Shown here one piece after another: positions 1-64,000 of a stretch of DNA of 64,000 bases. Position numbers and translations under genes: made by a program. This DNA comes from Lentzea atacamensis. Its GTDB lineage: Bacteria > Actinomycetota > Actinomycetes > Mycobacteriales > Pseudonocardiaceae. The stretch lies in the NCBI RefSeq assembly GCF_003269295.1, contig NZ_QLTT01000001.1:19635-83634 (forward strand). The letters run 5' to 3'. Position 1 is the first letter of the stretch, and the number at the start of each line of letters is the position of its first letter. Below the pieces are notes generated by a model, which worked only from the letters and a program-made list of their open reading frames with translations, made no database searches and had not been told where the DNA came from.

Positions 1-720
1 ATCCCCGTAGTACTCGCCGAATTTCGGGCGGATATAGCTGGGTAGGTTTCCTGGCCAGGGGGTCTCTGGACGGGTGGGGGCGTGTGTGGCGACGCAGGTG
101 TTCGCGGATGAGGAGCTGGAGCGCCTGCGGGGGTTTCCGGAGATCGGTCGGGATGAGTTGTTCCGGTTCTTCACCCTCGCGCCGGCAGATGTCGCGTTCG
201 TCGACCCCTGCCGGGGTCGCGGTCCAGCCGACCGCCTGGGCCTGTCGGTGGCGCTGTGTACGTTGCCCTGGTTAGGTTTCGTGCCGGACAACGTCGCCTC
301 AGCGCCACCGGTGGCGGTGGCCCGGTTGGCCGATCAGCTCGGCGTCGACCTGGGTGCGTTGCGGAGTTATGGGAAGCGGGCAAAGACCCGCACCGGAGAC
401 CTGACGCTGGTGGCGAAGTACCTGCGGTGGCGGCTTCCCACCACGTTGGAACTCAAAGAGCTCGACGAGTTCCTCCTCGCACGAGCCTTGGAACACGACT
501 CGCCGACCCTGCTGTTCAGGCTGGCCTACGAGCATCTGATCTCGGCGCGGGTGATCCGGCCTGGTCCGGTGACCGTGGTGGAACGGGTCGCGCATGCCCG
601 CGCCGAAGCCCAGCGGGAGACCTACGACCGGCTTCGCCCACGAGTTCACCGAGCAGCGTTGTGCCGGGCTGGACGGCCTGTTGGTGGTGGATCCCGAGAT
701 CTCGATGACCCGGTTGCGGT
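1..720 (+). repeat. Direct repeat, left copy (Tn3-type transposon 5' end)
   Basis: Bases 1 to about 720 are repeated in the same orientation at 2214 to about 2935, at an offset of 2213. The copies are close to identical through the transposase 5' region. They differ by a 42-base in-frame deletion in the right copy and a one-base insertion near 630 in the left copy. The repeat starts before the transposase gene, so it probably includes a transposon end. Together the two copies bracket a complete Rieske oxygenase gene. Confidence 0.85.
86..720 (+). pseudogene. Tn3-family transposase N-terminal fragment (DUF4158), copy 1
   Basis: The translation matches the DUF4158 N-terminal region of Tn3-type transposases, with stretches such as DELFRFFTLAPADVAFVDP and LPTTLELKELDEFLLARAL. 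A one-base insertion near 630, compared with the second copy, shifts the frame. The homologous sequence resumes in another frame (HEFTEQRC, then GLLVVDPEISMTRLRW) and is lost after about 720. The catalytic DDE part, which lies several hundred residues further on in intact Tn3 transposases, is absent. The GTG at 86 is the likely original start. The fragment cannot encode a working transposase. It marks an old insertion later rearranged. Confidence 0.85.
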
Positions 721-850
721 GGTCGGTCGCACGCTTCGCGCCGGGGTTCATTGCCCCTTTCGCGCGTATCCCGGCGGCCCCCTGGGTGGGGAATCCGGGT
801 AACCAGCGGCCCCGATCGGTCGGCACGCCGCGCACCGGGGAGACCGACGG

Positions 851-1852
851 TCAGTGCGTATCGAGGGGGGAACTGTAGAACTGGCTTGCCCAACGCCGAA
901 ACGGCGTGATGGGCCCGTCGCCCTGGGTCAGCCGAGGACGATCCTGATAGATCTTGTTTTCCCAGATGGGGAAATCATTCTTCAGGTCAAAGCAGAACAA
1001 CGGCGTGATTGCTCTGGTCGCCAGCCTGGATACCGCAATCGGCATCAGGGATCGCGGCGGAGTCAGTCGTCCAGGCGGTGCCCACAGCCGCGCAGTCACA
1101 ACAATTCTGAGGTCGATGCGCACGGGATCGATGGGCGTGGAAAGAACCCATACCAGCAGGCGTATTCCCAGCTTGGGGACCCATGCGTCGGCAGTTATCC
1201 AGCCCAGTCCGGTGACCTTGACTGTGGCGTTGGCGGTCAGCAGGGAGAAGAACCCGAGGTTGCCGCCGTGGTCACCGGTACCGTCGTATTCGAGTTCCAT
1301 CGTGCGGCCGTGGAAGAACGGCGGTTTCCGCACCTCGATCGCTAGCTTGTGCACCGGGCGAAAATGTGCCCAATCAACGGAATTTTCCACGATGTCCTGC
1401 GGGTGGTCGACGAGGGTGAAGGTGCGATGTGCCGTCGCTGGGAACCCGTCGGTGGGCACTGGCGGGATCTCCCATTGAGGGGTGGCTCCCTGCGCGTGAT
1501 GCCAGACGAGCACCATGCCGTTGACCTCACGTACCTCGAGTGTGTCCAGCCGAGCCTTGGGCGGTGGCGGTGCTCCGGTTCCGGTGCGCACGCAGTCTCC
1601 GGAAGGACCAAAGGCGAAATGGTGGAAGGGACAGACGATGTTCTCTGCCTCGACCCGACCGCCGTATCCGAGGTGGGCACCCAAGTGTGGGCAGAAAGGA
1701 CGCGTGACACACACGCGCCCGGAGCGGGTCCGGTACACCACCAACTCCTCACCCATGAAATTGCGGCGGAGCACCCGGCCTACCGGAAATTCGGAGCTGA
1801 AGCCCACCGCGAACCAACCATCGGGGTAAGGAAGCCGAGGGACCGGTTTCAC
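851..1852 (-). CDS. Rieske non-heme iron oxygenase (cholesterol 7-desaturase / KshA-like)
   Basis: A complete 333-residue Rieske oxygenase alpha subunit. The N-terminal [2Fe-2S] motif is visible as CPHLGAHLG and CPFHHFAF (C54, H56, C74, H77). The mononuclear iron motif ENSVDWAHFRPVH gives D160, H163 and H168, and a likely third acidic ligand lies in the C-terminal NDFPIWENK. This length and layout resemble the DAF-36/Neverland cholesterol 7-desaturases and KshA-type steroid hydroxylases more than aromatic-ring dioxygenases, so a steroid or polycyclic substrate is likely, but that is inference. Such enzymes need a separate reductase, and none is nearby. The gene lies between two direct copies of a Tn3 transposase fragment, so it may have arrived as transposon cargo. 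Confidence 0.88.
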   Translation of the reverse strand: MKPVPRLPYPDGWFAVGFSSEFPVGRVLRRNFMGEELVVYRTRSGRVCVTRPFCPHLGAHLGYGGRVEAENIVCPFHHFAFGPSGDCVRTGTGAPPPPKARLDTLEVREVNGMVLVWHHAQGATPQWEIPPVPTDGFPATAHRTFTLVDHPQDIVENSVDWAHFRPVHKLAIEVRKPPFFHGRTMELEYDGTGDHGGNLGFFSLLTANATVKVTGLGWITADAWVPKLGIRLLVWVLSTPIDPVRIDLRIVVTARLWAPPGRLTPPRSLMPIAVSRLATRAITPLFCFDLKNDFPIWENKIYQDRPRLTQGDGPITPFRRWASQFYSSPLDTH

Positions 1853-1950
1853 GTCACATCCTGTGCTACCGGCGCGGGGAGTCGGCGAGGCCGGAACGAA
1901 GTGGACAGGCTCATGAGAGGCTACCTTCCTCTAGTGACGCCAGATACGGC

Positions 1951-2202
1951 TCAGTCCTCGAGCAGGTCCCACCACCAGGCAATGTCGGGGTAGGGCAGCG
2001 GGGTGAGGTCGTCGGGGGTCCCAGACCATGGGGGTCTGGACCATCGACGCGCTGGGTGGGGTGATTCGGGGGTCGTTGTATTCGGCTGTGCCGGGTAGTT
2101 GGAGGTAGCGGAGGCTGGTGCTGGTCCAGTGGATGGTGGCGGGATCCATTGTGGGAGTTCGGCGGCGTAGCGCGCAACGGCTGGCCGGGGGGCGGCCAGC
2201 AA
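1951..2202 (-). pseudogene. Unrecognised gene fragment with frameshift
   Basis: Two overlapping minus-strand frames each read sensibly for part of the stretch. One gives DPATIHWTSTSLRYLQLPG and TAEYNDPRITPP. The other gives DDLTPLPYPDIAWWWDLLED followed by a stop. Together they look like the C-terminal end of one protein split by a frameshift near 2030. I do not recognise the family. It lies directly before the right copy of the Tn3 repeat and may be an element passenger or truncated host gene. Confidence 0.4.
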
Positions 2203-2213
2203 ACGTCGTTGGG

Positions 2214-2935
2214 GTTCCCGTAGTACTCGCCGAATTTCGGGCGGATATAGCTGGGTAGGTTTCCTGGCCAGGGGGTCTCTGGACGGGTGGGGGCGTGTGT
2301 GGCGACGCAGGTGTTCGCGGATGAGGAGCTGGAGCGCCTGCGGGGGTTTCCGGAGATCGGTCGGGATGAGTTGTTCCGGTTCTTCACCCTCGCGCCGGCA
2401 GATGTCGCGTTCGTCGACCCCTGCCGGGGTCGCGGTCCAGCCGACCGCCTGGGCCTGTCGGTGGCGCTGTGTACGTTGCCCTGGTTAGGTTTCGTGCCGG
2501 ACAACGTCGCCTCAGCGCCACCGGTGGCGGTGGCCCGGTTGGCCGATCAGCTCGGCGTCGACCTGGGTGCGTTGCGGAGTTATGGGAAGCGGGCGAAGAC
2601 CCGGACCGATCATCTGAAGCTGGTGGCGAAGCATCTTCGGTGGCGGCTGCCGACCACGTTGGAGCACGACTCACCAACGTTGCTGTTCAGGCTGGCCTGT
2701 GAGTATTTGATCTACGTGCGGGTGATCCGGCCTGGTCCGGTGACCGTGGTGGAACGGGTCGCGCACGCTCGCGCTGAGGCCCAGCGGGAGACCTACGACC
2801 GGTTGACACATGAGTTCACCACGGCGCGGTGTACTGCGTTGGAAGGGCTGTTGGTGGTAGATCCCGACATCACGACGACTCGGCTGCGGTGGTTGACCAC
2901 CGGCCCGGTCGAGGCGTCTCCAGCCGGGGTGATAA
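2214..2935 (+). repeat. Direct repeat, right copy (Tn3-type transposon 5' end)
   Basis: This is the second copy of the sequence at 1-720, in the same orientation. It ends near 2935, where the transposase sequence GPVEASPAGV joins an acyl-CoA dehydrogenase reading frame. The junction shows that the element, or a deletion starting within it, removed the 5' part of that gene. Confidence 0.85.
2299..2935 (+). pseudogene. Tn3-family transposase N-terminal fragment (DUF4158), copy 2
   Basis: This copy keeps the correct frame further than copy 1, through THEFTTARCTALEGLLVVD and TTRLRWLTTGPVEASPAGV. It lacks 14 residues (LKELDEFLLARALE) between LPTT-LE and HDSP, an in-frame 42-base deletion relative to copy 1. 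Transposase similarity stops near 2935. The same open frame then runs antisense-like through the dehydrogenase region, so a 499-residue reading frame from 2287 is a chimera and not a real protein. Confidence 0.85.
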
Positions 2936-2941
2936 CTGCGC

Positions 2942-3793
2942 GCGGTCGGCGCGCGGGAGATGATCGTCTGCTCGTCGGTGGCCGAACCCGGCGCCAAGCC
3001 GTGGGAGCTCGCGACGACGGCGAAGCGGACGCCCGACGGCTGGTCGATCAACGGGCGCAAGGTGCTCGCGTCGATCTCCCCGGCCGCCACCCACTTCTAC
3101 AGCAGGGTGAAGGGCGAGACCGAGGACGGCCCGGTGCAGGCGTCGGCGATGATCCCGCTGTCCGCGCCGGGAGTCGAGGTCAGGGACAACTGGAACGGCC
3201 TGGGACTGCGCGGGTCCGGCAGTGGCGAGGTGCTCTTCAACGACGTCGTGGTCCCCGCGGGTGCGGTGATCCCGCGTGGTCCGTGGGGCGCGCCGCTCGC
3301 TCCCGGCTACGACGGTCGTGCCGCCAACACCGCGCCGACCGTGGCGGTCTACCTCGGCATCGCCGAGGCGGCACGGGACGCCGCGCTGGCCGCGGTCACG
3401 TCGGCCTCAGGACGCACGCGCGTGTCGTCGGCCGGCGCCAAGTCGCTCGTTGCGGAGCTGGAGCTCCGGATCGCCGCGGCCCGCGGCGCGCTGCACACCG
3501 CGCTGGCGGTGCTGGACGAGCACATCACCGACGCGAAACCGCGGTCGATGAACGTCGGCCTCGGTCGGACGTTGCTCAAGGAGTGCGTGACCGCGGGCAT
3601 GATCGTCGAACGGTCCGGCGTCGAGGCGGTCGACCTGGCGATGCAGCTCTGCGGCGGCCGCAGCTACGGCAACGGCCACCCGCTCGGCCGAATGTACCGG
3701 GACATCCGCGCGGCCGCGTTCATGCGTCCGTGGGCTCCGGCGGAGGAATGGGTGGACTTCGTCGCGGAGGCGACCCTGGACGGTGACGCGTGA
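2942..3793 (+). pseudogene. Acyl-CoA dehydrogenase-like flavoprotein, 5'-truncated
   Basis: The frame beginning upstream of the ATG at 2960 encodes the middle and C-terminal parts of an acyl-CoA dehydrogenase fold protein. The EPGAKPW region matches the substrate and FAD-binding beta domain. GWSINGRKVLASISPAA, LGLRGSGSGEVLFNDVVVP and the helical tail GGRSYGNGHPLGRMYRDIR follow. About 120 N-terminal residues are missing because a Tn3 transposase fragment abuts near 2940. The gene ends in GTGA overlap with the ATP-grasp gene, so the two were coupled. The sequence resembles flavin monooxygenase-like members (DszC type) as well as true dehydrogenases. The protein is probably inactive unless expressed from 2960, which would still lack the N-terminal domain. 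Confidence 0.75.
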
Positions 3794-4998
3794 CGTTCCT
3801 GGTGCTCAACCGCAGGCGCATCCTCACGGACCTGCTCACGTGGTTCGCTCCGGACGAACTGGCCGTGTTCACCGCACGCAGCGCCGTGCGCGACGGCGAG
3901 GACGAGTTGCTGCGCTCGCGTGTGCGTCACCTCGAAGTCGTCGACGACTACGAAAGCCAGGCCGCGGACGAGCGCATCGGTGAGCTGGCCAAGGAGCTCG
4001 AGATCTCCGCCGTCCTGCTGACCGCGGAGATCGACGTGCTCCGCGCGGCCCGGCTGCGCGAGGAGCTCGACCTGCCGGGCCAGCGGCTCGCGAGCGCCAC
4101 GGCCTACCGCGACAAGCACGTCATGAAGCGGTGTGCCGCTGCGGCCGGTGTGCCGGTAGCCGCCATGCGTCCGCTCGCTCACGCCGACGACCTGGTCGCT
4201 TTCGTTGCGGAGCAAGGCTTTCCCGTGGTGGTCAAGCGCATCGCGGGCGCCGCGGCCATGGGCATGCACGAGCTGCGCTCACAGGAGGCGCTGACCGAGC
4301 TGATCTCTTCGTGGCCCGACGGCCTGCCTCCCGAGCCGCTGCTCGCCGAGCGGTGGGTCGAGGGCGACCTGTTCCACGTCGACGGCGTGATGCGGTCGGG
4401 CGAGGTCCTGCTGAGCTGGCCGTCGCGGTACCTGCACACGCAATGGGCCTCGGCGAGCCGGTCGCTGCACGAGGTGGCGGGGATGCTCGCCGAGGCCGAC
4501 CCGCTGTTCTTCCGGCTGCGGCAGCGCACGTCCGAGGTGGTCGCCGCGCTGCCGCCCGCGCCGGAAGAGCTGGCGTTCCACGCCGAGTTCTTCCACACGC
4601 CCGACGACGAGATCGTGCTGTGCGAGATCGCCTGCCGCCCCGGTGGCGGCGAGATCGTCTCGATGTTCGAGCACGCGTTCGGCGTCAACCTGTACGAGGC
4701 GGCGCTGAAAGGTCAGGCCGGCCGGTACCACGAGATCTCGGCGCGCTCCTCGCCACGACGGCACGGCTGGGGCTGGCTACCCCGCCGCCGCGGCGTGCTG
4801 GCCGAGCTGCCCCAGTCCGCGCCGTTCCCGTCGGTCTGCTGGTACACCGCCACCGGCGAGGTGGGCGCCTCCTACGAGGCACCGCGGTCGATGGCGGACA
4901 TCATCGCCCGGATGGTGTTCACAGTGGACGGTGACGACGTAGTGCCCGAGCTGCGGGCGCTGGACGAGTGGTGGGAGCGTTCCGTGCGCTGGAGCTGA
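3790..4998 (+). CDS. ATP-grasp domain carboxylate-amine ligase
   Basis: A 402-residue protein with an ATP-grasp layout: an N-terminal pre-ATP domain, then DKHVMKRCAAAAGVPV and FPVVVKRIAGAAAMGM as the nucleotide-binding region, and CEIACRPGGGEIV near residue 285 as the metal-binding strand typical of the biotin carboxylase / D-Ala-D-Ala ligase fold. Members join a carboxylate to an amine through an acyl-phosphate. The GTG start overlaps the stop of the truncated acyl-CoA dehydrogenase (GTGA), so the pair formed one operon. That pairing is seen in small peptide-like natural product pathways, but the rest of the pathway is missing here. The substrate is unknown. With its upstream partner and promoter broken, the gene may be silent. 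Confidence 0.8.
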   Translation: MTFLVLNRRRILTDLLTWFAPDELAVFTARSAVRDGEDELLRSRVRHLEVVDDYESQAADERIGELAKELEISAVLLTAEIDVLRAARLREELDLPGQRLASATAYRDKHVMKRCAAAAGVPVAAMRPLAHADDLVAFVAEQGFPVVVKRIAGAAAMGMHELRSQEALTELISSWPDGLPPEPLLAERWVEGDLFHVDGVMRSGEVLLSWPSRYLHTQWASASRSLHEVAGMLAEADPLFFRLRQRTSEVVAALPPAPEELAFHAEFFHTPDDEIVLCEIACRPGGGEIVSMFEHAFGVNLYEAALKGQAGRYHEISARSSPRRHGWGWLPRRRGVLAELPQSAPFPSVCWYTATGEVGASYEAPRSMADIIARMVFTVDGDDVVPELRALDEWWERSVRWS

Positions 4999-5045
4999 TC
5001 ACGGCAGAACTTGTGACTGCTCCTCGGAAGCCGCGCTCTGCTTCC

Positions 5046-5249
5046 TCAGCTCGCTCGGCCAGCGGGTGAGCACCGCGGCCCGTCCTCGGTGATCGCGACC
5101 GTGTGCTCCGAGTGGGTCGGGCGCGACCCGTCGGCGGACCGCAGCGTCCAGCCGTCGTCGTCGAACATGAGCCGATCGGTCGTGGCAGTGAGCCACGGCT
5201 CGATGGCGATGGTCAGCCCGGTCCACAGCTTCATGCCATGCCTACGCCT
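5046..5249 (-). pseudogene. Methionine aminopeptidase C-terminal fragment
   Basis: The minus strand reads GMKLWTGLTIAIEPWLT, then DDDGWTLRSADGSRPTHSEH and TVAITEDGP. This matches the last 50 to 60 residues of type I methionine aminopeptidases, including the glutamate of IEPW and the HSEHTVAIT strand. The gene is cut at 5249, exactly where a terminal repeat of an insertion sequence begins. Near the C-terminus the natural ending continues in a second frame. Only the stump remains, so it is a pseudogene; a functional copy must exist elsewhere. Confidence 0.75.
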
Positions 5250-5280
5250 GTGCGTGCCGAGAAGTACGTCCGTGCAGGTC
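5250..5280 (+). repeat. 31-nt IS terminal repeat
   Basis: The sequence starting GTGCGTGCCGAGAAGTACG recurs at 27498-27528 and, inverted, at 15470-15499, 28163-28193 and 29245-29275, with few mismatches. Here it sits 35 bases before the transposase fragment at 5315, so it is the left end of that insertion sequence. It abuts the methionine aminopeptidase stump. Confidence 0.8.
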
Positions 5281-5314
5281 AGCGGCGTCGGCAAGTTGCC
5301 GATCATCATCGGGC

Positions 5315-6028
5315 ATGATCGCGGCCGTGCTGGTCCGGTTCGCCTACCTCGCCGTCTCCCACGCCTTCGCTGCGCTATGGCTGTTGCGCATGAGCAATCG
5401 TGAGAAGGACGTCGAGATTCTCGCTCTACGCCATGAGCTCGTGGTCTTGCGCAGACAGCTCGACGATCAGCGCCCACGACTGCGGCCAGAGGACAGGGCG
5501 TTGCTCGCTGCCTTACTCGTGCCCCTGGCCTGCGCGGCGTTGCACCGATTCCGGCTGCTGGTCAGCCCGGACACGGTGCTTCGGTGGCATCGCGACCTGA
5601 TGAGGCGCCGCCATGCCCGCGCGAGCGTGAACCGCCGAGGGCCCGGACGTCCGCGCACGGTCGCTTCGATCCGCCGTCTCGTCCTGCGTCTGGCAGCCGA
5701 GAACCTGTCGTGGGGGTATCGACGCATCCACGGTGAACTCGCGCTCCTGGGTGTCGTGATCGCCGCATCGACGGTGTGGGAGATCCTCAAGACCGCCGGC
5801 GTCGATCCGGCCCCGCGCCGGACAACCGTTACCTGGGCTGACTTCCTGCGCTCGCAGGCTGAGGCGATCCTGGCGATGGACTTCATTGAAACGGTCACGC
5901 TGACCGGTCAGCGCCAGTACATTCTCGCCGCCATCCACCACGCCAGCCGGCGGGTACGCATACTGGGCACCACCGCGCACCACACCCATGCCTGGGTTAC
6001 CCAGGCCGTCCGTAATCTGCTCATGGAC
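5315..6028 (+). pseudogene. IS transposase (integrase-core DDE family), 3'-truncated
   Basis: The first 238 or so residues read as an IS3/IS481-like integrase-core transposase: an N-terminal segment with NREKDVEILALRHELVVLRR, a helix-turn-helix region ENLSWGYRRIHGELALLG, and the first catalytic strand LAMDFIETVTLTGQRQ with its aspartate. The sequence stops matching after RNLLMD near 6028, so the second aspartate and the catalytic glutamate are missing. The right end of the element is not present. The break falls about 20 bases from the stop codon of the sigma-factor partner gene, so the insertion or a deletion ended there without harming it. Confidence 0.85.
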
Positions 6029-6048
6029 CCACCGCCGGTCCGTTGTCA

Positions 6049-7011
6049 TCAGGGAGAGAACGTCACGTTCCAGTCACCTGTGGTGCGTTCGGGGATCACG
6101 GTGATCTTGACAAGCTGTCCCTTCGAGAGCTGGAGCCCGTTGATACCTGTCTCCCAGTCGTAGCGGTCGACTTGCGTTTGGTGCACGTTGTAGGCCCAAT
6201 GTGAGAGGTCGGTGACCACGATGTCGTTGACCAGGACGCGCAGCCTTCCGGGCGTGTTCATCTGCACGAGCATCAGGTTGGAGCCGGGCCATTCGACGGT
6301 GATCTCCTTCTTCGCCGCCGGCTCCACCGGGTCGGCCCGCAGTTCGATCGCCACGCCGTGACGGTTCTCGGACAGCTTCTCCAGCGTCTGCGGGCGCGGA
6401 GGGGACGGGTAGTCACTCACCTGCACCGCCTCGCCAATGCCGACGGCGAACGTGCCGCTCGCCGGAAGAGGGAGTAAGGGCGGTGGCCACGACTCGGACT
6501 CGCCCTGCTCGCCTGCCACGGTCAGCGTGATGACGGACGGCTGTCCCGGTACGACACCAAAACTGCTCCACGTCGTGCTGGTGACGCTGCCGCAGGTTCG
6601 GTTTTCGTCGTACATTGACCGGCCGTTGACGGTGACGTCGACGAGCAGTCTTTTGTTCTGTTCGATGTCGCACTGAGTGAACAGCGTGAGGTCCACCGAC
6701 TTCGGCACGAACCGGATGGTCGCACTGGTCGAGGGCAGGTCTCCCCAGGCCTGGGCGAGGAGCCGGGTGCCGTACCGGTATTCCGGCAGGCTGCGCGTCG
6801 GCACGGCGGGTTCGGGTGGCGGGCCGACGCGGGGGAGCACCGCATACACGGCGCCGACGAGTGTGAGCACCACGAAGGCGACGCCGGCGACCGCTCGACG
6901 ACGCCGGGTGGCCGACACCCTCGCCCGCACGCCCGCCATTCGCGCTTCGTGGGACGAGTCGTCGAGCTCGGCGCGGTCGCGCAGCACCTCGCTGAGGTCC
7001 GTCAGGTTCAT
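6049..7011 (-). CDS. Membrane protein coupled to SigE-type sigma factor (possible anti-sigma)
   Basis: A 320-residue protein with a cytoplasmic N-terminus of about 37 residues, one transmembrane helix (AVAGVAFVVLTLVGAVYAVL, about residues 40-59) and a large extracellular region with no recognised catalytic motif. Its ATG overlaps the stop of the upstream sigma factor gene by four bases, so the two are translated together. Short cytoplasmic segment, single helix and external domain are the usual plan of membrane proteins encoded with SigE-family ECF sigma factors. Some act as anti-sigma factors, but no zinc-binding HxxxCxxC motif is visible in the N-terminal part. The role as a regulator is inferred from position. 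An insertion-sequence remnant ends just beyond its 3' end. Confidence 0.7.
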   Translation of the reverse strand: MNLTDLSEVLRDRAELDDSSHEARMAGVRARVSATRRRRAVAGVAFVVLTLVGAVYAVLPRVGPPPEPAVPTRSLPEYRYGTRLLAQAWGDLPSTSATIRFVPKSVDLTLFTQCDIEQNKRLLVDVTVNGRSMYDENRTCGSVTSTTWSSFGVVPGQPSVITLTVAGEQGESESWPPPLLPLPASGTFAVGIGEAVQVSDYPSPPRPQTLEKLSENRHGVAIELRADPVEPAAKKEITVEWPGSNLMLVQMNTPGRLRVLVNDIVVTDLSHWAYNVHQTQVDRYDWETGINGLQLSKGQLVKITVIPERTTGDWNVTFSP

Positions 7012-7505
7012 CGCCGCACCCCTTCGAACGTGGTGATCGTGTCGTCGAGCCGGAGCTTGGCTAGCGCCTTACTGGCCTGGCTCTTGACCGTGCCGACGGA
7101 GCAGCCGAGCAGGCCGGCCACCTGCGCCTCGGTGAGGTCCTCGTAGAACCGCAGCACCAGCACGGTGCGCTGCTTGCGCGGCAACCGGCCCAGCGCGTGC
7201 CAGAGCCACTCGCGCTCGCCCACCGCGTCCTGCGGGGATTCGCCCGGTCTGTCTGGCAGCTCACCGGTTGGTTCCTCGCCCCTCCACCGGCGCCGCCACC
7301 AGGTGGCATGGACGGTCACGATGATTCGCCGGACGTAAGGTTCCGGATCGCCCTCAACGCGATTCCAGGCCCGCCACGCCCGCGCCAGGGCCGTTTGCAA
7401 CAGGTCCTCCGCGTGTCCCATGTCCCGCGTCAGCAGAAAAGCCATCCGCAGCAGCCGTGGCGACGCGACCGCCACGAACTCCTCGAACCCCTCAGGTGAG
7501 CGCAC
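7008..7505 (-). CDS. SigE-family RNA polymerase ECF sigma factor
   Basis: A 165-residue sigma-70 family protein. Region 2 is visible as MAFLLTRDMGHAEDLLQTAL and ARAWRAW. Region 4 is LPRKQRTVLVLRFYEDLTEA and LLGCSVGTVKSQASKALAKL. Size and the opening FEEFVAVASPRLLRMAF fit the actinobacterial SigE-type ECF group. The GTG at 7503-7505 is the start. It directs RNA polymerase to a small regulon, often including its own operon. The next gene overlaps by ATGA and encodes a membrane protein that may hold the sigma factor inactive. Confidence 0.88.
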   Translation of the reverse strand: MRSPEGFEEFVAVASPRLLRMAFLLTRDMGHAEDLLQTALARAWRAWNRVEGDPEPYVRRIIVTVHATWWRRRWRGEEPTGELPDRPGESPQDAVGEREWLWHALGRLPRKQRTVLVLRFYEDLTEAQVAGLLGCSVGTVKSQASKALAKLRLDDTITTFEGVRR

Positions 7506-7639
7506 TACTTCACGGCCTTTCGACTCGGTCCATCACTGCTTCTACCAGTCGGGCCACGTGAATGGTTGCCTGCGCGAGGCAAGTGCGCTCCGCTTGCTAC
7601 GAAACGCTCGTGTGGCATGCGTTCTGGCCAAGAACAACC

Positions 7640-8458
7640 GGTCGGGCGGCTGACCTGCTCTACGGCGTGGCCACCCCGTCCGGCCATCTCGCCGAAACGA
7701 TCCCTTTGCGGTTGCAGGACACCCCGGCATACCTCAACTTCCCGGGCGAACAGGGACATGTGCGCTACGGCGAGGGCGTGATGGTCGGCTACCGCCACTA
7801 CGTGACGGCCGAACGCGACGTGCGCTACCCGTTCGGGCACGGGCTGAGCTACACCACCTTCGCCACCACAGACCTGACGGTCACCGCCACCGGCCCCGAC
7901 ACCGCCCAGCTCACCGTCACCGTCACGAACACCGGTTCGCGTACTGGCAAGCACGTCGTACAGGTGTACGTGGCCACCACCGCAGGCCCCGTGCGCCGAC
8001 CCGCGCGCGAGCTGCGAGCGTTTGAGAAGGTCGAACTGTCACCGGGCGAAACGCGCACGATCACCCTGGACCTCGACCGCCGCGCCTTCGCCTACTGGGA
8101 CATCGGGGAGGGCTGCTGGGTGGTGGCACCCGGCGACTACACCGTCCAGATCGGACACTCGGTGACCGAGATCGTCGCCGAGCAGTCCGTGACGCTCGCC
8201 GGTGAATCCGTGGTCGCGGAACTCTCTCTGCAGTCCACCGTCGGCGACTGGTTCGACCACCCAGCCGTCGGAGCGCAGTTCACCGAGCTGCTCCACTCCG
8301 TCATGGGCGCTCCGGCGTCCGAGCAGAGCGATCACGTCGAGGACGGCATGAAGATGGCCCGCGGCATGACCCTGCACCAGTTCGCCGGCTTCCTCCCCGC
8401 CGCGCTGCCCGCCGACCGGTTGGACGAGCTGATCAAGCTCAGCCGTGCCACCTCGTGA
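7640..8458 (+). pseudogene. GH3 beta-glucosidase, C-terminal part only
   Basis: The frame shows the end of the GH3 C-terminal domain (AADLLYGVATPSGHLAETIP and RYPFGHGLSYTTF) followed by a fibronectin type III-like domain (LTVTVTNTGSRTGKHVVQVY, then ELRAFEKVELSPGETRTI) and a helical tail of about 100 residues. Intact family members have 700 to 850 residues with the catalytic aspartate in the missing N-terminal barrel. Similarity starts near 7640 and the sequence before it is unrelated, so the 5' two thirds are lost. The gene once encoded a glycoside hydrolase and lies a kilobase from pectinolytic genes. It cannot be catalytic now. Confidence 0.82.
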
Positions 8459-8475
8459 AAGAGGAGCTGAATCCG

Positions 8476-9299
8476 GTGAAGTTCGGTGTGTCGACCTTCC
8501 CGACCGACGAGAGCATCGCCCCGGCGGTCCTGGGACCAGCTCTCGAGGAGCGTGGCCTGAGCGCCCTGTTCCTCGCCGAACACACGCACATCCCGGTTGG
8601 GTCGGAAGTCCCGTACCCGGGCTACGAGCTGCCACGCGAGTACTTCCGCACGCTAGACCCGTTCCTGGCCCTGACCGCCGCGGCGGCCGCGACCGAACCT
8701 TGTTGCTGGGCACGGGCATCGCGCTGGTGACGGCACGGGACCCGATCATCACGGCCAAGGAGGTCGCCACCCTCGACCAGCTCTCCGGCGGCCGCGCGGT
8801 GTTCGGCGTCGGCGCCGGCTGGATCCTCGACGAGCTGCGCAACCACGGCACTGATCCACGCACCCGCGGCCGGCTGATGGACGAACGGCTCCGAGCGATC
8901 ATCGCCCTGTGGACTCAGGAAAAGTCCGAGTTTCACGGCGACTTCGTCGACTTCGACCCCGTCCACTCCTGGCCCAAGCCGCTACAGCGGCCTCATCCGC
9001 CGATCTACGTCGGCGGCAGCAGCGAACGCACCTTCGCCAAGCTGGCCGAATACGGCTCGGCGTGGCTGCCCAGCGCGATTCCACCGGCGGAGCTCGGCAC
9101 ACACATCGACCGGATGCGACAGGTCACCGGAACCGAGACACCCGTGGTGGTCTTCGGCGCCGCACACGATCAGCAGACCCTCGACACCTACGCCGAACTC
9201 GGCGTGGAACGGGTGCTGCTGCACCTGCCCACCCTGCCGGAGGACGAGGCCTTGCATGCCCTGGACGCCCTGGCGAAGGCGTGCACGCGATACCGCTGA
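8476..9299 (+). pseudogene. LLM-class F420-dependent oxidoreductase, frameshifted
   Basis: The GTG at 8476 follows a GAGGAG ribosome site and starts a luciferase-like (LLM) F420-dependent oxidoreductase (VKFGVSTFPTDESIAPAVLG, then LAEHTHIP). At about 8700 the match moves to another frame (LLLGTGIALVTARDP, KEVATLDQLSGGRAVFGVG, AGWILDELRNHGTDP) and runs to a normal C-terminus at 9299. Both halves are well conserved, so one lost or gained base near 8700 is the only visible damage. This may be a recent mutation or a sequencing error. Such enzymes use reduced coenzyme F420 for hydride transfer. The substrate is unknown. Confidence 0.8.
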
Positions 9300-9321
9300 C
9301 CCGGCGTTGCGCAGCAGCTCA

Positions 9322-9362
9322 GCGATCGTCGCCCTCGGCCACGGCTCGAGGGCGACGATCGC
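9322..9362. terminator. Bidirectional hairpin terminator
   Basis: A perfect 16-base stem (GCGATCGTCGCCCTCG with its complement) and a 9-base loop lies between the convergent LLM oxidoreductase and PL9 lyase genes. There is no long U tract, but stem length and position fit a terminator serving both genes. Confidence 0.75.
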
Positions 9363-9423
9363 CGTCTTGCTTGTGTCACCGGCTCGTGCGACGCGGACCG
9401 GCGTGGTGGCGGCGGTGGTTCGG

Positions 9424-11121
9424 TCAGAGCGCGACGGGCTTACCTCCGAGGGTGACGACGAGTCTGCCGTCGGAGGCGAAGGACCAGCCGAGCGCTCCGG
9501 TGTAGTTGGTGCAGCGGGAGCCGTTGGTGCCAGTCCAGAACTGGTTGGTGCTGTCTGCGTCGCCGACGGTCTTGTCGTTGGTGCCGCTGCTGCCGCGACA
9601 AGAGGTGTTGCCGCGGAACACGGAGGCGCCGGCGTCGAAGGAGAAGTTGCGCTGGTCGTTGTCGATGCTGAGGTTGTTCGACACGGCCATGGAGCCGGGG
9701 TTGCGGTTGTAGGTGAAGCCGTGTTTGCCGTTGTCGAAGGCGATCGTGCGGCGGATCGTGTGGTTGACGGCGATGTCCTCGCCGCCGAGCTTGAAGCCGT
9801 TGCGGTCGCCGTTGCCCGCTTGGCCGCCGTTGCTGAGCGTGCCGTTCTGGTACGCCAGGGAGTCCTCGATGGTCACCGCGCCGATCGCACCGGTGTCGGA
9901 CTTGGTGTAGAGGTCCCAGCCGTCGTCGATGTTGTTGTGTGCCACTGAGTAGCGGAACACGTTGCCCGGCCCCGAGGTCAGCTTCGCGGCGAACCCGTCG
10001 GCGTCCTCACCGTCGGAGTCGGCGTTGTCGTGCGACTCGGCGCTGAGGATGAGGTTGTTCGCGGGCCACTGCTCCTTCGGGGTGCTGGACAGCATCCGCG
10101 AGAGCTGTAGGCCGGTGTCCCGGTTGAACCGGGTGATCGTCCGCTCGAAGATGTTGTTGCTGCCACCGACGAATATGCCGTTGTCCCCGGCCCGTTCCAC
10201 CGTAACGCCGTAGATGTGCCAGTACGAGCCGTTCACCGCCAGGCCGCGGTTGGCGGGATCTTCGGACTGTGCCGAGAAGTTCAGCACGGGCTTCTCGCTC
10301 TGATAGGCGGTCAGCTTCTTGCGTGCGCTGGACGTGCCGTTGTTGGTCGGCGGGATCGTCACGGTCTGCGTGAAGCTGTATGTGCCACCACGCATGAAGA
10401 TCGTGCCACCCGCCGTGACCCTGGACAGTGCCGAGGTCAGCGTCGTCGGATCCGAGATCGACCCGGTCGCGTCGTCACGGCCGGACGGCGACACGTACAG
10501 TGCGTTGGCGGGCTGCGTGCCGGTGGTGGTCGTGGTGGGGCCGGTGGTCGTAGTGGTGGTGGAAGTCGTCGTGCTCGTCGGTCCGCCACCGACCGGTACC
10601 AGCGTCCACTGCTTGGTGGCCGCGCCATCGCAGGAGTTGGTCTGCACCAACGCTCCTGCCGTCGTGGCGTTGTCCTTGACGTTCATGCACTTGCCGCCGT
10701 TGGCGTTGACCAGGCGGTAGTTGCTGCCGACTGAGGTCAGCGCCCAGACCTGGCTCGAGGCGCCGGTGCACGCCTCCAGCTGGATCGGCTTGCCCGCGCT
10801 GGTCGACGCGTCCCGCACGCCGACGCACAGTCCGCCCGCGGTGATCCGGAACCCACCACTTACCTCGGCCAGTACCCACGCCTGGTCGGCGCACATTTCC
10901 TGCTTGAGCTGCGTGCCGGCTGCTGGACTCGCGCCCGCGTCGAGGCACTGTCCGCTGCCGCTGTTCCGCATCGAGTATGTGCCCGCACCGATCGCGGCGT
11001 TCGCGGGCGCGGCGATGCTCGGCCACGTCGCGAGCGTGGTGACCAGTGCGACGACCGCACCTCCTGAGACGAGCACGCCCCGCCTTCTCTCCAGGCGCGC
11101 AGGATGCTCTGGTGTGCCCAT
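9424..11121 (-). CDS. Secreted PL9-like pectate lyase with ricin-type (CBM13) domain
   Basis: A 565-residue exported protein. After a signal peptide ending near APANAA comes a ricin B-lectin / CBM13 domain with repeated CLDAG, CVGV and QW-type elements (about residues 40-165). A threonine-rich linker follows, then a right-handed parallel beta-helix (about 190-565) with LYVSPSGRDDATGSISDPTT and GGTIFMRGGTYSFT. This is the layout of PelL/PelX-type PL9 lyases, which cleave polygalacturonate by calcium-dependent beta elimination. The ATG at 11121 is chosen because GAGGAG lies 10 bases upstream; the longer frame from 11139 would start inside that site. It is transcribed divergently from two PL1 lyases, and the shared 500-base region suggests joint control by pectin availability. 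Confidence 0.85.
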   Translation of the reverse strand: MGTPEHPARLERRRGVLVSGGAVVALVTTLATWPSIAAPANAAIGAGTYSMRNSGSGQCLDAGASPAAGTQLKQEMCADQAWVLAEVSGGFRITAGGLCVGVRDASTSAGKPIQLEACTGASSQVWALTSVGSNYRLVNANGGKCMNVKDNATTAGALVQTNSCDGAATKQWTLVPVGGGPTSTTTSTTTTTTGPTTTTTGTQPANALYVSPSGRDDATGSISDPTTLTSALSRVTAGGTIFMRGGTYSFTQTVTIPPTNNGTSSARKKLTAYQSEKPVLNFSAQSEDPANRGLAVNGSYWHIYGVTVERAGDNGIFVGGSNNIFERTITRFNRDTGLQLSRMLSSTPKEQWPANNLILSAESHDNADSDGEDADGFAAKLTSGPGNVFRYSVAHNNIDDGWDLYTKSDTGAIGAVTIEDSLAYQNGTLSNGGQAGNGDRNGFKLGGEDIAVNHTIRRTIAFDNGKHGFTYNRNPGSMAVSNNLSIDNDQRNFSFDAGASVFRGNTSCRGSSGTNDKTVGDADSTNQFWTGTNGSRCTNYTGALGWSFASDGRLVVTLGGKPVAL

Positions 11122-11619
11122 GACGACTTCACTCCTCAACGCCGCGCGGGAAAAGAGGTCCGGCCGGACCTCTTCCGTGGCGGCGGAAGCTGTCGAAATC
11201 CGGGCGGTTTACAACCGTTTTCCTGCGGGATGCTATGAGGTTGGCCAAACCCGGTCAATGGCGGATTTTGCGACGTGCACCGCGCTTGAAGTCGAATGAG
11301 TCGAATGGGGAGGCCATCGGCTGTCGAATTGATCAAGGCTGTTGTTCGACAAATGCATCCTGGTCATACTCGTGAACAAAAACCCAGTGCACGCCGGTCA
11401 TACTTGTGAACATCCGGGTGCCGTAGGTAGGCCTTTGAGCTGCGGAGTACCGTCTGATGCGCTGTTCGGGCCAGTTATTCTTCCGGTTCATCAGCGTGAA
11501 CATTGTGAATCTTGTCGGCTGACCGTTGCGACATTCTGGAACGTCGCGTTAATGTTCCGAGAGCGCTTCCGGATCGCGCCGAATCCTGTTTCATGACGAG
11601 TGGATCAACGGAGATTGCC
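11122..11619. promoter_or_regulatory. Divergent promoter region of the pectate lyase genes with paired 17-bp repeat
   Basis: This 498-base region separates the PL9 gene from the PL1 genes and has lower GC than its surroundings. It contains two direct copies of GGTCATACTYGTGAACA, at 11362-11378 and 11396-11412, differing at one base and 34 bases apart. A related GTGAAC appears near 11492. Two phased sites in a divergent intergenic region suggest binding of one transcription factor controlling both sides. No regulator gene is adjacent. No small gene is visible. Confidence 0.6.
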
Positions 11620-13005
11620 ATGCGCGTGAAAATCTTGATTGCGTGTGTCGGCCTGCTGGGAGGCGCACTTGTCGCGGTGGCGTCGTCGCCCGCGCAGGCC
11701 GCGCCCACGCGTTATGAGGCGGAAACCTCGCCGGCGGTCTGCTCCGGCACGATCGATGCCAACTGGTCCGGCTTCTCGGGTACCGGGTTCTGCAACGGCG
11801 CCAACTCCACCAGCGGCTACGCCCAGTTCACGGTGAACGCGGCGACATCCGGCACGGCGACCCTGGGCATCCGGTTCGCCAACGGGACCACCACCGCTCG
11901 ACCGGCCAACCTCGTCGTGAACGGCTCCACGGTGCAGGCGCCGTCGTTCGAGGGCACCGGAGCGTGGTCGAGCTGGATGACCAAGACGCTGAGCGTGCCG
12001 GTGAACGCGGGCAGCAACACCATCCGGCTGAACCCGACCACCGCGAACGGTCTGGCGAACATCGACCACCTCGACTTCGAGGTGGGCGGCACCACTCCGC
12101 CGCCACCCGGCGGGCTCGTCGGCTGGGCCGCAGAGGCCGGTGGCACCACCGGTGGCGCGGGCGGCACCACGGTCACCGTGAGCACGTTCGCCGACTTCCG
12201 GACCCAGGCGCAGTCCAGTGGTGCCAAGACGATCCTGGTCAACGGCATGCTGAGCGGTTCGGGCACCGTCGAGATCACCGCAAACAAGACGATCCGCGGC
12301 GTGGGCGGGAGCTCTGGCATCTCCGGCACCACCCTCAACATCGAGGACATGAAGCCCGCCAACGTGATCATCCAGAACATGAACATCCGCGGCGTGCGCG
12401 GCAACGACGCGATCCAGATCGAGAACGCCACGCACATCTGGATCGACCACAACACGATGTCCAGCACCATCGAGAACGACCCCGACTACTACGACGGCAT
12501 GCTCGACATCACGCACGGCGCCGACTACGTCACGGTCTCGTGGAACGTCGTCCGCAACCACTGGAAGACCTCACTGGTCGGCCACTCCGACAGCAACGCC
12601 GGTGAGGACCGCGGCCACTTGCGGGTCACGTACCACCACAACTGGTTCGACCGGACCTTCGAGCGAAGCCCGCGGGTGCGCTTCGGCGAGACCGTCCACG
12701 TGTTCAACAACTACTACACCAACATCAACAACAACTCCGCCTCCTACGCGATCGCGTCCCTCATGGACGCCGGGCTTCTCGTGGAGGGCAACGTCTTCGA
12801 GAACGTGCAACAGGCGTGCTGGTCGGCGAGCGGATACGCCGAGTCCGACCCCGGCCGGCTGGTGGCGCGCAACAACTCGCTCACCAACTCCGGGCCGTGT
12901 GAGGCCAACGGCACCGTGGCAGCCATCCCGTACCGCTACACCGCAGACGCCGTCGGCACCGTCAAGACGTCCGTCACGTCGGGCGCGGGCGTCGGCAAGA
13001 TCTGA
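11620..13005 (+). CDS. Secreted PL1 pectate lyase with N-terminal carbohydrate-binding module
   Basis: A 461-residue protein. The signal peptide (MRVKILIACVGLLGGALVAV to AQA) is followed by a CBM6/CBM35-like module of about 125 residues (RYEAETSPAVCSGTIDANWS to NIDHLDFEV), a short proline linker, then a PL1 parallel beta-helix. In the catalytic domain WIDHNTMS, DGMLDITHGADYVTVSWN and VTYHHNWFDRTFERSPRVRF show the calcium-binding aspartates and the arginine-containing RSPRVR segment typical of pectate lyase C. The ATG at 11620 follows an ACGGAG ribosome site. It makes extracellular cuts in polygalacturonan with calcium. A second PL1 lyase starts 11 bases downstream and is probably co-transcribed. 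Confidence 0.92.
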   Translation: MRVKILIACVGLLGGALVAVASSPAQAAPTRYEAETSPAVCSGTIDANWSGFSGTGFCNGANSTSGYAQFTVNAATSGTATLGIRFANGTTTARPANLVVNGSTVQAPSFEGTGAWSSWMTKTLSVPVNAGSNTIRLNPTTANGLANIDHLDFEVGGTTPPPPGGLVGWAAEAGGTTGGAGGTTVTVSTFADFRTQAQSSGAKTILVNGMLSGSGTVEITANKTIRGVGGSSGISGTTLNIEDMKPANVIIQNMNIRGVRGNDAIQIENATHIWIDHNTMSSTIENDPDYYDGMLDITHGADYVTVSWNVVRNHWKTSLVGHSDSNAGEDRGHLRVTYHHNWFDRTFERSPRVRFGETVHVFNNYYTNINNNSASYAIASLMDAGLLVEGNVFENVQQACWSASGYAESDPGRLVARNNSLTNSGPCEANGTVAAIPYRYTADAVGTVKTSVTSGAGVGKI

Positions 13006-13016
13006 AGGAGTCCCCG

Positions 13017-13985
13017 ATGACCGAGAACCACCGGATCACGCGCCGCAGCCTGCTCGCGGGCACCGCCGGGGCGCTCGTCGCCGGACACCTCGCCACCCCT
13101 GCCACCGCGGCCGCCGGAGTGGACGGCTTCGCGAGCGTGTCCGCGCACGGCCTCAACACGACCACCGGCGGCGCGGGCGGTCAAGTGGTCACCGCCACCA
13201 CGTCCGAGCAATTCCTCGACTACATCGACACCGTCGGAACGCTGATCATCCAGGTGTCCGGCACCATCACCATCTCCAGCAAGCAGGGCGTGCGGCCGAA
13301 CAAGACGGTCATCGGCCTCGGCACATCCGCCGTGATCAACGGAGGTGGGCTGGACCTCTACCGGTCGTACAACGTGATCGTGCGCAATCTCCGCTTCACC
13401 AACGCCGAGGACGACGCGGTCAACATCGGCCAGAACTCGCACCACATCTGGGTCGACCACAACGAGTTCGCGGGAGCGGTCGACGGAGCGGTCGACGTCG
13501 TGCGCGGCGCCGAATACGTGACGGTGTCCTGGAACTGGTTCCGCGGCACCGACAAGTCCATGCTGCTCGGCCACTCGGACGGCGCGTCGAGCACCGACAA
13601 AGGCCGCCTCAAGGTAAGCATCCACCACAACTTCTTCGACGGGTCACGCCAGCGGCATCCTCGCGTGCGGTTCGGCGAACCCGTGCACGTCTACAACAAC
13701 TACTTCCGCTCGAACGAGCTGTACGGTGTGGCGTCCACAATGGATGCCGGCGTGCTGGTGGAGGGCAACTACTTCGAGAACGTGCCGCACCCGGTGCTGG
13801 TCGGCTACGGCGACAGCGGGCCTGGCCGTGTCGTGGCGCGCAACAACATGTTCACGGGTTCAGGAACCCCGCAGACCGCGGGCATCGTGCAGGAGCCGCG
13901 AACGTACTACTCCTACTCCCTCGACGCCCCCGCGGACGTGCCGCGAATCGTCCGCGGGGGCGCGGGTGTCGGCAAGGTGGTTTGA
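13017..13985 (+). CDS. Tat-exported PL1 pectate lyase
   Basis: A 322-residue single-domain PL1 lyase. The N-terminus TRRSLLAGTAGALVAGHLA is a twin-arginine signal, so it is probably folded before export, unlike its neighbour. The beta-helix shows HHIWVDHNEFAG, VDVVRGAEYVTVSWNWF and SIHHNFFDGSRQRHPRVRF, with the calcium aspartates and the RHPRVR catalytic arginine segment. GGAG before the ATG is a good ribosome site. With the upstream CBM-containing lyase and the divergent PL9 enzyme it would give a complementary set for pectin breakdown. No uptake system or downstream uronate enzymes are in the window. Confidence 0.92.
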   Translation: MTENHRITRRSLLAGTAGALVAGHLATPATAAAGVDGFASVSAHGLNTTTGGAGGQVVTATTSEQFLDYIDTVGTLIIQVSGTITISSKQGVRPNKTVIGLGTSAVINGGGLDLYRSYNVIVRNLRFTNAEDDAVNIGQNSHHIWVDHNEFAGAVDGAVDVVRGAEYVTVSWNWFRGTDKSMLLGHSDGASSTDKGRLKVSIHHNFFDGSRQRHPRVRFGEPVHVYNNYFRSNELYGVASTMDAGVLVEGNYFENVPHPVLVGYGDSGPGRVVARNNMFTGSGTPQTAGIVQEPRTYYSYSLDAPADVPRIVRGGAGVGKVV

Positions 13986-14003
13986 GGTCGCCGACACCCG
14001 CGC
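13960..14003 (+). terminator. Hairpin at the end of the pectate lyase operon
   Basis: GCGCGGGTGTCGGC at 13960-13973 pairs perfectly with 13990-14003 across a 16-base loop that contains the stop codon of the PL1 gene. Its position at the end of the two-gene operon supports a terminator role. Confidence 0.6.
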
Positions 14004-14066
14004 AGCGGTATGGCGACGCGTTCGACGCTGTGTTCGAGGCGGAGGAACTGCGTGTGATTGCGAGTG

Positions 14067-14603
14067 CGCGGTGTGGAACCGGACGATCAGTGAGTCGAGT
14101 CGCGGGTCGTTGCGGGTGGTGGCCACGATGTCGTTGAGCTGATCCATCTGCTTGCCGGACAACGCCCGCCGGTTGCTGGGCTGGCGCCGCGGTTTGGGGA
14201 CTTTGGCGGCGGGGTTGGCGCGTTCGTCGATGAGGTCGTCGTTGACGGCGTGCCGGTAGAGGCAGCGCAGTGCGGCGATGAGGTGCTCGGCGGCGGAGTT
14301 GCCGTTGCGGGTGTTACGTCGGACGGTCAGATTGGCCTTGATGTGCTGGACCAGCCGCTGGATGTCGGTCGGGGTCCGGTCGCTGAGCGAGATGTCCGCC
14401 CACTGGTCCAGCACGCGATTCCAGTACGGCGTGTAGGCGCGGCGAGTGCCATCGCTGACGGCCGCGGCCACGACCGGGATGTACTCGCCGAAGGTCGGAG
14501 CCGGCGGTTTCACCGCGTTGAGCAGGTCCTCGGCTGTCACGCCCATCCGGTCGAGGACCAGACGGGCGGCGTCGAGCTCTGCCTGAGTGGGTGCGCCGGT
14601 CAT
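14067..14603 (-). pseudogene. Tyrosine recombinase/integrase, C-terminally truncated
   Basis: About 179 residues of a phage-type integrase remain. They include the N-terminal SAM-like core-binding domain (FGEYIPVVAAAVSDGTRRAY, then TPYWNRVLDQWADI and AEHLIAALRCLYRHAV) and the start of the catalytic domain (ALSGKQMDQLNDIVATTRN, then DPRLDSLIVRFHT). The catalytic R-H-R-Y residues are missing because similarity ends near 14067 and the frame then runs antisense into the pectate lyase. The ATG overlaps the stop of an AbrB-type gene (ATGA), a pairing common in actinobacterial integrated elements. It marks the remnant of an excised or deleted element. Confidence 0.78.
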
Positions 14604-14917
14604 GCGTCCTCACCGCCTGGTAGGACGGGGAGTACCAGGTGGTCCAGTGCGACGGGTGGGAAGGCCGTGACCGTCTGGTGGTCGAGGCGGGCGACGAGGA
14701 GGACTCGGTCCCCGGAACTCAAGCCAGCCGCGCGGCGGGCGTCGGCGGGGAGCCGGAGATAACCCTCTTTGGTGGGCTTGAAGACGCCATGCGGGTCGGC
14801 GGTCACGACCAGGAGGCCGTCGTGTTCGCGGATGTTCAGACGGGTGCCTGCGACCCAGTCCAACGCTGCCGTGACATGGCGGTCTGCGATTCGGCCTCGA
14901 TGGTCGACGGTGGCCAT
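14600..14917 (-). CDS. AbrB/MazE/SpoVT-type DNA-binding protein
   Basis: A 105-residue protein whose C-terminal half reads as a swapped-hairpin AbrB domain (GYLRLPADARRAAGLSSGDR and VLLVARLDHQTVTAFPP). The N-terminal half (MATVDHRGRIADRHVTAALD, then WVAGTRLNIREHDGLLVV) looks like a second, diverged copy of the same fold. Such proteins bind DNA as dimers and often act as antitoxins or element regulators. It is translationally coupled to the truncated integrase, so it probably belonged to that mobile element as its regulator. No toxin gene is next to it. Confidence 0.7.
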   Translation of the reverse strand: MATVDHRGRIADRHVTAALDWVAGTRLNIREHDGLLVVTADPHGVFKPTKEGYLRLPADARRAAGLSSGDRVLLVARLDHQTVTAFPPVALDHLVLPVLPGGEDA

Positions 14918-15057
14918 CCGCTACAGGACGTTCGTCTGCCGGGGCGGCCGTGATGTGGGGACGACAATGAGCGGGAGAGGCTGACCAGCGGCGCGGGTGG
15001 AGGAGTCCGCCGCTTTTCCTGGCGCGCTCACCGGAACGATCGGGCGGATGTAGGAAA

Positions 15058-15499
15058 TGGTCATCGAACGCCACCTGCTTGTGGCGCGGAAACGCAAACA
15101 GGTGCTCAAGTGGACTTGAGCACCTGTCACGTAGGCGTCGCAAATTTGCGACATTTTGTGTTCATGCGCTATTGGATAGCTCGAATCAAGTATAGAGGGC
15201 CAGTCGCCACTAATCAATCTTTCGGGCTGATCTGTATCGACTGGAGCAAGAACTTTCGCGACAACCTGTTCGACCGCGCTGATCTGAAATCAGGCCCATC
15301 TACACCAGGCGCTGCGTGAGTACGAGCGGCGTCACAGCGAGCACCGAGCCCGCCGATCGCTAACTGGCGCGCTACCCCCTGCGGGCCGGACTGAACCTGG
15401 CGATCCCGCTCACAATCAACACCTCATTATAGACCGACATGATCATCCACGAGTATCGTCATGCGCCTTGAACTGCATGGATGTAGTTTCGGCACGCAC
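15058..15499 (+). repeat. 0.5-kb direct repeat, copy A
   Basis: This stretch, beginning TGGTCATCGAACGCCACC, recurs at 27682-28193 in the same orientation. Identity is high but interrupted by small indels. Copy B has about 56 extra bases after ATTTTG that include a tRNA-Leu 3'-end fragment. Both copies end in an inverted form of the 31-nt IS terminal repeat (here 15470-15499, diverged). The two copies flank the whole 16.4-27.3 kb biosynthetic operon. The remnant of a small minus-strand reading frame is visible in both, broken in each. Confidence 0.8.
15098..15152. other. Paired palindromes inside repeat A
   Basis: ACAGGTGCTCAAGT and its reverse complement flank a two-base spacer (15098-15127). 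Ten bases on, GTCGCAAATTTGCGAC (15137-15152) is a perfect 16-base palindrome. Both are conserved in copy B at 27725-27752 and 27763-27778, although other parts of the repeat have drifted. They could be a terminator, a recombinase site or an operator. Confidence 0.6.
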
Positions 15500-15579
15500 A
15501 AGGCCAGCTCCTCGCGGCGCAATCCCGCCACACGCCGCCTGCCGTGCTCGGGAAGCCCACGTCGGACGGCTTTCACCTG

Positions 15580-15692
15580 GGCTCGTCCTGCCGAAGGTCA
15601 CGGTGCTGACCCTGCCCGATCAGGACCACGGCGCGTTCTGGGCGGTACCGGAGCCGTTCGCCGCGCAGATCCGCGAGTTCCCGCTCGGCTGA
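15580..15692 (+). pseudogene. Alpha/beta hydrolase C-terminal fragment
   Basis: The frame reads KVTVLTLPDQDHGAFWAVPE and PFAAQIREFPLG before a stop. This matches the last 35 residues of alpha/beta hydrolases, including the catalytic histidine of DHGAF. Everything upstream is missing, and the fragment lies next to the end of repeat A, which probably replaced the rest of the gene. Confidence 0.6.
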
Positions 15693-16405
15693 CCGGCCGC
15701 GCGGCTCACATCCGGATCGCGACCAGTCCGTGCTTCCAACGCCTGCTCGCGCTGACCCCAGCCACCTGGCGCAACCGCGCCACCGGTCACCCGTCACCCG
15801 ATCCCTGCTCACCCTTGACCACTGATCAGCTCGGACTTGCTCGCCCAGGTGTGCCGTCCCCGAGCGAAACTCGAACTTTCGCACTGTCAACACGACTCCG
15901 ACGCGCCCTCGCTGATCCGCGGTATCTGACCACGTGCCGCCGCGCGCATGCCCGCGGAGCTGAGCCGTCTGTTGTGCCTTGAGCGGGACTGGTGGCGCCC
16001 AGCGCGGCAGGCGCCGATGCAACACCGGCGCAACCGCTGATCTCGAAGATTTCGCCGCTGACCTGCGATCACCTGGCTCACCCCTTCGGTCGATATTCGA
16101 CCTTGTTCAACTGTGGACGTTGATTGCACGCGGGTGTGACCATCGCGGAAATAGGTAAACTTTCGCGTCGAAAGTTTACCTATTGAATTCACCCAATTGC
16201 AGAATATGATCCACATCACTGCAACGGATTGATGATTCTTGGCTAATCTTCGATGGTGAGGTTGCTGCGACCGGCTGCTCATTGATGCGGAAGTCGCGTG
16301 GCTCCTGGGGGTTTGTGCTGGCCTGATGTGGATTTCGTCGGCCTCGCTTCGGCGTGCCGTCGCCGCTCAGCCAGTGCGAAAGCGAGTTCTTCTTGGGGGA
16401 TTGAC
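15693..16405. other. Intergenic region without recognisable gene
   Basis: About 700 bases between the hydrolase fragment and the radical SAM gene. Reading frames here look like shadows and match no family I know. The last 300 bases are clearly richer in A and T than the surroundings. They contain the perfect inverted repeat at 16150-16184 and presumably the promoter of the downstream operon. Confidence 0.5.
16150..16184. promoter_or_regulatory. Perfect 16-bp inverted repeat upstream of the biosynthetic operon
   Basis: AATAGGTAAACTTTCG at 16150-16165 is followed by a three-base loop and its exact reverse complement at 16169-16184. The element is AT-rich in a GC-rich genome and lies about 220 bases before the probable start of the radical SAM gene. 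No T tract follows, so an operator or a transcript leader structure is as likely as a terminator. Confidence 0.6.
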
Positions 16406-17554
16406 TTGGTTAACGCGCATCGTGGTGGTGCCGAGCGCACGTCTGAGGCGCAGGCATTGCCCGTCACGATCAAGCCCGACAGGACGCTGCGAGCGAAGAT
16501 CACGGACTCCTGCGGACTGACGTGTACTTTCTGCCACAACGAGGGGACACCGGTCTCCGTGGACAACCGTGGGCGGGGCGGCGGTGAAGGCAGTCGCACG
16601 TTCGTCACGCTCGGGAGGTCTGGTCGTTCGTCGATCTATGCGAACCGCAACGGAGTCGGCTTCCTCGCGTCGACGATGCGTGCGGATGACGAGCTGCGCG
16701 ACGCTTTGACCGTGATGGGGCGCGGCATGGAGCTGGACGAGCTCCACCTCACCGGTGGTGAGCCGACGCTGCACCCCGCCGTCGCGGAGCTGGTGGCGCT
16801 GGGGGCTGAAGCCGGCTTCCGGGTGTGCATGACCTCCAACGGTGAGAACGGGGAGCGTGTCCTGGCCCGCTGCGCGGAGGCGGGTCTCGACCGCATCAAC
16901 TTGAGCATTTTCGGCACCACGCCGGAGGAGCTCGCCGACGTTCAGGAAAGCAGATTCCGTGACATCGGGCTCGCTGCTCGGAAAATCGACGCTCTCGAAC
17001 GCACGATCGAGACGGCGCTGCAAAACGGGGTCAAGGTCAGCGCGAACATCGTCGTGCCGAACGGTGCCCACATCCCGCGTGTGCACCGGCTGTTCGAACG
17101 ATATTCGGACAAGCTCTCGATCCGGTTGCTGAACTCGCTCAGCGATGGAATGGACTCCATCGGGGCCATCAACCAGGTTCTGGACGAGCTCGGCGCGGTG
17201 CCGGTCGCGCATCACATGACGGCAGGCGTCTCCGGCTACCGCACTGAATACGCACTACCGAGTGGCCGGGTCGTCTACTTCAAGAAGATCCGGCCCACCA
17301 GGCTTTCCGTCACCTGCTCCACGTGCCGCTTCCGTGATCCCTCCACCTGTGAGGAGGGCTATTACGGGCTCCGCCTGTACCGGTCCGCAGAGGGCGGCTA
17401 TCTCGTGGGCGTCTGCATTCAGCGGATGGACCTGTGCCTGCCCGTGGAGGAGTTCGTGACGAGCAGTCTGGCGAGCGAGGTCCGGGAGTTGCGCGACCGC
17501 GAGCTCGCCAACCCCGACGAGGTGCTCCGCCATCTGGCCGGCGAATCCGCTTGA
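16406..17554 (+). CDS. Radical SAM enzyme, MoaA-like with C-terminal cysteine cluster
   Basis: The cluster-binding motif CGLTCTFCHNEG gives C36, C40 and C43 of a CxxxCxxC [4Fe-4S] site. LHLTGGEPTLHP is the SAM-binding GGE region. Near the C-terminus CSTCRFRDPSTCEEGYYGLR, with further cysteines in GVCIQRMDLC, recalls the auxiliary-cluster domain of MoaA-type enzymes. The frame is open from 16298, but TTG at 16406 follows GGGGGA by five bases and is my preferred start (382 residues). The enzyme would generate a 5'-deoxyadenosyl radical to modify a small molecule or sugar/nucleotide. It is the first gene of a twelve-gene operon rich in sugar enzymes. The substrate cannot be read from sequence. 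Confidence 0.85.
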   Translation: MVNAHRGGAERTSEAQALPVTIKPDRTLRAKITDSCGLTCTFCHNEGTPVSVDNRGRGGGEGSRTFVTLGRSGRSSIYANRNGVGFLASTMRADDELRDALTVMGRGMELDELHLTGGEPTLHPAVAELVALGAEAGFRVCMTSNGENGERVLARCAEAGLDRINLSIFGTTPEELADVQESRFRDIGLAARKIDALERTIETALQNGVKVSANIVVPNGAHIPRVHRLFERYSDKLSIRLLNSLSDGMDSIGAINQVLDELGAVPVAHHMTAGVSGYRTEYALPSGRVVYFKKIRPTRLSVTCSTCRFRDPSTCEEGYYGLRLYRSAEGGYLVGVCIQRMDLCLPVEEFVTSSLASEVRELRDRELANPDEVLRHLAGESA

Positions 17555-17581
17555 GCTCGACATCCTGAGAGGAAACCGTTC

Positions 17582-18937
17582 ATGTTCGCGCACGAGATCG
17601 CCGTCGTGATCCTCGAGTACAACCGGCACCACCACCTCGACCTGATCCTGGCGAGGCTGGCCGAGCAGGATGTCACACCGGAGAGGTTCCGTGTCATCGT
17701 TGTCGACAACGGCAGCGCTGAGCCGCTGCGCCGTGTCGTCGACGAGTACGCCTCCAAGCTGTCGACCACCTACCTCCGGCTCGAGACGAACGCGGGCCGG
17801 GCGAAGGCGAGGAACATCGGCATAGAGGCCGTCACGGAGCCGGCGATGCTCATCCTCGACGGCGACACCCTGCCGGATCGGGATCTCGTGCGGCGCCACC
17901 TCGACGTGCTCGCTGATCCCGCCGTCGCGGTGAGCCTCGGCGCGCGGCGTGAACACCGGATCAGGACGTTGACGACGCCCTCGCCTCTCATGGGCAGCTC
18001 GTTGTCGACGTTCTCCGCACTGCACGACACCGCACAGCGCGACCTGAGGATCCCGGACATCGAGCAGCCGGTGATCCAGGACAACTTCGACCGGATCGGC
18101 TACTTTTTCCTGTACACGCACAACGTGGCCGTCCGGACCGAGGTCGTCGCCGCTTCGGGCGGGTTCAACGAGGACCTGGACGGCTGGGGCCTGGAGGACC
18201 TCGAGTTCGGGTTCCGGATCCGCGAGGTGTTGTCGGACGGGCAGGTGATGACCTGGTCTCCGCAGGCGGGATCCGCGCACATCCCGCACCTGCGGGACTT
18301 CAACGACAACTTCGGGGAACTCAAGCAGAACCAGACGAAACTGCTCGAGACCTACCGGTCCTTCCACTGGGAGGGGCATCGGTTCGCCTCGCCACTGCTG
18401 GAGTGCCTGCGCATCATCATGATCGAGAGGTTCGCCGAAGCTCTCGGCGTCGACGACGTGCAGCCTGAACTGCCGGAGATCGAGCAGTGGGTCGGAGCTC
18501 TCGAACCGGGTGACACCTGGTTGCTCGGCCTGGGGCGGCTGGGTGGCTGGCGCGACGTCGCCGGGGAGCTGCGTTCGTCCCTCGTGGACTGGCGCGACCG
18601 AGGAGTGCCGAGCTTCTGCGGTACTCAGTTCCTGCGCGACGACCGCTCGTTGCGCAACGTCGTGAACGTCGACGTCTGGCGTGCCCTGCCGTGGCACCAC
18701 GTGTCCGAAGCACTCGCCGAGGCGCGCAGGGTCGCGGAACATCCGGTGTTCGTGGCGACCGCTTCGCATGACGAGCGGTTCGCCGGGCTCGAGCTCGGCA
18801 GGGGGCTCGACGAGTCCGTCCCGCGGTTCGTCGAGGATGCGGAGTGGCTCGCCTCGGCCATCCGCGACCTCGGTCTCGACTGCGAGACGACGCGAACTCC
18901 CGACGCTGTCGCGGTGCGGGTGCGGGAGCGCGCGTGA
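17582..18937 (+). CDS. Family 2 glycosyltransferase with C-terminal extension
   Basis: A 451-residue protein. Residues 1-250 form a GT-A fold: VVILEYNRHHHLDLIL, VIVVDNGSAEPL, ETNAGRAKARNIGIEAV and the metal-binding DGD at 93-95 in LILDGDTLPDRD. LDGWGLEDLEFGFRI corresponds to the acceptor-side ED motif of chondroitin polymerase-like GT2 enzymes. The last 170 residues have no recognised domain and may bind the acceptor. GAGAGGAAA precedes the ATG. It lies 27 bases after the radical SAM gene and overlaps the transporter gene by GTGA. It probably adds a sugar to the product's core. Confidence 0.85.
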   Translation: MFAHEIAVVILEYNRHHHLDLILARLAEQDVTPERFRVIVVDNGSAEPLRRVVDEYASKLSTTYLRLETNAGRAKARNIGIEAVTEPAMLILDGDTLPDRDLVRRHLDVLADPAVAVSLGARREHRIRTLTTPSPLMGSSLSTFSALHDTAQRDLRIPDIEQPVIQDNFDRIGYFFLYTHNVAVRTEVVAASGGFNEDLDGWGLEDLEFGFRIREVLSDGQVMTWSPQAGSAHIPHLRDFNDNFGELKQNQTKLLETYRSFHWEGHRFASPLLECLRIIMIERFAEALGVDDVQPELPEIEQWVGALEPGDTWLLGLGRLGGWRDVAGELRSSLVDWRDRGVPSFCGTQFLRDDRSLRNVVNVDVWRALPWHHVSEALAEARRVAEHPVFVATASHDERFAGLELGRGLDESVPRFVEDAEWLASAIRDLGLDCETTRTPDAVAVRVRERA

Positions 18938-20154
18938 CGGCAGCGATCACGTCCGCCACGAGGAGGTCGTGGCCGTTCTACGTGGCGGCCTGGGTGGACT
19001 CGTTGGGGGCGGGACTGTTCCTGCCCGTTTCGATGCTCTACTTCATCCGCGTGGTGGGCTTGCCCGAGTGGCAGGTGGGCACGTTCATCTCCTTGTCGGG
19101 TGTGGTCGCGCTCCTGGTGCCCGCTCTGGTGGGCGCCGTGATCGACCGGGTCGGGCCGTTGCGGATCATCGTCGTGGGCCAGGTCCTGCAAGCCCTGGGC
19201 ACCGCGGCTTACCTGCTGGTCGACGGTCCACTCGGCGTGTTCGTGGTGACCACGGCGTGCGCGGTCGGCCAGCGGGTGTTCTGGTCGTGCTTCTTCGGCC
19301 TCGGCGCGCAGCTGGCCGGCGACGGGCCGAAGGAGAAGTGGTTCTCCATCGCCTCCAGCTCCCAGGCCGCCGGCGCCGGTGTCGGTGGCCTGATGGCGGC
19401 GTTCCTGTTCGTGGCCAACAGTACGGCGAGCTACGTGCTGCTGATCCTGCTCAACGCGGCGAGTTTCGCGGTGTCCGCCTTGTTGATGCTCGCGGTCCGC
19501 GGTGCGGCGAGCACCTCGCCCGGCCCGTCCACTGAGGACGCTGCCACCGGTGGTTACCGCGCGGTGCTGCGGGACCGGCGCTATCTCCTGATCATCGTGC
19601 TCGGCACGGTGCTGGCGGTGCCGAGCACGTTCTTCGCGTCGGGGCTGCCGGTCTACCTGAACCAGGAGCTGCACGCGCCCTCGTGGATCAGCGGTGCGCT
19701 GCTGACGATGGTGACGGTGTTGATGGTCGCGTTGCAGGCGTACGCCGTGCACCTCGTGCGCGGGCTGCGTCGCACCACCACCCTCGCGATCTGCGCGTTC
19801 ATGTGGGCCGGTTGGGCAACGGCAATGGCCGCCGCGCCGGCCCTGGGCGGCTCGTCCCTGGTGGTGTTCCTGTTCGCGGCGACCGGGATCTACGTCCTCG
19901 CGGACCTGCTCCACGGCCCGATCGTCAACGCGCTCGTGGAGCACATCGCGCCGGTGCGGATGAAGGGTCGCTACCTGGCTGTTTTCCAGTACTCGTACAA
20001 CCTCGCGGCGATCGTGGCGCCGCTGCTGGTGGCCGCGTTCGCATGGGGCGCGGCGGCACCGTGGCTGATCTTCGTCGCGCTCAGCGGCGGATCCGGCCTG
20101 CTCTTCCTGAAGCTCGAATTGGGGGAACGCGATGTGGAGGAAGACCGAAGTTGA
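18934..20154 (+). CDS. MFS transporter (first of two in the cluster)
   Basis: A 406-residue major facilitator superfamily protein with about twelve hydrophobic segments and typical loops such as GAVIDRVGPLRIIVVGQV between helices 2 and 3. The start GTG overlaps the glycosyltransferase stop (GTGA), so I prefer it to the longer frame from 18844. Transporters of this kind in biosynthetic clusters usually export the product and give self-protection. That role here is inferred from position. The 3' end overlaps the next gene by 23 bases. Confidence 0.82.
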   Translation: MTAAITSATRRSWPFYVAAWVDSLGAGLFLPVSMLYFIRVVGLPEWQVGTFISLSGVVALLVPALVGAVIDRVGPLRIIVVGQVLQALGTAAYLLVDGPLGVFVVTTACAVGQRVFWSCFFGLGAQLAGDGPKEKWFSIASSSQAAGAGVGGLMAAFLFVANSTASYVLLILLNAASFAVSALLMLAVRGAASTSPGPSTEDAATGGYRAVLRDRRYLLIIVLGTVLAVPSTFFASGLPVYLNQELHAPSWISGALLTMVTVLMVALQAYAVHLVRGLRRTTTLAICAFMWAGWATAMAAAPALGGSSLVVFLFAATGIYVLADLLHGPIVNALVEHIAPVRMKGRYLAVFQYSYNLAAIVAPLLVAAFAWGAAAPWLIFVALSGGSGLLFLKLELGERDVEEDRS

Positions 20155-21454
20155 ACAGGGCAGCAAGGCGTTGGTGTACTGCACCTTCGACGGTGTCGCC
20201 AACCTCTACCACGGTATCGGGACGCAGACCAGGTACCTGATCTCGTGCCTGGGGAGCAGCGGTGCCGAGCTGGTCGACGCCATCGGCGAGTTTGACGTGC
20301 ACCTGCTCGTACCGGATGCGAGCTATTCCCGTCCTGGCTACGCGATCAACGAGAGCTTGCTGGCCGAGAACCGGGAGAAGATCGCGAATGCGGGCGTGAC
20401 GTTGTGGGAGCTTGCCCACGACGACTCCCGGCTGTTCCACATCGCAAAATGGCACCAGCTGTGCGCGGAAGCGGCGAAGGTCGTGCGACAGCTCGTCGAC
20501 AGGTATGACAAGGTGCTGGTGGCGGCAGTGGACGCGATCTTCTGCGTGCTCGCCGATCACCTGGACCGGGAGCTGGAGCCGAGCCAGTGGGAGCGAACCC
20601 AGCTGGTGTACGCGCTCTACAGCAGTTCCCGGATCCCGGGCACGTCGCACACCCCCGGCAGGGACGAGGGCGAGGCCGCGTGCGTGGCGAGGGCGAACAC
20701 CGACGCGAGGGTGTTCCTCGCCGATGTCGGCAGCTACTTCTCCCGTCACCTGGTCGAGGACTTCGGACTCGACCCGACCCGGCTGCTGCCGTTCACCCAG
20801 GCGCTGAGCCTCGGCGATCCCGAGCTGACGCGCCGCGACCGCGCCGAAGCCCTCGCCGAGGTCACGTCCTGGGGGATTCCCACCGACCGGCCGATCGTAC
20901 TGTCCCTGGGACGGGCTGACCCGATCAAGGGACTCGACCGTGCCATCCGCGCGGTCACGCCGTTGCGAGACCGCATCCACTTCGTGCTGATCGCGGTTCC
21001 CTACACGCAGGACGACCCGGAGATTGCGAAGTACCGGGCCATGCTCGCGGAGTCCGGCCTGCGGCACACGTTCGTGACGCAGTTCGACCGCGGTCTGCCG
21101 CGCAGTCTGTGCTCTCTCGACGAGACGGTTGCCGTGTTGTCCGCGTCGTTGGGCGAGCCGTGCGGTCAGGTCCCGCAGGAGGCTGCGCTCTGGGCTGATG
21201 GTGGCGGCCCAGTCGTGATCGTGCCGGACGAAGGAGGGCTTGCGGCGCAGATCGTGCCCGATGTGACAGGTCTGGTGTTCCCGCAGGGCGACATCCCGGC
21301 GATGACCGAGAAGGTCGAGATCGTGCTCGACCTCCCGAGCAGCGACCGGGTGCGGATGTGTGCGGCCGCAGTCGAGAAGGTCCGCGCGGAGCGGGACTTC
21401 ACCAGGTCGTTGAGGGAGTTCCTCGACGCCGCGTGGGCGGTGGACCGTGCCTGA
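20132..21454 (+). CDS. GT4-like glycosyltransferase
   Basis: A 440-residue GT-B fold protein. The N-terminal domain has VANLYHGIGTQTRYLISCL, the glycine-rich loop seen in GT4 enzymes. The C-terminal domain has PIVLSLGRADPIKGLDRAIR, then SASLGEPCGQVPQEAALW and the GGLAAQIV segment in the place of the nucleotide-binding E-x7-E region. It would transfer a sugar from a nucleotide donor with retention of configuration. It overlaps the preceding MFS gene by 23 bases and the epimerase gene by eight. With the GT2 enzyme this gives at least two glycosylation steps. Confidence 0.8.
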   Translation: MWRKTEVEQGSKALVYCTFDGVANLYHGIGTQTRYLISCLGSSGAELVDAIGEFDVHLLVPDASYSRPGYAINESLLAENREKIANAGVTLWELAHDDSRLFHIAKWHQLCAEAAKVVRQLVDRYDKVLVAAVDAIFCVLADHLDRELEPSQWERTQLVYALYSSSRIPGTSHTPGRDEGEAACVARANTDARVFLADVGSYFSRHLVEDFGLDPTRLLPFTQALSLGDPELTRRDRAEALAEVTSWGIPTDRPIVLSLGRADPIKGLDRAIRAVTPLRDRIHFVLIAVPYTQDDPEIAKYRAMLAESGLRHTFVTQFDRGLPRSLCSLDETVAVLSASLGEPCGQVPQEAALWADGGGPVVIVPDEGGLAAQIVPDVTGLVFPQGDIPAMTEKVEIVLDLPSSDRVRMCAAAVEKVRAERDFTRSLREFLDAAWAVDRA

Positions 21455-22415
21455 GTCGACCGTGCTCGTCGTGGGAGGCGCCGGGTTCATCGGCTCCAAC
21501 CTCGTGCGGTACTGGCTGCGGAAGCACCCGCGGGACCGGGTGGTGTCGCTCACGAGTGGAAGGCGCGTGAGCCCAGGCCACACCGGAGCGCAGGACGTCG
21601 TCTGCAACCTCGGCGAGCCGGACGGGCTGAAGCAGGTGCTGACCGAGCAGTCGGTAGACATCGTGATCAACTGCGGCGGTTGGTCCGACAACGGACGGGC
21701 GGTGCGCGACCCCTTGGCCTGTTTCGAGGCGAACGTCGCGCGTTGCATGGCCGTGCTCGAGGCTTGCCGGACAACCGGTGTGCGCCACTACCACCAGGTG
21801 TCCTCCGCCGAGGTCTACGGCGACCTGTCCGTTGCCGCCGGCGTCGACGAGTCGGCCCCGCTGCGGCCGCTGACCCCGTACAGCTCCACCAAGGCCGCTG
21901 CCGACCAGCTGGCGTTGTCGTACGGCCACACCTACGGGCTGGCTGTGACGATCACCCTGTCCTCCAACAACTACGGCCCAGCGCAACTCCCGGAGAAGGT
22001 CATCCCCAGGTTCGTCACGAGAGCGTTGCTCGGGCTGACGCTGCCGGTGTTCGAGTCGCCCGGATCGAGCCGCGAATGGCTGCACGTGCGGGATCACTGC
22101 CAAGCGATCGACCGGATCATCTCGGCCGGCACACCAGGAGAGCGTTACAACGTGGGTGGTGGCGTGAACGCGGGAGCGCACGAGATCGCCGACGCCGTGC
22201 TCGACTTCCTGGGGCTGCCTGCTGACCGCAAGGTCACGGTTCCGGCCCGGCCGGCACTTCTGAACCGCACCGCGGTCGACTCGACGAAGGTGCGCACCGA
22301 GGTGGGGTGGAGGCCGGAGAAGGACTTCGCGGCAGGCCTCAAGGAAACGATCCAATGGTACGTCGACAACCGGGACTGGTGGCTTCCGCACGTCGAGGCA
22401 CAGGGGGAGAAATGA
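21447..22415 (+). CDS. NAD-dependent sugar-nucleotide epimerase/dehydratase
   Basis: A 322-residue extended short-chain dehydrogenase. The Rossmann motif GGAGFIGSN lies at the N-terminus. HQVSSAEVYGD and PYSSTKAAADQLAL carry the catalytic serine and the YxxxK pair. SSNNYGPAQLPEKVIPRFV and EWLHVRDHCQAI are hallmark stretches of the dTDP-glucose 4,6-dehydratase branch. It would oxidise a nucleotide sugar at C4 and then dehydrate or epimerise it. The next gene is a sugar-phosphate nucleotidyltransferase overlapping by ATGA, so the two probably make one activated sugar. Whether the sugar is CDP-, UDP- or dTDP-linked cannot be decided from this gene. Confidence 0.88.
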   Translation: MPESTVLVVGGAGFIGSNLVRYWLRKHPRDRVVSLTSGRRVSPGHTGAQDVVCNLGEPDGLKQVLTEQSVDIVINCGGWSDNGRAVRDPLACFEANVARCMAVLEACRTTGVRHYHQVSSAEVYGDLSVAAGVDESAPLRPLTPYSSTKAAADQLALSYGHTYGLAVTITLSSNNYGPAQLPEKVIPRFVTRALLGLTLPVFESPGSSREWLHVRDHCQAIDRIISAGTPGERYNVGGGVNAGAHEIADAVLDFLGLPADRKVTVPARPALLNRTAVDSTKVRTEVGWRPEKDFAAGLKETIQWYVDNRDWWLPHVEAQGEK

Positions 22416-23233
22416 AGGTAGTTCTGTTTTGCGGGGGCTACGGCATGCGGATGCGCAGCAGTGCGCACGACGACGTCCCCAAGCCGATGCAACTCGTGGG
22501 ACCCCGGCCGCTGTTGTGGCACATCATGCGGTACTACGCCCACTTCGGACACACTGACTTCATCCTCTGTCTCGGCTACGGCGCACAACACGTGAAGGAC
22601 TACTTCCTGCACTATCGCGAGACCTCGTCGAACGACTTCGTCTTGCAAGACGGTGAAGTCGAGCTGTTCTCGACCGACATCAGCGACTGGAGGATCACGT
22701 TCGCCGACACCGGGGTGGAAACCCCCATCGGGGAGAGGCTGCGCCGGGTCAGGCACCACCTCGGTGATGACGAGGTGTTCCTCGCCAACTACTCCGACGT
22801 GCTGAGCGACGCGCCGTTGGACATCATGATCGATCGCCTGGTGGCAAGCGACAACGCGGCGTCCATGCTCGTGGTGCCACCACAGTCCTCGTTCCACTGC
22901 GTCCAGCTCGACGAGGCCTCCACGGTTACCTCGCTGGCGCTCGTGAGCGAACTTCCGGTGTGGGAGAACGGCGGCTTCTTCGTGCTGAGGCAGGAGATCT
23001 TCGACAAGCTCCCGGTGGGTGGAGATCTCGTGGACGACGTGTGCGGTGCGCTCGTGCGGGAAGGCAGACTGCTCGCACACCGGCATCGCGGGTTCTGGCA
23101 GTCGGCGGACACGGTCAAGGAGCGCATCCGGCTCGAGGCCTCGTACGCCTCGGGTGAGCGGCCCTGGATGATGTGGGAACACGAGCCGAGTCCGGCGCCG
23201 GTGCCCCTGTTGGAGGAGGCCTGGTCGTCATGA
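22412..23233 (+). CDS. Sugar-1-phosphate nucleotidyltransferase (cytidylyltransferase-like)
   Basis: A 273-residue nucleotidyltransferase. VVLFCGGYGMRMR is the signature nucleotide-binding loop and PKPMQLVGPRPLLWHIMRYY the lysine-containing second motif. ANYSDVLSD and WENGGFFVLRQEI complete the fold. FCGGYG and HIMRYYAHFGHTDFILCLGY look closest to glucose-1-phosphate cytidylyltransferases (RfbF/AscA type), which would give a CDP-sugar. The assignment of CTP over dTTP or UTP is by resemblance only. It is coupled to the epimerase upstream and to the PIG-L deacetylase downstream by ATGA overlaps. Confidence 0.82.
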   Translation: MKVVLFCGGYGMRMRSSAHDDVPKPMQLVGPRPLLWHIMRYYAHFGHTDFILCLGYGAQHVKDYFLHYRETSSNDFVLQDGEVELFSTDISDWRITFADTGVETPIGERLRRVRHHLGDDEVFLANYSDVLSDAPLDIMIDRLVASDNAASMLVVPPQSSFHCVQLDEASTVTSLALVSELPVWENGGFFVLRQEIFDKLPVGGDLVDDVCGALVREGRLLAHRHRGFWQSADTVKERIRLEASYASGERPWMMWEHEPSPAPVPLLEEAWSS

Positions 23234-23877
23234 TGCGCTTCGACCTCGGCCAACCGGACACGCTGGTGCTGCTCGGTGCTCACTGCGACGACATCGCGAT
23301 CGGCGCAGGAGGTCTGCTGCTCTCACTGTGCAGGCGTTGGCCCGGCATCGAGGTGAGAGCCCTCGTTCTGACGGGCATGGGTACCGAACGCGAGATGGAG
23401 GAGCAGAAGGCGCTGGCTTCGCTGTGCCCTCGCGCCAGCCTCGACCTCACCGTGCTCGACCTGCCGGACGGCCGGATGCCTTCGCGGTGGGAGGAGGTCA
23501 AATCTGCACTGGAGGTGGTGAGGTCCGAGATCGCGGAGCAGGCGGTGGTGATCGGGCCGCACCGGGGCGATGCCCACCAGGACCACCGCTGTCTCGCTGA
23601 GATCGTGCCGAGCGTGTTCCGCGGCCACTTGCTGCTCGGCTACGAGATCGTCAAGTGGGACGCCGATCTGGGCCAGCCGTCGGTCTTCTTCCCGCTCGAC
23701 GACGAGGTCGCGGAGGAGAAGGTCGAGGTGCTGCACGCGCACTACCGCTCCCAGGTCGGGCGGCAGTGGTTCGACCGGGAGGCATTCCTCGGTCTGGCCC
23801 GCCTGCGCGGAGTGCAGAGCCGCAGCCGGTACGCGGAGGCCTTCTACACCGACAAGGTGGTTCTCGGTGGCGGTTGA
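23230..23877 (+). CDS. PIG-L family N-deacetylase
   Basis: A 215-residue metal-dependent deacetylase of the PIG-L/LmbE family. The N-terminal motif is GAHCDDIAIGAGG, with H18, D20 and D21 as metal and catalytic residues; the usual proline of AHPDD is a cysteine here. GPHRGDAHQDHR gives the third zinc histidine. Family members remove acetyl groups from N-acetylglucosamine-containing compounds such as mycothiol precursors or teicoplanin-type glycosides. In this operon it would expose an amine on an amino sugar. The ATG overlaps the nucleotidyltransferase stop (ATGA). Confidence 0.88.
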   Translation: MMRFDLGQPDTLVLLGAHCDDIAIGAGGLLLSLCRRWPGIEVRALVLTGMGTEREMEEQKALASLCPRASLDLTVLDLPDGRMPSRWEEVKSALEVVRSEIAEQAVVIGPHRGDAHQDHRCLAEIVPSVFRGHLLLGYEIVKWDADLGQPSVFFPLDDEVAEEKVEVLHAHYRSQVGRQWFDREAFLGLARLRGVQSRSRYAEAFYTDKVVLGGG

Positions 23878-25036
23878 CGTGACCTCGAAGACCTCGCCGA
23901 GGTGGTTCGGCCCGGCACGTTGGGCGGTGGCCGCGGTCTTCGGGTTCAACGGGTTCCAGTTCAGCACCTGGACCAGCCGCGTGCCCGCGATCGCCACGCA
24001 GGTGGAAGCCGACGCGGGAGGACTCGGTATCGCGCTGACGGTCTCCGCGGTGGGCATGCTCGTCGCAACCCCGTTCGCGGGCCGTGTCCGCGCGTGGTTG
24101 GGGCCGCGGTGGTCCGTGCTGGTTCCGGCCTCGGGCGCGGCGTTGTTGCTGCCGGCCGTCGGGCTGGTGCGGACCGTGACCCAGTTGGCCTGTGTCCTGT
24201 TCGTCCTGAGCGGGTTCGTCGGCATCATGAACGTCGCGAGCAACCTCAGCGGCCTGGCGATCGCGCGGGACCTCAACCGGCCCGTGATGCCGTTCTTCTA
24301 CGGCGTCGCCGGCCTTGCCGGGTTCGGTGGTGCCGGAGCCTCGTCCTTCCTGGCGCACGCCGGGTGGTCGCCCTTGGAACACTTCACTGCGGCTTCCGCG
24401 TTCTCGCTGCTCCTGTTGGCGTGCTCAGCCCGGTTCCTACCGGTGTTCGACGAGCCGGACCGGGCTGAACACGTGCGAGGCGGGCGTGCACGCGTGCAGA
24501 GACGGGTGCTGGGCTTCGCGGTCGCGGCATTCGTGATCACCTTGGCGGAGTCGACCGCGTACGACTGGTTCGGACTGCTGTTGACCCGTGAACGCGGTGT
24601 GACCGAAGCCGCGACGGCGTCAGGACTGGCGGTGCTGTCACTCGTCGTCGCGGGACTGCGGCTGGTGGGCGAGCGCGTCGAGGCGGTCGTACCCACCAGG
24701 GTCCTGCTGATCGGCGGCGCGGCGCTCGCCGCGTCCGGAATGGTCCTGATCGCCACAAACGCGTTGCCCGGCTTCGTGGTCGCCGCATACGCGGTGGTCG
24801 GTGCAGGTGTCGCCTACCTCTATCCGGCGGTGGTCGGGCAGATCAACTCCGGTACCGCGACGCAGACGAACATGTCGGTCGTCGCATGGGCCAACTCGCT
24901 CGGTTACGCGGTCGGGCCGATCTTGGTGGGCACGCTCGCCGAGCGGCTTTCCATCACAACCGGTGTGCTTGTGGTGGCCTGCGTGCTCGTGGCAGGAATA
25001 TCGATCACATTACCCATGACGGCGCGGAGGCGTTGA
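23867..25036 (+). CDS. MFS transporter (second of the cluster)
   Basis: A 389-residue protein with about twelve hydrophobic helices (FGFNGFQFSTWTSRVPAIAT, then LSGFVGIMNVASNLSGLAIA and YAVVGAGVAYLYPAVV). FSTWTSRVP and the general pattern resemble the fucose/YbjJ-type MFS branch rather than the drug-efflux type of the first transporter. GTG at 23867 is chosen because it overlaps the PIG-L stop; GTG at 23879 is possible. It could import a precursor or export product. The substrate is unknown. Confidence 0.8.
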   Translation: MAVDVTSKTSPRWFGPARWAVAAVFGFNGFQFSTWTSRVPAIATQVEADAGGLGIALTVSAVGMLVATPFAGRVRAWLGPRWSVLVPASGAALLLPAVGLVRTVTQLACVLFVLSGFVGIMNVASNLSGLAIARDLNRPVMPFFYGVAGLAGFGGAGASSFLAHAGWSPLEHFTAASAFSLLLLACSARFLPVFDEPDRAEHVRGGRARVQRRVLGFAVAAFVITLAESTAYDWFGLLLTRERGVTEAATASGLAVLSLVVAGLRLVGERVEAVVPTRVLLIGGAALAASGMVLIATNALPGFVVAAYAVVGAGVAYLYPAVVGQINSGTATQTNMSVVAWANSLGYAVGPILVGTLAERLSITTGVLVVACVLVAGISITLPMTARRR

Positions 25037-25037
25037 G

Positions 25038-25538
25038 ATGGTGCACGAACGTCGTAGCAGCGTGCTGGACCTGGTGACTGGTCGCTATCTGACGCCGAGG
25101 GGCGCGGAAGTGCCCGTGGACCGGATCGAGCGGCGGGATGGAGCGCTGTTCTTCGCTGTTCCCGAGGCTGACAACCCCCGGCTTCAGACGCTCGAGTGCT
25201 GGGTGCTGCCAAGCCGCCGGCTGCGCGTCTGCCGTTGGACGCTTGCGCCGGACGCCACGGTGACCGATGCGGACTTCGACTACTACGTCGACTTCTGCCA
25301 GGTCGAGTCCGTTGCGGATCGTTTCGTGATGGTGGACGACTACGTGGACATTAAGGTGTGGCAGGGACGACGGCTCGCTGTCGACGATGTGGACGAGCTC
25401 ATTGCAGCCCTCGGCGTCGGCTTCATCGAGCCTCGCGAGGCTCAAGTCGCTGTGGAGACCGCATTCGAGGTCGCGGTCGAGCTCACGGGCTTGGAGTTGT
25501 CCGTGCTCACGTGGCTCAAGCAGGAGGGGTGGAATTGA
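25038..25538 (+). CDS. DUF402 phosphohydrolase (FomD-like)
   Basis: A 166-residue protein of the DUF402 family. DFDYYVDFCQVESVADRFVM, DDYVDIKVWQGRRL and VDDVDELIAAL correspond to the conserved core with aspartates that bind metal. Known DUF402 enzymes hydrolyse nucleoside di- or triphosphates, and FomD of fosfomycin biosynthesis releases CMP from a cytidylylated phosphonate. In this operon it lies between a cytidylyltransferase-like gene and a cytidine deaminase, so a CMP-releasing role is an attractive inference. The start follows the MFS stop by one base, and TTGA overlaps link it to the deaminase gene. Confidence 0.78.
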   Translation: MVHERRSSVLDLVTGRYLTPRGAEVPVDRIERRDGALFFAVPEADNPRLQTLECWVLPSRRLRVCRWTLAPDATVTDADFDYYVDFCQVESVADRFVMVDDYVDIKVWQGRRLAVDDVDELIAALGVGFIEPREAQVAVETAFEVAVELTGLELSVLTWLKQEGWN

Positions 25539-25942
25539 CCACGTCAGCGGAACTGCTGGACAGCTTGCGTGCGGTGTCGGTGGACACCGCGCGGAACGCG
25601 TACGTGCCTTATTCCGGCTTCCTGGTGGGCGCGGCGGCGAGCACGCCTGGTGGTGACATCTACCGCGGGTGCAACATCGAGAACGCGTCCTTCGGCATGA
25701 CGCTGTGCGCGGAAGCGTCTCTTATCGGTTCGCTGGTGGCACATGGGGGCAAGGGTATCGAGGTGATCTGCTGCCGGACGGCGGACGGCACGTTTCTTGC
25801 GCCGTGTGGCCGGTGCCGTCAGATGATCATGGAGATCGGCGGGCCGGACTGCCTGGTGGACCTGGGCAACGAGTTGGTGCCGATCCGCACCCTGCTGCCG
25901 CACGCGTTCACGGGACGCGATATGAACGTTGAAACGAGCTAG
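25535..25942 (+). CDS. Cytidine deaminase
   Basis: A 135-residue homotetrameric-type cytidine deaminase. LCAEASL supplies C58 and the catalytic glutamate E60, and PCGRCRQ supplies zinc cysteines C91 and C94. NAYVPYSGFLVGAA and GCNIENASFGMTLCAE are standard substrate-binding stretches. I chose TTG at 25535, which overlaps the DUF402 stop and has AGGAGGGG at proper distance. It would convert cytidine to uridine. Within this operon it may recycle cytidine from CMP release or detoxify a cytosine nucleoside, as blasticidin S deaminase does. A general salvage role cannot be excluded. Confidence 0.85.
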   Translation: MTTSAELLDSLRAVSVDTARNAYVPYSGFLVGAAASTPGGDIYRGCNIENASFGMTLCAEASLIGSLVAHGGKGIEVICCRTADGTFLAPCGRCRQMIMEIGGPDCLVDLGNELVPIRTLLPHAFTGRDMNVETS

Positions 25943-25956
25943 GGGACCAGGCCATC

Positions 25957-26490
25957 ATGACGATCGAGTACGAGGCCAAGGTGCTGGGAATCGATCCGCC
26001 GGCGACGGAAGCGCTCATCCTGCGACACGGTGGCGAGAAGCTGGGAGATCGGCTGCAGCGCCGTTACGTCTACGACCTAAAGCCTGGAGACCAGTCGCGG
26101 TGGGTTCGGCTGCGCGACACCGGTGATGTGATCACCCTGGCGGTCAAGGAGATCCGCTCGGACGCGATCGACGGCACGTCCGAGACGGAAGTCACCGTCG
26201 ACGACTTCGAGAAGACGAACGCCCTCTTGAACAAGCTCGGCTATCGGCCGAAGTCCTACCAGGAGAACCGCCGAGTCAGCTTCCGACTCGGGCATGCGCG
26301 ACTCGAGATCGACCACTGGCCATTGATACCGCCGTACCTGGAGATCGAAGCGGACTCGGTCGCCGGTGTGAAGGAAGCCGCAACCGTGCTCGGCTACGAC
26401 GAAGCCGACCTCACAGGCGAGAACACGCTCCAGGTGTACGCGCGATACGGGATCGACTTGGGCACCCTCGCCGAGGTGAGGTTTGAGTGA
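25957..26490 (+). CDS. CYTH domain protein (class IV adenylate cyclase / triphosphatase fold)
   Basis: A 177-residue CYTH protein. EYEAKV near the N-terminus is the ExExK signature. VRLRDTGDVITLAVKEI and ENRRVSFRLGHARLEID provide the alternating basic and acidic strands of the triphosphate tunnel, and YLEIEADSVAGV closes it. Members act on triphosphates (thiamine triphosphatase, polyphosphatase) or as CyaB-type cyclases. Its presence in a sugar-nucleotide operon suggests nucleotide triphosphate hydrolysis or a regulatory role, but the substrate is not predictable. It overlaps the HAD gene by eight bases. Confidence 0.82.
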   Translation: MTIEYEAKVLGIDPPATEALILRHGGEKLGDRLQRRYVYDLKPGDQSRWVRLRDTGDVITLAVKEIRSDAIDGTSETEVTVDDFEKTNALLNKLGYRPKSYQENRRVSFRLGHARLEIDHWPLIPPYLEIEADSVAGVKEAATVLGYDEADLTGENTLQVYARYGIDLGTLAEVRFE

Positions 26491-27271
26491 CCTCCCACGG
26501 CTGATCGCCACCGATCTCGACGGCACCCTCCTGACGAGCGGTCACGGCGTCTCCAACAGGACGCGGTGCTCGCTTGACGCGCTCAGGGCTGCCGGCGTCA
26601 CGGTTCTGCTCGTGACGGCAAGGGCTCCGCGCAGCGTGGACGAGATCGCGAGGCAAGCCGGCCACAGCTCGATCGTCGTGTGCTGCAACGGAGCAGTCGT
26701 CTACGACGTGGCCAGCCGAACCGTTGGTCATACGGCGCTCATCCCGCGGGAGACGGTCCTGGCAGTGGGGCAGCGGTTGCGCAGGGTGCTTCCCGGCGCT
26801 CTGCTCGCGGTTGAGACTGGCCGGAGCATGCGGGCCCAGCCGGGCTTCGGTGTGCGATGGGACGACGCCCACGTCGACGTCGACACCCTCGATCTCGGCC
26901 CAGCGGCGAAGATGTTCGTCCGCAGCGAGGGCTTGGATCTCGACCAACTGCTTTCCGCAGTGCGGAGCGTTGTCGGCGATCTTGTGTCGTGCAGCCACTC
27001 GGGAGGCCCCGGTTTCGTTGAGCTGACCGCGCTCGACGTGTCGAAGGTGAACGCGGTCAAGGCCGTGTGCGCATCCTTGGGCATCCACCGCTCGGACGTC
27101 GTCGCCTTCGGCGACATGCCGAACGATCTCGAACTGCTTCGGTGGGCCGGTCGGGCATGGGCAATGGGCAACGCGCACCCGTCATTGCTGCGAGAGTTCC
27201 CGGTCACGGCGTCGAACGATGATGACGGGGTGGCGAAAGCGCTGGAATCGCTTCTGCCCGTGCCGAGCTGA
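26483..27271 (+). CDS. HAD-superfamily phosphatase (Cof type)
   Basis: A 262-residue Cof/IIB-type HAD hydrolase. ATDLDGTLL contains the nucleophile and acid aspartates, VLLVTARAPRSV is motif II, KVNAVKAVC carries the motif III lysine and VAFGDMPNDLELL is motif IV with the metal aspartates. The TTG start at 26483 lies inside the CYTH gene end. It would dephosphorylate a sugar phosphate or a phosphorylated product, a usual last step in aminoglycoside-like pathways. It is the last gene of the twelve-gene run. A terminator is not obvious before the sterol desaturase remnant. Confidence 0.85.
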   Translation: MSDLPRLIATDLDGTLLTSGHGVSNRTRCSLDALRAAGVTVLLVTARAPRSVDEIARQAGHSSIVVCCNGAVVYDVASRTVGHTALIPRETVLAVGQRLRRVLPGALLAVETGRSMRAQPGFGVRWDDAHVDVDTLDLGPAAKMFVRSEGLDLDQLLSAVRSVVGDLVSCSHSGGPGFVELTALDVSKVNAVKAVCASLGIHRSDVVAFGDMPNDLELLRWAGRAWAMGNAHPSLLREFPVTASNDDDGVAKALESLLPVPS

Positions 27272-27275
27272 GCGA

Positions 27276-27497
27276 TCATGTCCAGCTGGAGCTTCGCAGA
27301 GCTGCGCTGCCGCCGGGATCGCGTCGTCGGCGCAGGGGGTCGATCATCTGGCCCCACCACCCGTTGGGCACGGGGCGGTCGGCGCCGTAGCGCAGCGGGT
27401 AGCGGTCGGGGAGGTGGAACGTGCCGAACAGGCGGTCCCAGATGGGCAGCACGCCGGCGTAGTTGCGGTTGATCGCTTCTGGTTTGTCGGCGTGGTT
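27276..27497 (-). pseudogene. Sterol desaturase / fatty acid hydroxylase C-terminal fragment
   Basis: The minus strand reads NHADKPEAINRNYAGVLPIW, then DRLFGTFHLP and PNGWWGQMIDPLRRR to a stop at 27276. This is the C-terminal end of a membrane di-iron sterol desaturase, including part of a histidine motif. The gene is cut at 27497 by the 31-nt IS terminal repeat, and its N-terminal part is not found on the other side. It is a stump only. Confidence 0.7.
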
Positions 27498-27573
27498 GTG
27501 CGTGCCGAAAAGTACGTCCGTGCAGGTCGCGGACCTCGGCGCGTGGCTGGCGGTCGTCGGGCAGGATCGCGCC

Positions 27574-27681
27574 CCGTGCTGGTCCGCTTCGCCTACCTTG
27601 CCGTCTCCCACGCCTTCGCCGCGCTACGGCTATTGCGCATGACCGACCGTGAGAAGGACGTCGAGATCCATGCCTTACGCC
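27574..27681 (+). pseudogene. IS transposase N-terminal fragment
   Basis: Reads VLVRFAYLAVSHAFAALRLL and RMTDREKDVEIHALR, nearly identical to the start of the transposase at 5315. It breaks off at 27681, where repeat B begins. Confidence 0.75.
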
Positions 27682-27730
27682 TGGTCATCGAACGCCACCT
27701 GCTTGTGGCGCGGAAACGCGAAACAGGTGC

Positions 27731-28155
27731 TCAAGTGGACTTGAGCACCTGGCACGTAGACGTCGCAAATTTGCGACATTTTGGTGTCCGAGGGGGGACT
27801 TGAGTTCCCAAACGTAGCAAGCTTGCGCAGTTCGCGTGTTCATGCGCTATTGGATAGCTCGAATCTAGTATAGAGGGCCAGTCGACACTAATCAATCTTT
27901 TTGGGCTGATCTGTGTCGACTGGGCAAGAACTTTCGCGGCGACTTCTTCGACCGCTCGCTTCTCTGGAATCAGTCCCATCTCCGCTAGGAGCTGGGTGAG
28001 TACGAGCGGTACTGCAGCGAGCACCGAGCCCGCCGACCGCTCGCCGACGCGGCACTCCTGCGGGGCCGACCTCAGCCTGGCGAACCGCCCCGATCGAACA
28101 CCTCATCATAGACCGACATGATCTTCTCGACTGAGTCATCCACGAGTATCGCCAT
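27731..28155 (-). pseudogene. Small unrecognised reading frame inside repeat B, frameshifted
   Basis: From ATG at 28155 the strand reads MAILVDDSVEKIMSVYDEVF and then meets a stop. One base shift restores a plausible continuation, VLAAVPLVLTQLLAEMGLIP followed by EKRAVEEVAAKVLAQ. Copy A has the same start (MTILVDD) but is also broken. The conserved pieces suggest a former small gene of the element. No family recognised. Confidence 0.35.
27785..27803 (-). other. tRNA-Leu 3'-end duplicate (possible attachment site)
   Basis: Nineteen bases are identical to 35740-35758, the acceptor and T-arm end of the intact tRNA-Leu(GAG), in the same orientation. The following bases differ. Its place relative to the tRNA is what integration into a tRNA 3' end would leave at the far end of an island. 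Confidence 0.55.
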
Positions 28156-28194
28156 ATGCCCTGACCTGCACGGACGTAGTTTTCGGCACGCACA

Positions 28195-28660
28195 GGTACG
28201 GCGCACATTGCGCGCGTACCAAGGGGTCCAGTTCCTCGGCGGTCCAGGTGAAGCCGATGCGGAGGTCCTCCTCGGCGCGCTTGTGGAAGAACGAGGCCTG
28301 ATGCCGCCCAGGTCGCGGTTCGCCAGGGCCAGCGTCACCTCGTGGTCCAGGACGCCCGGTGCGCGTGCCTCGCACGATCACACTGATGCCGGTCTGGCGG
28401 CAGTAGTCGACGAGGAGCTGCCAGCGCTGGATTCGATCGTGGCGTTGTCGAGGTCGGCGGTCATCTTCGCGAGCAGTGCCAGCCGTTGGGTAAGGGAAAC
28501 CGGCCGGTCTTCTTCGGGTTGGTCAGGACGCACACAACGACCTCGTCGAAGAGACCCGCGGCCCGGCGGGCCATGTCGAGGTGGCCGCAGGTGGCGTGGT
28601 CGAAGAAGCCCGGAACACGGCCGCACGCCCACCGACGCTGGTGACGGCAACGGTTTCCGA
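28195..28660 (-). pseudogene. CoaD-like nucleotidyltransferase, multiply frameshifted
   Basis: Three minus-strand frames each hold part of one protein. They read in order [20 protein letters not shown] with [20 protein letters not shown], then [20 protein letters not shown], then VIVRGTR, and finally RAEEDLRIGFTWTAEELDPL. The TxGHxD motif and the VNPxKxG-like stretch match phosphopantetheine adenylyltransferase (CoaD) and related cytidylyltransferases. At least two frameshifts break it, and the C-terminal end meets the IS terminal repeat at 28193. A functional coaD is expected elsewhere; this may be a paralog from a natural product locus. Confidence 0.6.
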
Positions 28661-28683
28661 GCCACCGGCTAGCGTTGCCGACC

Positions 28684-29085
28684 ATGACCGACCGCGCCGA
28701 CGTGCCACCCGAGGTGCTGGCCGCCCTGCGCGGCATCTGCGCCGGACTGCCCGAGAGTTACGAGGAACCGGCCTGGGTCGGCACGAGATGGCGCATCCGG
28801 CAACGCACTGTCCTGCACGTCTTCACCGCACATCCCGGCAGCACCGGCGCGTTCAGCCGTGCCGCCGAACTGACCGAGCCCGCGGTGGTCATGACGTTCC
28901 GGGCCCAGGCCGAGGAGTTCGACTCGCTGGTCGGCGCCGGCCACCCGTTCTTCCGCGCCGCGTGGGGAACCCACGTCGTCGGCATGATCATCGAACCTGA
29001 CGCCGACTGGACCGAGATCAAGGAGCTGCTGACCGAGAGCTACCGCGAGCTCGCCCCGGCGAAGCTCGCACGCCTCCTCCCGTGA
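28684..29085 (+). CDS. MmcQ/YjbR family protein
   Basis: A 133-residue protein of the MmcQ/YjbR (DUF419) family. [20 protein letters not shown] and [20 protein letters not shown] match its core, and the end [20 protein letters not shown] is the typical last helix region. The fold resembles a double-stranded DNA-binding CyaY-like domain, but no activity is firmly established. Start at ATG 28684; a TTG three codons upstream is possible. It stands alone within the presumed tRNA island. Confidence 0.8.
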
Positions 29086-29643
29086 GCAGCGGTCAAAGTC
29101 TTCCAGCTGCCAGGCAAACCCTCGCCGCCGCAACAACGTTGCGAGCCCGACTTCAACCTCTTGGGCCTGAACGGATCGAACGCCTAGCAGGAATTCCGCG
29201 GGACCGTCTCGGTGGAGTCCTTCATGAGTACCGGCATGCCGCTTGACCTGTGCGGACGTAGTTTTCGGCACGCGCAACGCCGACCGGTCGAGGCGTTGCG
29301 TCCCGCGTCTCCAGTCCGTAACGGCGTTGAGCAGCTGACTGCGGTGGTCCGGCTGTACTTGGCGCAATCGGCAGTCGATCGGTCAGTGATGATCTGTGCT
29401 GGTTGACGGTTGCGGACCAGATGGTCCTGGAGCTCGCGGTGGCGGAACTGGTAGCCGGTGCCTGCCTGCCGTACCAGTCCGGCGCGGTAGCACCAGAACA
29501 GGAATCGTCCGAGCCGCCAGGGCGAGGTGTGTTAGGTCTGGCTTTGTCGGCCTATGGCCCGCTGAAGTCCCGGCAACCGCGTCCTGAGCCCCTTGCTGTG
29601 GCACCGGTCGGCCCCCACCCAGGACAAGTTGCTTTGACGAGGT
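29086..29643. other. Intergenic region with an IS terminal-repeat remnant
   Basis: No intact gene seen. A further inverted copy of the 31-nt IS terminal repeat lies at 29245-29275 with two or three changes. The rest gives only short frames without family resemblance, consistent with decayed insertion-sequence material. Confidence 0.55.
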
Positions 29644-29680
29644 CCGAGGACGAGAGTCCGAAATGGACTCTCGTCCTCGG
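29644..29680 (-). terminator. Hairpin terminator of the AAA+/DUF6414 operon
   Basis: CCGAGGACGAGAGTCC at 29644-29659 pairs perfectly with 29665-29680 around a 5-base loop. On the minus strand it starts directly after the stop codon of the DUF6414-like gene. Confidence 0.8.
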
Positions 29681-31048
29681 CTACCAGTAGATGGCGATGA
29701 TCTCGGCGTCGATCAGGTTCTCCGCAACGCGTTCTTGAGGCTGAGAAAGGTTGCTGGTCGCCGGGTTCACCGGTGTTCCGTTGATCTCAAGCCCGTTCCG
29801 GTGACACGCCGTCTGACGGAGGTGCGCGTGCACCTCCGCGGACAGGGGCCTGCCGGCCAGCTTCTCCACGTACTCCCTGATCGGTTTGAAGGCACCGGAC
29901 GCGCTGCCGGCGGAGCGGAACGCGTGCTGGTTCTCGACGGCGAGGACCGACAGAGCGATCGCGTCGTCGGAGCTGACAGCGAAGGCGAGGCCCTCGGCGA
30001 GGAGCTCTCCATAGGTGGTCAGCGCCGCTGTGCGGAGATCGTCCGTCCTGGAGCCGGTGCCGGAGGTGCCGGAGAACGCACCGACCGCCACCGAGCCGAA
30101 CTCGGCGATCTTCTGGCTCAGGCTGGGGTCGATCCGGTTCAGCGAGTCTCCCAGCTTTAGCGGGTTCCACGTGGCGCTGATCCCTCGCCCGTTCAACCGG
30201 CAGAGCACGCGATATCGGGACTGGGTGAACAGGATCCGCCGGATGTCCTTCCAGTACAGATCCCGCTGGGTGTCTCCGACGAGATAGATCGGCTGAGCGT
30301 AGTAGTCAGACCCAGCTCCGAGGTCGTCGTGGACGCTCCGGTGGACGATCTTGAGGCCGTGCTCGGTGTGCACGGCGACGTAGTCGACGACGCGGCACTT
30401 CAGCGGGATGAGGTTGACCATCATCTTCTCGATCAGGTTGTTGATCGAGATGAGGCCGTCCAGCACCTCGGCTGATCCGAACTGGGCTCGTAGCTCGGCG
30501 TTCTCGTCGGCGAGCTCCTTCAGCGTGGCGAGGATGTTGCTGAGCTGGAAGATCGCGTCCGTGTCCAGCTCGACCTCAATCTCGGCGAGCTGGCCGCGGT
30601 CGAGGTCGGTGGCGGGCACGATCCAGTACTTCTCGGCGGGGTCGCGCTCGTGCGCGAGGATGCGCAACGCATCGTTGCGGGACGGCCGACTGGTGGTGGG
30701 CAGGTTGGCGCGCAACGACATGTCGTTCTTCTCGAGGTCCCACAGGCGTTTGACCAACGCCTGGACGGTGGCCTTGCTGACCACCTGCGCGTTGGAACTG
30801 CGAGACGACTCGAACCGCGAGCCCAGACGGGCTTTGAACGGTGCGAAGCCCGCCTCGGCCTGTCCGTTCACCTCTCCCTTGTACGCGGAACCATTGTTGT
30901 CCGTGAACTCGTGGGGGATCGCACCGTCCCGTGAGGACAGCAGGCTGGTGACACTGACCTCGTCGAGGTAGATGAACTCGCGCAGCTCGTTCTTCACCTG
31001 CTGCGTCTGTGCGTCGGCTTTCGCCTCGCCGCGCCGCTTCGTCGTCAT
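29681..31048 (-). CDS. DUF6414-like protein coupled to AAA+ ATPase
   Basis: A 455-residue soluble protein without signal peptide or clear transmembrane helix. The opening ELREFIYLDEVSVTSLLSSR and DGAIPHEFTDN is the pattern I associate with DUF6414. A charged, probably helical middle part (DAIFQLSNILATLKELADEN, residues about 165-220) could form a coiled coil. No catalytic motif is visible. The ATG overlaps the stop of the upstream ATPase gene (ATGA), so the two products are made together. A substrate adaptor, effector or regulator of the ATPase is a reasonable inference, and a defence role is speculative. A strong terminator follows its stop. Confidence 0.65.
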   Translation of the reverse strand: MTTKRRGEAKADAQTQQVKNELREFIYLDEVSVTSLLSSRDGAIPHEFTDNNGSAYKGEVNGQAEAGFAPFKARLGSRFESSRSSNAQVVSKATVQALVKRLWDLEKNDMSLRANLPTTSRPSRNDALRILAHERDPAEKYWIVPATDLDRGQLAEIEVELDTDAIFQLSNILATLKELADENAELRAQFGSAEVLDGLISINNLIEKMMVNLIPLKCRVVDYVAVHTEHGLKIVHRSVHDDLGAGSDYYAQPIYLVGDTQRDLYWKDIRRILFTQSRYRVLCRLNGRGISATWNPLKLGDSLNRIDPSLSQKIAEFGSVAVGAFSGTSGTGSRTDDLRTAALTTYGELLAEGLAFAVSSDDAIALSVLAVENQHAFRSAGSASGAFKPIREYVEKLAGRPLSAEVHAHLRQTACHRNGLEINGTPVNPATSNLSQPQERVAENLIDAEIIAIYW

Positions 31049-32319
31049 GTTGCGGTGTCCGCCTTCGGGGTAGTGGCCGGCCGGCTGGAGGCGATCAGGT
31101 TGCGGCGCTTGGCGGCCTGCTCGAACCCGGCTAGGTAGTCCTCCGTGGTGATCGCCTTACGGTTGTCCTTGACGGCGAACAACGCGGCATCGCTCCAGAT
31201 GGCCGTGAGCTCGGCCGGTGACCAGCCGGACGTCCGGTCCGCCATCGCGCCGTGCGGAAGGTCGCCGGATGTGGCGAGCTTGCGCGCACTCGTCACGAGG
31301 ATGGCCTCGCGGTCGTCTCTGGAGGGGTTCGGGAAGTGGATCTCCCAGTCGAACCGTCCTGGTCGGCGGAGTGCAACATCGATGTCCTGAGGGCGATTCG
31401 TCGTCGCGATCACGATGACGTTGTCGGACTTGTCGAAGCCGTCCATCAAGGTCAGGAACTGGCCGACGAGGCGACGCGACGACTCGTGCGACTCGTCGCC
31501 GCGTTGCGGTGCGACGCTGTCGATCTCGTCGAAGAAGATGATCGCCCGCGGTTGGGAGCGAGCGTCTTCGAAGATCGACCTGATCACGTCCTCGCTCTCG
31601 CCGACGTACTTGCTGATGATCTCCGGGCCGCTGATCTTGTAGAACACCGCGTCGGCCTGCTGGGCGATGATCCGCCCGAGCAGCGTCTAACCGGTGCCCG
31701 AGGGTCCTGTGAACAGGACTCCCTTGATGGCGCGAGCGCCGATCATCTGCAACTCGTCGTGGTAGTGCAGGGGTAGTTCGATCAGGTCCTTGACTCGGTC
31801 CTTGACCTCCTCGTACCCGCCGAAGTCGTCGTAGGTGAGCGATCCGTCAGGGGTCTCGCGGAGCTTGTCGACGTCGAAGGCGTCGCCGAGGAAGATCTCG
31901 TGCTGCCGGATGGGCTTGTCGGCGAGCAGACGCGTGATGCCCAGCCTGTCGGTGCCCTCGACCGTGTTTCCCATGACGACCTCGAAGGCGGTCGGCAGCG
32001 GAACGGTCCTGAGGTTGCCGTTGATGTTGACGATCGCCTCGTCGGCGAGCACGGATCGAACGATCCCGATCCACGGGGCCTCCGGCCACAGAGCTTGTGG
32101 CGCGCGATCGGCGTAGTCGAGGTCCGGGGTGACGAGAACGAGGTCGCCCGCGGCCAGCGGGTCTTCATCGCCTTCGTACTCCTGCAGCGTGAACAGGTAC
32201 CCGGTCGGCAGTTCGAGATAGACCAGGAGTTGGTCGTCAACGTGCTTCACACGCGCGACCGCACGGCGAAGATCGTTCTGCAAAGCTCTAGCACCTTCCG
32301 TCCGAGCAGCAGGGACCAC
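31045..32319 (-). pseudogene. Cdc48/VCP-like AAA+ ATPase interrupted by TAG in Walker A
   Basis: One continuous frame of 425 codons. An N-terminal region of about 160 residues (an OB-like, beta-rich part) precedes FGGYEEVKDRVKDLIELPLH, the start of a classic AAA module. Walker A reads GPSGTG, then TAG (31687-31689), then TLLGR, so the stop replaces the lysine of GPxGTGKT. Downstream all other motifs are intact: AIIFFDEIDSVAP (Walker B), ATTNRPQDID (sensor 1) and RRPGRFD (arginine fingers). Both halves are in the same frame, so a single AAG-to-TAG change explains it. Outcomes could be a dead gene, a sequencing error, readthrough, or separate polypeptides, the second starting at GTG 31647. It is coupled to the DUF6414-like gene. 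Confidence 0.8.
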
Positions 32320-32397
32320 GTGATGTTAACTGTCAACGGGAGGCGTCGAGTTCGGAGTCCGGCAACTGGCTTGCGCACAAGCATGTCTCTGCAGCGA

Positions 32398-32560
32398 TCA
32401 ACGCGCGAGTCCGCCTCCGTCGACTGGCAGGACTGCGCCGTAGATGCACTTCGCGGCGTCGGTCGCGAAAACGCGATCGCCGACGCGATCTCGTCGGCCT
32501 GGCCGAGGTGGCCCGCCGCGATGCCGTCGATGATCTCCAGAACGCCAGGCCTCTGCGCGT
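32398..32560 (-). pseudogene. Short-chain dehydrogenase C-terminal fragment
   Basis: Two minus-strand frames give ADEIASAIAF and then ATDAAKCIYGAVLPVDGGGL before a stop at 32398. This is the usual end of an SDR (PxEIAxxVxFLASDxAxxxxGxxxxVDGG) with one frameshift. The rest of the gene is missing, and the enoyl-reductase-like gene starts just upstream on the other strand. Confidence 0.65.
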
Positions 32561-32601
32561 CGGTGCGGTGGACCGGAGCCGGGGCGGGCATGCTGACGGC
32601 C

Positions 32602-33816
32602 ATGAATCGTGTGCACGACGTCGTCGTCTTCGGCGCCACCGGGTTCGTCGGGGCGCTGACCGCCGCATACCTGGCCCGGCACGCCCCCGAGGGCGTACGG
32701 ATCGCGCTGGCCGGGCGGTCCGCGGACAAGCTCGCCGCCACCAGGGCCGGGCTGCCTGCGGCGGCGCGGGAGTGGCCGCTGGTCGTCGCCGACTCGGAGG
32801 ACCAGGTCTCGCTGGCGGCGCTGGCCGCGTCGACGCGAGTGCTCGCCACCACCGTCGGCCCGTACGCGCGTTACGGGCTCCCGGTCGTCGAGGCGTGCGC
32901 ACGGGCCGGCACGCACTACGCGGATCTGACCGGCGAGGTGTTGTTCGTCCGCGCCGCGATCGACGCCGTGCACGAGCTGGCCCTGGAGTCCGGAGCCCGG
33001 ATCGTGCATGCCTGCGGCTACGACTCGATCCCGTCGGACCTGGGCATGGTGTTGCTGCACGAGCGGGCCGTGGCCGACGGCGCGGGGCCGCTCACCGACG
33101 TGCGGTTGGTGGCTACGGTCCGCGGCGGTTTCAGCGGCGGCACGATCGACTCGCTGCGGGCGCAGATCGAGGCCTACGAGAGCAGCCCCGGCCTGCGGCG
33201 CGTCGCCGCCGATCCGCATGCGCTCAGTCCCGACCGCGCAGCAGAGCCGACGCCCGCTCAGCCCCGTGACGCGGGGATGCCCTCCCGCGCCGCCGATGGG
33301 ACATGGCAGGCGCCGTTCGTCATGGCCCCGTTCAACACCCGCATCGTGCGGCGCAGCAACGCCTTGCTCGACTGGGCCTATGGGCCGGAGCTGCGCTACG
33401 GCGAGGTTATGGGCGCGGGGCAGGGCGTGACCGGAGCGCTCATGGCGGCCGGTATCACCGGTGGGCTGGTCGGGCTGGTCGGCGCGATGTCGGTCAAGCC
33501 CGTCCGCGGCCTGCTCGACCGGGTGCTGCCCGCGCCCGGTACCGGGCCCAGCGAACAGGCTCGTGCGAAGGGCTGGTTCCGTTCGGTGCTGTACGCCACC
33601 ACCAGCTCGGGGTGCCGCTACCGGGCCACGGTCGCCGGACCGGGCGATCCCGGTTACGCCGCCACGGCCGTCATGCTCGGGCAGAGCGCCCTCTGCCTGG
33701 CCCTCGACGACCTCCCGCAGCGGTCCGGCTCGCTCACGCCTGCGACGGCCATGGGCCGGCCTCTGATCGATCGCCTGCGGCTCGCCGGCCACACCTACGA
33801 CGTCACGACCGCCTGA
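32602..33816 (+). CDS. Saccharopine dehydrogenase-like / trans-acting enoyl reductase family protein
   Basis: A 404-residue protein. VVVFGATGFVGALTAAYLA is a Rossmann nucleotide-binding motif at the N-terminus, with LAGRSADKLAATRAGL following. GPYARYGLPVVEACARAGTH and YADLTGEVLFVRAAID match the mycobacterial trans-acting enoyl reductase group related to saccharopine dehydrogenase, which reduces lipid precursors such as phthiocerol intermediates. A hydrophobic stretch near residue 280 (GALMAAGITGGLVGLVGA) may be a membrane anchor. ATG at 32602 is chosen, not the much longer open frame that runs in from 31900. It has no obvious operon partner here. The substrate is unknown. Confidence 0.82.
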   Translation: MNRVHDVVVFGATGFVGALTAAYLARHAPEGVRIALAGRSADKLAATRAGLPAAAREWPLVVADSEDQVSLAALAASTRVLATTVGPYARYGLPVVEACARAGTHYADLTGEVLFVRAAIDAVHELALESGARIVHACGYDSIPSDLGMVLLHERAVADGAGPLTDVRLVATVRGGFSGGTIDSLRAQIEAYESSPGLRRVAADPHALSPDRAAEPTPAQPRDAGMPSRAADGTWQAPFVMAPFNTRIVRRSNALLDWAYGPELRYGEVMGAGQGVTGALMAAGITGGLVGLVGAMSVKPVRGLLDRVLPAPGTGPSEQARAKGWFRSVLYATTSSGCRYRATVAGPGDPGYAATAVMLGQSALCLALDDLPQRSGSLTPATAMGRPLIDRLRLAGHTYDVTTA

Positions 33817-34236
33817 CCCACGCCGCCGTGGGTTGGATGCTTCTTGCGGCCTCGGGAAGCGTGTCCTAGTCGTGGCAGGGAAGTCTCGGAAGGATGGCTC
33901 TCGGTGTCGATGCGTCACGCGGGCCTTGAGGCAAGTTGATCCAGGCGAGCACGTCGAGCCTGGTTCGAGTGGCCCGTGTGGGGGAACTCCGGGCTGGGGC
34001 AGAGGCCGGCGACCACCTCGCACGGCGCAGGCAAGCTCACCGCCGACATAGGCCGGCTGCAATCTGTAAGGGGTCTGCAGCACTATTAAGTGACATCTCT
34101 GAGTTGGCTTGCCGGGATGGTGAGCTGGCCCGATTTCTGGTGTGGCTCGCTCTTGGTCTGTTTGGGTGGAGATGGACAGGACGTCGTCACGATGCCTTTG
34201 GCAGCTGGGTCTCAGTTTTGACCGAGGGAGCTAACT
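33817..34236. other. Intergenic region without recognised gene
   Basis: About 420 bases before the serine recombinase. I see no convincing reading frame, tRNA or hairpin. If the island has an integrase-proximal attachment or regulatory site, part of it could lie here. Confidence 0.4.
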
Positions 34237-35697
34237 GTGGCCGCGCTGACGAACGCCGAACTGGTTGCCGCGTTGACGGGACGTCACCGTCCAGCAGCAC
34301 CGTCTGAGGAGCCCGGCCTGCGCTTTGCGTTCTACGGCCGGATGTCGACGAGCACATTTCAGGACGTCCAGACATCGCGTGCATGGCAGCGGGCCGTGTC
34401 GGATGAGTTGATCGACGGCGTTGGCTCGGTCGTTGTGGAGTTCTTCGATGTGGGTGTGTCGCGGCGGTGGTCGTGGCCGGACCGTCCGGAGGCTGCGGCG
34501 TTGCTGGCGGCTGCCGCGGGCCCTGATCGTGACTTTGACGCCGTGGTGGTCGGTGAGTACGAGCGTGCGTTTCACGGTGATCAGTTCCGTGAGGTCGTGG
34601 ATCGGCTGAACGCACTGGGTGTCGAGGTATGGCTGCCGGAAGCGGGCGGTCCGGTGGAACTCGGTAGTCCGGTGCACGAGGCGTTGATGGTGTTGCTGGG
34701 TGCGCAGGCGCAGCGTGAGGTGGCGCGGGCTCGTCAGCGTGTGTTGGCGGCGATGCGGGCGCAGACGCGTGTGCAGGGACGGTTTTTGGGTGGTCGTCCG
34801 CCGTATGGGTATCGGTTGGTTGATGGTGGTCGGCATCCGAATCCGGTGCATGGGCGGTGGGGTCGGCGGGTGCAGGTGTTAGCGCCGGACCCGGTGACGG
34901 CGCCGTGGGTGCGGTGGATGTTCGCCGAACGTGCTCGCGGGCGGACGGTGGCGTCGTTGGCACGAGAGCTCAACGAGCGCGGGGTGGTGTGCCCGTCGGG
35001 TGCCGATCCCATGCGGAACTCTCACAGGTCGGGGGAGCGGTGGATCGTCCGGACAGTGGCGATGATCCTGGAGAACCCTCGCTACACCGGTCGGCAGGTC
35101 TGGAACCGAAGCAGCACAACGGGTCACGGTCCTGGAGGCCGTCCTGGCGGCCGCGGTTCAGGTGTGCTGCGGTGGAACCCAGTCAGCGAGTGGGAGGTGT
35201 CCGAACGGATCGCGCACGAACCACTCGTGGATGACGAGACGTTCGTAGCGGTGCAGGGTATGCGGGTGGCGAAGCCTGCAAAGGACGGCGAGGTCCGGAG
35301 GTACCTGCTGGCAGGGCTCGTCGTGTGCGGGCTGTGTGGCCGGCGGATGGACGGCCACTGGGTTCACGGGCGAGCAGGCTATCGCTGTCGGCATGGCTTC
35401 ACCAGCGTCAAGCGACGTTCCGACGACGAACCGCGGAACATCTACGTCCGAGAAGACCACCTTCTTGAGGCACTGCCACACCTGCTCGGGCGGGCCGCGG
35501 GACCTGTGGAAGTAGGGGTGGGCGAAGACCTGGTCGATCAAGTCCGCGCGCAGGACTTGCAGATTCACTGCAGCGACCAGCGTCTTGAAATTCGACCCGC
35601 GCGACTAACGCCAAAATCTGTGAAGACTGTCCGCCGCCCAGTTCAGCCGATGCTCGCGTTGGATTGGTGTGATGACAGGAAACTCGCCGAAATATGA
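34237..35697 (+). CDS. Large serine recombinase/integrase
   Basis: A 486-residue protein. FAFYGRMSTSTFQDVQTSRA is the N-terminal resolvase motif with the catalytic serine, and VVVGEYERAFHGDQFREVVD carries the second active-site region. FLGGRPPYGYRLVDGG begins the recombinase domain. CGLCGRRMDGHWVHGRAGYR and CRHG form the zinc ribbon. The GTG at 34237 has GGGAG nearby. Usual members have 450 to 600 residues with a coiled coil after the ribbon; here the last 80 residues (LTPKSVKTVRRPVQPMLALD) look atypical, so the end may be frameshifted or truncated. The stop is 43 bases from a tRNA-Leu gene, the expected site for an island integrase. Confidence 0.85.
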   Translation: MAALTNAELVAALTGRHRPAAPSEEPGLRFAFYGRMSTSTFQDVQTSRAWQRAVSDELIDGVGSVVVEFFDVGVSRRWSWPDRPEAAALLAAAAGPDRDFDAVVVGEYERAFHGDQFREVVDRLNALGVEVWLPEAGGPVELGSPVHEALMVLLGAQAQREVARARQRVLAAMRAQTRVQGRFLGGRPPYGYRLVDGGRHPNPVHGRWGRRVQVLAPDPVTAPWVRWMFAERARGRTVASLARELNERGVVCPSGADPMRNSHRSGERWIVRTVAMILENPRYTGRQVWNRSSTTGHGPGGRPGGRGSGVLRWNPVSEWEVSERIAHEPLVDDETFVAVQGMRVAKPAKDGEVRRYLLAGLVVCGLCGRRMDGHWVHGRAGYRCRHGFTSVKRRSDDEPRNIYVREDHLLEALPHLLGRAAGPVEVGVGEDLVDQVRAQDLQIHCSDQRLEIRPARLTPKSVKTVRRPVQPMLALDWCDDRKLAEI

Positions 35698-35698
35698 A

Positions 35699-35734
35699 TT
35701 ACCCCACGGGATTCTGGTGAATTCCGTGGGGTAA
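35699..35734 (-). terminator. tRNA-Leu terminator hairpin
   Basis: TTACCCCACGG at 35699-35709 pairs with 35724-35734, and the stem can extend inwards to a four-base loop. It lies just after the 3' end of the minus-strand tRNA-Leu. Confidence 0.7.
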
Positions 35735-35739
35735 GAGAA

Positions 35740-35822
35740 TGTCCGAGGGGGGACTTGAACCCCCACCCCCTTGCGGGGACTAGCACCTCAAGCTAGCGCG
35801 TCTGCCATTCCGCCACCCGGAC
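35740..35822 (-). tRNA. tRNA-Leu (anticodon GAG)
   Basis: The minus strand folds into a full cloverleaf. The 7-bp acceptor stem is GTCCGGG with CTCGGAC. The anticodon stem CTAGC/GCTAG holds the loop TTGAGGT (anticodon GAG at 35787-35789). There is a long variable arm typical of leucine tRNAs, and a T arm with GTTCAAG. No CCA is encoded. The 3' end points towards the presumed island on its left. Confidence 0.93.
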
Positions 35823-36032
35823 CTGTTCAGTTTTGCCGCGGCTCGCGCCGTGGTGTGTGCATAGATTACATGATCGTCGCCGCACGCCAAAATCGGGGGG
35901 TTGGGTTGGGGTTTGCGCTGGTAGGAGGCTTTGAGTGGGGGTGGAGGTGTGGGCGAAACTGGATCACGTCATGGGGTGCCGGCGGAGTGGTGGTTGACGC
36001 CGGCGATCTTGTGTGCGGGCTAGGGTCGCGAC

Positions 36033-36950
36033 GTGAGTGAGCTGACGGCTTGGTTGCTCGACTCTGATCCGGCGCTGCGGTGGCAGGTTGAGCGGGACCT
36101 GCTGGGGGCGCCGCGTGCGGTTTGGGAGGGGACGCGGGCTCGGGTTGCCGTTGAGGGGTTTGGGGCTCGGCTGCTTGCCGAGCAGGGGGCGGACGGGATG
36201 TGGGACGGCGGAGCGTTCTTTCCTGCAGGGGGTGGCAGGGAGGAGGGGCAGCCGTGGACGGCTACTACGTGGTCGCTCAACTCCTTGCGGGAGTGGGGGG
36301 TTGACGCTGAGGTGCTTCGGGCACGGCGGACGGTCGAGTTGCTGGCTGAGGGGTGTCGGTGGGAGTACCGGGGGCTGCCCTATTGGGGTGGTGAGGTCGA
36401 CTGCTGCATCAACTCGTGGACGTTGGCCAACGGGGTTTGGCTCGGGGTGGACGTCGGTGGGATCGCTGAGTGGTTTGCCCGGCATCAGCTTGAGGATGGC
36501 GGGTGGAATTGTGAGTGGGTTGAGGGGGCGACGCGGTCGTCGTTTCACTCGACGCTCAACGCGCTCAAGGGATTGCTTGCTTTTGAGCGGGGACGGGGCA
36601 GTGAGGTCAGGAAGGCCGGCGAGGAATATCTGATTCGGAGGCACCTGTACAAGCGGTTGTCCACCGGGGAGGCGGTGGGGGAGTGGGTCGCTGAGTTCCG
36701 GTCGCCGTTTCGGTGGGGGTACAGCGTGCTGAACGCTGCGGACTACTTTCGGCAGGCTGGGAGGAAGGATCCGCGGATGGCTGAGGCCATCGGGATGATC
36801 AGGGCGCAGAGGCAGGCTGACGGCACCTGGTTGCAGGCTGGGCGGCATCCCGGGCGGGTGTGGTTCGAGATCGACGTGGAGGCGGGGGAGCCGTCCAAGT
36901 GGCTCACCTTTTACGCGATGCGGGTTCTTGAGTGGTGGGACAACGGTTAG
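36033..36950 (+). CDS. Squalene-cyclase/prenyltransferase-like alpha-toroid protein
   Basis: A 305-residue protein with repeated helical motifs such as EQGADGMWDGGAFF, HQLEDGGWNCEWVEGATRSS and RQADGTWLQAG, like the QW repeats of terpenoid cyclase and prenyltransferase toroids. The catalytic DxDD of squalene-hopene cyclase is not visible, and the length is half that of true cyclases, so it is probably not a cyclase. Similar proteins of unknown function are common in actinobacteria. GTG at 36033 is the start. It ends four bases inside the convergent response regulator gene. Confidence 0.7.
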   Translation: MSELTAWLLDSDPALRWQVERDLLGAPRAVWEGTRARVAVEGFGARLLAEQGADGMWDGGAFFPAGGGREEGQPWTATTWSLNSLREWGVDAEVLRARRTVELLAEGCRWEYRGLPYWGGEVDCCINSWTLANGVWLGVDVGGIAEWFARHQLEDGGWNCEWVEGATRSSFHSTLNALKGLLAFERGRGSEVRKAGEEYLIRRHLYKRLSTGEAVGEWVAEFRSPFRWGYSVLNAADYFRQAGRKDPRMAEAIGMIRAQRQADGTWLQAGRHPGRVWFEIDVEAGEPSKWLTFYAMRVLEWWDNG

Positions 36951-37552
36951 ATCCAGCCTCGGGCTCGAGCGAAGCGGGCCGCCTCGTGGCGGTTGGAGGC
37001 GCCGGTTTTGCCCACGGCTGAGGAGAGGTAGTTGCGGACCGTGCCTGGGGAGAGGGAGGCGCGGCGGGCTATTTCGTCGATCGGGGCGCCTTCCAGTGCC
37101 AGTTCCAGGACGTCGGCTTCTCTTGGGGTCAGAGGGCTGTCGCCTGCGCTGATGGCTTCGGCGGCCAGGGCTGGGTCCACGTAGCGGCCGCCGGCGTGGA
37201 CGGTGCGGACGACGGTGGCCAGGACGTCGGAGGACACGGTTTTCGGGAGGAAGCCTCGTACTCCGGCGGCCAGGGCTCGTTTCAGGTGGCCTGGGCGGCC
37301 GTGGCTGGTGACGATCATCGTGGAGCACGTCGGCAGGTGTGTGGAGAGGGCTTGGGCTACGGAGACGCCGTCCAGGTCGGGCATTTGGAGGTCGATCACG
37401 GCCACGTCTGGGCGGACTACGCGGGCTGTGGCCAGGGCTTCGGCGCCGGTGGCGGCTTGGGCGACCACTTCGAGGTCGTCTTCCAGCGACAGCAGTGCGG
37501 CCATGGCGCCGCGGATCAGGTGTTCGTCGTCGGCCAGGAGGATGCGGATCAC
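36947..37552 (-). CDS. NarL/LuxR-type response regulator
   Basis: A 201-residue two-component regulator. The receiver starts RILLADDEHLIRGAMAALLS with phosphorylatable D54 in VIDLQMPDLDG and a lysine in GFLPKTV. A LuxR helix-turn-helix occupies residues 140-195 (LTPREADVLELALEGAPIDE, then ASLSPGTVRNYLSSAVGKT). The GTG start overlaps the kinase stop (GTGA). It forms an operon with the kinase and an ABC transporter and probably controls that transporter in response to an envelope signal or drug. Confidence 0.92.
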   Translation of the reverse strand: MIRILLADDEHLIRGAMAALLSLEDDLEVVAQAATGAEALATARVVRPDVAVIDLQMPDLDGVSVAQALSTHLPTCSTMIVTSHGRPGHLKRALAAGVRGFLPKTVSSDVLATVVRTVHAGGRYVDPALAAEAISAGDSPLTPREADVLELALEGAPIDEIARRASLSPGTVRNYLSSAVGKTGASNRHEAARFARARGWI

Positions 37553-38688
37553 GGGAGCTCCACGGTGAGCACGAAACGGTTGGGAGCTTCCGCCGCCGCG
37601 GTCACGGCGCCGCCCAGGGCTGCCACGCGTTCGCGGAGGCCGGTCAGGCCGCTGCCGAAGCGGAAGTCGGACGTGGAAACGCCGTCGTTGGACATGGTGA
37701 GGACCTTGCCGCGCAACGTGATCGTGCACGTGCGGGCCGCGCTGTGGCGCAGGACGTTGGTGACGCCCTCGCGCACGGCCCAGCCGAGGGCGCCTGCTGG
37801 CTCGCCGGAGACGTCCACCTCGCCGATCACGCGGCAGTCGATGCCCGCGGAGTCCAGGAGGGAGCGGGCGCCGGCCAGTTCTGCGGAGAGGTCGGCGGTG
37901 CGGTAGCCGCTGACGACGGCGCGCAGCTCGTCCAGCGAGTCCTGGGCTATTTGGCGGACTTCCAGCATTTCGTCGATGGCGGTGGGACGGCCGCGGCGGG
38001 CCAGTTGGGCGGCCAGGTCGGCTTTGAGGGCCACCACGGAGAGGTTGCGGCCCACCACGTCGTGCAGGTCCCGGGCGAAGCGGAGGCGTTCTTCGGCCAC
38101 GGCCAGGTTGGCGCGGACCTCGCGGGAGCGGTCGAGTTCCCAGACGAGGCCGAGCATCCAGAGCGTTGTGCGGAAGGCGAAGGCCACGAACAGCAGCATC
38201 ACGGTGGTGAAGATGACGCGGCCGGGTGGGGCGGTCAGCCACACGTAGGCGCCGCCGGCGAGGGAGGCGAGGACGATGGTGCGGGGGCCGACCACCGCGG
38301 ACAGGGTGGTGATCGTCAGCATGAGGACGATCAGCGTGATGCCGTCGGCGGGGCCGTCCGGCTTGCCCGGTGTCGGGTGCGGGAACGCGAGCTTGCCGGC
38401 GATCAGGGCGGCGGTGATGAACGCCAGGTAGATCGCCAGCAGCCGGCGGGGGTACGGGGCCCTGCCGAGGTAGTGCTCGATGCCGAGGTGGACGAGCGGG
38501 AAGCTGAGGGCCACGTGGCCGAGCCCGACAGCGGAGATCAGGGCCAGGGCCACGGTGCTGATCTCCCTGGCCATGCCCAGGAGCACCAGTGGTGGCAGTG
38601 CCAGGTAGGTCAGGTAGAACGTGGCGCGGACGAACAGGTCGAACCGCTCCGCGTTGCCACGGGACCGCCACCAGCCGAGCAAGCTCAC
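37549..38688 (-). CDS. Sensor histidine kinase (HisKA_3 type)
   Basis: A 379-residue membrane kinase. Residues about 15-160 hold five or six hydrophobic helices without a large external loop, so it probably senses within the membrane. The dimerisation motif FARDLHDVVGRNLSVVALKA contains the phospho-histidine. GWAVREGVTNVLRHSAARTC is the N box, and GSGLTGLRERVAALGG a G box of the ATPase domain. The GTG at 38688 overlaps the permease stop. The layout matches DesK-type kinases. Partner regulator directly downstream. Confidence 0.9.
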   Translation of the reverse strand: MSLLGWWRSRGNAERFDLFVRATFYLTYLALPPLVLLGMAREISTVALALISAVGLGHVALSFPLVHLGIEHYLGRAPYPRRLLAIYLAFITAALIAGKLAFPHPTPGKPDGPADGITLIVLMLTITTLSAVVGPRTIVLASLAGGAYVWLTAPPGRVIFTTVMLLFVAFAFRTTLWMLGLVWELDRSREVRANLAVAEERLRFARDLHDVVGRNLSVVALKADLAAQLARRGRPTAIDEMLEVRQIAQDSLDELRAVVSGYRTADLSAELAGARSLLDSAGIDCRVIGEVDVSGEPAGALGWAVREGVTNVLRHSAARTCTITLRGKVLTMSNDGVSTSDFRFGSGLTGLRERVAALGGAVTAAAEAPNRFVLTVELP

Positions 38689-39392
38689 CTCCGAGGATCC
38701 CAGCGGAACCAGCGTCGTACAGCGTAGGTCCCGAGGCCGATCCACACCGCCAGGACGATCAACGGGCGCAACACCGGGCCGTCGGCCCAGCCCGCCCGCA
38801 TCAGGTCGAGCACCGGGGTCAGCGGCAGCAGGCGCAGCACGGACGCGACGCCGTCCGGCATGACCGACAGCGGAATCATGACGCCCGAGCCGAGCACGCA
38901 CGCCACCAGCACCGGGAGCGACGTCACCTGAGCCATTTCGACCGTGCGTGTGAACGCCGACGACGCCGCGGCCAGCAGCACGAAGACGACCACGCCGCCG
39001 GCGACACCCACGAGCAGGAACCACGGCCGGGACGGCACCGCGACGCCCGTGATCACCCCGACGATCACCGTGAACAGCACCATTTGCACCAGAGCCACCG
39101 CGACGGACGGCAGGGACGCGCCGAGCAGGATCTCCGGATCTGTCAGCTCGCCAACGCGAAGGCGTTTCAGAACGAGCTCTTCACGTCGGGCGACGAACGT
39201 GGTGACGAGGTTGTAGTAGACGGCCATCAGCAGCACGAAGCCGGTCAGCCCGACGATCAGCGGCACGCCGTCCCCGTCCGCCGCCATCAGCGCCGGCACG
39301 AGCAACGCCGGTAGCAGGAGGGAGTTGAACAGCGCGGTCCGGTTGCGCCAGAACAACTTCAGTTCAGCCTGCCCCACAGCCACGGCCCTCAT
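38685..39392 (-). CDS. ABC-2 type transporter permease
   Basis: A 235-residue membrane protein with six hydrophobic segments (LFWRNRTALFNSLLLPALLV at the start, FLLVGVAGGVVVFVLLAAAS and LPVLVACVLGSGVMIPL later), typical of ABC-2 permeases. The ATG at 39392 overlaps the ATPase stop (ATGA), so I do not use the longer frame. With the ATPase it forms an exporter for a lipid, drug or peptide. Confidence 0.88.
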   Translation of the reverse strand: MRAVAVGQAELKLFWRNRTALFNSLLLPALLVPALMAADGDGVPLIVGLTGFVLLMAVYYNLVTTFVARREELVLKRLRVGELTDPEILLGASLPSVAVALVQMVLFTVIVGVITGVAVPSRPWFLLVGVAGGVVVFVLLAAASSAFTRTVEMAQVTSLPVLVACVLGSGVMIPLSVMPDGVASVLRLLPLTPVLDLMRAGWADGPVLRPLIVLAVWIGLGTYAVRRWFRWDPRR

Positions 39393-40273
39393 GCCGCCTC
39401 CTCCGCGATCGCCAGGAACGCCTCCTCCAGCGACGCCGACCTGGCGTCCAAGCCGGACAGTTCCACCGAATTGACATGAGCCCACGAGAGAAGCTCGTGC
39501 AACGTCTGTTGCAGGTCATTGGTCCGCACGGTCACCCGCCCGGACGCCTCCTCCGTCACCACCACGGGCAGCGGAACCCCAGCGGGCGGCACGAATGAGA
39601 TGCGAGCCGGATACGCGTCCACCACCTCGGAAACCGTTCCCTGGGCGACGATGCGGCCTCGGTGCATGATCGCCAGCCGGTCTGCCAACGCCTGCGCTTC
39701 TTCCAGATAGTGCGTCGTCAGCAGCACGGTCACGCCTTCACGCAGAAGCGCGCGAATCAGTTCCCACGTGTTGCGCCGGCTTTCTGGATCGAGTCCGGTC
39801 GTCGGCTCGTCGAGAAACAGCACCTCGGGCCGTCCCAGCAACGCGAGCGCCAGGTCGAGACGACGGCGTTCGCCACCGGAGAGCTGTTTCACCCGCACCG
39901 ACGCCCGATGTGTCAGGTCAACAAGAGATAACGCTTCATCGACCGGCCGGGGAGAGGTCAACGTCCCCGCCCACATCTTTGTGGCCTCGGTCACAGTGAG
40001 GTCGGGTGGGAAGCCGCCTTCCTGCAGCATCACGCCGACGCGCGGCCGAACGAGCGCGCGCTCTCGGAACGGATCGTGCCCCAGTACCGACACCGTGCCC
40101 GCCGCCGGACGTGAGAGCCCTTCCACAACCTCCACCGTCGAGGTCTTTCCCGCGCCGTTCGTACCGAGCAAAGCGAACATCTCGCCCCGCTCCACATCAA
40201 ATGAGACGCCCCGTACAGCTTCGAAACCCCCGCTGTACCGGCGGGTCAGCCCCCGCACCTCGATCGCTGTCAT
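39389..40273 (-). CDS. ABC transporter ATP-binding protein (DrrA-like)
   Basis: A 294-residue ATPase. Walker A is LLGTNGAGKTST, the signature LSGGERRRLDLAL, Walker B VLFLDEPTTGLDP, and the switch histidine lies in LLTTHYLEEA. A C-terminal domain of about 80 residues resembles the DrrA group of multidrug and antibiotic exporters. It starts a four-gene operon: ATPase, permease, kinase, regulator. The upstream 250 bases to the divergent LuxR gene must hold its promoter. Confidence 0.92.
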   Translation of the reverse strand: MTAIEVRGLTRRYSGGFEAVRGVSFDVERGEMFALLGTNGAGKTSTVEVVEGLSRPAAGTVSVLGHDPFRERALVRPRVGVMLQEGGFPPDLTVTEATKMWAGTLTSPRPVDEALSLVDLTHRASVRVKQLSGGERRRLDLALALLGRPEVLFLDEPTTGLDPESRRNTWELIRALLREGVTVLLTTHYLEEAQALADRLAIMHRGRIVAQGTVSEVVDAYPARISFVPPAGVPLPVVVTEEASGRVTVRTNDLQQTLHELLSWAHVNSVELSGLDARSASLEEAFLAIAEEAA

Positions 40274-40524
40274 AAGCCCACGATCTCGGGAAATGCGGCG
40301 AAACGGCAGTGTCGCGACACACCAGAAACCCATGACAGATGTCATGCCGGCTATCTGAGGGGTTTCCCCGCGTCCACTCGCGACGGTCGCGCTCTCACCT
40401 AATCTCGCCCCAGTGGCCGACCCGGTCCAGCTTTGCCGCCGCCCGGACCGGGCGCGGCCGCCACCGGGATCCGGCGGGTGGCAGGGGCCCGCCGGATCCC
40501 GTCCAAGCCGAGGGGAGTCGTCAC

Positions 40525-42864
40525 GTGCAGGAACTGCTGCGCGGGCGCCACGGGGAGCTCGCCGCACTGCGAGCCGCGTTCGAGGCCTCCGCCTCGCGCG
40601 GTCGTCTCGCCGTGGTGCGCGGTGAGCCGGGAAGCGGACGTTCCGAACTGCTCCGGCACGCCACCGCGATGTGGCGGGCCGAGGGCGTGGCGGTGGTCAG
40701 CCACCGGCCGAGATCACGTGCCGTCGTGCTGGTCGACGACGCCGACCAGCTCCACGACCCGGTCCTGACCACGACCGCCATGCGAATGCCCGGCTGCCTC
40801 GTCGTCGCGGTGTGCCGGGATCACGCCGAGCTGGCCGAGGTCGCGGACGTCGTCATCGACATGTCAACGTTGTCACCCGAGGTCGTCACCGAGCTGATCA
40901 CCACCCGCCGCCCGCTCGACCACAGCGTCGTCGAGGCGCTGCGCACCGCACTCGGCCCGCTGTACGGCAACCCCGGCACGGTCCTCGCGACCCTCGGCGA
41001 GCTTAACCTGACGCCGGTCGGCGACCTGCTCTTCCTCGCTGATGACCGGATCAGCCTGCCCGGGAACCACCCGCTGCTCGACCACGTCCACGGCCTCGCC
41101 TACCGCGTCGCGCTGCTTTGCGTCGTGCGCCAGGGCATCGAGGTCAGCGACCTCACGCTGCTCAAGGAAGACCTGGACGCCTGCGGCCGCGCTCTGGACG
41201 AGCTCGTCGAACGCGGCGTGCTCACGCCGGACCTCGACGTCCTCTGCCCGGCGCTCGCCAACGCGATCGCCGACCGGGGCGGCGAGGACGCGGTCCGCAG
41301 GATGCACGTCGCGCTCGCCGCCGAGTCCGCCGACCCGGACCTGGTCGCGCTGGCCGGCCCCGACCTGCCGGACGCGCCGCGCAGGGCCCGCTGGCTCGCC
41401 GACCGCGCCGCCGAGATCCAGGGCACCGATCCGGAACGGGCCGGTCGCTGGCTCGCCGCCGCCCTGCGGATGACGCAGGACCGCCCGTGCGGACGACTGT
41501 TCTTCCTCACGCTCTCCGTGCTCATCGCCACCGGCCAGGACGAGCTCATGGGCACCGTGCTGAAGGAACGCGTCCACGAGGACTCCAGCACCGATGCCGC
41601 CGCCATGCTGTTGATGCTCAACGGCGAGCAGCCACCGATCAACGGTGGTCCCGCCGTAGCGCTGGCACGGTGGTGGCTCGGCGAACGTCCCGACTGGACG
41701 CCTCTGCCGATGACCACGCACGACGACGAACAGGTCATCACCAACGCCGAGCTGAACGCGATCTACCACGCGTTGCGCTTCGACGTCCAAGCCTGCCGCA
41801 CCGCGTTGAGGTTCGTCCGCGACGAAGACGCCAGGGAGTGCTTCGACGAGCTCACCGAGGCGGGCACGGCCGGTGACGTCGCCACCGTCCTGGAACTCGT
41901 GCTCGGTCAGCGGTACCGCACCCCGGACCACGGCCCGTTGAAGCTCTACCAGCGTGTGCTCCGCGACTACGCCAACGCCGACTTCACCGCCGCACTGCAA
42001 GGTGTGCGCCAGCTCGAACTCACGAAACGCCCGACGCCTGCCCACCACCACGGCCGTATGCTCGCCGCGGCGATGCATTCAGCACGCGGTGAGCACCGGC
42101 AGGCCTTCGCGTGGCTCGCCAAGGTCAGCCACGCCACCCGATACGCACCTACGCGCGCCTTGGTCGAGTGCGGCCTGCTGCACCGCGCCGGCGACTCCCA
42201 GGCCGCGGTCAACCTCGCCTGGCGCACGCTGCAAAGGGCGAAACGAGCCGACATCAGGCCGGGCGTCGGCCGGTTGATGCTGCAGGCGCTGCAGATCGCG
42301 TTGCGCAACAACGACATGGCCATCGCACGCACGTTGATGACCGAGATCACCGAGCTGCACCGGCAGGACGACTGCCGCTGCACGCTCCAAGTCCTCTTGC
42401 TGGCCAAGGGTTTGCTCTACGGCGACCCGGCGGAGGCGGCGAGAGGCGCCGAGGTCGTGCGACGGCGGGGCCACCGCCCGGACCTGCTGTGGGCGTGCCA
42501 CATCCTCGCCCAGTTCTGCGACGACCCGCGCCACGTCGTGCGGGAGCTGCGCGCGATCGCGAAGGAGGGTGGCTCGTCGTTCCTGTTGCCCGCCAGGGTT
42601 TCCGCGTTGATGCGCAAGTTCGGTGTCCACGCACCGCGCGCGACGACAGGCCCGAGCGGGCTCACCGGCACCGAACTGCGCATCGTCGAACTCGTACGCG
42701 CCGGGCAGACGAACCGCCAGATCGCCACGGAGCTCGACGTCAGCGAGAAGGCCGTTGAGCACCACCTCACCCGCCTGTTCCTGCGCACCGGTGTCCGGTC
42801 GCGCGTGGAGCTGGCCGCCGCGAGCCTGGCGGGCAGGCTCGACGACCGAGGAGCCACCGGATGA
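40525..42864 (+). CDS. Large LuxR-family ATPase regulator (first of a coupled pair)
   Basis: A 779-residue regulator of the LAL/MalT-like plan. The nucleotide-binding loop VVRGEPGSGRSELL has arginine where the Walker A lysine is expected. VLVDDADQLHDPV is a Walker B-like strand. A long TPR-like helical middle part follows, and the C-terminal LuxR helix-turn-helix is LTGTELRIVELVRAGQTNRQ with SEKAVEHHLTRLFLRTGVRS. GTG at 40525 follows AGGGGAG and is preferred to the frame from 40339. Its last codons overlap the second regulator by ATGA. It is divergent from the ABC transporter operon. Target genes unknown. Confidence 0.85.
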   Translation: MQELLRGRHGELAALRAAFEASASRGRLAVVRGEPGSGRSELLRHATAMWRAEGVAVVSHRPRSRAVVLVDDADQLHDPVLTTTAMRMPGCLVVAVCRDHAELAEVADVVIDMSTLSPEVVTELITTRRPLDHSVVEALRTALGPLYGNPGTVLATLGELNLTPVGDLLFLADDRISLPGNHPLLDHVHGLAYRVALLCVVRQGIEVSDLTLLKEDLDACGRALDELVERGVLTPDLDVLCPALANAIADRGGEDAVRRMHVALAAESADPDLVALAGPDLPDAPRRARWLADRAAEIQGTDPERAGRWLAAALRMTQDRPCGRLFFLTLSVLIATGQDELMGTVLKERVHEDSSTDAAAMLLMLNGEQPPINGGPAVALARWWLGERPDWTPLPMTTHDDEQVITNAELNAIYHALRFDVQACRTALRFVRDEDARECFDELTEAGTAGDVATVLELVLGQRYRTPDHGPLKLYQRVLRDYANADFTAALQGVRQLELTKRPTPAHHHGRMLAAAMHSARGEHRQAFAWLAKVSHATRYAPTRALVECGLLHRAGDSQAAVNLAWRTLQRAKRADIRPGVGRLMLQALQIALRNNDMAIARTLMTEITELHRQDDCRCTLQVLLLAKGLLYGDPAEAARGAEVVRRRGHRPDLLWACHILAQFCDDPRHVVRELRAIAKEGGSSFLLPARVSALMRKFGVHAPRATTGPSGLTGTELRIVELVRAGQTNRQIATELDVSEKAVEHHLTRLFLRTGVRSRVELAAASLAGRLDDRGATG

Positions 42865-45437
42865 CGGGAACGCTGAGCCACCCGGACGCCTCGAACCTGA
42901 TCGCCAGAGACGACGCACACACGAGCGTGGTGTGGCCGCTGCTGTCGGGGACCGCGCGGCTGGTGCTCGTCACCGGGGCCGCGGGCATCGGCCGCACCGC
43001 TTTGCTCAACGAGGTCCGGGACACGCTCGAACATCAGCGTGTGCGCACAGCAGACGTGCCACTGCTGCGCGCCGACCGCAACCGCCCCCAGGCTGTGGTC
43101 GCCCGTGTGCGCGAGGAACTGGACCGCTGGTCACGGCCGCCGGTGCTGTTCCTCGACGACCTGCAGCGCCTCAACCACGACGTGCTGCGCGCGCTCCTTG
43201 ACGCGTTGCCGTACCTGGCGACCTGTGTCGTCGCCAGCTACCGCACGCCCGTGCGTCTCGAACACACGGATCTGGCCGACGCGCTGGAGACCAGTCCACT
43301 GACCGAAATCGTGCCGCTCTCGCCGCTGAACCGGTCCGAGGTCAGCCTCATGTTCACGAGCCTGCTCAACGTGTCCGCGGACCCGGAGCTGGTGCGCCGG
43401 CTGCACCAGGACAGCCGCGGTGTGCCCGGCCTGGTCGATCTCGCGGTCGACGGGTACCTGCGCGGCGGTGCCCTCAGGATCATCGACCGCACCGCGTACC
43501 TGGTGGAGGAACCGCGCGGCACCGGCCACCGGCACCCCGCGGTCGAACGGATCCGGCTGCTCGGCGAAGCCGCGTGGCGGACGGCGAAGGCCATGGCGAT
43601 CCTGCATCCGCTCGGACCGGCGGCCGAAGAGCTGCTCGGCGACACCGGAGCGTTGCCGGAGCTCGAAGCCGAAGGCATCCTCGTGCGACGCGACGACGGC
43701 TGGCGGTTCCGCGCCCCGGTGCTCGCCAACGCGCTCGCGGCCAGCCTCGGCCCGTACGAGCGTCACGACCTCGGATGGCGCGCGGTGAGCGCGATCTGGG
43801 ACGGCAGGGCGTTCTGCGCGAACCCCGGCTACCTCCCGGACCGGCTGATCGACGCGGGCGGGTTCGCCGACGCAGAGAAGGCGGCCACCCAGCTCCTCGC
43901 CGCCGGCCGCGCCGCCGTGCTGCACGACCCGGCCGCCCGCCGCTGGCTCCGCGCCGCCGCCGACCGCGCCACCAACCCGGCACAACAGGCGGAAGCACTG
44001 TTCATGCACGCAGTCGCATGCGCTTCCCACAACGACTTCGTCAGCGCGATGGCCAGCGTGGACGCGGCACTCGAGCTCCCGGACGAGTTCACCCCCGACC
44101 AAACACAGGAGGTGCACCTCATCCGGCTGGTCGGCATGTGCGCGGCGGGGGACAGAGCCGGGCTGCGCAAGGTTGCCGACGGCAGCTGGCGCTCGTTGCC
44201 CGGTGGTACGGCAGCGCGGTTCATCGGACGTGCGGTGGCCATGTGCTACACGGACCGATGGGACGAAGCGGCGAAGTTGCTCGCCAGCACGCGCAACACG
44301 TGGCGGCTGGGCAACGCCGCCACGGTGACGTTCGGCGAGATCTTCGGGATGAGCGCGGCGCTGATGACGGGGCGGATGGCCGAGTTCGAGCGGGTCGTCA
44401 GCGATCCGGGACTGTGCCCGCTGTACGCCGTCGAACGGCATCGGCCGGCGTTGCAGGCGGCGATGGCGCGGTGCCTGTTGCTGTTGGGCGAGGCGAAGCG
44501 GGGTGCGCGGATGCTCGCGGGCCAGCCGCTGACGGAGGCCGACCTCGCGTTGCTGGGAGGCGCGGAAGGGCGGTGGGACGACGCACTTGGTCACGCCCGC
44601 AAGGCACTCGTCACCGGGTCGACGCTCGGCCAGGTCGCGGCGCACACCGCGTTGGCACGCGACCTCGCCACGATGCTGGTCACGCGCGCAAAGCTGACGC
44701 GTGCGCGCGAGGTCATCGCCGACGCGCGCGTCGGGCAGAACGTGTTGCCGCACGTGCTGGACGTCGCGGAATCGGACCTGGAACTGGTGCTGGGTGCGCG
44801 GGACAAGAGCCGCCAGGTGCTGCAGCGCGGGCTCGCGTTCGCCGCGCACCACGCGATCGTGATCGGCACCGACGAGCTGGAGCTGCGGCTCGCGATGATG
44901 TCGCTGGAGGACGACGACCGCGAGGACGCCGAGTTCCGGGTCGAACGGCTGGCCGACATCGCCGAGACGATGGACACCGGCCGCGCGCACCGCAACCACC
45001 TGCTGGCCCGCGCGGTGACCTGGCACGACAAGTCCGCGGTCGCCGAGGTGCGCAGGCTGGTCGCCGAACGCGGCCAGCCCCACGAGATCGCGCTGACGTT
45101 GACCGCGTTGGCGTCGCACGGGCTCGGTGACGCGCAGACGTTGCGTGAGGCCTACGAGCTGTTCGGAACCATGGACGCGTTGCTGCCCAGGGCAGTGGTG
45201 CGGCATCTCATGCGTGAGCACGGCGTCGCGGTGCCGGGACGTGCGGCGACGACGGCCGAGCAGGAGCGGCTGCTCGCGTCGCTCGTCGCGGAAGGACTGA
45301 CGAACCGCGAGCTGGCCGGAGTCCTGCGGACGACCGAGAAGAGCGTCGAGGCGAAGCTGACCCGCCTGTTCCAGCGCACCGGCTACCGGTCACGCGTGGA
45401 GCTGGCGACCGCGATGCTCACCGGCGAATACCGTTGA
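42861..45437 (+). CDS. Large LuxR-family ATPase regulator (second of a coupled pair)
   Basis: An 858-residue paralog of the preceding protein. VLVTGAAGIGRTALL again has arginine in place of the Walker A lysine, and PPVLFLDDLQRLNHDVLRAL is a good Walker B. The middle is helical and repeat-rich. The C-terminal helix-turn-helix is LVAEGLTNRELAGVLRTTEK with SVEAKLTRLFQRTGYRSRVE. The ATG overlaps the first gene's stop, so the two are made in fixed ratio and may work as a heteromer. The 3' end overlaps the convergent serine hydrolase gene by 20 bases. Confidence 0.85.
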   Translation: MTGTLSHPDASNLIARDDAHTSVVWPLLSGTARLVLVTGAAGIGRTALLNEVRDTLEHQRVRTADVPLLRADRNRPQAVVARVREELDRWSRPPVLFLDDLQRLNHDVLRALLDALPYLATCVVASYRTPVRLEHTDLADALETSPLTEIVPLSPLNRSEVSLMFTSLLNVSADPELVRRLHQDSRGVPGLVDLAVDGYLRGGALRIIDRTAYLVEEPRGTGHRHPAVERIRLLGEAAWRTAKAMAILHPLGPAAEELLGDTGALPELEAEGILVRRDDGWRFRAPVLANALAASLGPYERHDLGWRAVSAIWDGRAFCANPGYLPDRLIDAGGFADAEKAATQLLAAGRAAVLHDPAARRWLRAAADRATNPAQQAEALFMHAVACASHNDFVSAMASVDAALELPDEFTPDQTQEVHLIRLVGMCAAGDRAGLRKVADGSWRSLPGGTAARFIGRAVAMCYTDRWDEAAKLLASTRNTWRLGNAATVTFGEIFGMSAALMTGRMAEFERVVSDPGLCPLYAVERHRPALQAAMARCLLLLGEAKRGARMLAGQPLTEADLALLGGAEGRWDDALGHARKALVTGSTLGQVAAHTALARDLATMLVTRAKLTRAREVIADARVGQNVLPHVLDVAESDLELVLGARDKSRQVLQRGLAFAAHHAIVIGTDELELRLAMMSLEDDDREDAEFRVERLADIAETMDTGRAHRNHLLARAVTWHDKSAVAEVRRLVAERGQPHEIALTLTALASHGLGDAQTLREAYELFGTMDALLPRAVVRHLMREHGVAVPGRAATTAEQERLLASLVAEGLTNRELAGVLRTTEKSVEAKLTRLFQRTGYRSRVELATAMLTGEYR

Positions 45438-46410
45438 GGAACCGCGCGACGGGCCACACGCCGTCGGACGTGTTGCCGAGCACCGTGCGCGTGATGCCCG
45501 GTTCGGGCTGGTGCACGGTCTTGAACGACACACCGGCGTCCCACCCGACCAGCTGCACCTCGCTGGTCGACTCGTGCAGCCAGAATCCGAGCCCGTACCG
45601 CAGCTTGTCCTCTGGGATCTCGCTGTGCGGCCGCACCATCTCGGCGACCTGCTGCTCCGGCACGATCCGCCCGGCGAAGAACGCCCGCCAGAACGCGCTG
45701 ACGTCGGCCGCCGTGGTGTAGATCCCGCCGTCACCGCCGCCGCGGATCGGCAGGTGGAACACGTTGGTGCGCCACTCGCCGTCGATCGGCAGGTAGCCGA
45801 TCGCGGTGCCTTCGCCGAGCGAGTCCGACCGCAGGAACTCCGTGCCGGCGAGACCCGCCGGCTCGCAGACCCGTTGCCGCACCAGGTCGTGGTACGGCAC
45901 GCCGCTCGCCCGTTCCGCGATCAGGGACAGCACGACGTAGCCGCCGTTGTTGTAGGCGAACCCGGTGCCGGGCGGGAACTTCTGCGGATACCCGTCGAGG
46001 ATCGCCAGGTACTGCTCGATGTGGAGCAGGTTCTGCACCGGCACCGGCAGGACGTACTCGTTGATGTCGGTGATGACCTCTTCGTCGAAGTAGTCGCCGA
46101 TGCCGGACCGGTGTGCCAGCAGGTGCCGGACGGTGACCTCGTCGTCGATCAGCGGGAGGTCGTCGCCGAGCAGCTCGCGCGCTTTCGTGTCGTAGCTCAG
46201 CGTGCCGTCGTCGATCAGGCTCACCACGGCCAGCGCGGTGAAGGCCTTGCAGCCGCTGGCGATCGCGAATCTCGTGCCGACCGTGTTCGCGATGTTGTAG
46301 CCGCGGTGCGCGAGACCGTACGCCTTCTCGAACACCTCGCCGTCCTGCTCCACCCGGACCACGCCCGAGAAGTTCGCGGTGCGGGCGACCTCGTCCAGCT
46401 CGTCTTCCAT
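45418..46410 (-). CDS. Serine hydrolase (class C beta-lactamase / D-peptidase family)
   Basis: A 330-residue penicillin-binding-fold enzyme. SGCK (S52-K55) is the SxxK nucleophile motif, YNN (153-155) the second, and GWDAGVSF takes the place of the third. There is no signal peptide, so it acts in the cytoplasm, unlike secreted beta-lactamases; many such proteins are esterases or D-aminopeptidases. It stands alone. Specificity cannot be predicted. Confidence 0.87.
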   Translation of the reverse strand: MEDELDEVARTANFSGVVRVEQDGEVFEKAYGLAHRGYNIANTVGTRFAIASGCKAFTALAVVSLIDDGTLSYDTKARELLGDDLPLIDDEVTVRHLLAHRSGIGDYFDEEVITDINEYVLPVPVQNLLHIEQYLAILDGYPQKFPPGTGFAYNNGGYVVLSLIAERASGVPYHDLVRQRVCEPAGLAGTEFLRSDSLGEGTAIGYLPIDGEWRTNVFHLPIRGGGDGGIYTTAADVSAFWRAFFAGRIVPEQQVAEMVRPHSEIPEDKLRYGLGFWLHESTSEVQLVGWDAGVSFKTVHQPEPGITRTVLGNTSDGVWPVARFLNGIRR

Positions 46411-46466
46411 GCGGCGACGGTGACACGGCCCGCGCCGCGACGCGCGTCAATTTCCGATGACCGGAC

Positions 46467-46865
46467 TCACGGGTGGTAGCGGCCCGCGACCTCCGTGATC
46501 TCCCCGTCGCCGTTGAAGGTCAGGCGCGGCGCGTACGGCGGTGACTGCATCGCCAGGAAGTCCGCTCTGCTGCACTCGACCGCGCCGAGCCCGTTCCACG
46601 GCAGCTGGAGCCCGCTCGGTGTCCCGCAGCCCAGCGCCGTGCGGATCACCACGTCCTCCGCGAGCTTGGAGACGTGCCGGTCCTGGGACAGCTCGTGGAC
46701 GCTGGAGCTGTTCTCCTCCGCCGGCCTGATCTCGGTGTCGACCCACTCCACGGTGCCGTCGGGGTGGATCGCGGTGATCACCACGACGTCCACCGAGTCC
46801 GGCACCAGCCACACCGCAACGCCCACGACCGGCAGCAACGCCGCCGCCCACGACCAACGCTTCAT
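46467..46865 (-). CDS. Small exported or membrane-anchored protein, unknown
   Basis: A 132-residue protein with an N-terminal hydrophobic segment (RWSWAAALLPVVGVAVWLV) that is a signal anchor or signal peptide. The remainder (VVITAIHPDGTVEWVDTEIR, then GLGAVECSRADFLAMQSPPY) has no recognised domain. It lies between the serine hydrolase and a divergent SRPBCC gene. Confidence 0.6.
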   Translation of the reverse strand: MKRWSWAAALLPVVGVAVWLVPDSVDVVVITAIHPDGTVEWVDTEIRPAEENSSSVHELSQDRHVSKLAEDVVIRTALGCGTPSGLQLPWNGLGAVECSRADFLAMQSPPYAPRLTFNGDGEITEVAGRYHP

Positions 46866-46899
46866 GCCGTCTTGACGCCGCCATCGGCCGCGGAGTTGC

Positions 46900-47376
46900 G
46901 TGCGGACCGTGGACAACGTGAGCGCGACCCTGACCTTCGCCGTTCCGGCCGCGAAGGTGTTCGCGGTGCTGGCGGACCCGACGACCCACGCCGCGATCGA
47001 CGGCACCGGCTGGGTCCAGGAGGTCGTCGACCCGGCACCGCTGACCGAGGTGGGACAGATCTTCCGGATGGCCATGCATCACGACGACCATCCCGACGGC
47101 GATTACCAGACCTTCAACAAAGTGGCTGTCTTCGACGCTCCGCACGCCATCGGCTGGCTGACGGGATACCGGAAGGACGACGGGGGACTGGGGTTCGGCG
47201 GGTGGCTCTGGCGTTACGACCTCACACCACTCCGGCCGTCCGCGACCGATGTGACGCTCACCTACGACTGGTCCGCGGTGCCGCCGTCCATCCGCGAGTA
47301 CCTGGAGTTCCCGCCGTTCGGCCCCGACCACCTCGCCAACTCCCTCCAGCACCTGGCCGAACTTGCGCAGCGTTAG
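46900..47376 (+). CDS. SRPBCC-domain protein
   Basis: A 158-residue protein of the START/SRPBCC superfamily (FAVPAAKVFAVLADPTTHAA, then GWVQEVVDPAPLTEVGQIFR), a helix-grip fold with a ligand cavity. It may bind or cyclise small hydrophobic molecules. GTG at 46900 or 46909 can serve as start. Its stop overlaps a dyad that precedes a TetR gene, so the two may be transcribed together. Confidence 0.78.
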   Translation: MRTVDNVSATLTFAVPAAKVFAVLADPTTHAAIDGTGWVQEVVDPAPLTEVGQIFRMAMHHDDHPDGDYQTFNKVAVFDAPHAIGWLTGYRKDDGGLGFGGWLWRYDLTPLRPSATDVTLTYDWSAVPPSIREYLEFPPFGPDHLANSLQHLAELAQR

Positions 47377-47392
47377 ATTAAGACCGTAATCT
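47375..47392. promoter_or_regulatory. Dyad operator before the TetR gene
   Basis: AGATTA-AGACCG-TAATCT is a 6-bp inverted repeat with six-base spacing, 8 to 25 bases before the TetR start codon and overlapping the SRPBCC stop. It is a good candidate for an autoregulatory TetR site. Confidence 0.5.
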
Positions 47393-47399
47393 GACACTC

Positions 47400-47966
47400 G
47401 TGCCAAAACACGCGGATCCCGTCGAGCGACGCCGTCAGGTGGTCGACGCCCTCTACCGGGTGGTCGACGCCGAAGGGCTGGACGCGGCCAGCCTGCCCAG
47501 GATCGCGAGGGAGCTGGGTGCCACCACGGGCTTGCTGCAGAAGTACTTCCGCAGCAAGGACGAGCTGCTGCTGTTCGCGCAGGACCAGCTCGTGGAGGAG
47601 CTCACCGCGAGCGTGCAGGCGGTCCTGAACCGGGAGGGGAGTCTCCAGGACCGCCTCCACGACGCGTTGTGTGCCATCGCGCTCATTGACGACGCGGCGC
47701 GCGCACGCGTGTGGCTCGCGTTCGCTGCCCGTGCGGTGGCGAACCCTGTGCTGCTTCAACGGCATGTGGAGGGCGCGCGGGAGATCAGGGATCTGTGCCG
47801 GCACGTGCTGGAGGCCGCGGGCCTCGACGGCGGGGAGGCCGTCGGGCTCGCGGCGCTGGTGGACGGGGTGACGACGCAACGCGCCCTGGAACCGGACGTG
47901 ATGACGGTGGAGGTGGCGAAGCGGGTGATCTCGGGCCACCTCGCGAAGATTTGGGGGAACGGATGA
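47400..47966 (+). CDS. TetR-family regulator
   Basis: A 188-residue regulator. The N-terminal helix-turn-helix is RRRQVVDALYRVVDAEGLDA, then LPRIARELGATTGLLQKYFR and SKDELLLFAQ. The C-terminal ligand domain resembles the BetI/TetR_C_6 type. GTG at 47400 is the start, with no clear ribosome site. Its stop overlaps the GAP-family membrane gene by ATGA, so it probably represses that gene and itself. Confidence 0.88.
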   Translation: MPKHADPVERRRQVVDALYRVVDAEGLDAASLPRIARELGATTGLLQKYFRSKDELLLFAQDQLVEELTASVQAVLNREGSLQDRLHDALCAIALIDDAARARVWLAFAARAVANPVLLQRHVEGAREIRDLCRHVLEAAGLDGGEAVGLAALVDGVTTQRALEPDVMTVEVAKRVISGHLAKIWGNG

Positions 47967-48631
47967 CATCGGGGCTCGTGGCGGCGCTGGCCGGGCTGGC
48001 GCTGCTCGACTCGACGAGCATCGGGACGCTCTTCATCCCGATCTGGCTGATGCTCACGCCGGGACGGCTGCGGCTCTCGCGGTTCGGCGTCTACCTCGGC
48101 ACGATCACGGTGTTCTACTTCGCGGTCGGCGTGGTGATCGTGCTCGGTGCGTCGCAGGTGATGGACCATCTCGACAGCCGGCTGGCGCTGTGGATCCAGC
48201 TGGTGATCGGCGTGCTCCTGTTCGTGATCAGCTTCCGGTTCGACGGCAGGAAGAAACCGGACACCGGGAAGTGGCGGAACCGGCTCAACGCCAACGGCTC
48301 GGCGGTGGCGCTCGCGGGCGTCGCGGTGCTGGCGGGTGTCGTCGAACTCGCGACGATGCTGCCGTACCTGGGCGCGATCGGCATGATGAGCGCCGCCGAC
48401 CTCGGCCTCGGCCAGGTGGGGCTGCTGCTCGCCGGGTACTGCCTGGTCATGATCGTGCCGGCGGTGCTGCTGCTCGGCGGGCGGCTCGCGCTGCGCGACA
48501 GGATCGAGCCGTTCCTCACCCGGATCAGCACGTGGTTCGCGGAGAAGGGCGCGAGCACGACGGGATGGATCCTCGGCATCGCCGGGTTCCTGGTCGCACG
48601 GGATGCCATCGCACGGCTGTTCTTCCTGTGA
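47963..48631 (+). CDS. GAP-family membrane protein (Sap-like)
   Basis: A 222-residue protein with six predicted transmembrane helices. LLDSTSIGTLFIPIWLMLTP at the N-terminus is characteristic of GAP/sulfolipid-1-addressing (Sap) family proteins, whose mycobacterial relatives help move glycolipids across the membrane and belong to the LysE-like exporter fold. It is coupled to a TetR gene, so expression is likely induced by a small molecule. Confidence 0.8.
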   Translation: MTSGLVAALAGLALLDSTSIGTLFIPIWLMLTPGRLRLSRFGVYLGTITVFYFAVGVVIVLGASQVMDHLDSRLALWIQLVIGVLLFVISFRFDGRKKPDTGKWRNRLNANGSAVALAGVAVLAGVVELATMLPYLGAIGMMSAADLGLGQVGLLLAGYCLVMIVPAVLLLGGRLALRDRIEPFLTRISTWFAEKGASTTGWILGIAGFLVARDAIARLFFL

Positions 48632-48689
48632 ACCATTTGGTCCAGTTGGCTGAACGACCGCGTTCCGTTTTCCTCCTACACTCGCGAGG

Positions 48690-49847
48690 ATGACTCAGCT
48701 GGACGATCCGCGCAGATCGGTCCCGCGGGAGCTGGCACCGTTGCTCCGAATGGAAGTCGCGCCCGTCTCGGTGAGCATTTTCGAGGCGATCGAGAAATCG
48801 ATTCCCGAATACAGCCAGTTCCGGGACAACGTCGTCGATGGCATTCGACAGGCTCTGGTGAAGTTCGTGGACAGGATCGCCGAACCGGATTCCGCCGGCG
48901 ATCCGCACGACGACATCCACCGCAAGCTCGGTGCGTGGGAGTTCAAGTCCGGCCGCAGCCTGGACAGCCTGCAGGCGGCATACCGGATCGGCGCGCGGGT
49001 GGCGTGGCGGCACGTGTGCGCGTTCGCCGAGCGGCGCGAGCTGTCGCTGCACCAGATGTCGGTACTGGGCGAGGCGATGATCGCCCACGTCGACGAGCTG
49101 GTGAGCCTGTCGGTCGAGGGGTACGCGGCCGCGCAGGCGAGTGCGGCGGGAACGCTGGAACGCAAGCGGCGCAAGCTGATGGAGCTGCTGGTCGGTGATC
49201 CGTCGAGCAACTGGCAGGCGGTGCTGGACGCGGCGCAGGCGGCGGCGTGGCCGATGCCCGACCGGTTGTGCGCGGTAGCGCTTGAGCCGTCTGCCGCACC
49301 CGCCGACGACCTCCCGCCGGACGTGCTGGTCAACTTCGAGGACGCGACCCCGTACCTGCTGGTGCCGAACCCGGTCGCGGTCTCCCGCTGGATCCGCCGC
49401 GCGCTGCCGGGCTGGCGCGCGGCGGTCGGGGTGCCGGTGGTGCCCGCCGAGGCACGCGGGTCGCTGGCCTGCGCTCGCCGGGTGCTGACGCTGGCCCGCG
49501 AGAAGGTGCTGCCGGACCGCCCGGTGCTCGACTGCGCCGATCATCTCGTCGAGCTGACCGTGCTCGCGGACGAGTTCCTGGCCCGGCAGCTGGCCGAACG
49601 GGCGCTGGCGCCGCTGGCCCCGCTGACCGACCGGCAGCGCACGAAGCTCGCCGAAACGCTGCTCGTGTGGCTGTCGGCACGTGGCGGCGCGCCGGAGGTG
49701 GCTGCCCGGCTGCAGGTGCATCCGCAGACGGTGCGCTACCGCGTGAACCAATTGGACGAACTGTTCGGCGACCGAATGCACGACGCCGAGGAGCGGTTCA
49801 CGCTCGAGCTGGCGCTGCGTGCCCACTATTTGTTGGATCGAGGCTGA
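48690..49847 (+). CDS. PucR/CdaR-type helix-turn-helix regulator
   Basis: A 385-residue regulator. The N-terminal part (LGAWEFKSGRSLDSLQAAYR, then IGARVAWRHVCAFAERREL) is a RsbR-like or PucR N-domain. The C-terminal HTH_30 reads LLVWLSARGGAPEVAARLQV and HPQTVRYRVNQLDELFGDRM. The family regulates purine, amino acid or secondary metabolism genes. The divergent or downstream target is not clear. ATG at 48690. Confidence 0.87.
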   Translation: MTQLDDPRRSVPRELAPLLRMEVAPVSVSIFEAIEKSIPEYSQFRDNVVDGIRQALVKFVDRIAEPDSAGDPHDDIHRKLGAWEFKSGRSLDSLQAAYRIGARVAWRHVCAFAERRELSLHQMSVLGEAMIAHVDELVSLSVEGYAAAQASAAGTLERKRRKLMELLVGDPSSNWQAVLDAAQAAAWPMPDRLCAVALEPSAAPADDLPPDVLVNFEDATPYLLVPNPVAVSRWIRRALPGWRAAVGVPVVPAEARGSLACARRVLTLAREKVLPDRPVLDCADHLVELTVLADEFLARQLAERALAPLAPLTDRQRTKLAETLLVWLSARGGAPEVAARLQVHPQTVRYRVNQLDELFGDRMHDAEERFTLELALRAHYLLDRG

Positions 49848-49897
49848 CAAATCGCTGCGAGCCAATTCGTACGCAGGTGATAAAAGAAGGTTTTCTC

Positions 49898-49927
49898 TTG
49901 CATTGCGGAATCTCCGGTGGTTAGTTT
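49898..49927 (+). promoter_or_regulatory. Possible promoter of the DUF6801-like gene
   Basis: TTGCAT is followed after 17 bases by TTAGTT in a locally AT-rich stretch about 65 bases before the start codon. The spacing fits a vegetative promoter; the -10 match is weak. Confidence 0.3.
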
Positions 49928-49991
49928 ACTGACGAGTAAAGCAACACCGCCTTCTTGCAGTTCAATGTCGTACTGATGGAGGTCCCTGCAG

Positions 49992-50585
49992 ATGAAGACC
50001 GGACTTTTCGCACGCGCCGCTGCCTGCGTTCTGGTTGCCGGAGCGCTGAGCGTGGCGACGGCCGGCACCAGCTTGGCCGGGACGGCCCAGCTGAACATCA
50101 CCTACTCCTGCAACTTCTCGATCATCGGTGCGCAGGACATGCCGACCACGGTCAGCTCCTCGGACCTGCCGGACTCGGCAACCGCGGGTGTGCCCACCGC
50201 GCCGTCCAACACGACGGTGAAGAGCACGGTGTCGGAGGATGCCACCACCACGCTGTTCTGGCTCGGCGCGAAGTCGGTTGACGGCACGATGACCAGCCAG
50301 GTTCCCGTCACCAACGAGGGAGCCACCCAGACGCTGACGTCGGTGTCGACCATCCCGAACACGCCGGTCCCGACCAGCGGCACGTTCGACGTGACGGCCA
50401 CGGGCACCTTCCCGGCGATGACGCTCGTCAACGCCGGCACCGCCACGATCACGCTCGGCAGCGCGGAGCTCAAGCTGACGCCGCGTCAGGCGAACGGTGA
50501 CCCGACGTGGCTCGGCACGATCACCGTGCCCTGCACCGTCAAGGCCGGCCAGAACACCCAGTTCTACTCCTTCCCGGTGGCCTGA
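49992..50585 (+). CDS. Secreted DUF6801-like protein
   Basis: A 197-residue protein with a clear Sec signal peptide (FARAAACVLVAGALSVATAG, cleavage near SLAG) and a beta-rich mature part starting TAQLNITYSCNFSIIGAQ. Two cysteines (about residues 38 and 185, in TYSC and TVPC) probably form a disulfide. The pattern matches DUF6801 proteins of actinobacteria. Function unknown; it may be a cell-surface or aerial-growth protein. Confidence 0.75.
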   Translation: MKTGLFARAAACVLVAGALSVATAGTSLAGTAQLNITYSCNFSIIGAQDMPTTVSSSDLPDSATAGVPTAPSNTTVKSTVSEDATTTLFWLGAKSVDGTMTSQVPVTNEGATQTLTSVSTIPNTPVPTSGTFDVTATGTFPAMTLVNAGTATITLGSAELKLTPRQANGDPTWLGTITVPCTVKAGQNTQFYSFPVA

Positions 50586-50611
50586 ACCGGTCCCGTGATG
50601 GGATTGGCGGC

Positions 50612-51502
50612 ATGGAACTCCAGCAACTGGTGGACCGCATTGCCGCCGAGGTCACGCCAGATGGCGCGGTAGCCGACTACATCCCGGCGCTCGCCAGGAT
50701 CGACCCGCACGCCTTCGGCCTCGCCGTCGCCACACTGGACGGCGAGGTCTTCGGCGCTGGGGAGTACCGCACGCCGTTCTCCGTCCAGAGCATCTCCAAG
50801 GCGTTCATGCTCTCTCTGGCGCTGGCGGGCAACGACGACGTGTGGACGCGCGTGGGCCGTGAACCGTCCGGCTCGCCGTTCAACTCGCTGGTCCAGCTGG
50901 AAGCCGAGAACGGCATCCCGCGCAACCCGTTCATCAACGCCGGCGCGCTCGTCGTCACCGACCACCTCGGCCTCGGTGCCGCGGACCGGCTGCTCACCTT
51001 CCTGCGGCAGGAGAGCGGCAACCCCTCGATCGACGTCGACCCCGAGGTCGCCAAGTCCGAACTGGACCACTCCGATCGCAACCGCGCGCTGGCGCACTTC
51101 ATGGCCTCGTACGGCAACATCCACAACCCCGTCGACGTCGTGCTGCACGAGTACGTCCGGCAGTGCTCGATCGCGATGAGCTGTGCGGATCTCGCCAGGG
51201 CCACGCTGTTCCTGACCCGCCACGGCGTCCGCAACGACGGCAGCCGCCTGCTGGGCGTGAGCGGTGCGAAGCGGGTCAACGCCGTGATGCTCACCTGCGG
51301 CACCTACGACGCCGCCGGCCAGTTCGCCTACCGGGTCGGTCTGCCGGGCAAGAGCGGTGTCGGCGGAGGGATCATCGCCGTCGTCCCGGGGAAGTGCGCG
51401 ATCTGCGTTTGGAGCCCAGGCTTGGACGCGCGCGGCAACTCGGTCGCGGGCGTCGACGCGCTGGACAGATTCACGACTCTCACGGGGTGGTCTGTCTTCT
51501 GA
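50612..51502 (+). CDS. glsA: Glutaminase A
   Basis: A 296-residue glutaminase of the serine-dependent beta-lactamase-like fold. SVQSISKAF carries the catalytic S60-x-x-K63 pair, and NPFINAGAL, HSDRNRALAHFMASYGNI and GLPGKSGVGGGI are signature stretches. It hydrolyses L-glutamine to glutamate and ammonia. ATG at 50612 is chosen over the open frame upstream. It probably starts a run of co-directional metabolic genes. Confidence 0.93.
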   Translation: MELQQLVDRIAAEVTPDGAVADYIPALARIDPHAFGLAVATLDGEVFGAGEYRTPFSVQSISKAFMLSLALAGNDDVWTRVGREPSGSPFNSLVQLEAENGIPRNPFINAGALVVTDHLGLGAADRLLTFLRQESGNPSIDVDPEVAKSELDHSDRNRALAHFMASYGNIHNPVDVVLHEYVRQCSIAMSCADLARATLFLTRHGVRNDGSRLLGVSGAKRVNAVMLTCGTYDAAGQFAYRVGLPGKSGVGGGIIAVVPGKCAICVWSPGLDARGNSVAGVDALDRFTTLTGWSVF

Positions 51503-51521
51503 CTGGTGGTAGGAAGACGGG

Positions 51522-52847
51522 GTGAGCACATCGGTGAACGCACTGGCACTGGCAGAGGACGAGGCGGTGACCCTGGTCAGCGAGCTGATCAGGATCGACA
51601 CCACGAACACGGGTGATCCCGCGACGCTGGTGGGAGAGCGCAAGGCCGCCGAGTGGGTGGCCGAGAAGCTGTCCGAGGTCGGGTACGAGACCACCTACGT
51701 CGAGTCGGGCGCGAAAGGCCGCGGCAACGTGATCGCGCGCCTCGCGGGTGCGGACCCCGGCCGGGGCGCCCTGCTGGTCCACGGTCACCTCGACGTCGTT
51801 CCCGCCGACGCCTCCGAGTGGTCGGTGCACCCGTTCTCCGGTGCCGTGCAGGACGGTTACGTGTGGGGCCGCGGCGCGGTCGACATGAAGGACATGGTCG
51901 GCATGACGCTGGCCCTGGCCCGGCACTTCAAGCGCGAAGGCGTGGTGCCGCCGCGCGACATCGTGTTCGCGTTCCTCGCCGACGAGGAGGCAGGTGGCCT
52001 CTTCGGCGCGAAGTGGCTGGTGGAGAACCGGCCAGAGCTGTTCGAGGGCGTCACCGAGGCGATCAGCGAGGTCGGCGGGTTCTCGATCACGCTGAAGGAC
52101 GACGTCCGCGCCTATCTCGTGGAGACCGCCGAGAAGGGCATCCGCTGGCTCAAGCTGCGGGTCAAGGGCACCGCGGGCCACGGCAGCATGATCCACCACG
52201 ACAACGCGGTCGCGAAGCTCGCCGCCGCCGTCACGAAGCTGGACCAGCACAAGTGGCCGCTGATCGTGCGCCCGTCGGTGCGTGAGTTCCTCGACGGCGT
52301 CAGCGAGATCACCGGGCTCGACTTCCCGGACGACGACATCGAGGGCTCGATCGGCAAGCTCGGCGCCCTGTCGCGGATGATCGGCGCGACGATCCGCGAC
52401 ACCGCGAACCCGACCATGCTGTCCGCGGGCTACAAGGCGAACGTGATCCCGTCGACGGCGGAGGCGACCGTCGACTGCCGGATCCTGCCCGGCCGCGAGG
52501 AGGCGTTCGACCGCGAGCTCGAGGAGCTGCTGGGCCCGGACGTCGAGCGCGAGTGGATCGGCCTGCCTCCGGTCGAGACGACGTTCGACGGCGCCCTGGT
52601 CGACGCGATGACGGCGTCGATCACCGCCGAGGACCCCGGCGCCCGCGTGCTGCCGTACATGCTGTCGGGCGGCACCGACGCCAAGTCGTTCCAGCGTCTC
52701 GGCATCCGCAACTTCGGCTTCTCACCGCTGAAGCTGCCGCCGGACCTCGACTTCTCCGGCCTCTTCCACGGCGTGGACGAGCGCGTTCCGGTGGACGCCC
52801 TTAAGTTCGGTGTGCGCGTTCTGGACCGTTTCCTGCGCAACAGCTGA
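51522..52847 (+). CDS. M20-family metallopeptidase
   Basis: A 441-residue M20 peptidase. LLVHGHLDVVPAD and WGRGAVDMKDM provide a zinc histidine and the bridging aspartate. FAFLADEEAGG carries the general-base glutamate and the next zinc ligand, and GLFHGVDERV the last histidine. The lid domain lies in the middle. It cleaves dipeptides or acylated amino acids in the cytoplasm. GTG at 51522 lies 20 bases after the glutaminase stop. Confidence 0.92.
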   Translation: MSTSVNALALAEDEAVTLVSELIRIDTTNTGDPATLVGERKAAEWVAEKLSEVGYETTYVESGAKGRGNVIARLAGADPGRGALLVHGHLDVVPADASEWSVHPFSGAVQDGYVWGRGAVDMKDMVGMTLALARHFKREGVVPPRDIVFAFLADEEAGGLFGAKWLVENRPELFEGVTEAISEVGGFSITLKDDVRAYLVETAEKGIRWLKLRVKGTAGHGSMIHHDNAVAKLAAAVTKLDQHKWPLIVRPSVREFLDGVSEITGLDFPDDDIEGSIGKLGALSRMIGATIRDTANPTMLSAGYKANVIPSTAEATVDCRILPGREEAFDRELEELLGPDVEREWIGLPPVETTFDGALVDAMTASITAEDPGARVLPYMLSGGTDAKSFQRLGIRNFGFSPLKLPPDLDFSGLFHGVDERVPVDALKFGVRVLDRFLRNS

Positions 52848-52857
52848 GGAGTGTGCT

Positions 52858-53646
52858 GTGTCCACTGTGGACTTGACCGGGCAGGTCGCGTTGGTCACCG
52901 GCGGCGCGGGCGGAATCGGCGCGGCGGTCGTGCGCCGTCTCGCGAAGCTCGGCGCACGCGTCGCGGTGGTCGACCTGAACGCCGCCGGGGCACAGCGTCT
53001 CGCTTCCGCCGCCGGAGGGATCGCGATCGTCGGCGACGTGACCGACCCTTCGGTGATGCCGGAGGCCGTGGCACAGGTGGAGAAGGAGTTCGGGCGGCTC
53101 GACATCGTGCACCTGAACGCCGGTATCGGTGGCGGTCAGGCCGGAGTGGACGACGCGCTGGACGTCGCGCGATACCGGAAGCTGGTCGGGGTCAACGTCG
53201 ACCACGTGGTGTACGGGCTCTGTGCCGCGGTACCGGCGTTGCGGCGGCAGGGCGGCGGGAAGATCGTGATCACGTCGTCGCTGGCCGGGCTGGCGGCCAT
53301 GCCCTCGGATCCGCTGTACACGCTGACGAAGCACGCGGTGGTCGGGTACGTGCGGGCGGCGGGGGAGGCCTTGGCGGCTGACGGGATCGTGGTCGCCGCG
53401 CTGTGTCCCGGGTTCGTGGACACGTTGCTGCTGGGGGCGGCCAAGGAGGAGTTCGACGCCGTCTCGTTCCCGCTGCTGACGCCGTCGGACATCGCCGACG
53501 CCCTGCAGGCGGTCCTCACGGACGCGGAGCCGGGGGAGGCCTGGATCATCCAGCCGGGCGGGCAGGCCTCGGCCTACCGGTTCCGCGGTGTGCCGGGAGT
53601 CGGTGGCGGGCAGATGCCGCCCGATGTGGTGCTCGGACGCCGTTAG
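52858..53646 (+). CDS. Short-chain dehydrogenase/reductase
   Basis: A 262-residue SDR. VTGGAGGIGAAVVRRLAKLG is the cofactor loop, HLNAGIGG the NAG motif, ITSSLAGLAAMPSDPLYTLT with K the Ser-Tyr-Lys triad. GTG at 52858 after CTGAGGAG is the start. It would oxidise or reduce an alcohol or ketone with NAD(P). Substrate unknown. Confidence 0.9.
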   Translation: MSTVDLTGQVALVTGGAGGIGAAVVRRLAKLGARVAVVDLNAAGAQRLASAAGGIAIVGDVTDPSVMPEAVAQVEKEFGRLDIVHLNAGIGGGQAGVDDALDVARYRKLVGVNVDHVVYGLCAAVPALRRQGGGKIVITSSLAGLAAMPSDPLYTLTKHAVVGYVRAAGEALAADGIVVAALCPGFVDTLLLGAAKEEFDAVSFPLLTPSDIADALQAVLTDAEPGEAWIIQPGGQASAYRFRGVPGVGGGQMPPDVVLGRR

Positions 53647-53652
53647 TGCGTG

Positions 53653-53703
53653 TCCTTTCGCCGGGTTGTCTCGTTAGGACGAACAGACGACACGGCGAAA
53701 GGA
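53653..53703 (+). promoter_or_regulatory. Long hairpin that covers the hydrolase ribosome site
   Basis: TCCTTTCGCCG at 53653-53663 pairs perfectly with 53693-53703, and the inside can pair further (GTTGTCT with AGACGAC by one wobble). The 3' arm contains AAAGGA, the ribosome site of the gene starting at 53709. It may end the SDR transcript or control translation of the next gene. Confidence 0.6.
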
Positions 53704-53708
53704 ATGCG

Positions 53709-54542
53709 ATGGTGCGGCTGGAGGACGGGACCGAGCTCAACGTGATGCGTGCGGGCGACCCGGATGCGCCGGTGACGGTCGTGCTGGCACACGGCTACGC
53801 GCTCGACCACCGCAGCTGGCACAAGGTCGTGGCCGCGCTGGGCGAGGACTTCCAGGTCATCGCCTACGACCACCGCGGGCACGGCAAGTCGGCCGGCGCC
53901 ACCAAGGAGACCGCGACGATCGAGCAGCTCGGCGACGATCTGGGGGAGCTGATCGAGCGCGCGGTGCCGCAGGGCCAGGTCGTGATCGCCGGGCACTCGA
54001 TGGGCGGCATGGCGGCGCTCGCGATGGCCGAGCGCAGGCCTCGGCTGTTCCGGCAGCGCGTGCTGGGCAACGTGTTCGTGTCCATGGCGGCGAGCGGGCG
54101 CAGCGAGACGTCGCTGGCGTGGCCCAAGGCGGTGGGCAAGCTCGTCAGGGAGCTGGAGCGGGCGTTCGGGCCGATCGTGCGGGCGGTGCGGGAGAAGATC
54201 GAGCCGACCAAGACCGCGGGCCTGCGGTGGTGGCTGTTCGGCGACGAGCCGGCGGACGACGACGTCGACCTGACCGCGGACATGGTGTGGGGGCACTGGC
54301 CCGAGACCGTCGCGCTGTTCCGTCCCGCCGTGGACCGCTACGACCGGGAGGCCGGGCTGACCGTGGCCAAGGAGAAGGCCGTGGTCGCCGTCGTGGGGGA
54401 CGAAGACCGGCTCGTGCCGGAGACGGACGCTGTGAAGTTCGGCGGCACATCGGTCGTCCTGGCCGATGCCGGGCATATGCTTCCGCTGGAACGGCCGGTG
54501 GAGCTCGCGAACCTGATCCGTGAGGTGGCCGCCAAGGCATAG
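53709..54542 (+). CDS. Alpha/beta hydrolase
   Basis: A 277-residue hydrolase. VVLAHGYALDHRSW is the oxyanion region, AGHSMGGMAAL carries nucleophile S97, VVGDEDRLVP the acid and AGHML the histidine. It belongs to the esterase, epoxide hydrolase and haloperoxidase-like group. ATG at 53709 with AAAGGA, which is hidden in a hairpin. The next gene starts 11 bases downstream. Confidence 0.9.
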   Translation: MVRLEDGTELNVMRAGDPDAPVTVVLAHGYALDHRSWHKVVAALGEDFQVIAYDHRGHGKSAGATKETATIEQLGDDLGELIERAVPQGQVVIAGHSMGGMAALAMAERRPRLFRQRVLGNVFVSMAASGRSETSLAWPKAVGKLVRELERAFGPIVRAVREKIEPTKTAGLRWWLFGDEPADDDVDLTADMVWGHWPETVALFRPAVDRYDREAGLTVAKEKAVVAVVGDEDRLVPETDAVKFGGTSVVLADAGHMLPLERPVELANLIREVAAKA

Positions 54543-54553
54543 CTGGGGGGCTG

Positions 54554-55663
54554 GTGCTGCAGTACCTGGAACCGCGGACGGACGTGCCCGCGAAGGACGA
54601 CTGGTCGACCCGCCTGATCCTGCAGGAGCTGGGGCTCATCCGGCGCGCCCTGTCGATCATCGCTCTGGTGGCGCTCGCCGGGATCATCGGCTGCCTGTTC
54701 CTGCCGATGGTGGTGGGCAACATCGCGGCGATCGTGATGTTGTCGCTGCTGTTGCTGGTGGGCGCGATCGGGCCGGTGATGCACCGGGTGCAGACGCTGC
54801 CGGTGCGCAGGGGACTGCTGGAGGAGCCGTGGCGGCGATGCCCGGTGACCGTGGTCGACCATCCCGTCGACAAGTACTCCACTTACGTCCGCATGCCCGA
54901 CGGTGCCGTCCTCGAGACCTTCCCGAGCGGCGAGCTGCGGGACGTTCTGCGCAGCCGCGGCGAGATCTTCGTGTGCGGTCCGAACGCGAAGGGCAAGGCG
55001 GTCGTGCGGGTCGCGGGTCTCGCCGAGACGGAGAACGCCGTGGTGGCGCGGCCGGCCGAGTTCGTGGACCGGGAACCGGAGGAGCCGCACGAGATCGGGC
55101 GCCCGCTGGATGACCCCGCGGTGCTCAAGGCGTTCTCCGGCCTGGTGGCGGGCACGCACTCGACGCTGTACGCCGCGATCTCCGCCGGGATCGGCGCGGT
55201 GATCGTGCTCATGAGCCTGTGGCCGATCGCCCCGGCCGGGCTCGCCGTAGGCGGGCTGGTGGTGGTCCTCTCGCTGCTCATGCTGCCGTCGCTGACAGAG
55301 CTGGGCCGCTGGTACCGCGACGCCGTCAAGGGGATGCACGCGGCGCAGCGCTGGATCCCGGTGCCGGTCACGTTGTTCCCGTGGAAGCCGGGCGCGCTCG
55401 TGACTGGTCTCGCGACGATGGAGGGCGGCCGGCTGGCGCTCGTCCAGTTCGTGGACCCGAATCTGCACATCATCGCCAACATCGCCGACACCGGCACGAT
55501 GTGGATCGCCGGCGTGCACGAGGACGTGATCGCTGTCGGAGTACCCGAGATCCCGGTGCTGACGATCGCGGCGATCCAACCGGACAGTGACACACCGAGG
55601 GAGGCACCGGTCCCGTGGATCCAGCGCCTTCATCAGCCGGACTTCAGCGGCCTGCCACGGTAG
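54554..55663 (+). CDS. Membrane protein, unknown (tandem paralog 1)
   Basis: A 369-residue protein with two pairs of transmembrane helices: about residues 30-75 (SIIALVALAGIIGCLFLPMV, then AAIVMLSLLLLVGAIGPVM) and 210-255. Between them lies a soluble domain of about 120 residues, and the C-terminal part of about 110 residues is also soluble. It shares the start QYLEPRTDVPAKDDWSTR and several stretches (RRGLLEEPWRR, IFVCGPNAKGKA, ADTGTMWIAGVHED) with the next gene, so the two arose by duplication. No known domain. GTG start. Likely co-transcribed. Confidence 0.7.
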   Translation: MLQYLEPRTDVPAKDDWSTRLILQELGLIRRALSIIALVALAGIIGCLFLPMVVGNIAAIVMLSLLLLVGAIGPVMHRVQTLPVRRGLLEEPWRRCPVTVVDHPVDKYSTYVRMPDGAVLETFPSGELRDVLRSRGEIFVCGPNAKGKAVVRVAGLAETENAVVARPAEFVDREPEEPHEIGRPLDDPAVLKAFSGLVAGTHSTLYAAISAGIGAVIVLMSLWPIAPAGLAVGGLVVVLSLLMLPSLTELGRWYRDAVKGMHAAQRWIPVPVTLFPWKPGALVTGLATMEGGRLALVQFVDPNLHIIANIADTGTMWIAGVHEDVIAVGVPEIPVLTIAAIQPDSDTPREAPVPWIQRLHQPDFSGLPR

Positions 55664-55671
55664 GGGGAGCC

Positions 55672-56751
55672 GTGCAGTACCTGGAACCGCGGACGGACGT
55701 GCCTGCGAAGGACGACTGGTCGACCAGGATGATCCTCGATGAGCCCTGGTCCCACGCGGAGCACAAGGTCATCTCGGTCATCGGGGTCGTGACGTTCGTC
55801 GTCTGCTTCTTCATGCCGATGACGGCCGGCAACATCGCGGCGATCGTCGTGCTCGCGGTCCAGCTGCTCATGAACGTGGCCGGGCCGTTGGTCGGGCTGG
55901 CGGGGCGCCGTGCGGAGCGGCGTGGACTGCTGGACGAGCCGTGGCGGCGCCTGCCCGCCACGGTCGCCCACAACCCGGACGAGCCGTGGGACCTGCTGCT
56001 GCTCGACGGGCTGGTGCTCAAGGGCTCGTTGCACGACCTGCCGGACATGGTGCTGGACCGGCAGGAGGTCTTCGTCTGCGGCCCGGACGCCGAGGGGCGG
56101 GCGATGGTCAGGGCCGCCGGGTTCATGACGATGCGCCCGGCCGAGGTCGACACCGGGGAGTACGAGGCGAAGGAACGGGTGGACCGCCCGCTCGGCCGCC
56201 CCCGGGACGACCCGGCGCTTCGGGAGGTGCTCGGCGCCGCCTGGGCCATGAAGGTGATTTTGGCGATCATGGTGGTGATCGTGGTGGTCATCGGCGTGCT
56301 GGTCGCGCTGAGCGTGTCGCCCGTCGCGCCGACCGGGCTGGTCACGGCCGTGATCCTGGCGACGATGCTGCTCGACGTCCCGGCGATGATCGTGGCGACG
56401 CGCCGCCAGCGGCAGGCCGCACGCGCCGTGGAGCGCTCTGAGCAGTGGACACCGGTGCCGGTCAGGCTGTTCCCGGAGAAGGCAGGGCATCACGTCGCCG
56501 GCGTCGCGGAGCTGCCCGGCGGTCCGGCGGTGGTGCGGTTTCCCGTCCCGGACCGCGACGTGCTCGCGAACATCGCCGCCACCGGCGTCATGTGGACCGC
56601 GGGTACGCACGAGAACCTGATCGCGGTGGGCGTGCCGCACCTGAACTCGTTGACGTACGCGGTCGTGCGCTCCGGTGGGGCCGCCCACGACGGCGACCCC
56701 ATGTCGTGGGGCCGGCGGCTCCGGCCCCAGCAGCTCCTCGGCCTGCCCTAG
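55672..56751 (+). CDS. Membrane protein, unknown (tandem paralog 2)
   Basis: A 359-residue paralog of the preceding protein with the same plan of two helix pairs and soluble parts. QYLEPRTDVPAKDDWSTR, RRGLLDEPWRR and ATGVMWTAGTHENLIAVGVP are the best conserved segments. The GTG at 55672 follows GGGGGAG eight bases after the previous stop. Conservation of the N-terminal cytoplasmic peptide suggests a shared binding partner. Function unknown. Confidence 0.7.
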   Translation: MQYLEPRTDVPAKDDWSTRMILDEPWSHAEHKVISVIGVVTFVVCFFMPMTAGNIAAIVVLAVQLLMNVAGPLVGLAGRRAERRGLLDEPWRRLPATVAHNPDEPWDLLLLDGLVLKGSLHDLPDMVLDRQEVFVCGPDAEGRAMVRAAGFMTMRPAEVDTGEYEAKERVDRPLGRPRDDPALREVLGAAWAMKVILAIMVVIVVVIGVLVALSVSPVAPTGLVTAVILATMLLDVPAMIVATRRQRQAARAVERSEQWTPVPVRLFPEKAGHHVAGVAELPGGPAVVRFPVPDRDVLANIAATGVMWTAGTHENLIAVGVPHLNSLTYAVVRSGGAAHDGDPMSWGRRLRPQQLLGLP

Positions 56752-57185
56752 ACGGGCGAGCGGCGGGCGCGGCCGGGCGGGCGGCCGAAGAGCCGGACGT
56801 GCTCGCCGACCAGCCACTCCTTCAGCGGCGCCCACTCCGGGTGGTGGTTGAGCACCAGGAGCCGGTGCATCCACCAGTTCGGGTCGTCGTGACGGGGGAA
56901 CGCGGCGAGCCAGGCGGCCCGCTCCTGCTCGGACAGGCCCCACAGGTGCGCCAGCTGGCCCTGCGCGTCCGTGTCGAGTTGTGCGGTGATCCGACCGCCC
57001 TCGGTGTGCCATTCCGCGCGCAGTTCGCGCAGCACGGCCATGGCGCGTTGGTCGCCTTCCTCGGCGGTGACGACAACTGTGTGCAGGCCCTGCGCCGCGG
57101 CTTCGGCGAGCAGGGCTCGGGTGGACGTTTCGTCGTGCGGCAGTGCGCTGTGCGCGACCCCGACGTCGTGCGGCACGAGCTCCAT
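56748..57185 (-). CDS. Unrecognised cytoplasmic protein
   Basis: A 145-residue protein. The N-terminal half (ARALLAEAAAQGLHTVVVTA, then AMAVLRELRAEWHTEGGRI) has alternating helices and strands. The end contains FPRHDDPNWWMHRLLVLNHH and a helical tail with LVGEHVRLFGRPPG. I recognise no family. ATG at 57185 or GTG at 57203 could be the start. A dyad also found near the nSTAND gene lies 30 bases upstream, suggesting common regulation. Codon use is normal. Confidence 0.55.
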   Translation of the reverse strand: MELVPHDVGVAHSALPHDETSTRALLAEAAAQGLHTVVVTAEEGDQRAMAVLRELRAEWHTEGGRITAQLDTDAQGQLAHLWGLSEQERAAWLAAFPRHDDPNWWMHRLLVLNHHPEWAPLKEWLVGEHVRLFGRPPGRARRSPV

Positions 57186-57232
57186 GACAAGGAATCTGAT
57201 CACATCTACAACCACTTCGGCAAAATTTATTG

Positions 57233-57250
57233 CTTCAGTGTTGACTGAAG
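57233..57250. promoter_or_regulatory. 18-bp dyad, site 1 of 3
   Basis: CTTCAGT-GTTG-ACTGAAG is a perfect inverted repeat with 7-bp arms, located upstream of the 57185 gene. Related copies lie at 61065-61082 and 61187-61204. Confidence 0.6.
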
Positions 57251-57372
57251 GGTCACCTTCACCGGGTTGCCGCCCGCAGTTGCACAGACGTTGTTGTGCG
57301 ACGCCCCTGCATCGACACCGCACAACGTTTTCGCACTACAAATGGCGTCGAGAGGAATGGTGAGGGTGTTGT

Positions 57373-60300
57373 TCAGCAGAGAGGCCTCGGCTCGATGCCG
57401 GGGAAGTAGTGCTCCCAGTGTTGAGTGGACAGGTGCGCCGTCGTAGTCGCGCACACGCGGGCTGCGGTCGCCTCGACGTCCAGGTCCCAGACGCGGACGG
57501 TGCGGTCCGCACCGGCGGTCGCGAGGGTGCGGTTGTCCGGCGCGAAGGCCACACCCCACACCCGTTCCGTGTGACCGTGCAGCACTGCCCGCAGCTGGGG
57601 GTTGCGGGCATCGCGCACGTCCCACACACGGATCAGGTCGTCCGCCGTGCCGGCCGCGAGGAGCGTGCCGTCGGGGGAGAAGGCGAGGCGCTGCAGCGGC
57701 CCGCCGTCGTTGGGCAGGAGGCCGAGCTGGCGCGGCTGAGCGGGGTCGCTGATGTCGTAGAGCGCCCCGCTGTTGCCCATGTTCGCGAACGCCATCACGT
57801 TGCCGTGGATGACGACCGACATGACCTCGTCCCGCCCGGCCTGGCCGCCGCGGCGGATGGGGTCCGGGTTGTCGTCGGTGCGCAGCGCCGGGTGGGCGCG
57901 GGGCGAGGCGGGGTTGCTGATGTCCCACATCTGGACCTCGCGGCTGCCGTTCGCGATGACGAGCGTGCGGTCGTCCTCGGTGAACTCGACCTGCCAGACG
58001 GTGTAGGTCTGGGGCACGGCGAAGCTGCCCGTCTTCACCGGGTTGGCGGGGTCGGTGATGTTCCAGAGGCCGACCACGCCGCTGTCCTCGGAGACGGCGA
58101 GCGTCTTGCCGTCGTGGCTGAACCTCGCGCCGGCGATGGGGCCGCTCCCGGCGATCGTCCTGCTCAGCTCGCGCGGCCGTTCGGGGTCGGAGACGTCCCA
58201 CAGGACGTTGCCGGCCATGCTCGCGCCGAACACGATGTCGCGGTCGGGGTGGACGTCGACGGTGAGCGTCTCGTCGTCCGGGGCGAGCCTGGGCAGGACG
58301 GAGATCTCCTGGGCGTGGCGGTCGTCCGGCCGCCACAACCTGATGGTGCCGTCGGAGGAGACGGTGGCGAAGTAGCGGCCGCGCTTGTCGTAGGCGAGCC
58401 GCCACACCGTCAGCTTGTGGTGCGGGTAGTTGAGGTTGGCCAGGTCGAGCACGCGGATCTCGCGATCGCTGGTGGCGGTGACCATCTGCCGGGAGTCGGG
58501 ACTGAAGGCGACCGACCAGAGCGCGTCGGTGTGGCCGGTCAGCGCGGTGGCGAGCCGGACGTCGCGGGGATCGGTGACGTCCCAGATGCGGGTGGACGTG
58601 TCGCCGCCGCCGCTCGCGAGGAACTTCCCGTCGGGGGAGAAGGCGAGCGAGTGGACCGCGAAGGTGTGTCCGGTGGAGACGCTGAGCTGCACCGGGTTGC
58701 GCGGGTCGGTGATGTCCCACAGCCGCACGTCGCCGTTGTCGGCGCCTGTGGCGAGCACCCGCCCGTTCGGGTGGAAGACGGCGGCGTCGGAGGTGATGTT
58801 GCCGGGGCTGGGCGCGGGGTCGATGGTGGAGATGGCGGTGCCGCTCGCGAGGTCCCAGAGCTTGACGGTGCCGTCCCAGGAGGCGGACGCGAGGGTGGTG
58901 CCTGCGGGGTTGAGCGAGATGCCGTGCACGAGGTCGTCGTGGGCCTGGATGGTGCGCACGAGGGTGGCGGCGCCGGAGATGTTCCAGACCCGGATGGTCT
59001 TGTCCTGGCCGCTGCTGATCAGGGTGGCGCCGTCCGGGGTGAACTGGACGGCCTGGACCTGGCCCTCGTGGCCGGTGATGCGGGCCTTCTCGACCGGGCG
59101 GCGCGGGTCGGAGACGTCGAAGAGCCGGATGATGCCGTCCCAGCCCGCGGAGGCGATGGTGCTGCCGTCCGGGCTGAACGCCAGGTTGTGGGTGGCGTCG
59201 TCACCGGCGTGGATGCGCCCGAGCTCGGTGGGGTGGTGGGGGTCGGCGAAGTCCCAGAGGATCAGCGTCTTGTCGTCGGCGGCGCTGGCCATGACCTTGC
59301 CGTCCGGGCGGAACAGGGCGAACGAGGCCGCCTCCTTGTGGCCCTTGGCCAGCGTGAGCTGGGGTGCGCTGAACGTGCTGAGCAGGCTGTCGCGGGCCAC
59401 CGGCAGGCCGGTGAGCCGGTAGGCGGCGAGACGCAGCTGGCTCGCGAGACCGGGGTCGCGGTCCTGCAGGCCGTTGGCGTCGGCGATGGCTTTCTGGGCG
59501 AGGGCGTTGACGCGTTCCGTGGTGGCTTGTCGTTGCGCGCGCACGGCGAACACGGTGGCGGTGGTGGCCACGAGCAGGAGAGCGGCGAGGAGGGCGACCA
59601 CGCGCCGCAGGTTCGTGGTGCGGCGCTTCTCGACGGCCAGGTCCTGTTCGGCGGCGGCCCTGCTGGCGTCGAGGAACGCCTGTTCGGCGGCGTTGAGGGC
59701 GCCGGGTTCCCTGCCGGCCCAGCCGGTGGCCTGGGCGAGCGGGACGCCCCGGTAGAGCGAGCCGGGATCGCGGCCGTGCGCCTCCCAGTCGGCGGCCGCG
59801 GCGGTGAGCCTGCGGTGCACGCGCATGTCCTCGCGTGCCTCGGCGAGCCAGTCCCTGAGACGCGGCCAGCTGCGGATGACGGCTTCGTGGCTGATCTCGA
59901 CGCTGTCGTCGTCGACGGTGAGGATGCGCGCGTCCGCGAGGTGTTCGACGACCTCGTCCGCCGCGAGCTCGGACCGCTTGACGTGCCGTTTGGTGTCCTC
60001 GGTGCCGTCGCCGGGGTTGACCAGCCGCAGGAAGATCTGGCGGGCTTGGGCCTGTTGCCGCTCGTCGAGGCTGGTGAAGGCGTTCTCGGCGGTGTTGGCG
60101 ATGGCACGGGCGATGCCGCCGCTCTCGTGGTAGCTCGTGAGCGTGAGGGTGTTGCCGCGCTTGCGTTGCCACGTCTCCAGCAGCGCGTGGCTGACGTGGG
60201 GGAGGACGCCGGGTTCGCCGGTGGCGTCGGCGATGAGCCGGGCGACCAGTCCCGTCTCGAGCGCACAGCCGACCTCGACCGCGGGCTGCGTGATGGCCTT

Positions 60301-61020
60301 GCGCAGCTCGTCGGTGGTCATCGGGCCGACGAGGACCTGGGCGTCCTCGAAGGCGTTGGCGAGGTCGGGGTAGCGGGCGCAGTGGCCGTAGAAGTCGGCG
60401 CGCATGCCGATGACCGTCTGGCCCTCGCGCTGCGTGAGCTCGGTGATGAACTCGTCGCGGTGGGGGAGCGCGAAGATCTCCTCGAACTGGTCGACGACGA
60501 GCAGGCCCTCGGTGCGGGGGAGAGTGCGGTGCGTGCTCGGGGTGATCAGCTCGCCGTCCTTGCGGGCCAGGAGACCGGCCTGCAGCAGCGAGGACTTGCC
60601 TGAGCCGGACGCGCCGACGACCAGGACCGTGTCGTGGTGCTCCAGCTTGCCCAGCAGCTTGCCGACGAGCCGCTCGCGCCCGAAGAAGCGGTCGGCGTCC
60701 TGCTGCGTGAACGCCTTGAGGCCGACGTAGGGGGAGTCGGCCTTCGGTTCCTCGGCGTCCTGTTCGCCGATCTCACGCCAGCGCCGTTCCCACGCCTCCT
60801 CGTCGCCACCGCAGGCCCGGACGAACGCCAGTGCCACCGCGAGGCTGGGCAGCCGCTGGCCGCGGGCGGCATCGGCGAGGGTGCTGGCGGAGTAGTGGCT
60901 GAGTTTGCCGAGCTCGCGGTAGCCGGGGGAGCCGGCTTTCTCGCGGAGCTTGCGGAGGTCGAAGGCGAACTGTTCTACGGGCCCGGCGAACGGGTCGAGC
61001 GGCTTCTCCGGGCGAGGCAT
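57373..61020 (-). CDS. XRE-nSTAND NTPase-WD40 membrane protein
   Basis: A 1215-residue protein. Residues 15-75 look like an XRE helix-turn-helix (LRKLREKAGSPGYRELGKLS, then HYSASTLADAARGQRLPSL). A nSTAND1-type NTPase follows: SPYVGLKAFTQQDADRFFGR, Walker A GASGSGKSS (135-143) and Walker B GLLVVDQFEEIF (171-182), then helical regulatory parts. One transmembrane helix lies at 471-492 (VVALLAALLLVATTATVFAV), and about 14 WD40 repeats run to the end (FSPDGKFLASGGGDTSTRIW is one). I place the start at ATG 61020. This is the plan of actinobacterial signal-sensing STAND proteins; a sensor or immune role is inferred. It has two dyads near its promoter. Confidence 0.9.
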   Translation of the reverse strand: MPRPEKPLDPFAGPVEQFAFDLRKLREKAGSPGYRELGKLSHYSASTLADAARGQRLPSLAVALAFVRACGGDEEAWERRWREIGEQDAEEPKADSPYVGLKAFTQQDADRFFGRERLVGKLLGKLEHHDTVLVVGASGSGKSSLLQAGLLARKDGELITPSTHRTLPRTEGLLVVDQFEEIFALPHRDEFITELTQREGQTVIGMRADFYGHCARYPDLANAFEDAQVLVGPMTTDELRKAITQPAVEVGCALETGLVARLIADATGEPGVLPHVSHALLETWQRKRGNTLTLTSYHESGGIARAIANTAENAFTSLDERQQAQARQIFLRLVNPGDGTEDTKRHVKRSELAADEVVEHLADARILTVDDDSVEISHEAVIRSWPRLRDWLAEAREDMRVHRRLTAAAADWEAHGRDPGSLYRGVPLAQATGWAGREPGALNAAEQAFLDASRAAAEQDLAVEKRRTTNLRRVVALLAALLLVATTATVFAVRAQRQATTERVNALAQKAIADANGLQDRDPGLASQLRLAAYRLTGLPVARDSLLSTFSAPQLTLAKGHKEAASFALFRPDGKVMASAADDKTLILWDFADPHHPTELGRIHAGDDATHNLAFSPDGSTIASAGWDGIIRLFDVSDPRRPVEKARITGHEGQVQAVQFTPDGATLISSGQDKTIRVWNISGAATLVRTIQAHDDLVHGISLNPAGTTLASASWDGTVKLWDLASGTAISTIDPAPSPGNITSDAAVFHPNGRVLATGADNGDVRLWDITDPRNPVQLSVSTGHTFAVHSLAFSPDGKFLASGGGDTSTRIWDVTDPRDVRLATALTGHTDALWSVAFSPDSRQMVTATSDREIRVLDLANLNYPHHKLTVWRLAYDKRGRYFATVSSDGTIRLWRPDDRHAQEISVLPRLAPDDETLTVDVHPDRDIVFGASMAGNVLWDVSDPERPRELSRTIAGSGPIAGARFSHDGKTLAVSEDSGVVGLWNITDPANPVKTGSFAVPQTYTVWQVEFTEDDRTLVIANGSREVQMWDISNPASPRAHPALRTDDNPDPIRRGGQAGRDEVMSVVIHGNVMAFANMGNSGALYDISDPAQPRQLGLLPNDGGPLQRLAFSPDGTLLAAGTADDLIRVWDVRDARNPQLRAVLHGHTERVWGVAFAPDNRTLATAGADRTVRVWDLDVEATAARVCATTTAHLSTQHWEHYFPGIEPRPLC

Positions 61021-61064
61021 GACAGCGATTCTGTCATCCGGCCTCAGCTCGTCATTCACAAGCA

Positions 61065-61082
61065 CTTCAGTGTGGACTAAAG
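61065..61082. promoter_or_regulatory. 18-bp dyad, site 2 of 3
   Basis: CTTCAGT-GTGG-ACTAAAG, one mismatch from a perfect dyad, lies 45 bases before the nSTAND-WD40 start codon. Confidence 0.55.
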
Positions 61083-61186
61083 ATCAGCTCCGGTTGGCGT
61101 TCGGCGTGTGCGGCATCCGCACCACACCCTTGCGCCCAGCAGAGTCCGGGAGCCTCGGCGTGCTTCGCACTCAACTATCTCGATAG

Positions 61187-61204
61187 CTTCAGTGTTGACC
61201 GAAA
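61187..61204. promoter_or_regulatory. 18-bp dyad, site 3 of 3
   Basis: CTTCAGT-GTTG-ACCGAAA, a weaker copy, overlaps the end of the XRE pseudogene and lies 167 bases before the nSTAND start. Confidence 0.45.
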
Positions 61205-61912
61205 TTAGTCACCAACCGGTGCTCACCTTCACCAGGCAGGTACAGCGTCTCAAAAGCCAGGACGTGATCGGCCCAGCGCTCGACACCGATGGCCGGAGGC
61301 AGGGCGGCGGCCGTGTCGTACCGGTCGTTGAACGCGGCACCGGCGGTGAGGGAGAGCTCGAACGCGAGCGCGGCGGCCGCGTGGTCACCGAGGTCGGCGG
61401 CAGCCCGCAACGCGGCGGCGCGGTGGACCGCGATCGACTCCCAGTCGGGTAGTGGGCCTTGGCCGGCGGGCTGAACGCGAAGCGGACGACGTTCTGCTCG
61501 TCGTCCAGGCCCGAGATCACCCGGAACGCGGGGGTGCACGCGAGGACGTCTCCCGCGGGGTTGAGGACGCACGCCGGTGTGGGTTCGAGGGCGGCGATCA
61601 TCGCGAGCACGGTCGGCCGCAGCGGCGGGGGAGCGGGCGGCGCGCAGGTCTGGTCGGGCTTGATCAGGCGGTAGAGGTGGACGCGCTCGTCGGGGGACAG
61701 CGCGAGTGCGTCGGCGAGGGCGACGAGGACCTGGCCGGAGGGGAGCGGTCGGTACCGCGTTCGAGGCGGGTGAGGTACTCGACGCTGATGCCGGCGCGGT
61801 CGGCGAGTTCGCCGCGGCGCAGTCCCGGGGTGCGCCGGCGGCCGGCGGTGGAGGGAGGTGGCGTGGCTTCGCGGCGGGCGCGCAGGAACCGGCCCAGTGC
61901 GTTGTCGGCCAT
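61189..61912 (-). pseudogene. XRE-family (MmyB-like) regulator with two frameshifts
   Basis: The gene starts at ATG 61912 with a helix-turn-helix (GLRRGELADRAGISVEYLTR, then LERGTD). The MmyB-like ligand part continues in a second frame (LAMIAALEPTPACVLNPAGD, then NVVRFAFSPPAKAHYP) and a third (DWESIAVHRAAALRAAADLG, ending RLVTNFGQH). Shifts lie near 61735 and 61445. All three parts are well conserved, so decay is recent or these are sequence errors. Such regulators usually control the divergent oxidoreductase, here the aldo/keto reductase. Confidence 0.78.
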
Positions 61913-61981
61913 GATCGCCGAGTTTGGAGGGGCCCTGAGCGGGTCTGGCTCTGGCCGGGCACGCGGGTGATGCTGTGGATC

Positions 61982-62917
61982 ATGCGATACCGACTGTTCG
62001 GCCGGACGGGTCTGCGAGTGTCCGAGTTGTTGCTGGGCACCATGGCGTTGCGGTCGGAGGAGGAGGCGCGGCGGGTGCTCGACGTGTACGCCGATGCCGG
62101 TGGGAACTTCCTGGACACGGCTTCGGCTTACGGGGAGAGCGAGGAGGTCCTCGGTGTGGTGATGGAGCGGCGGGACCGGTTCGTCGTGGCGACGAAGTAC
62201 ACGTTGTCACGGGACGTGCGGGATCCGAACGCGGGCGGGAACCACCGCAAGAACCTGGTGCTGTCGCTGGAGCGGAGTTTGCGGCGGCTGCGGACGGACT
62301 ACGTGGACGTGTTGTGGGTGCACCTGTGGGATCGCCACACGCCGGTCGAGGAGACGATGCGGGCGTTGGACGACGTGGTGCGGGCGGGGAAGGTGCTCTA
62401 CGTCGGGGTGTCGGACGCGCCGTCGTGGTTCGTGGCGCGGGCGAACACGCTGGCGGAATGGCGGGACTGGACGCCGTTCTCCGGGTTGCAGGGGCCGTAC
62501 AACCTGGTGCGGCGTGACGTCGAGCGGGAGTTGTTGCCGATGGCGTCCGCGTCGGGGATCAGCGTTGCGGCGTGGGCGCCGTTGGCTCAGGGAAAGCTTT
62601 CCGGCGGCACGCAACGGGCGGGGCGGCTCACCGAGCGGGAGGAGAGCGCGGCGCGGGCTGTGCGGGCGGTCGCGGAGGAGCTGGGGGCGGCGCCGGCTCA
62701 GGTGGCGCTGGCGTGGGTGCGGCGCGATGGCGTGTTGCCGCTCGTCGGGGTGCGTACGCCGGAGCAGCTGGCCGGTTGTCTGGGCGAGGTTGTGCTGCCG
62801 CCGGAAGCGGTCGCGCGCCTGGAGGCGGCGGCCCCGTTCGAGCGGGGCTTTCCGGCGGACTTCATCGCGGAGTGCGAGGCGAGCCCGTTCGCGTTCGGCG
62901 AGGCTGTTGTCAGGTGA
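61982..62917 (+). CDS. Aldo/keto reductase
   Basis: A 311-residue AKR. Catalytic residues lie in NFLDTASAYGESEEVLG (D and Y) and FVVATKYTL (K); the usual histidine lies in YVDVLWVHLWDRHTP. AWAPLAQGKLSGG and LVGVRTPEQLAGCL are the NADPH-binding strands. It reduces carbonyl compounds. It is divergent from a broken XRE regulator which, if truly inactive, would leave it unregulated. Its end overlaps the DUF5703 gene by eight bases. Confidence 0.9.
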   Translation: MRYRLFGRTGLRVSELLLGTMALRSEEEARRVLDVYADAGGNFLDTASAYGESEEVLGVVMERRDRFVVATKYTLSRDVRDPNAGGNHRKNLVLSLERSLRRLRTDYVDVLWVHLWDRHTPVEETMRALDDVVRAGKVLYVGVSDAPSWFVARANTLAEWRDWTPFSGLQGPYNLVRRDVERELLPMASASGISVAAWAPLAQGKLSGGTQRAGRLTEREESAARAVRAVAEELGAAPAQVALAWVRRDGVLPLVGVRTPEQLAGCLGEVVLPPEAVARLEAAAPFERGFPADFIAECEASPFAFGEAVVR

Positions 62918-63122
62918 TGAGGCCTGGCAGCAGCGAGGGCTGGCGCTTGCGGCGCAGCCAGACCTTGCGGGAGCCGTCTCCGTAGAGCAGCGTGCGGGAG
63001 AGTTCCCAGCCCGCGAACTCGGCGTGGATGGCCAGCTGCGTGGTCGCGGTGCGGCGGGAGATACCGGGCGGCAGACGCAGCGGCCGGTACTCCCAGTCCC
63101 CGTCGATCACCCCTTCGTTCAT
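62910..63122 (-). CDS. DUF5703-family small protein
   Basis: A 70-residue protein (WEYRPLRLPPGISRRTATTQ, LAIHAEFAGWELSRTLLYGD, GSRKVWLRRK), a good match to DUF5703 by pattern. Its ATG overlaps the stop of the lipoprotein gene by ATGA. Function unknown. Confidence 0.82.
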   Translation of the reverse strand: MNEGVIDGDWEYRPLRLPPGISRRTATTQLAIHAEFAGWELSRTLLYGDGSRKVWLRRKRQPSLLPGLIT

Positions 63123-63775
63123 GGCGAGATCACCTGTATCCCTCCGTTGTCGCCGGACGTGACCGTGACGAGTCCGGTCTCCTGGTCGACGCTGACCGTG
63201 TTGGGTTGACGCACGGTGGGGAACCGGTGTTTCTCGGTCGGTTCGCCACCGGCGACGTTGAGTCCGACGACCTCGTTGCGCTCGGTGAGGGTGATCCACG
63301 CGATGTCGCGCTTGGCGTCGTAGGCGATGCCGTACGGGCTGCCGGGGACGGGGTAGCGCTGGCGCATGATCAGCGGGTTGACGGAGAACGCGATGAACTC
63401 GCCGCCGCGGGTGTCGACGACGAGCAGGCGTCCGTAGCGGTCGGCGACGCCGTTGGTGGCGCCGTCGCCCGCTCGCAGTCCGGTGCCCCTGACCTCGGCG
63501 CCCTTGTCGTCGGTGGTCATCTCGAACACCGCGCTGCGCAGCCTGTCGAGCTCGACGTTGCGGCCGTTGACCTGGAACTTCAGCGTGGTGCCGCCCTCGG
63601 TGAACGATCCTCCGGGCGTGACGTCGCCGGGGACCGTGCCGTTCTGGGCGGGGGAGTGGGCCGGTGTGGCGGCCTCGAGCGTCTCCGCGACCTGCAGAGG
63701 ATCGGACGACCCCTCGCTCTGTCCGCACGCGGCCAGCGTGGCGGTGGTCAAGAGCAGAGCAGCGAGCCGGCGCAA
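63119..63775 (-). CDS. Lipoprotein with beta-propeller-like repeats (YncE type)
   Basis: A 218-residue lipoprotein. The TTG at 63775 follows a perfect AGGAGG by eight bases, so I choose it over the longer frame. The signal LRRLAALLLTTATLAAC ends in a lipobox with the acylated cysteine. The mature part carries strands such as NGVADRYGRLLVVDTRGGEF and YDAKRDIAWITLTERNEVVG, then NTVSVDQETGLVTVTSGDNG, typical of YncE-like propellers, but is short for a full propeller. It is anchored outside the cell membrane. It is coupled to DUF5703. Confidence 0.83.
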   Translation of the reverse strand: MRRLAALLLTTATLAACGQSEGSSDPLQVAETLEAATPAHSPAQNGTVPGDVTPGGSFTEGGTTLKFQVNGRNVELDRLRSAVFEMTTDDKGAEVRGTGLRAGDGATNGVADRYGRLLVVDTRGGEFIAFSVNPLIMRQRYPVPGSPYGIAYDAKRDIAWITLTERNEVVGLNVAGGEPTEKHRFPTVRQPNTVSVDQETGLVTVTSGDNGGIQVISP

Positions 63776-63864
63776 GATCGGATCCTCCTGAGGTACGTCG
63801 TGGTCTACCAGCATCCCGGAAGGGAGCTCAAAGGTCACGCAAGGGGTGGGGTCAACTTCTCGGC

Positions 63865-63894
63865 TGGAAGGACCGAGCATATGTTCGGTCCTTC
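63865..63894. terminator. Hairpin near the right window edge
   Basis: GGAAGGACCGA pairs perfectly with 63884-63894 across an eight-base loop. No gene is seen between it and the window end; it may end a gene entering from the right. Confidence 0.5.
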
Positions 63895-64000
63895 CACGCG
63901 AGTCGCGTTCCTCGTTCACCACTGGCTGTGGTGAACGGGCCGCATCTACCGGCGGCTCGGACAGGCGCCGGTAAGGGCACGTTGACAAGCGCCCACGCGC

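What the first reader, a model, noticed from the sequence alone, without database searches (positions are those of the whole stretch)
16406..27271. Twelve-gene operon for an unknown glycosylated, amino-sugar-like metabolite
A radical SAM enzyme, two glycosyltransferases, an epimerase/dehydratase, a sugar-phosphate nucleotidyltransferase, a PIG-L deacetylase, DUF402, cytidine deaminase, CYTH, HAD phosphatase and two MFS transporters follow each other with overlaps. No PKS or NRPS is present. I know no described pathway with this set, so the product may be a new pseudo-oligosaccharide or nucleoside antibiotic.
Basis: partly seen in the sequence, partly recalled or inferred. Interest (0 to 1): 0.78.

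Follow-up and report, generated by a model that had tools for sequence, protein, structure and literature searches.

The report
Glycosylated-nucleoside gene cluster around radical-SAM/CYTH pair
This bacterium carries a rare twelve-gene operon that probably modifies a nucleotide by radical chemistry and decorates it with sugars to make an undescribed nucleoside-like compound, built around a two-enzyme pair that recurs on its own in many related bacteria.

Summary
In detail: twelve same-strand genes at 16406-27271 form one tightly packed operon. The radical SAM gene at one end and the CYTH (triphosphate-tunnel) gene near the other are, in relatives, a stand-alone adjacent pair: in 78 of the 80 named loci kept, CYTH lies within 108 bp on the same strand, and in 30 of 31 further loci it is also adjacent. 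Here nine other genes lie between them. The one exception, in another genome of the family, holds the same long operon in the same order without the nucleotidyltransferase and PIG-L genes, which therefore look accessory. The radical SAM enzyme meets no curated family cut-off; its nearest solved relatives include nucleoside/nucleotide enzymes (AbmM, MoaA, BlsE, viperin). With cytidine deaminase, DUF402, CYTH and HAD, this points to a modified, probably cytidine-derived, nucleotide that is glycosylated and exported, rather than a plain pseudo-oligosaccharide. It is not housekeeping (radical SAM gene in 6 of 394 class genomes, own included). The only held paper with both words 'radical SAM' and 'CYTH' is a phage paper. 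Substrate, chemistry and product are inferred, not shown. MIBiG could not be searched.

The parts
16150..16184 (.). 35-bp perfect inverted repeat (16-bp arms), possible operator, beside a promoter-like site at 16183-16210
   Evidence: only copy in the own genome with up to 3 mismatches; no inverted repeat with 8-bp arms found upstream of the L119 radical SAM gene
16406..17554 (+). radical SAM enzyme (CxxxCxxC with FCHNEG; C-terminal C-x2-C-x7-C...C motif); TTG start, alternative upstream start at 16298
17582..18937 (+). GT2 glycosyltransferase (WGxED motif) with an extra C-terminal region of about 200 aa without Pfam match
18934..20154 (+). MFS transporter 1
20132..21454 (+). GT4 glycosyltransferase
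21447..22415 (+). SDR epimerase/dehydratase, RmlB-like but SAEVYG where RmlB is recalled to have TDEVYG
22412..23233 (+). sugar-1-phosphate nucleotidyltransferase, closest to glucose-1-phosphate cytidylyltransferase; absent from L119
23230..23877 (+). PIG-L type de-N-acetylase with AHCDD and HxxDxHxDH motifs; absent from L119
23879..25036 (+). MFS transporter 2 (GTG start at 23879)
25038..25538 (+). DUF402 protein (nucleotide phosphatase family, recalled)
25535..25942 (+). cytidine deaminase (CAE, PCGRC motifs)
25957..26490 (+). CYTH triphosphate-tunnel protein, acidic/basic tunnel residues kept
26483..27271 (+). HAD Cof/IIB phosphatase

Best explanation
A biosynthetic operon for a glycosylated, nucleoside-derived secondary metabolite. 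Proposed order: (1) the radical SAM enzyme carries out a radical change on the ribose or base of a nucleotide, most likely a cytidine nucleotide; (2) CYTH, DUF402 and HAD remove phosphates from the tri-, di- and monophosphate forms, and may also keep the toxic triphosphate low; (3) the deaminase converts a cytosine base to uracil, or protects the producer; (4) GT2 and GT4 add one or more sugars whose donors are shaped by the epimerase and, in this genome but not in G466, by the nucleotidyltransferase and PIG-L; (5) two MFS pumps export it. Shown: gene content, order, co-occurrence, conserved motifs, fold relatives. Inferred: every substrate, reaction and the product. The cluster looks like an elaboration of a two-gene radical SAM/CYTH module in which the glycosylation and export genes sit between the two partners.
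Confidence: 0.52

Rival explanations
1. A pseudo-oligosaccharide or aminoglycoside-like product: the radical SAM enzyme acts on a sugar, GT4 and PIG-L build a glucosaminyl unit as in mycothiol- or neomycin-type pathways (recalled), and the nucleotide enzymes are salvage or housekeeping copies.
For: Two GTs, epimerase, nucleotidyltransferase and PIG-L; GT4 has weak similarity to MshA (22.9 bits); GT2 nearest to chondroitin polymerase; SpeY and DesII, recalled to act on sugar-type substrates, are in the fold lists.
Against: No cyclitol or aminotransferase gene is among the twelve. NTP and PIG-L are missing from the syntenic cluster, while CYTH, DUF402, CDA and HAD are kept. The usual partner of the radical SAM gene is CYTH.
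Confidence: 0.22
2. The radical SAM/CYTH pair is an antiviral or signalling nucleotide system (viperin-like chain terminator or a second messenger read by neighbouring HTH regulators), and the long operon is a diverged, exported version of it.
For: Viperin models match weakly (pVip 4.3e-13; NF038283 33.3 bits); patchy spread, 24 of 381 family genomes including its own; five loci with split or shortened copies (L149, L150, L151, L153, L154); HTH genes are the commonest neighbours, HTH_31 in 21 of 140, and NUDIX in 5 of 140.
Against: Viperin cut-off not met (33.3 against 180 bits). Neighbours show little defence signal: no PADLOC model at E<=1e-10 in more than 2 of 140. No tblastn hit in plasmids at 1e-30 or phages at 1e-10.
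Confidence: 0.13
3. A glycosylated RiPP or other peptide/cell-surface product made by the radical SAM enzyme.
For: Radical SAM peptide maturases (SuiB, SkfB) and PqqE appear among fold matches.
Against: No family of small ORFs recurred beside the pair in the clustering of called ORFs; ORFs under 70 aa were not called, so a short precursor could have been missed. CYTH has no role that I recall in such pathways.
Confidence: 0.06

Closest known systems
AbmM (albomycin, 4'-thionucleoside radical SAM enzyme; PDB 8wm2)
   Same: Best PDB profile match (5.3e-14); CxFCHNEG motif; C-terminal C-x2-C-..-C motif
   Different: About 20% identical; spacing C-x2-C-x7-C here against C-x2-C-x5-C; no PLP transaldolase or NRPS gene among the twelve; no CYTH partner mentioned in the albomycin section read
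4'-thiothymidine cluster thmA-C (Photorhabdus)
   Same: Very small set of a radical SAM gene plus a nucleoside triphosphatase gene
   Different: Has a nucleoside kinase, an NTPase not called CYTH in the paper (0 occurrences), and no glycosylation genes; sequence relation to ThmA not tested
MoaA GTP 3',8-cyclase and viperin
   Same: Fold relatives that act on NTPs
   Different: Far below curated cut-offs (81.4 of 325, 33.3 of 180 bits)
Blasticidin S cluster (BlsE)
   Same: Radical SAM fold relative acting on a cytosine glycoside
   Different: BlsE cut-off not met, 40.6 of 400 bits
Nucleoside glucosyltransferases NucGT, AvpGT
   Different: GT2 here is closer to chondroitin polymerase and has an extra C-terminal region
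Tunicamycin-type clusters (recalled)
   Same: Recalled gene types: radical SAM, epimerase, GT, PIG-L
   Different: Not compared by sequence here

Membership tests
MoaA GTP 3',8-cyclase | score above the curated NCBIfam cut-off | tested here: not met
   81.4 of 325.25, 63.5 of 284.05 and 59.7 of 231 bits
Viperin | score above the curated NCBIfam cut-off | tested here: not met
   33.3 of 180 bits
BlsE cytosylglucuronate decarboxylase | score above the curated NCBIfam cut-off | tested here: not met
   40.6 of 400 bits
AbmM-type sulfur-for-oxygen enzyme | sequence relatedness and CxFCHNEG motif | tested here: met
   alignment, E 5.3e-14; distant, about 20%
AbmM-type sulfur-for-oxygen enzyme | sulfur transfer from the FeS cluster to a nucleoside | not testable with these tools
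   needs enzymology
Radical SAM superfamily | CxxxCxxC and Pfam PF04055 | tested here: met
   64.7 bits, cut-off 29.5; C36, C40, C43 invariant in 56 rows
CYTH / triphosphate tunnel metalloenzymes | ExExK, basic residues and paired ExE of the tunnel; Pfam CYTH | tested here: met
   31 bits, cut-off 23.2; EYEAK, RLR, K64, ETE, EIE; R51, R53, K64, E76, E78, E129, E131 invariant and E4, E6, K8 at 90% or more in 45 rows
Class IV adenylate cyclase (CyaB) | score above the curated cut-off | tested here: not met
   25.6 of 57.95 bits
dTDP-glucose 4,6-dehydratase | curated cut-off; TDE catalytic motif (recalled) | tested here: not met
   264.8 of 365.1 bits; SAE in window and L119
Glucose-1-phosphate cytidylyltransferase | score above the curated cut-off | tested here: not met
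   186.4 of 300.25 bits; nearest solved structure is one
Cytidine deaminase | curated cut-off and CAE/PCxxC zinc site | tested here: met
   140.6 of 74 bits for one model, but 107.2 of 113.65 for another; motifs
AvpGT-type nucleoside glycosyltransferase | closest relationship to AvpGT among solved GT2 enzymes | tested here: inconclusive
Tunicamycin-type cluster | TunA-TunE homologues | not tested
   no reference sequences used

The most novel reading that the evidence does not exclude
The radical SAM/CYTH pair is an undescribed, widely scattered two-gene factory for a modified nucleoside triphosphate in Actinomycetota and Thermoactinomycetaceae, controlled by HTH/TPR regulators, and the window holds a rare elaboration in which the nucleotide is deaminated, glycosylated and exported as an antibiotic. 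The boldest form is ring-heteroatom exchange in the ribose, as in AbmM.
Probability: 0.33. Interest if true: 0.82.

Novelty: new variant of a known kind. Interest (0 to 1): 0.6.

Why it matters
If right, a simple gene-pair signature (this radical SAM family next to CYTH, present in 78 of the 80 loci examined of 136 found) marks many genomes that make an unknown nucleotide analogue, and the window and G466 clusters offer the easiest way to its structure because the product should be glycosylated and exported. Radical SAM nucleoside chemistry has given several unusual compounds, and the minimal pair is small enough to test in one heterologous experiment.

Tried and rejected
Housekeeping operon: rejected; strong radical SAM matches in 1 of 40 relatives (its own), 6 of 394 class genomes and 24 of 381 family genomes, all counts including its own. 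The long cluster: besides its own, GT2 matched at 57-73% in three of 390 family genomes and at 33% in two more; of these only G466 has the set; G535 and G595 carry the GT2 in different clusters, and the two 33% loci have no set either.

DUF402 as a tracer: 94 of 397 order genomes match including its own, but apart from its own copy none above 38% identity, so it found no further cluster (G466 was not in that sample as far as its handle shows).

Mobile origin: no match to the radical SAM protein in phages (1e-10) or plasmids (1e-30), or to GT2 in plasmids (1e-30). A recombinase-like ORF lies upstream; its link to the operon was not tested.

Defence island around the pair: little support. Known clusters: MIBiG not available. 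Paper searches: radical SAM, DUF402, deaminase, gene cluster, three of four terms (one unrelated paper); radical SAM, CYTH, nucleoside, gene cluster, three of four (110 papers, 20 listed, none of the 20 with CYTH); with CYTH domain and Streptomyces (none); radical SAM with CYTH as whole words (one phage paper, seen as a listing). The library lacks most subscription journals, and three AbmM/AbmG papers were not held. PDB code searches gave nothing useful.

GT2 C-terminal region: no Pfam match up to E 1 in three homologues; the model is of modest confidence there; a degenerate methyltransferase-like fold is only my impression.

Full report
What is there. Twelve + strand genes at 16406-27271 are packed with gaps of at most 27 bp and overlaps of 4-23 bp. 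The radical SAM protein meets no curated NCBIfam cut-off: MoaA, viperin and BlsE models all score far below. All 56 aligned relatives match the same three MoaA models, viperin and BlsE (cut-offs are shown there only for the window's own protein). The epimerase is RmlB-like but carries SAEVYG, and the nucleotidyltransferase is cytidylyltransferase-like but below cut-off. A 35-bp perfect palindrome at 16150-16184, single copy in the genome, next to a promoter-like site, may be the operator; promoter-like matches are only consensus hits.

The core is a pair. A genome-contig scan with the radical SAM protein gave 136 relatives, of which the best 80 were kept, at 51-60% identity, in many Actinomycetota genera and in Thermoactinomycetaceae. 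In 78 of these 80 a CYTH match lies within 108 bp on the same strand; the two misses are the Shimazuella loci. None of the 80 has a match (E<=1e-4) to GT2, either MFS, GT4, NTP, PIG-L, DUF402 or CDA in the DNA fetched, two have an epimerase match and two a HAD match; only 51 of 80 loci have their full 10-kb flanks, so more distant genes could be missed. Of 31 loci from later searches (L124-L154), 30 have CYTH adjacent; the other, L129, is the long cluster of G466. Radical SAM and CYTH distances correlate over 40 rows (r=0.68; 0 of 2000 permutations), which also reflects shared ancestry of the hosts. The neighbours of the pair vary; helix-turn-helix, HATPase, TPR and NUDIX genes are the commonest (140 of 150 selected ORFs scanned; examples). 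The PADLOC scan of the same 140 shows no defence model in more than two members.

The long form. GT2 found three other family genomes with strong matches. One, G466, holds the order radical SAM-GT2-MFS1-GT4-EPI-MFS2-DUF402-CDA-CYTH-HAD at 57-77% identity but without NTP and PIG-L; a UDP-sugar dehydrogenase-like gene follows HAD there (named from its sequence only). Window and G466 radical SAM proteins form their own branch (support 100/100) apart from the stand-alone ones; whether nested or sister depends on the root, which is not fixed. So the long cluster is rare: 2 of 381 family genomes by radical SAM, 1 of 384 class genomes by GT2. The direction of change, insertion between the pair or loss from a long ancestor, is not settled.

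Function. The radical SAM model (pLDDT 86) matches MoaA, BlsE, viperin and AbmM best or nearly best, though GDGT synthase and SuiB are as close as the latter two. By profile the first PDB match is AbmM, which shares CxFCHNEG and a C-terminal cysteine motif. AbmM is said to swap sulfur for ring oxygen using its FeS cluster (passages of PMC12691670). CYTH keeps its tunnel residues; its nearest solved relatives are CYTH/TTM proteins that I take to be archaeal from their names. A radical enzyme so regularly beside a triphosphate-binding enzyme most simply means an NTP-derived product. In the long form a deaminase, DUF402 and HAD fit nucleotide trimming, and the GTs glycosylation. GT2 resembles chondroitin polymerase most; AvpGT, a nucleoside 3'-O-glycosyltransferase (passages of PMC11959488), is third by Z, tied within 1 with several polysaccharide and teichoic acid enzymes. 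L120, another run of genes with this GT2, contains a ThyX-type gene, a second hint at nucleosides. The functions of DUF402 proteins and the RmlB catalytic motif are recalled.

Verdict. I rate the glycosylated-nucleoside reading at about one half, and the cluster as a new variant of a known kind, with a more novel core whose chemistry is unknown. Papers seen: PMC12691670 outline, one section and passages; PMC9032320 outline and its biosynthesis section; PMC11959488 passages; others only in listings.

Noticed in passing
window 11512-13005 and 13017-13985: Two adjacent secreted pectate-lyase-like proteins (named from the translation, not searched) just upstream, with a ricin-lectin/beta-helix-like protein at 9424-11139 on the other strand.
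   Followed up: no
window 13860-14603 (-): ORF that reads like the N-terminal part of a tyrosine recombinase (by eye), possibly a remnant; may mark an island edge near the operon.
   Followed up: no
window 16150-16184: 35-bp perfect palindrome, single copy in the genome, beside a promoter-like site; no regulator gene is inside the operon.
   Followed up: partly
window 17582-18937, residues about 250-451: GT2 has a conserved C-terminal region of about 200 aa without Pfam match, also in L119, L120 and L121.
   Followed up: partly
L120:11795-19976: A different same-strand run of genes with a 61% GT2 relative, 38% GT4, luciferase-like, TauD-like and ThyX-type genes.
   Followed up: partly
L121:8732-19992: A third region with a 57% GT2 relative, a PhyH-like ORF (by eye) and a carbamoyltransferase.
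   Followed up: partly
L149, L150, L151, L153, L154: Radical SAM and, in L151, CYTH genes appear split or shortened, suggesting repeated loss of the pair.
   Followed up: no
window 29681-31647 (-): A 455-aa protein of unknown type preceded by an AAA-type ATPase ORF (by eye) downstream of the operon.
   Followed up: no
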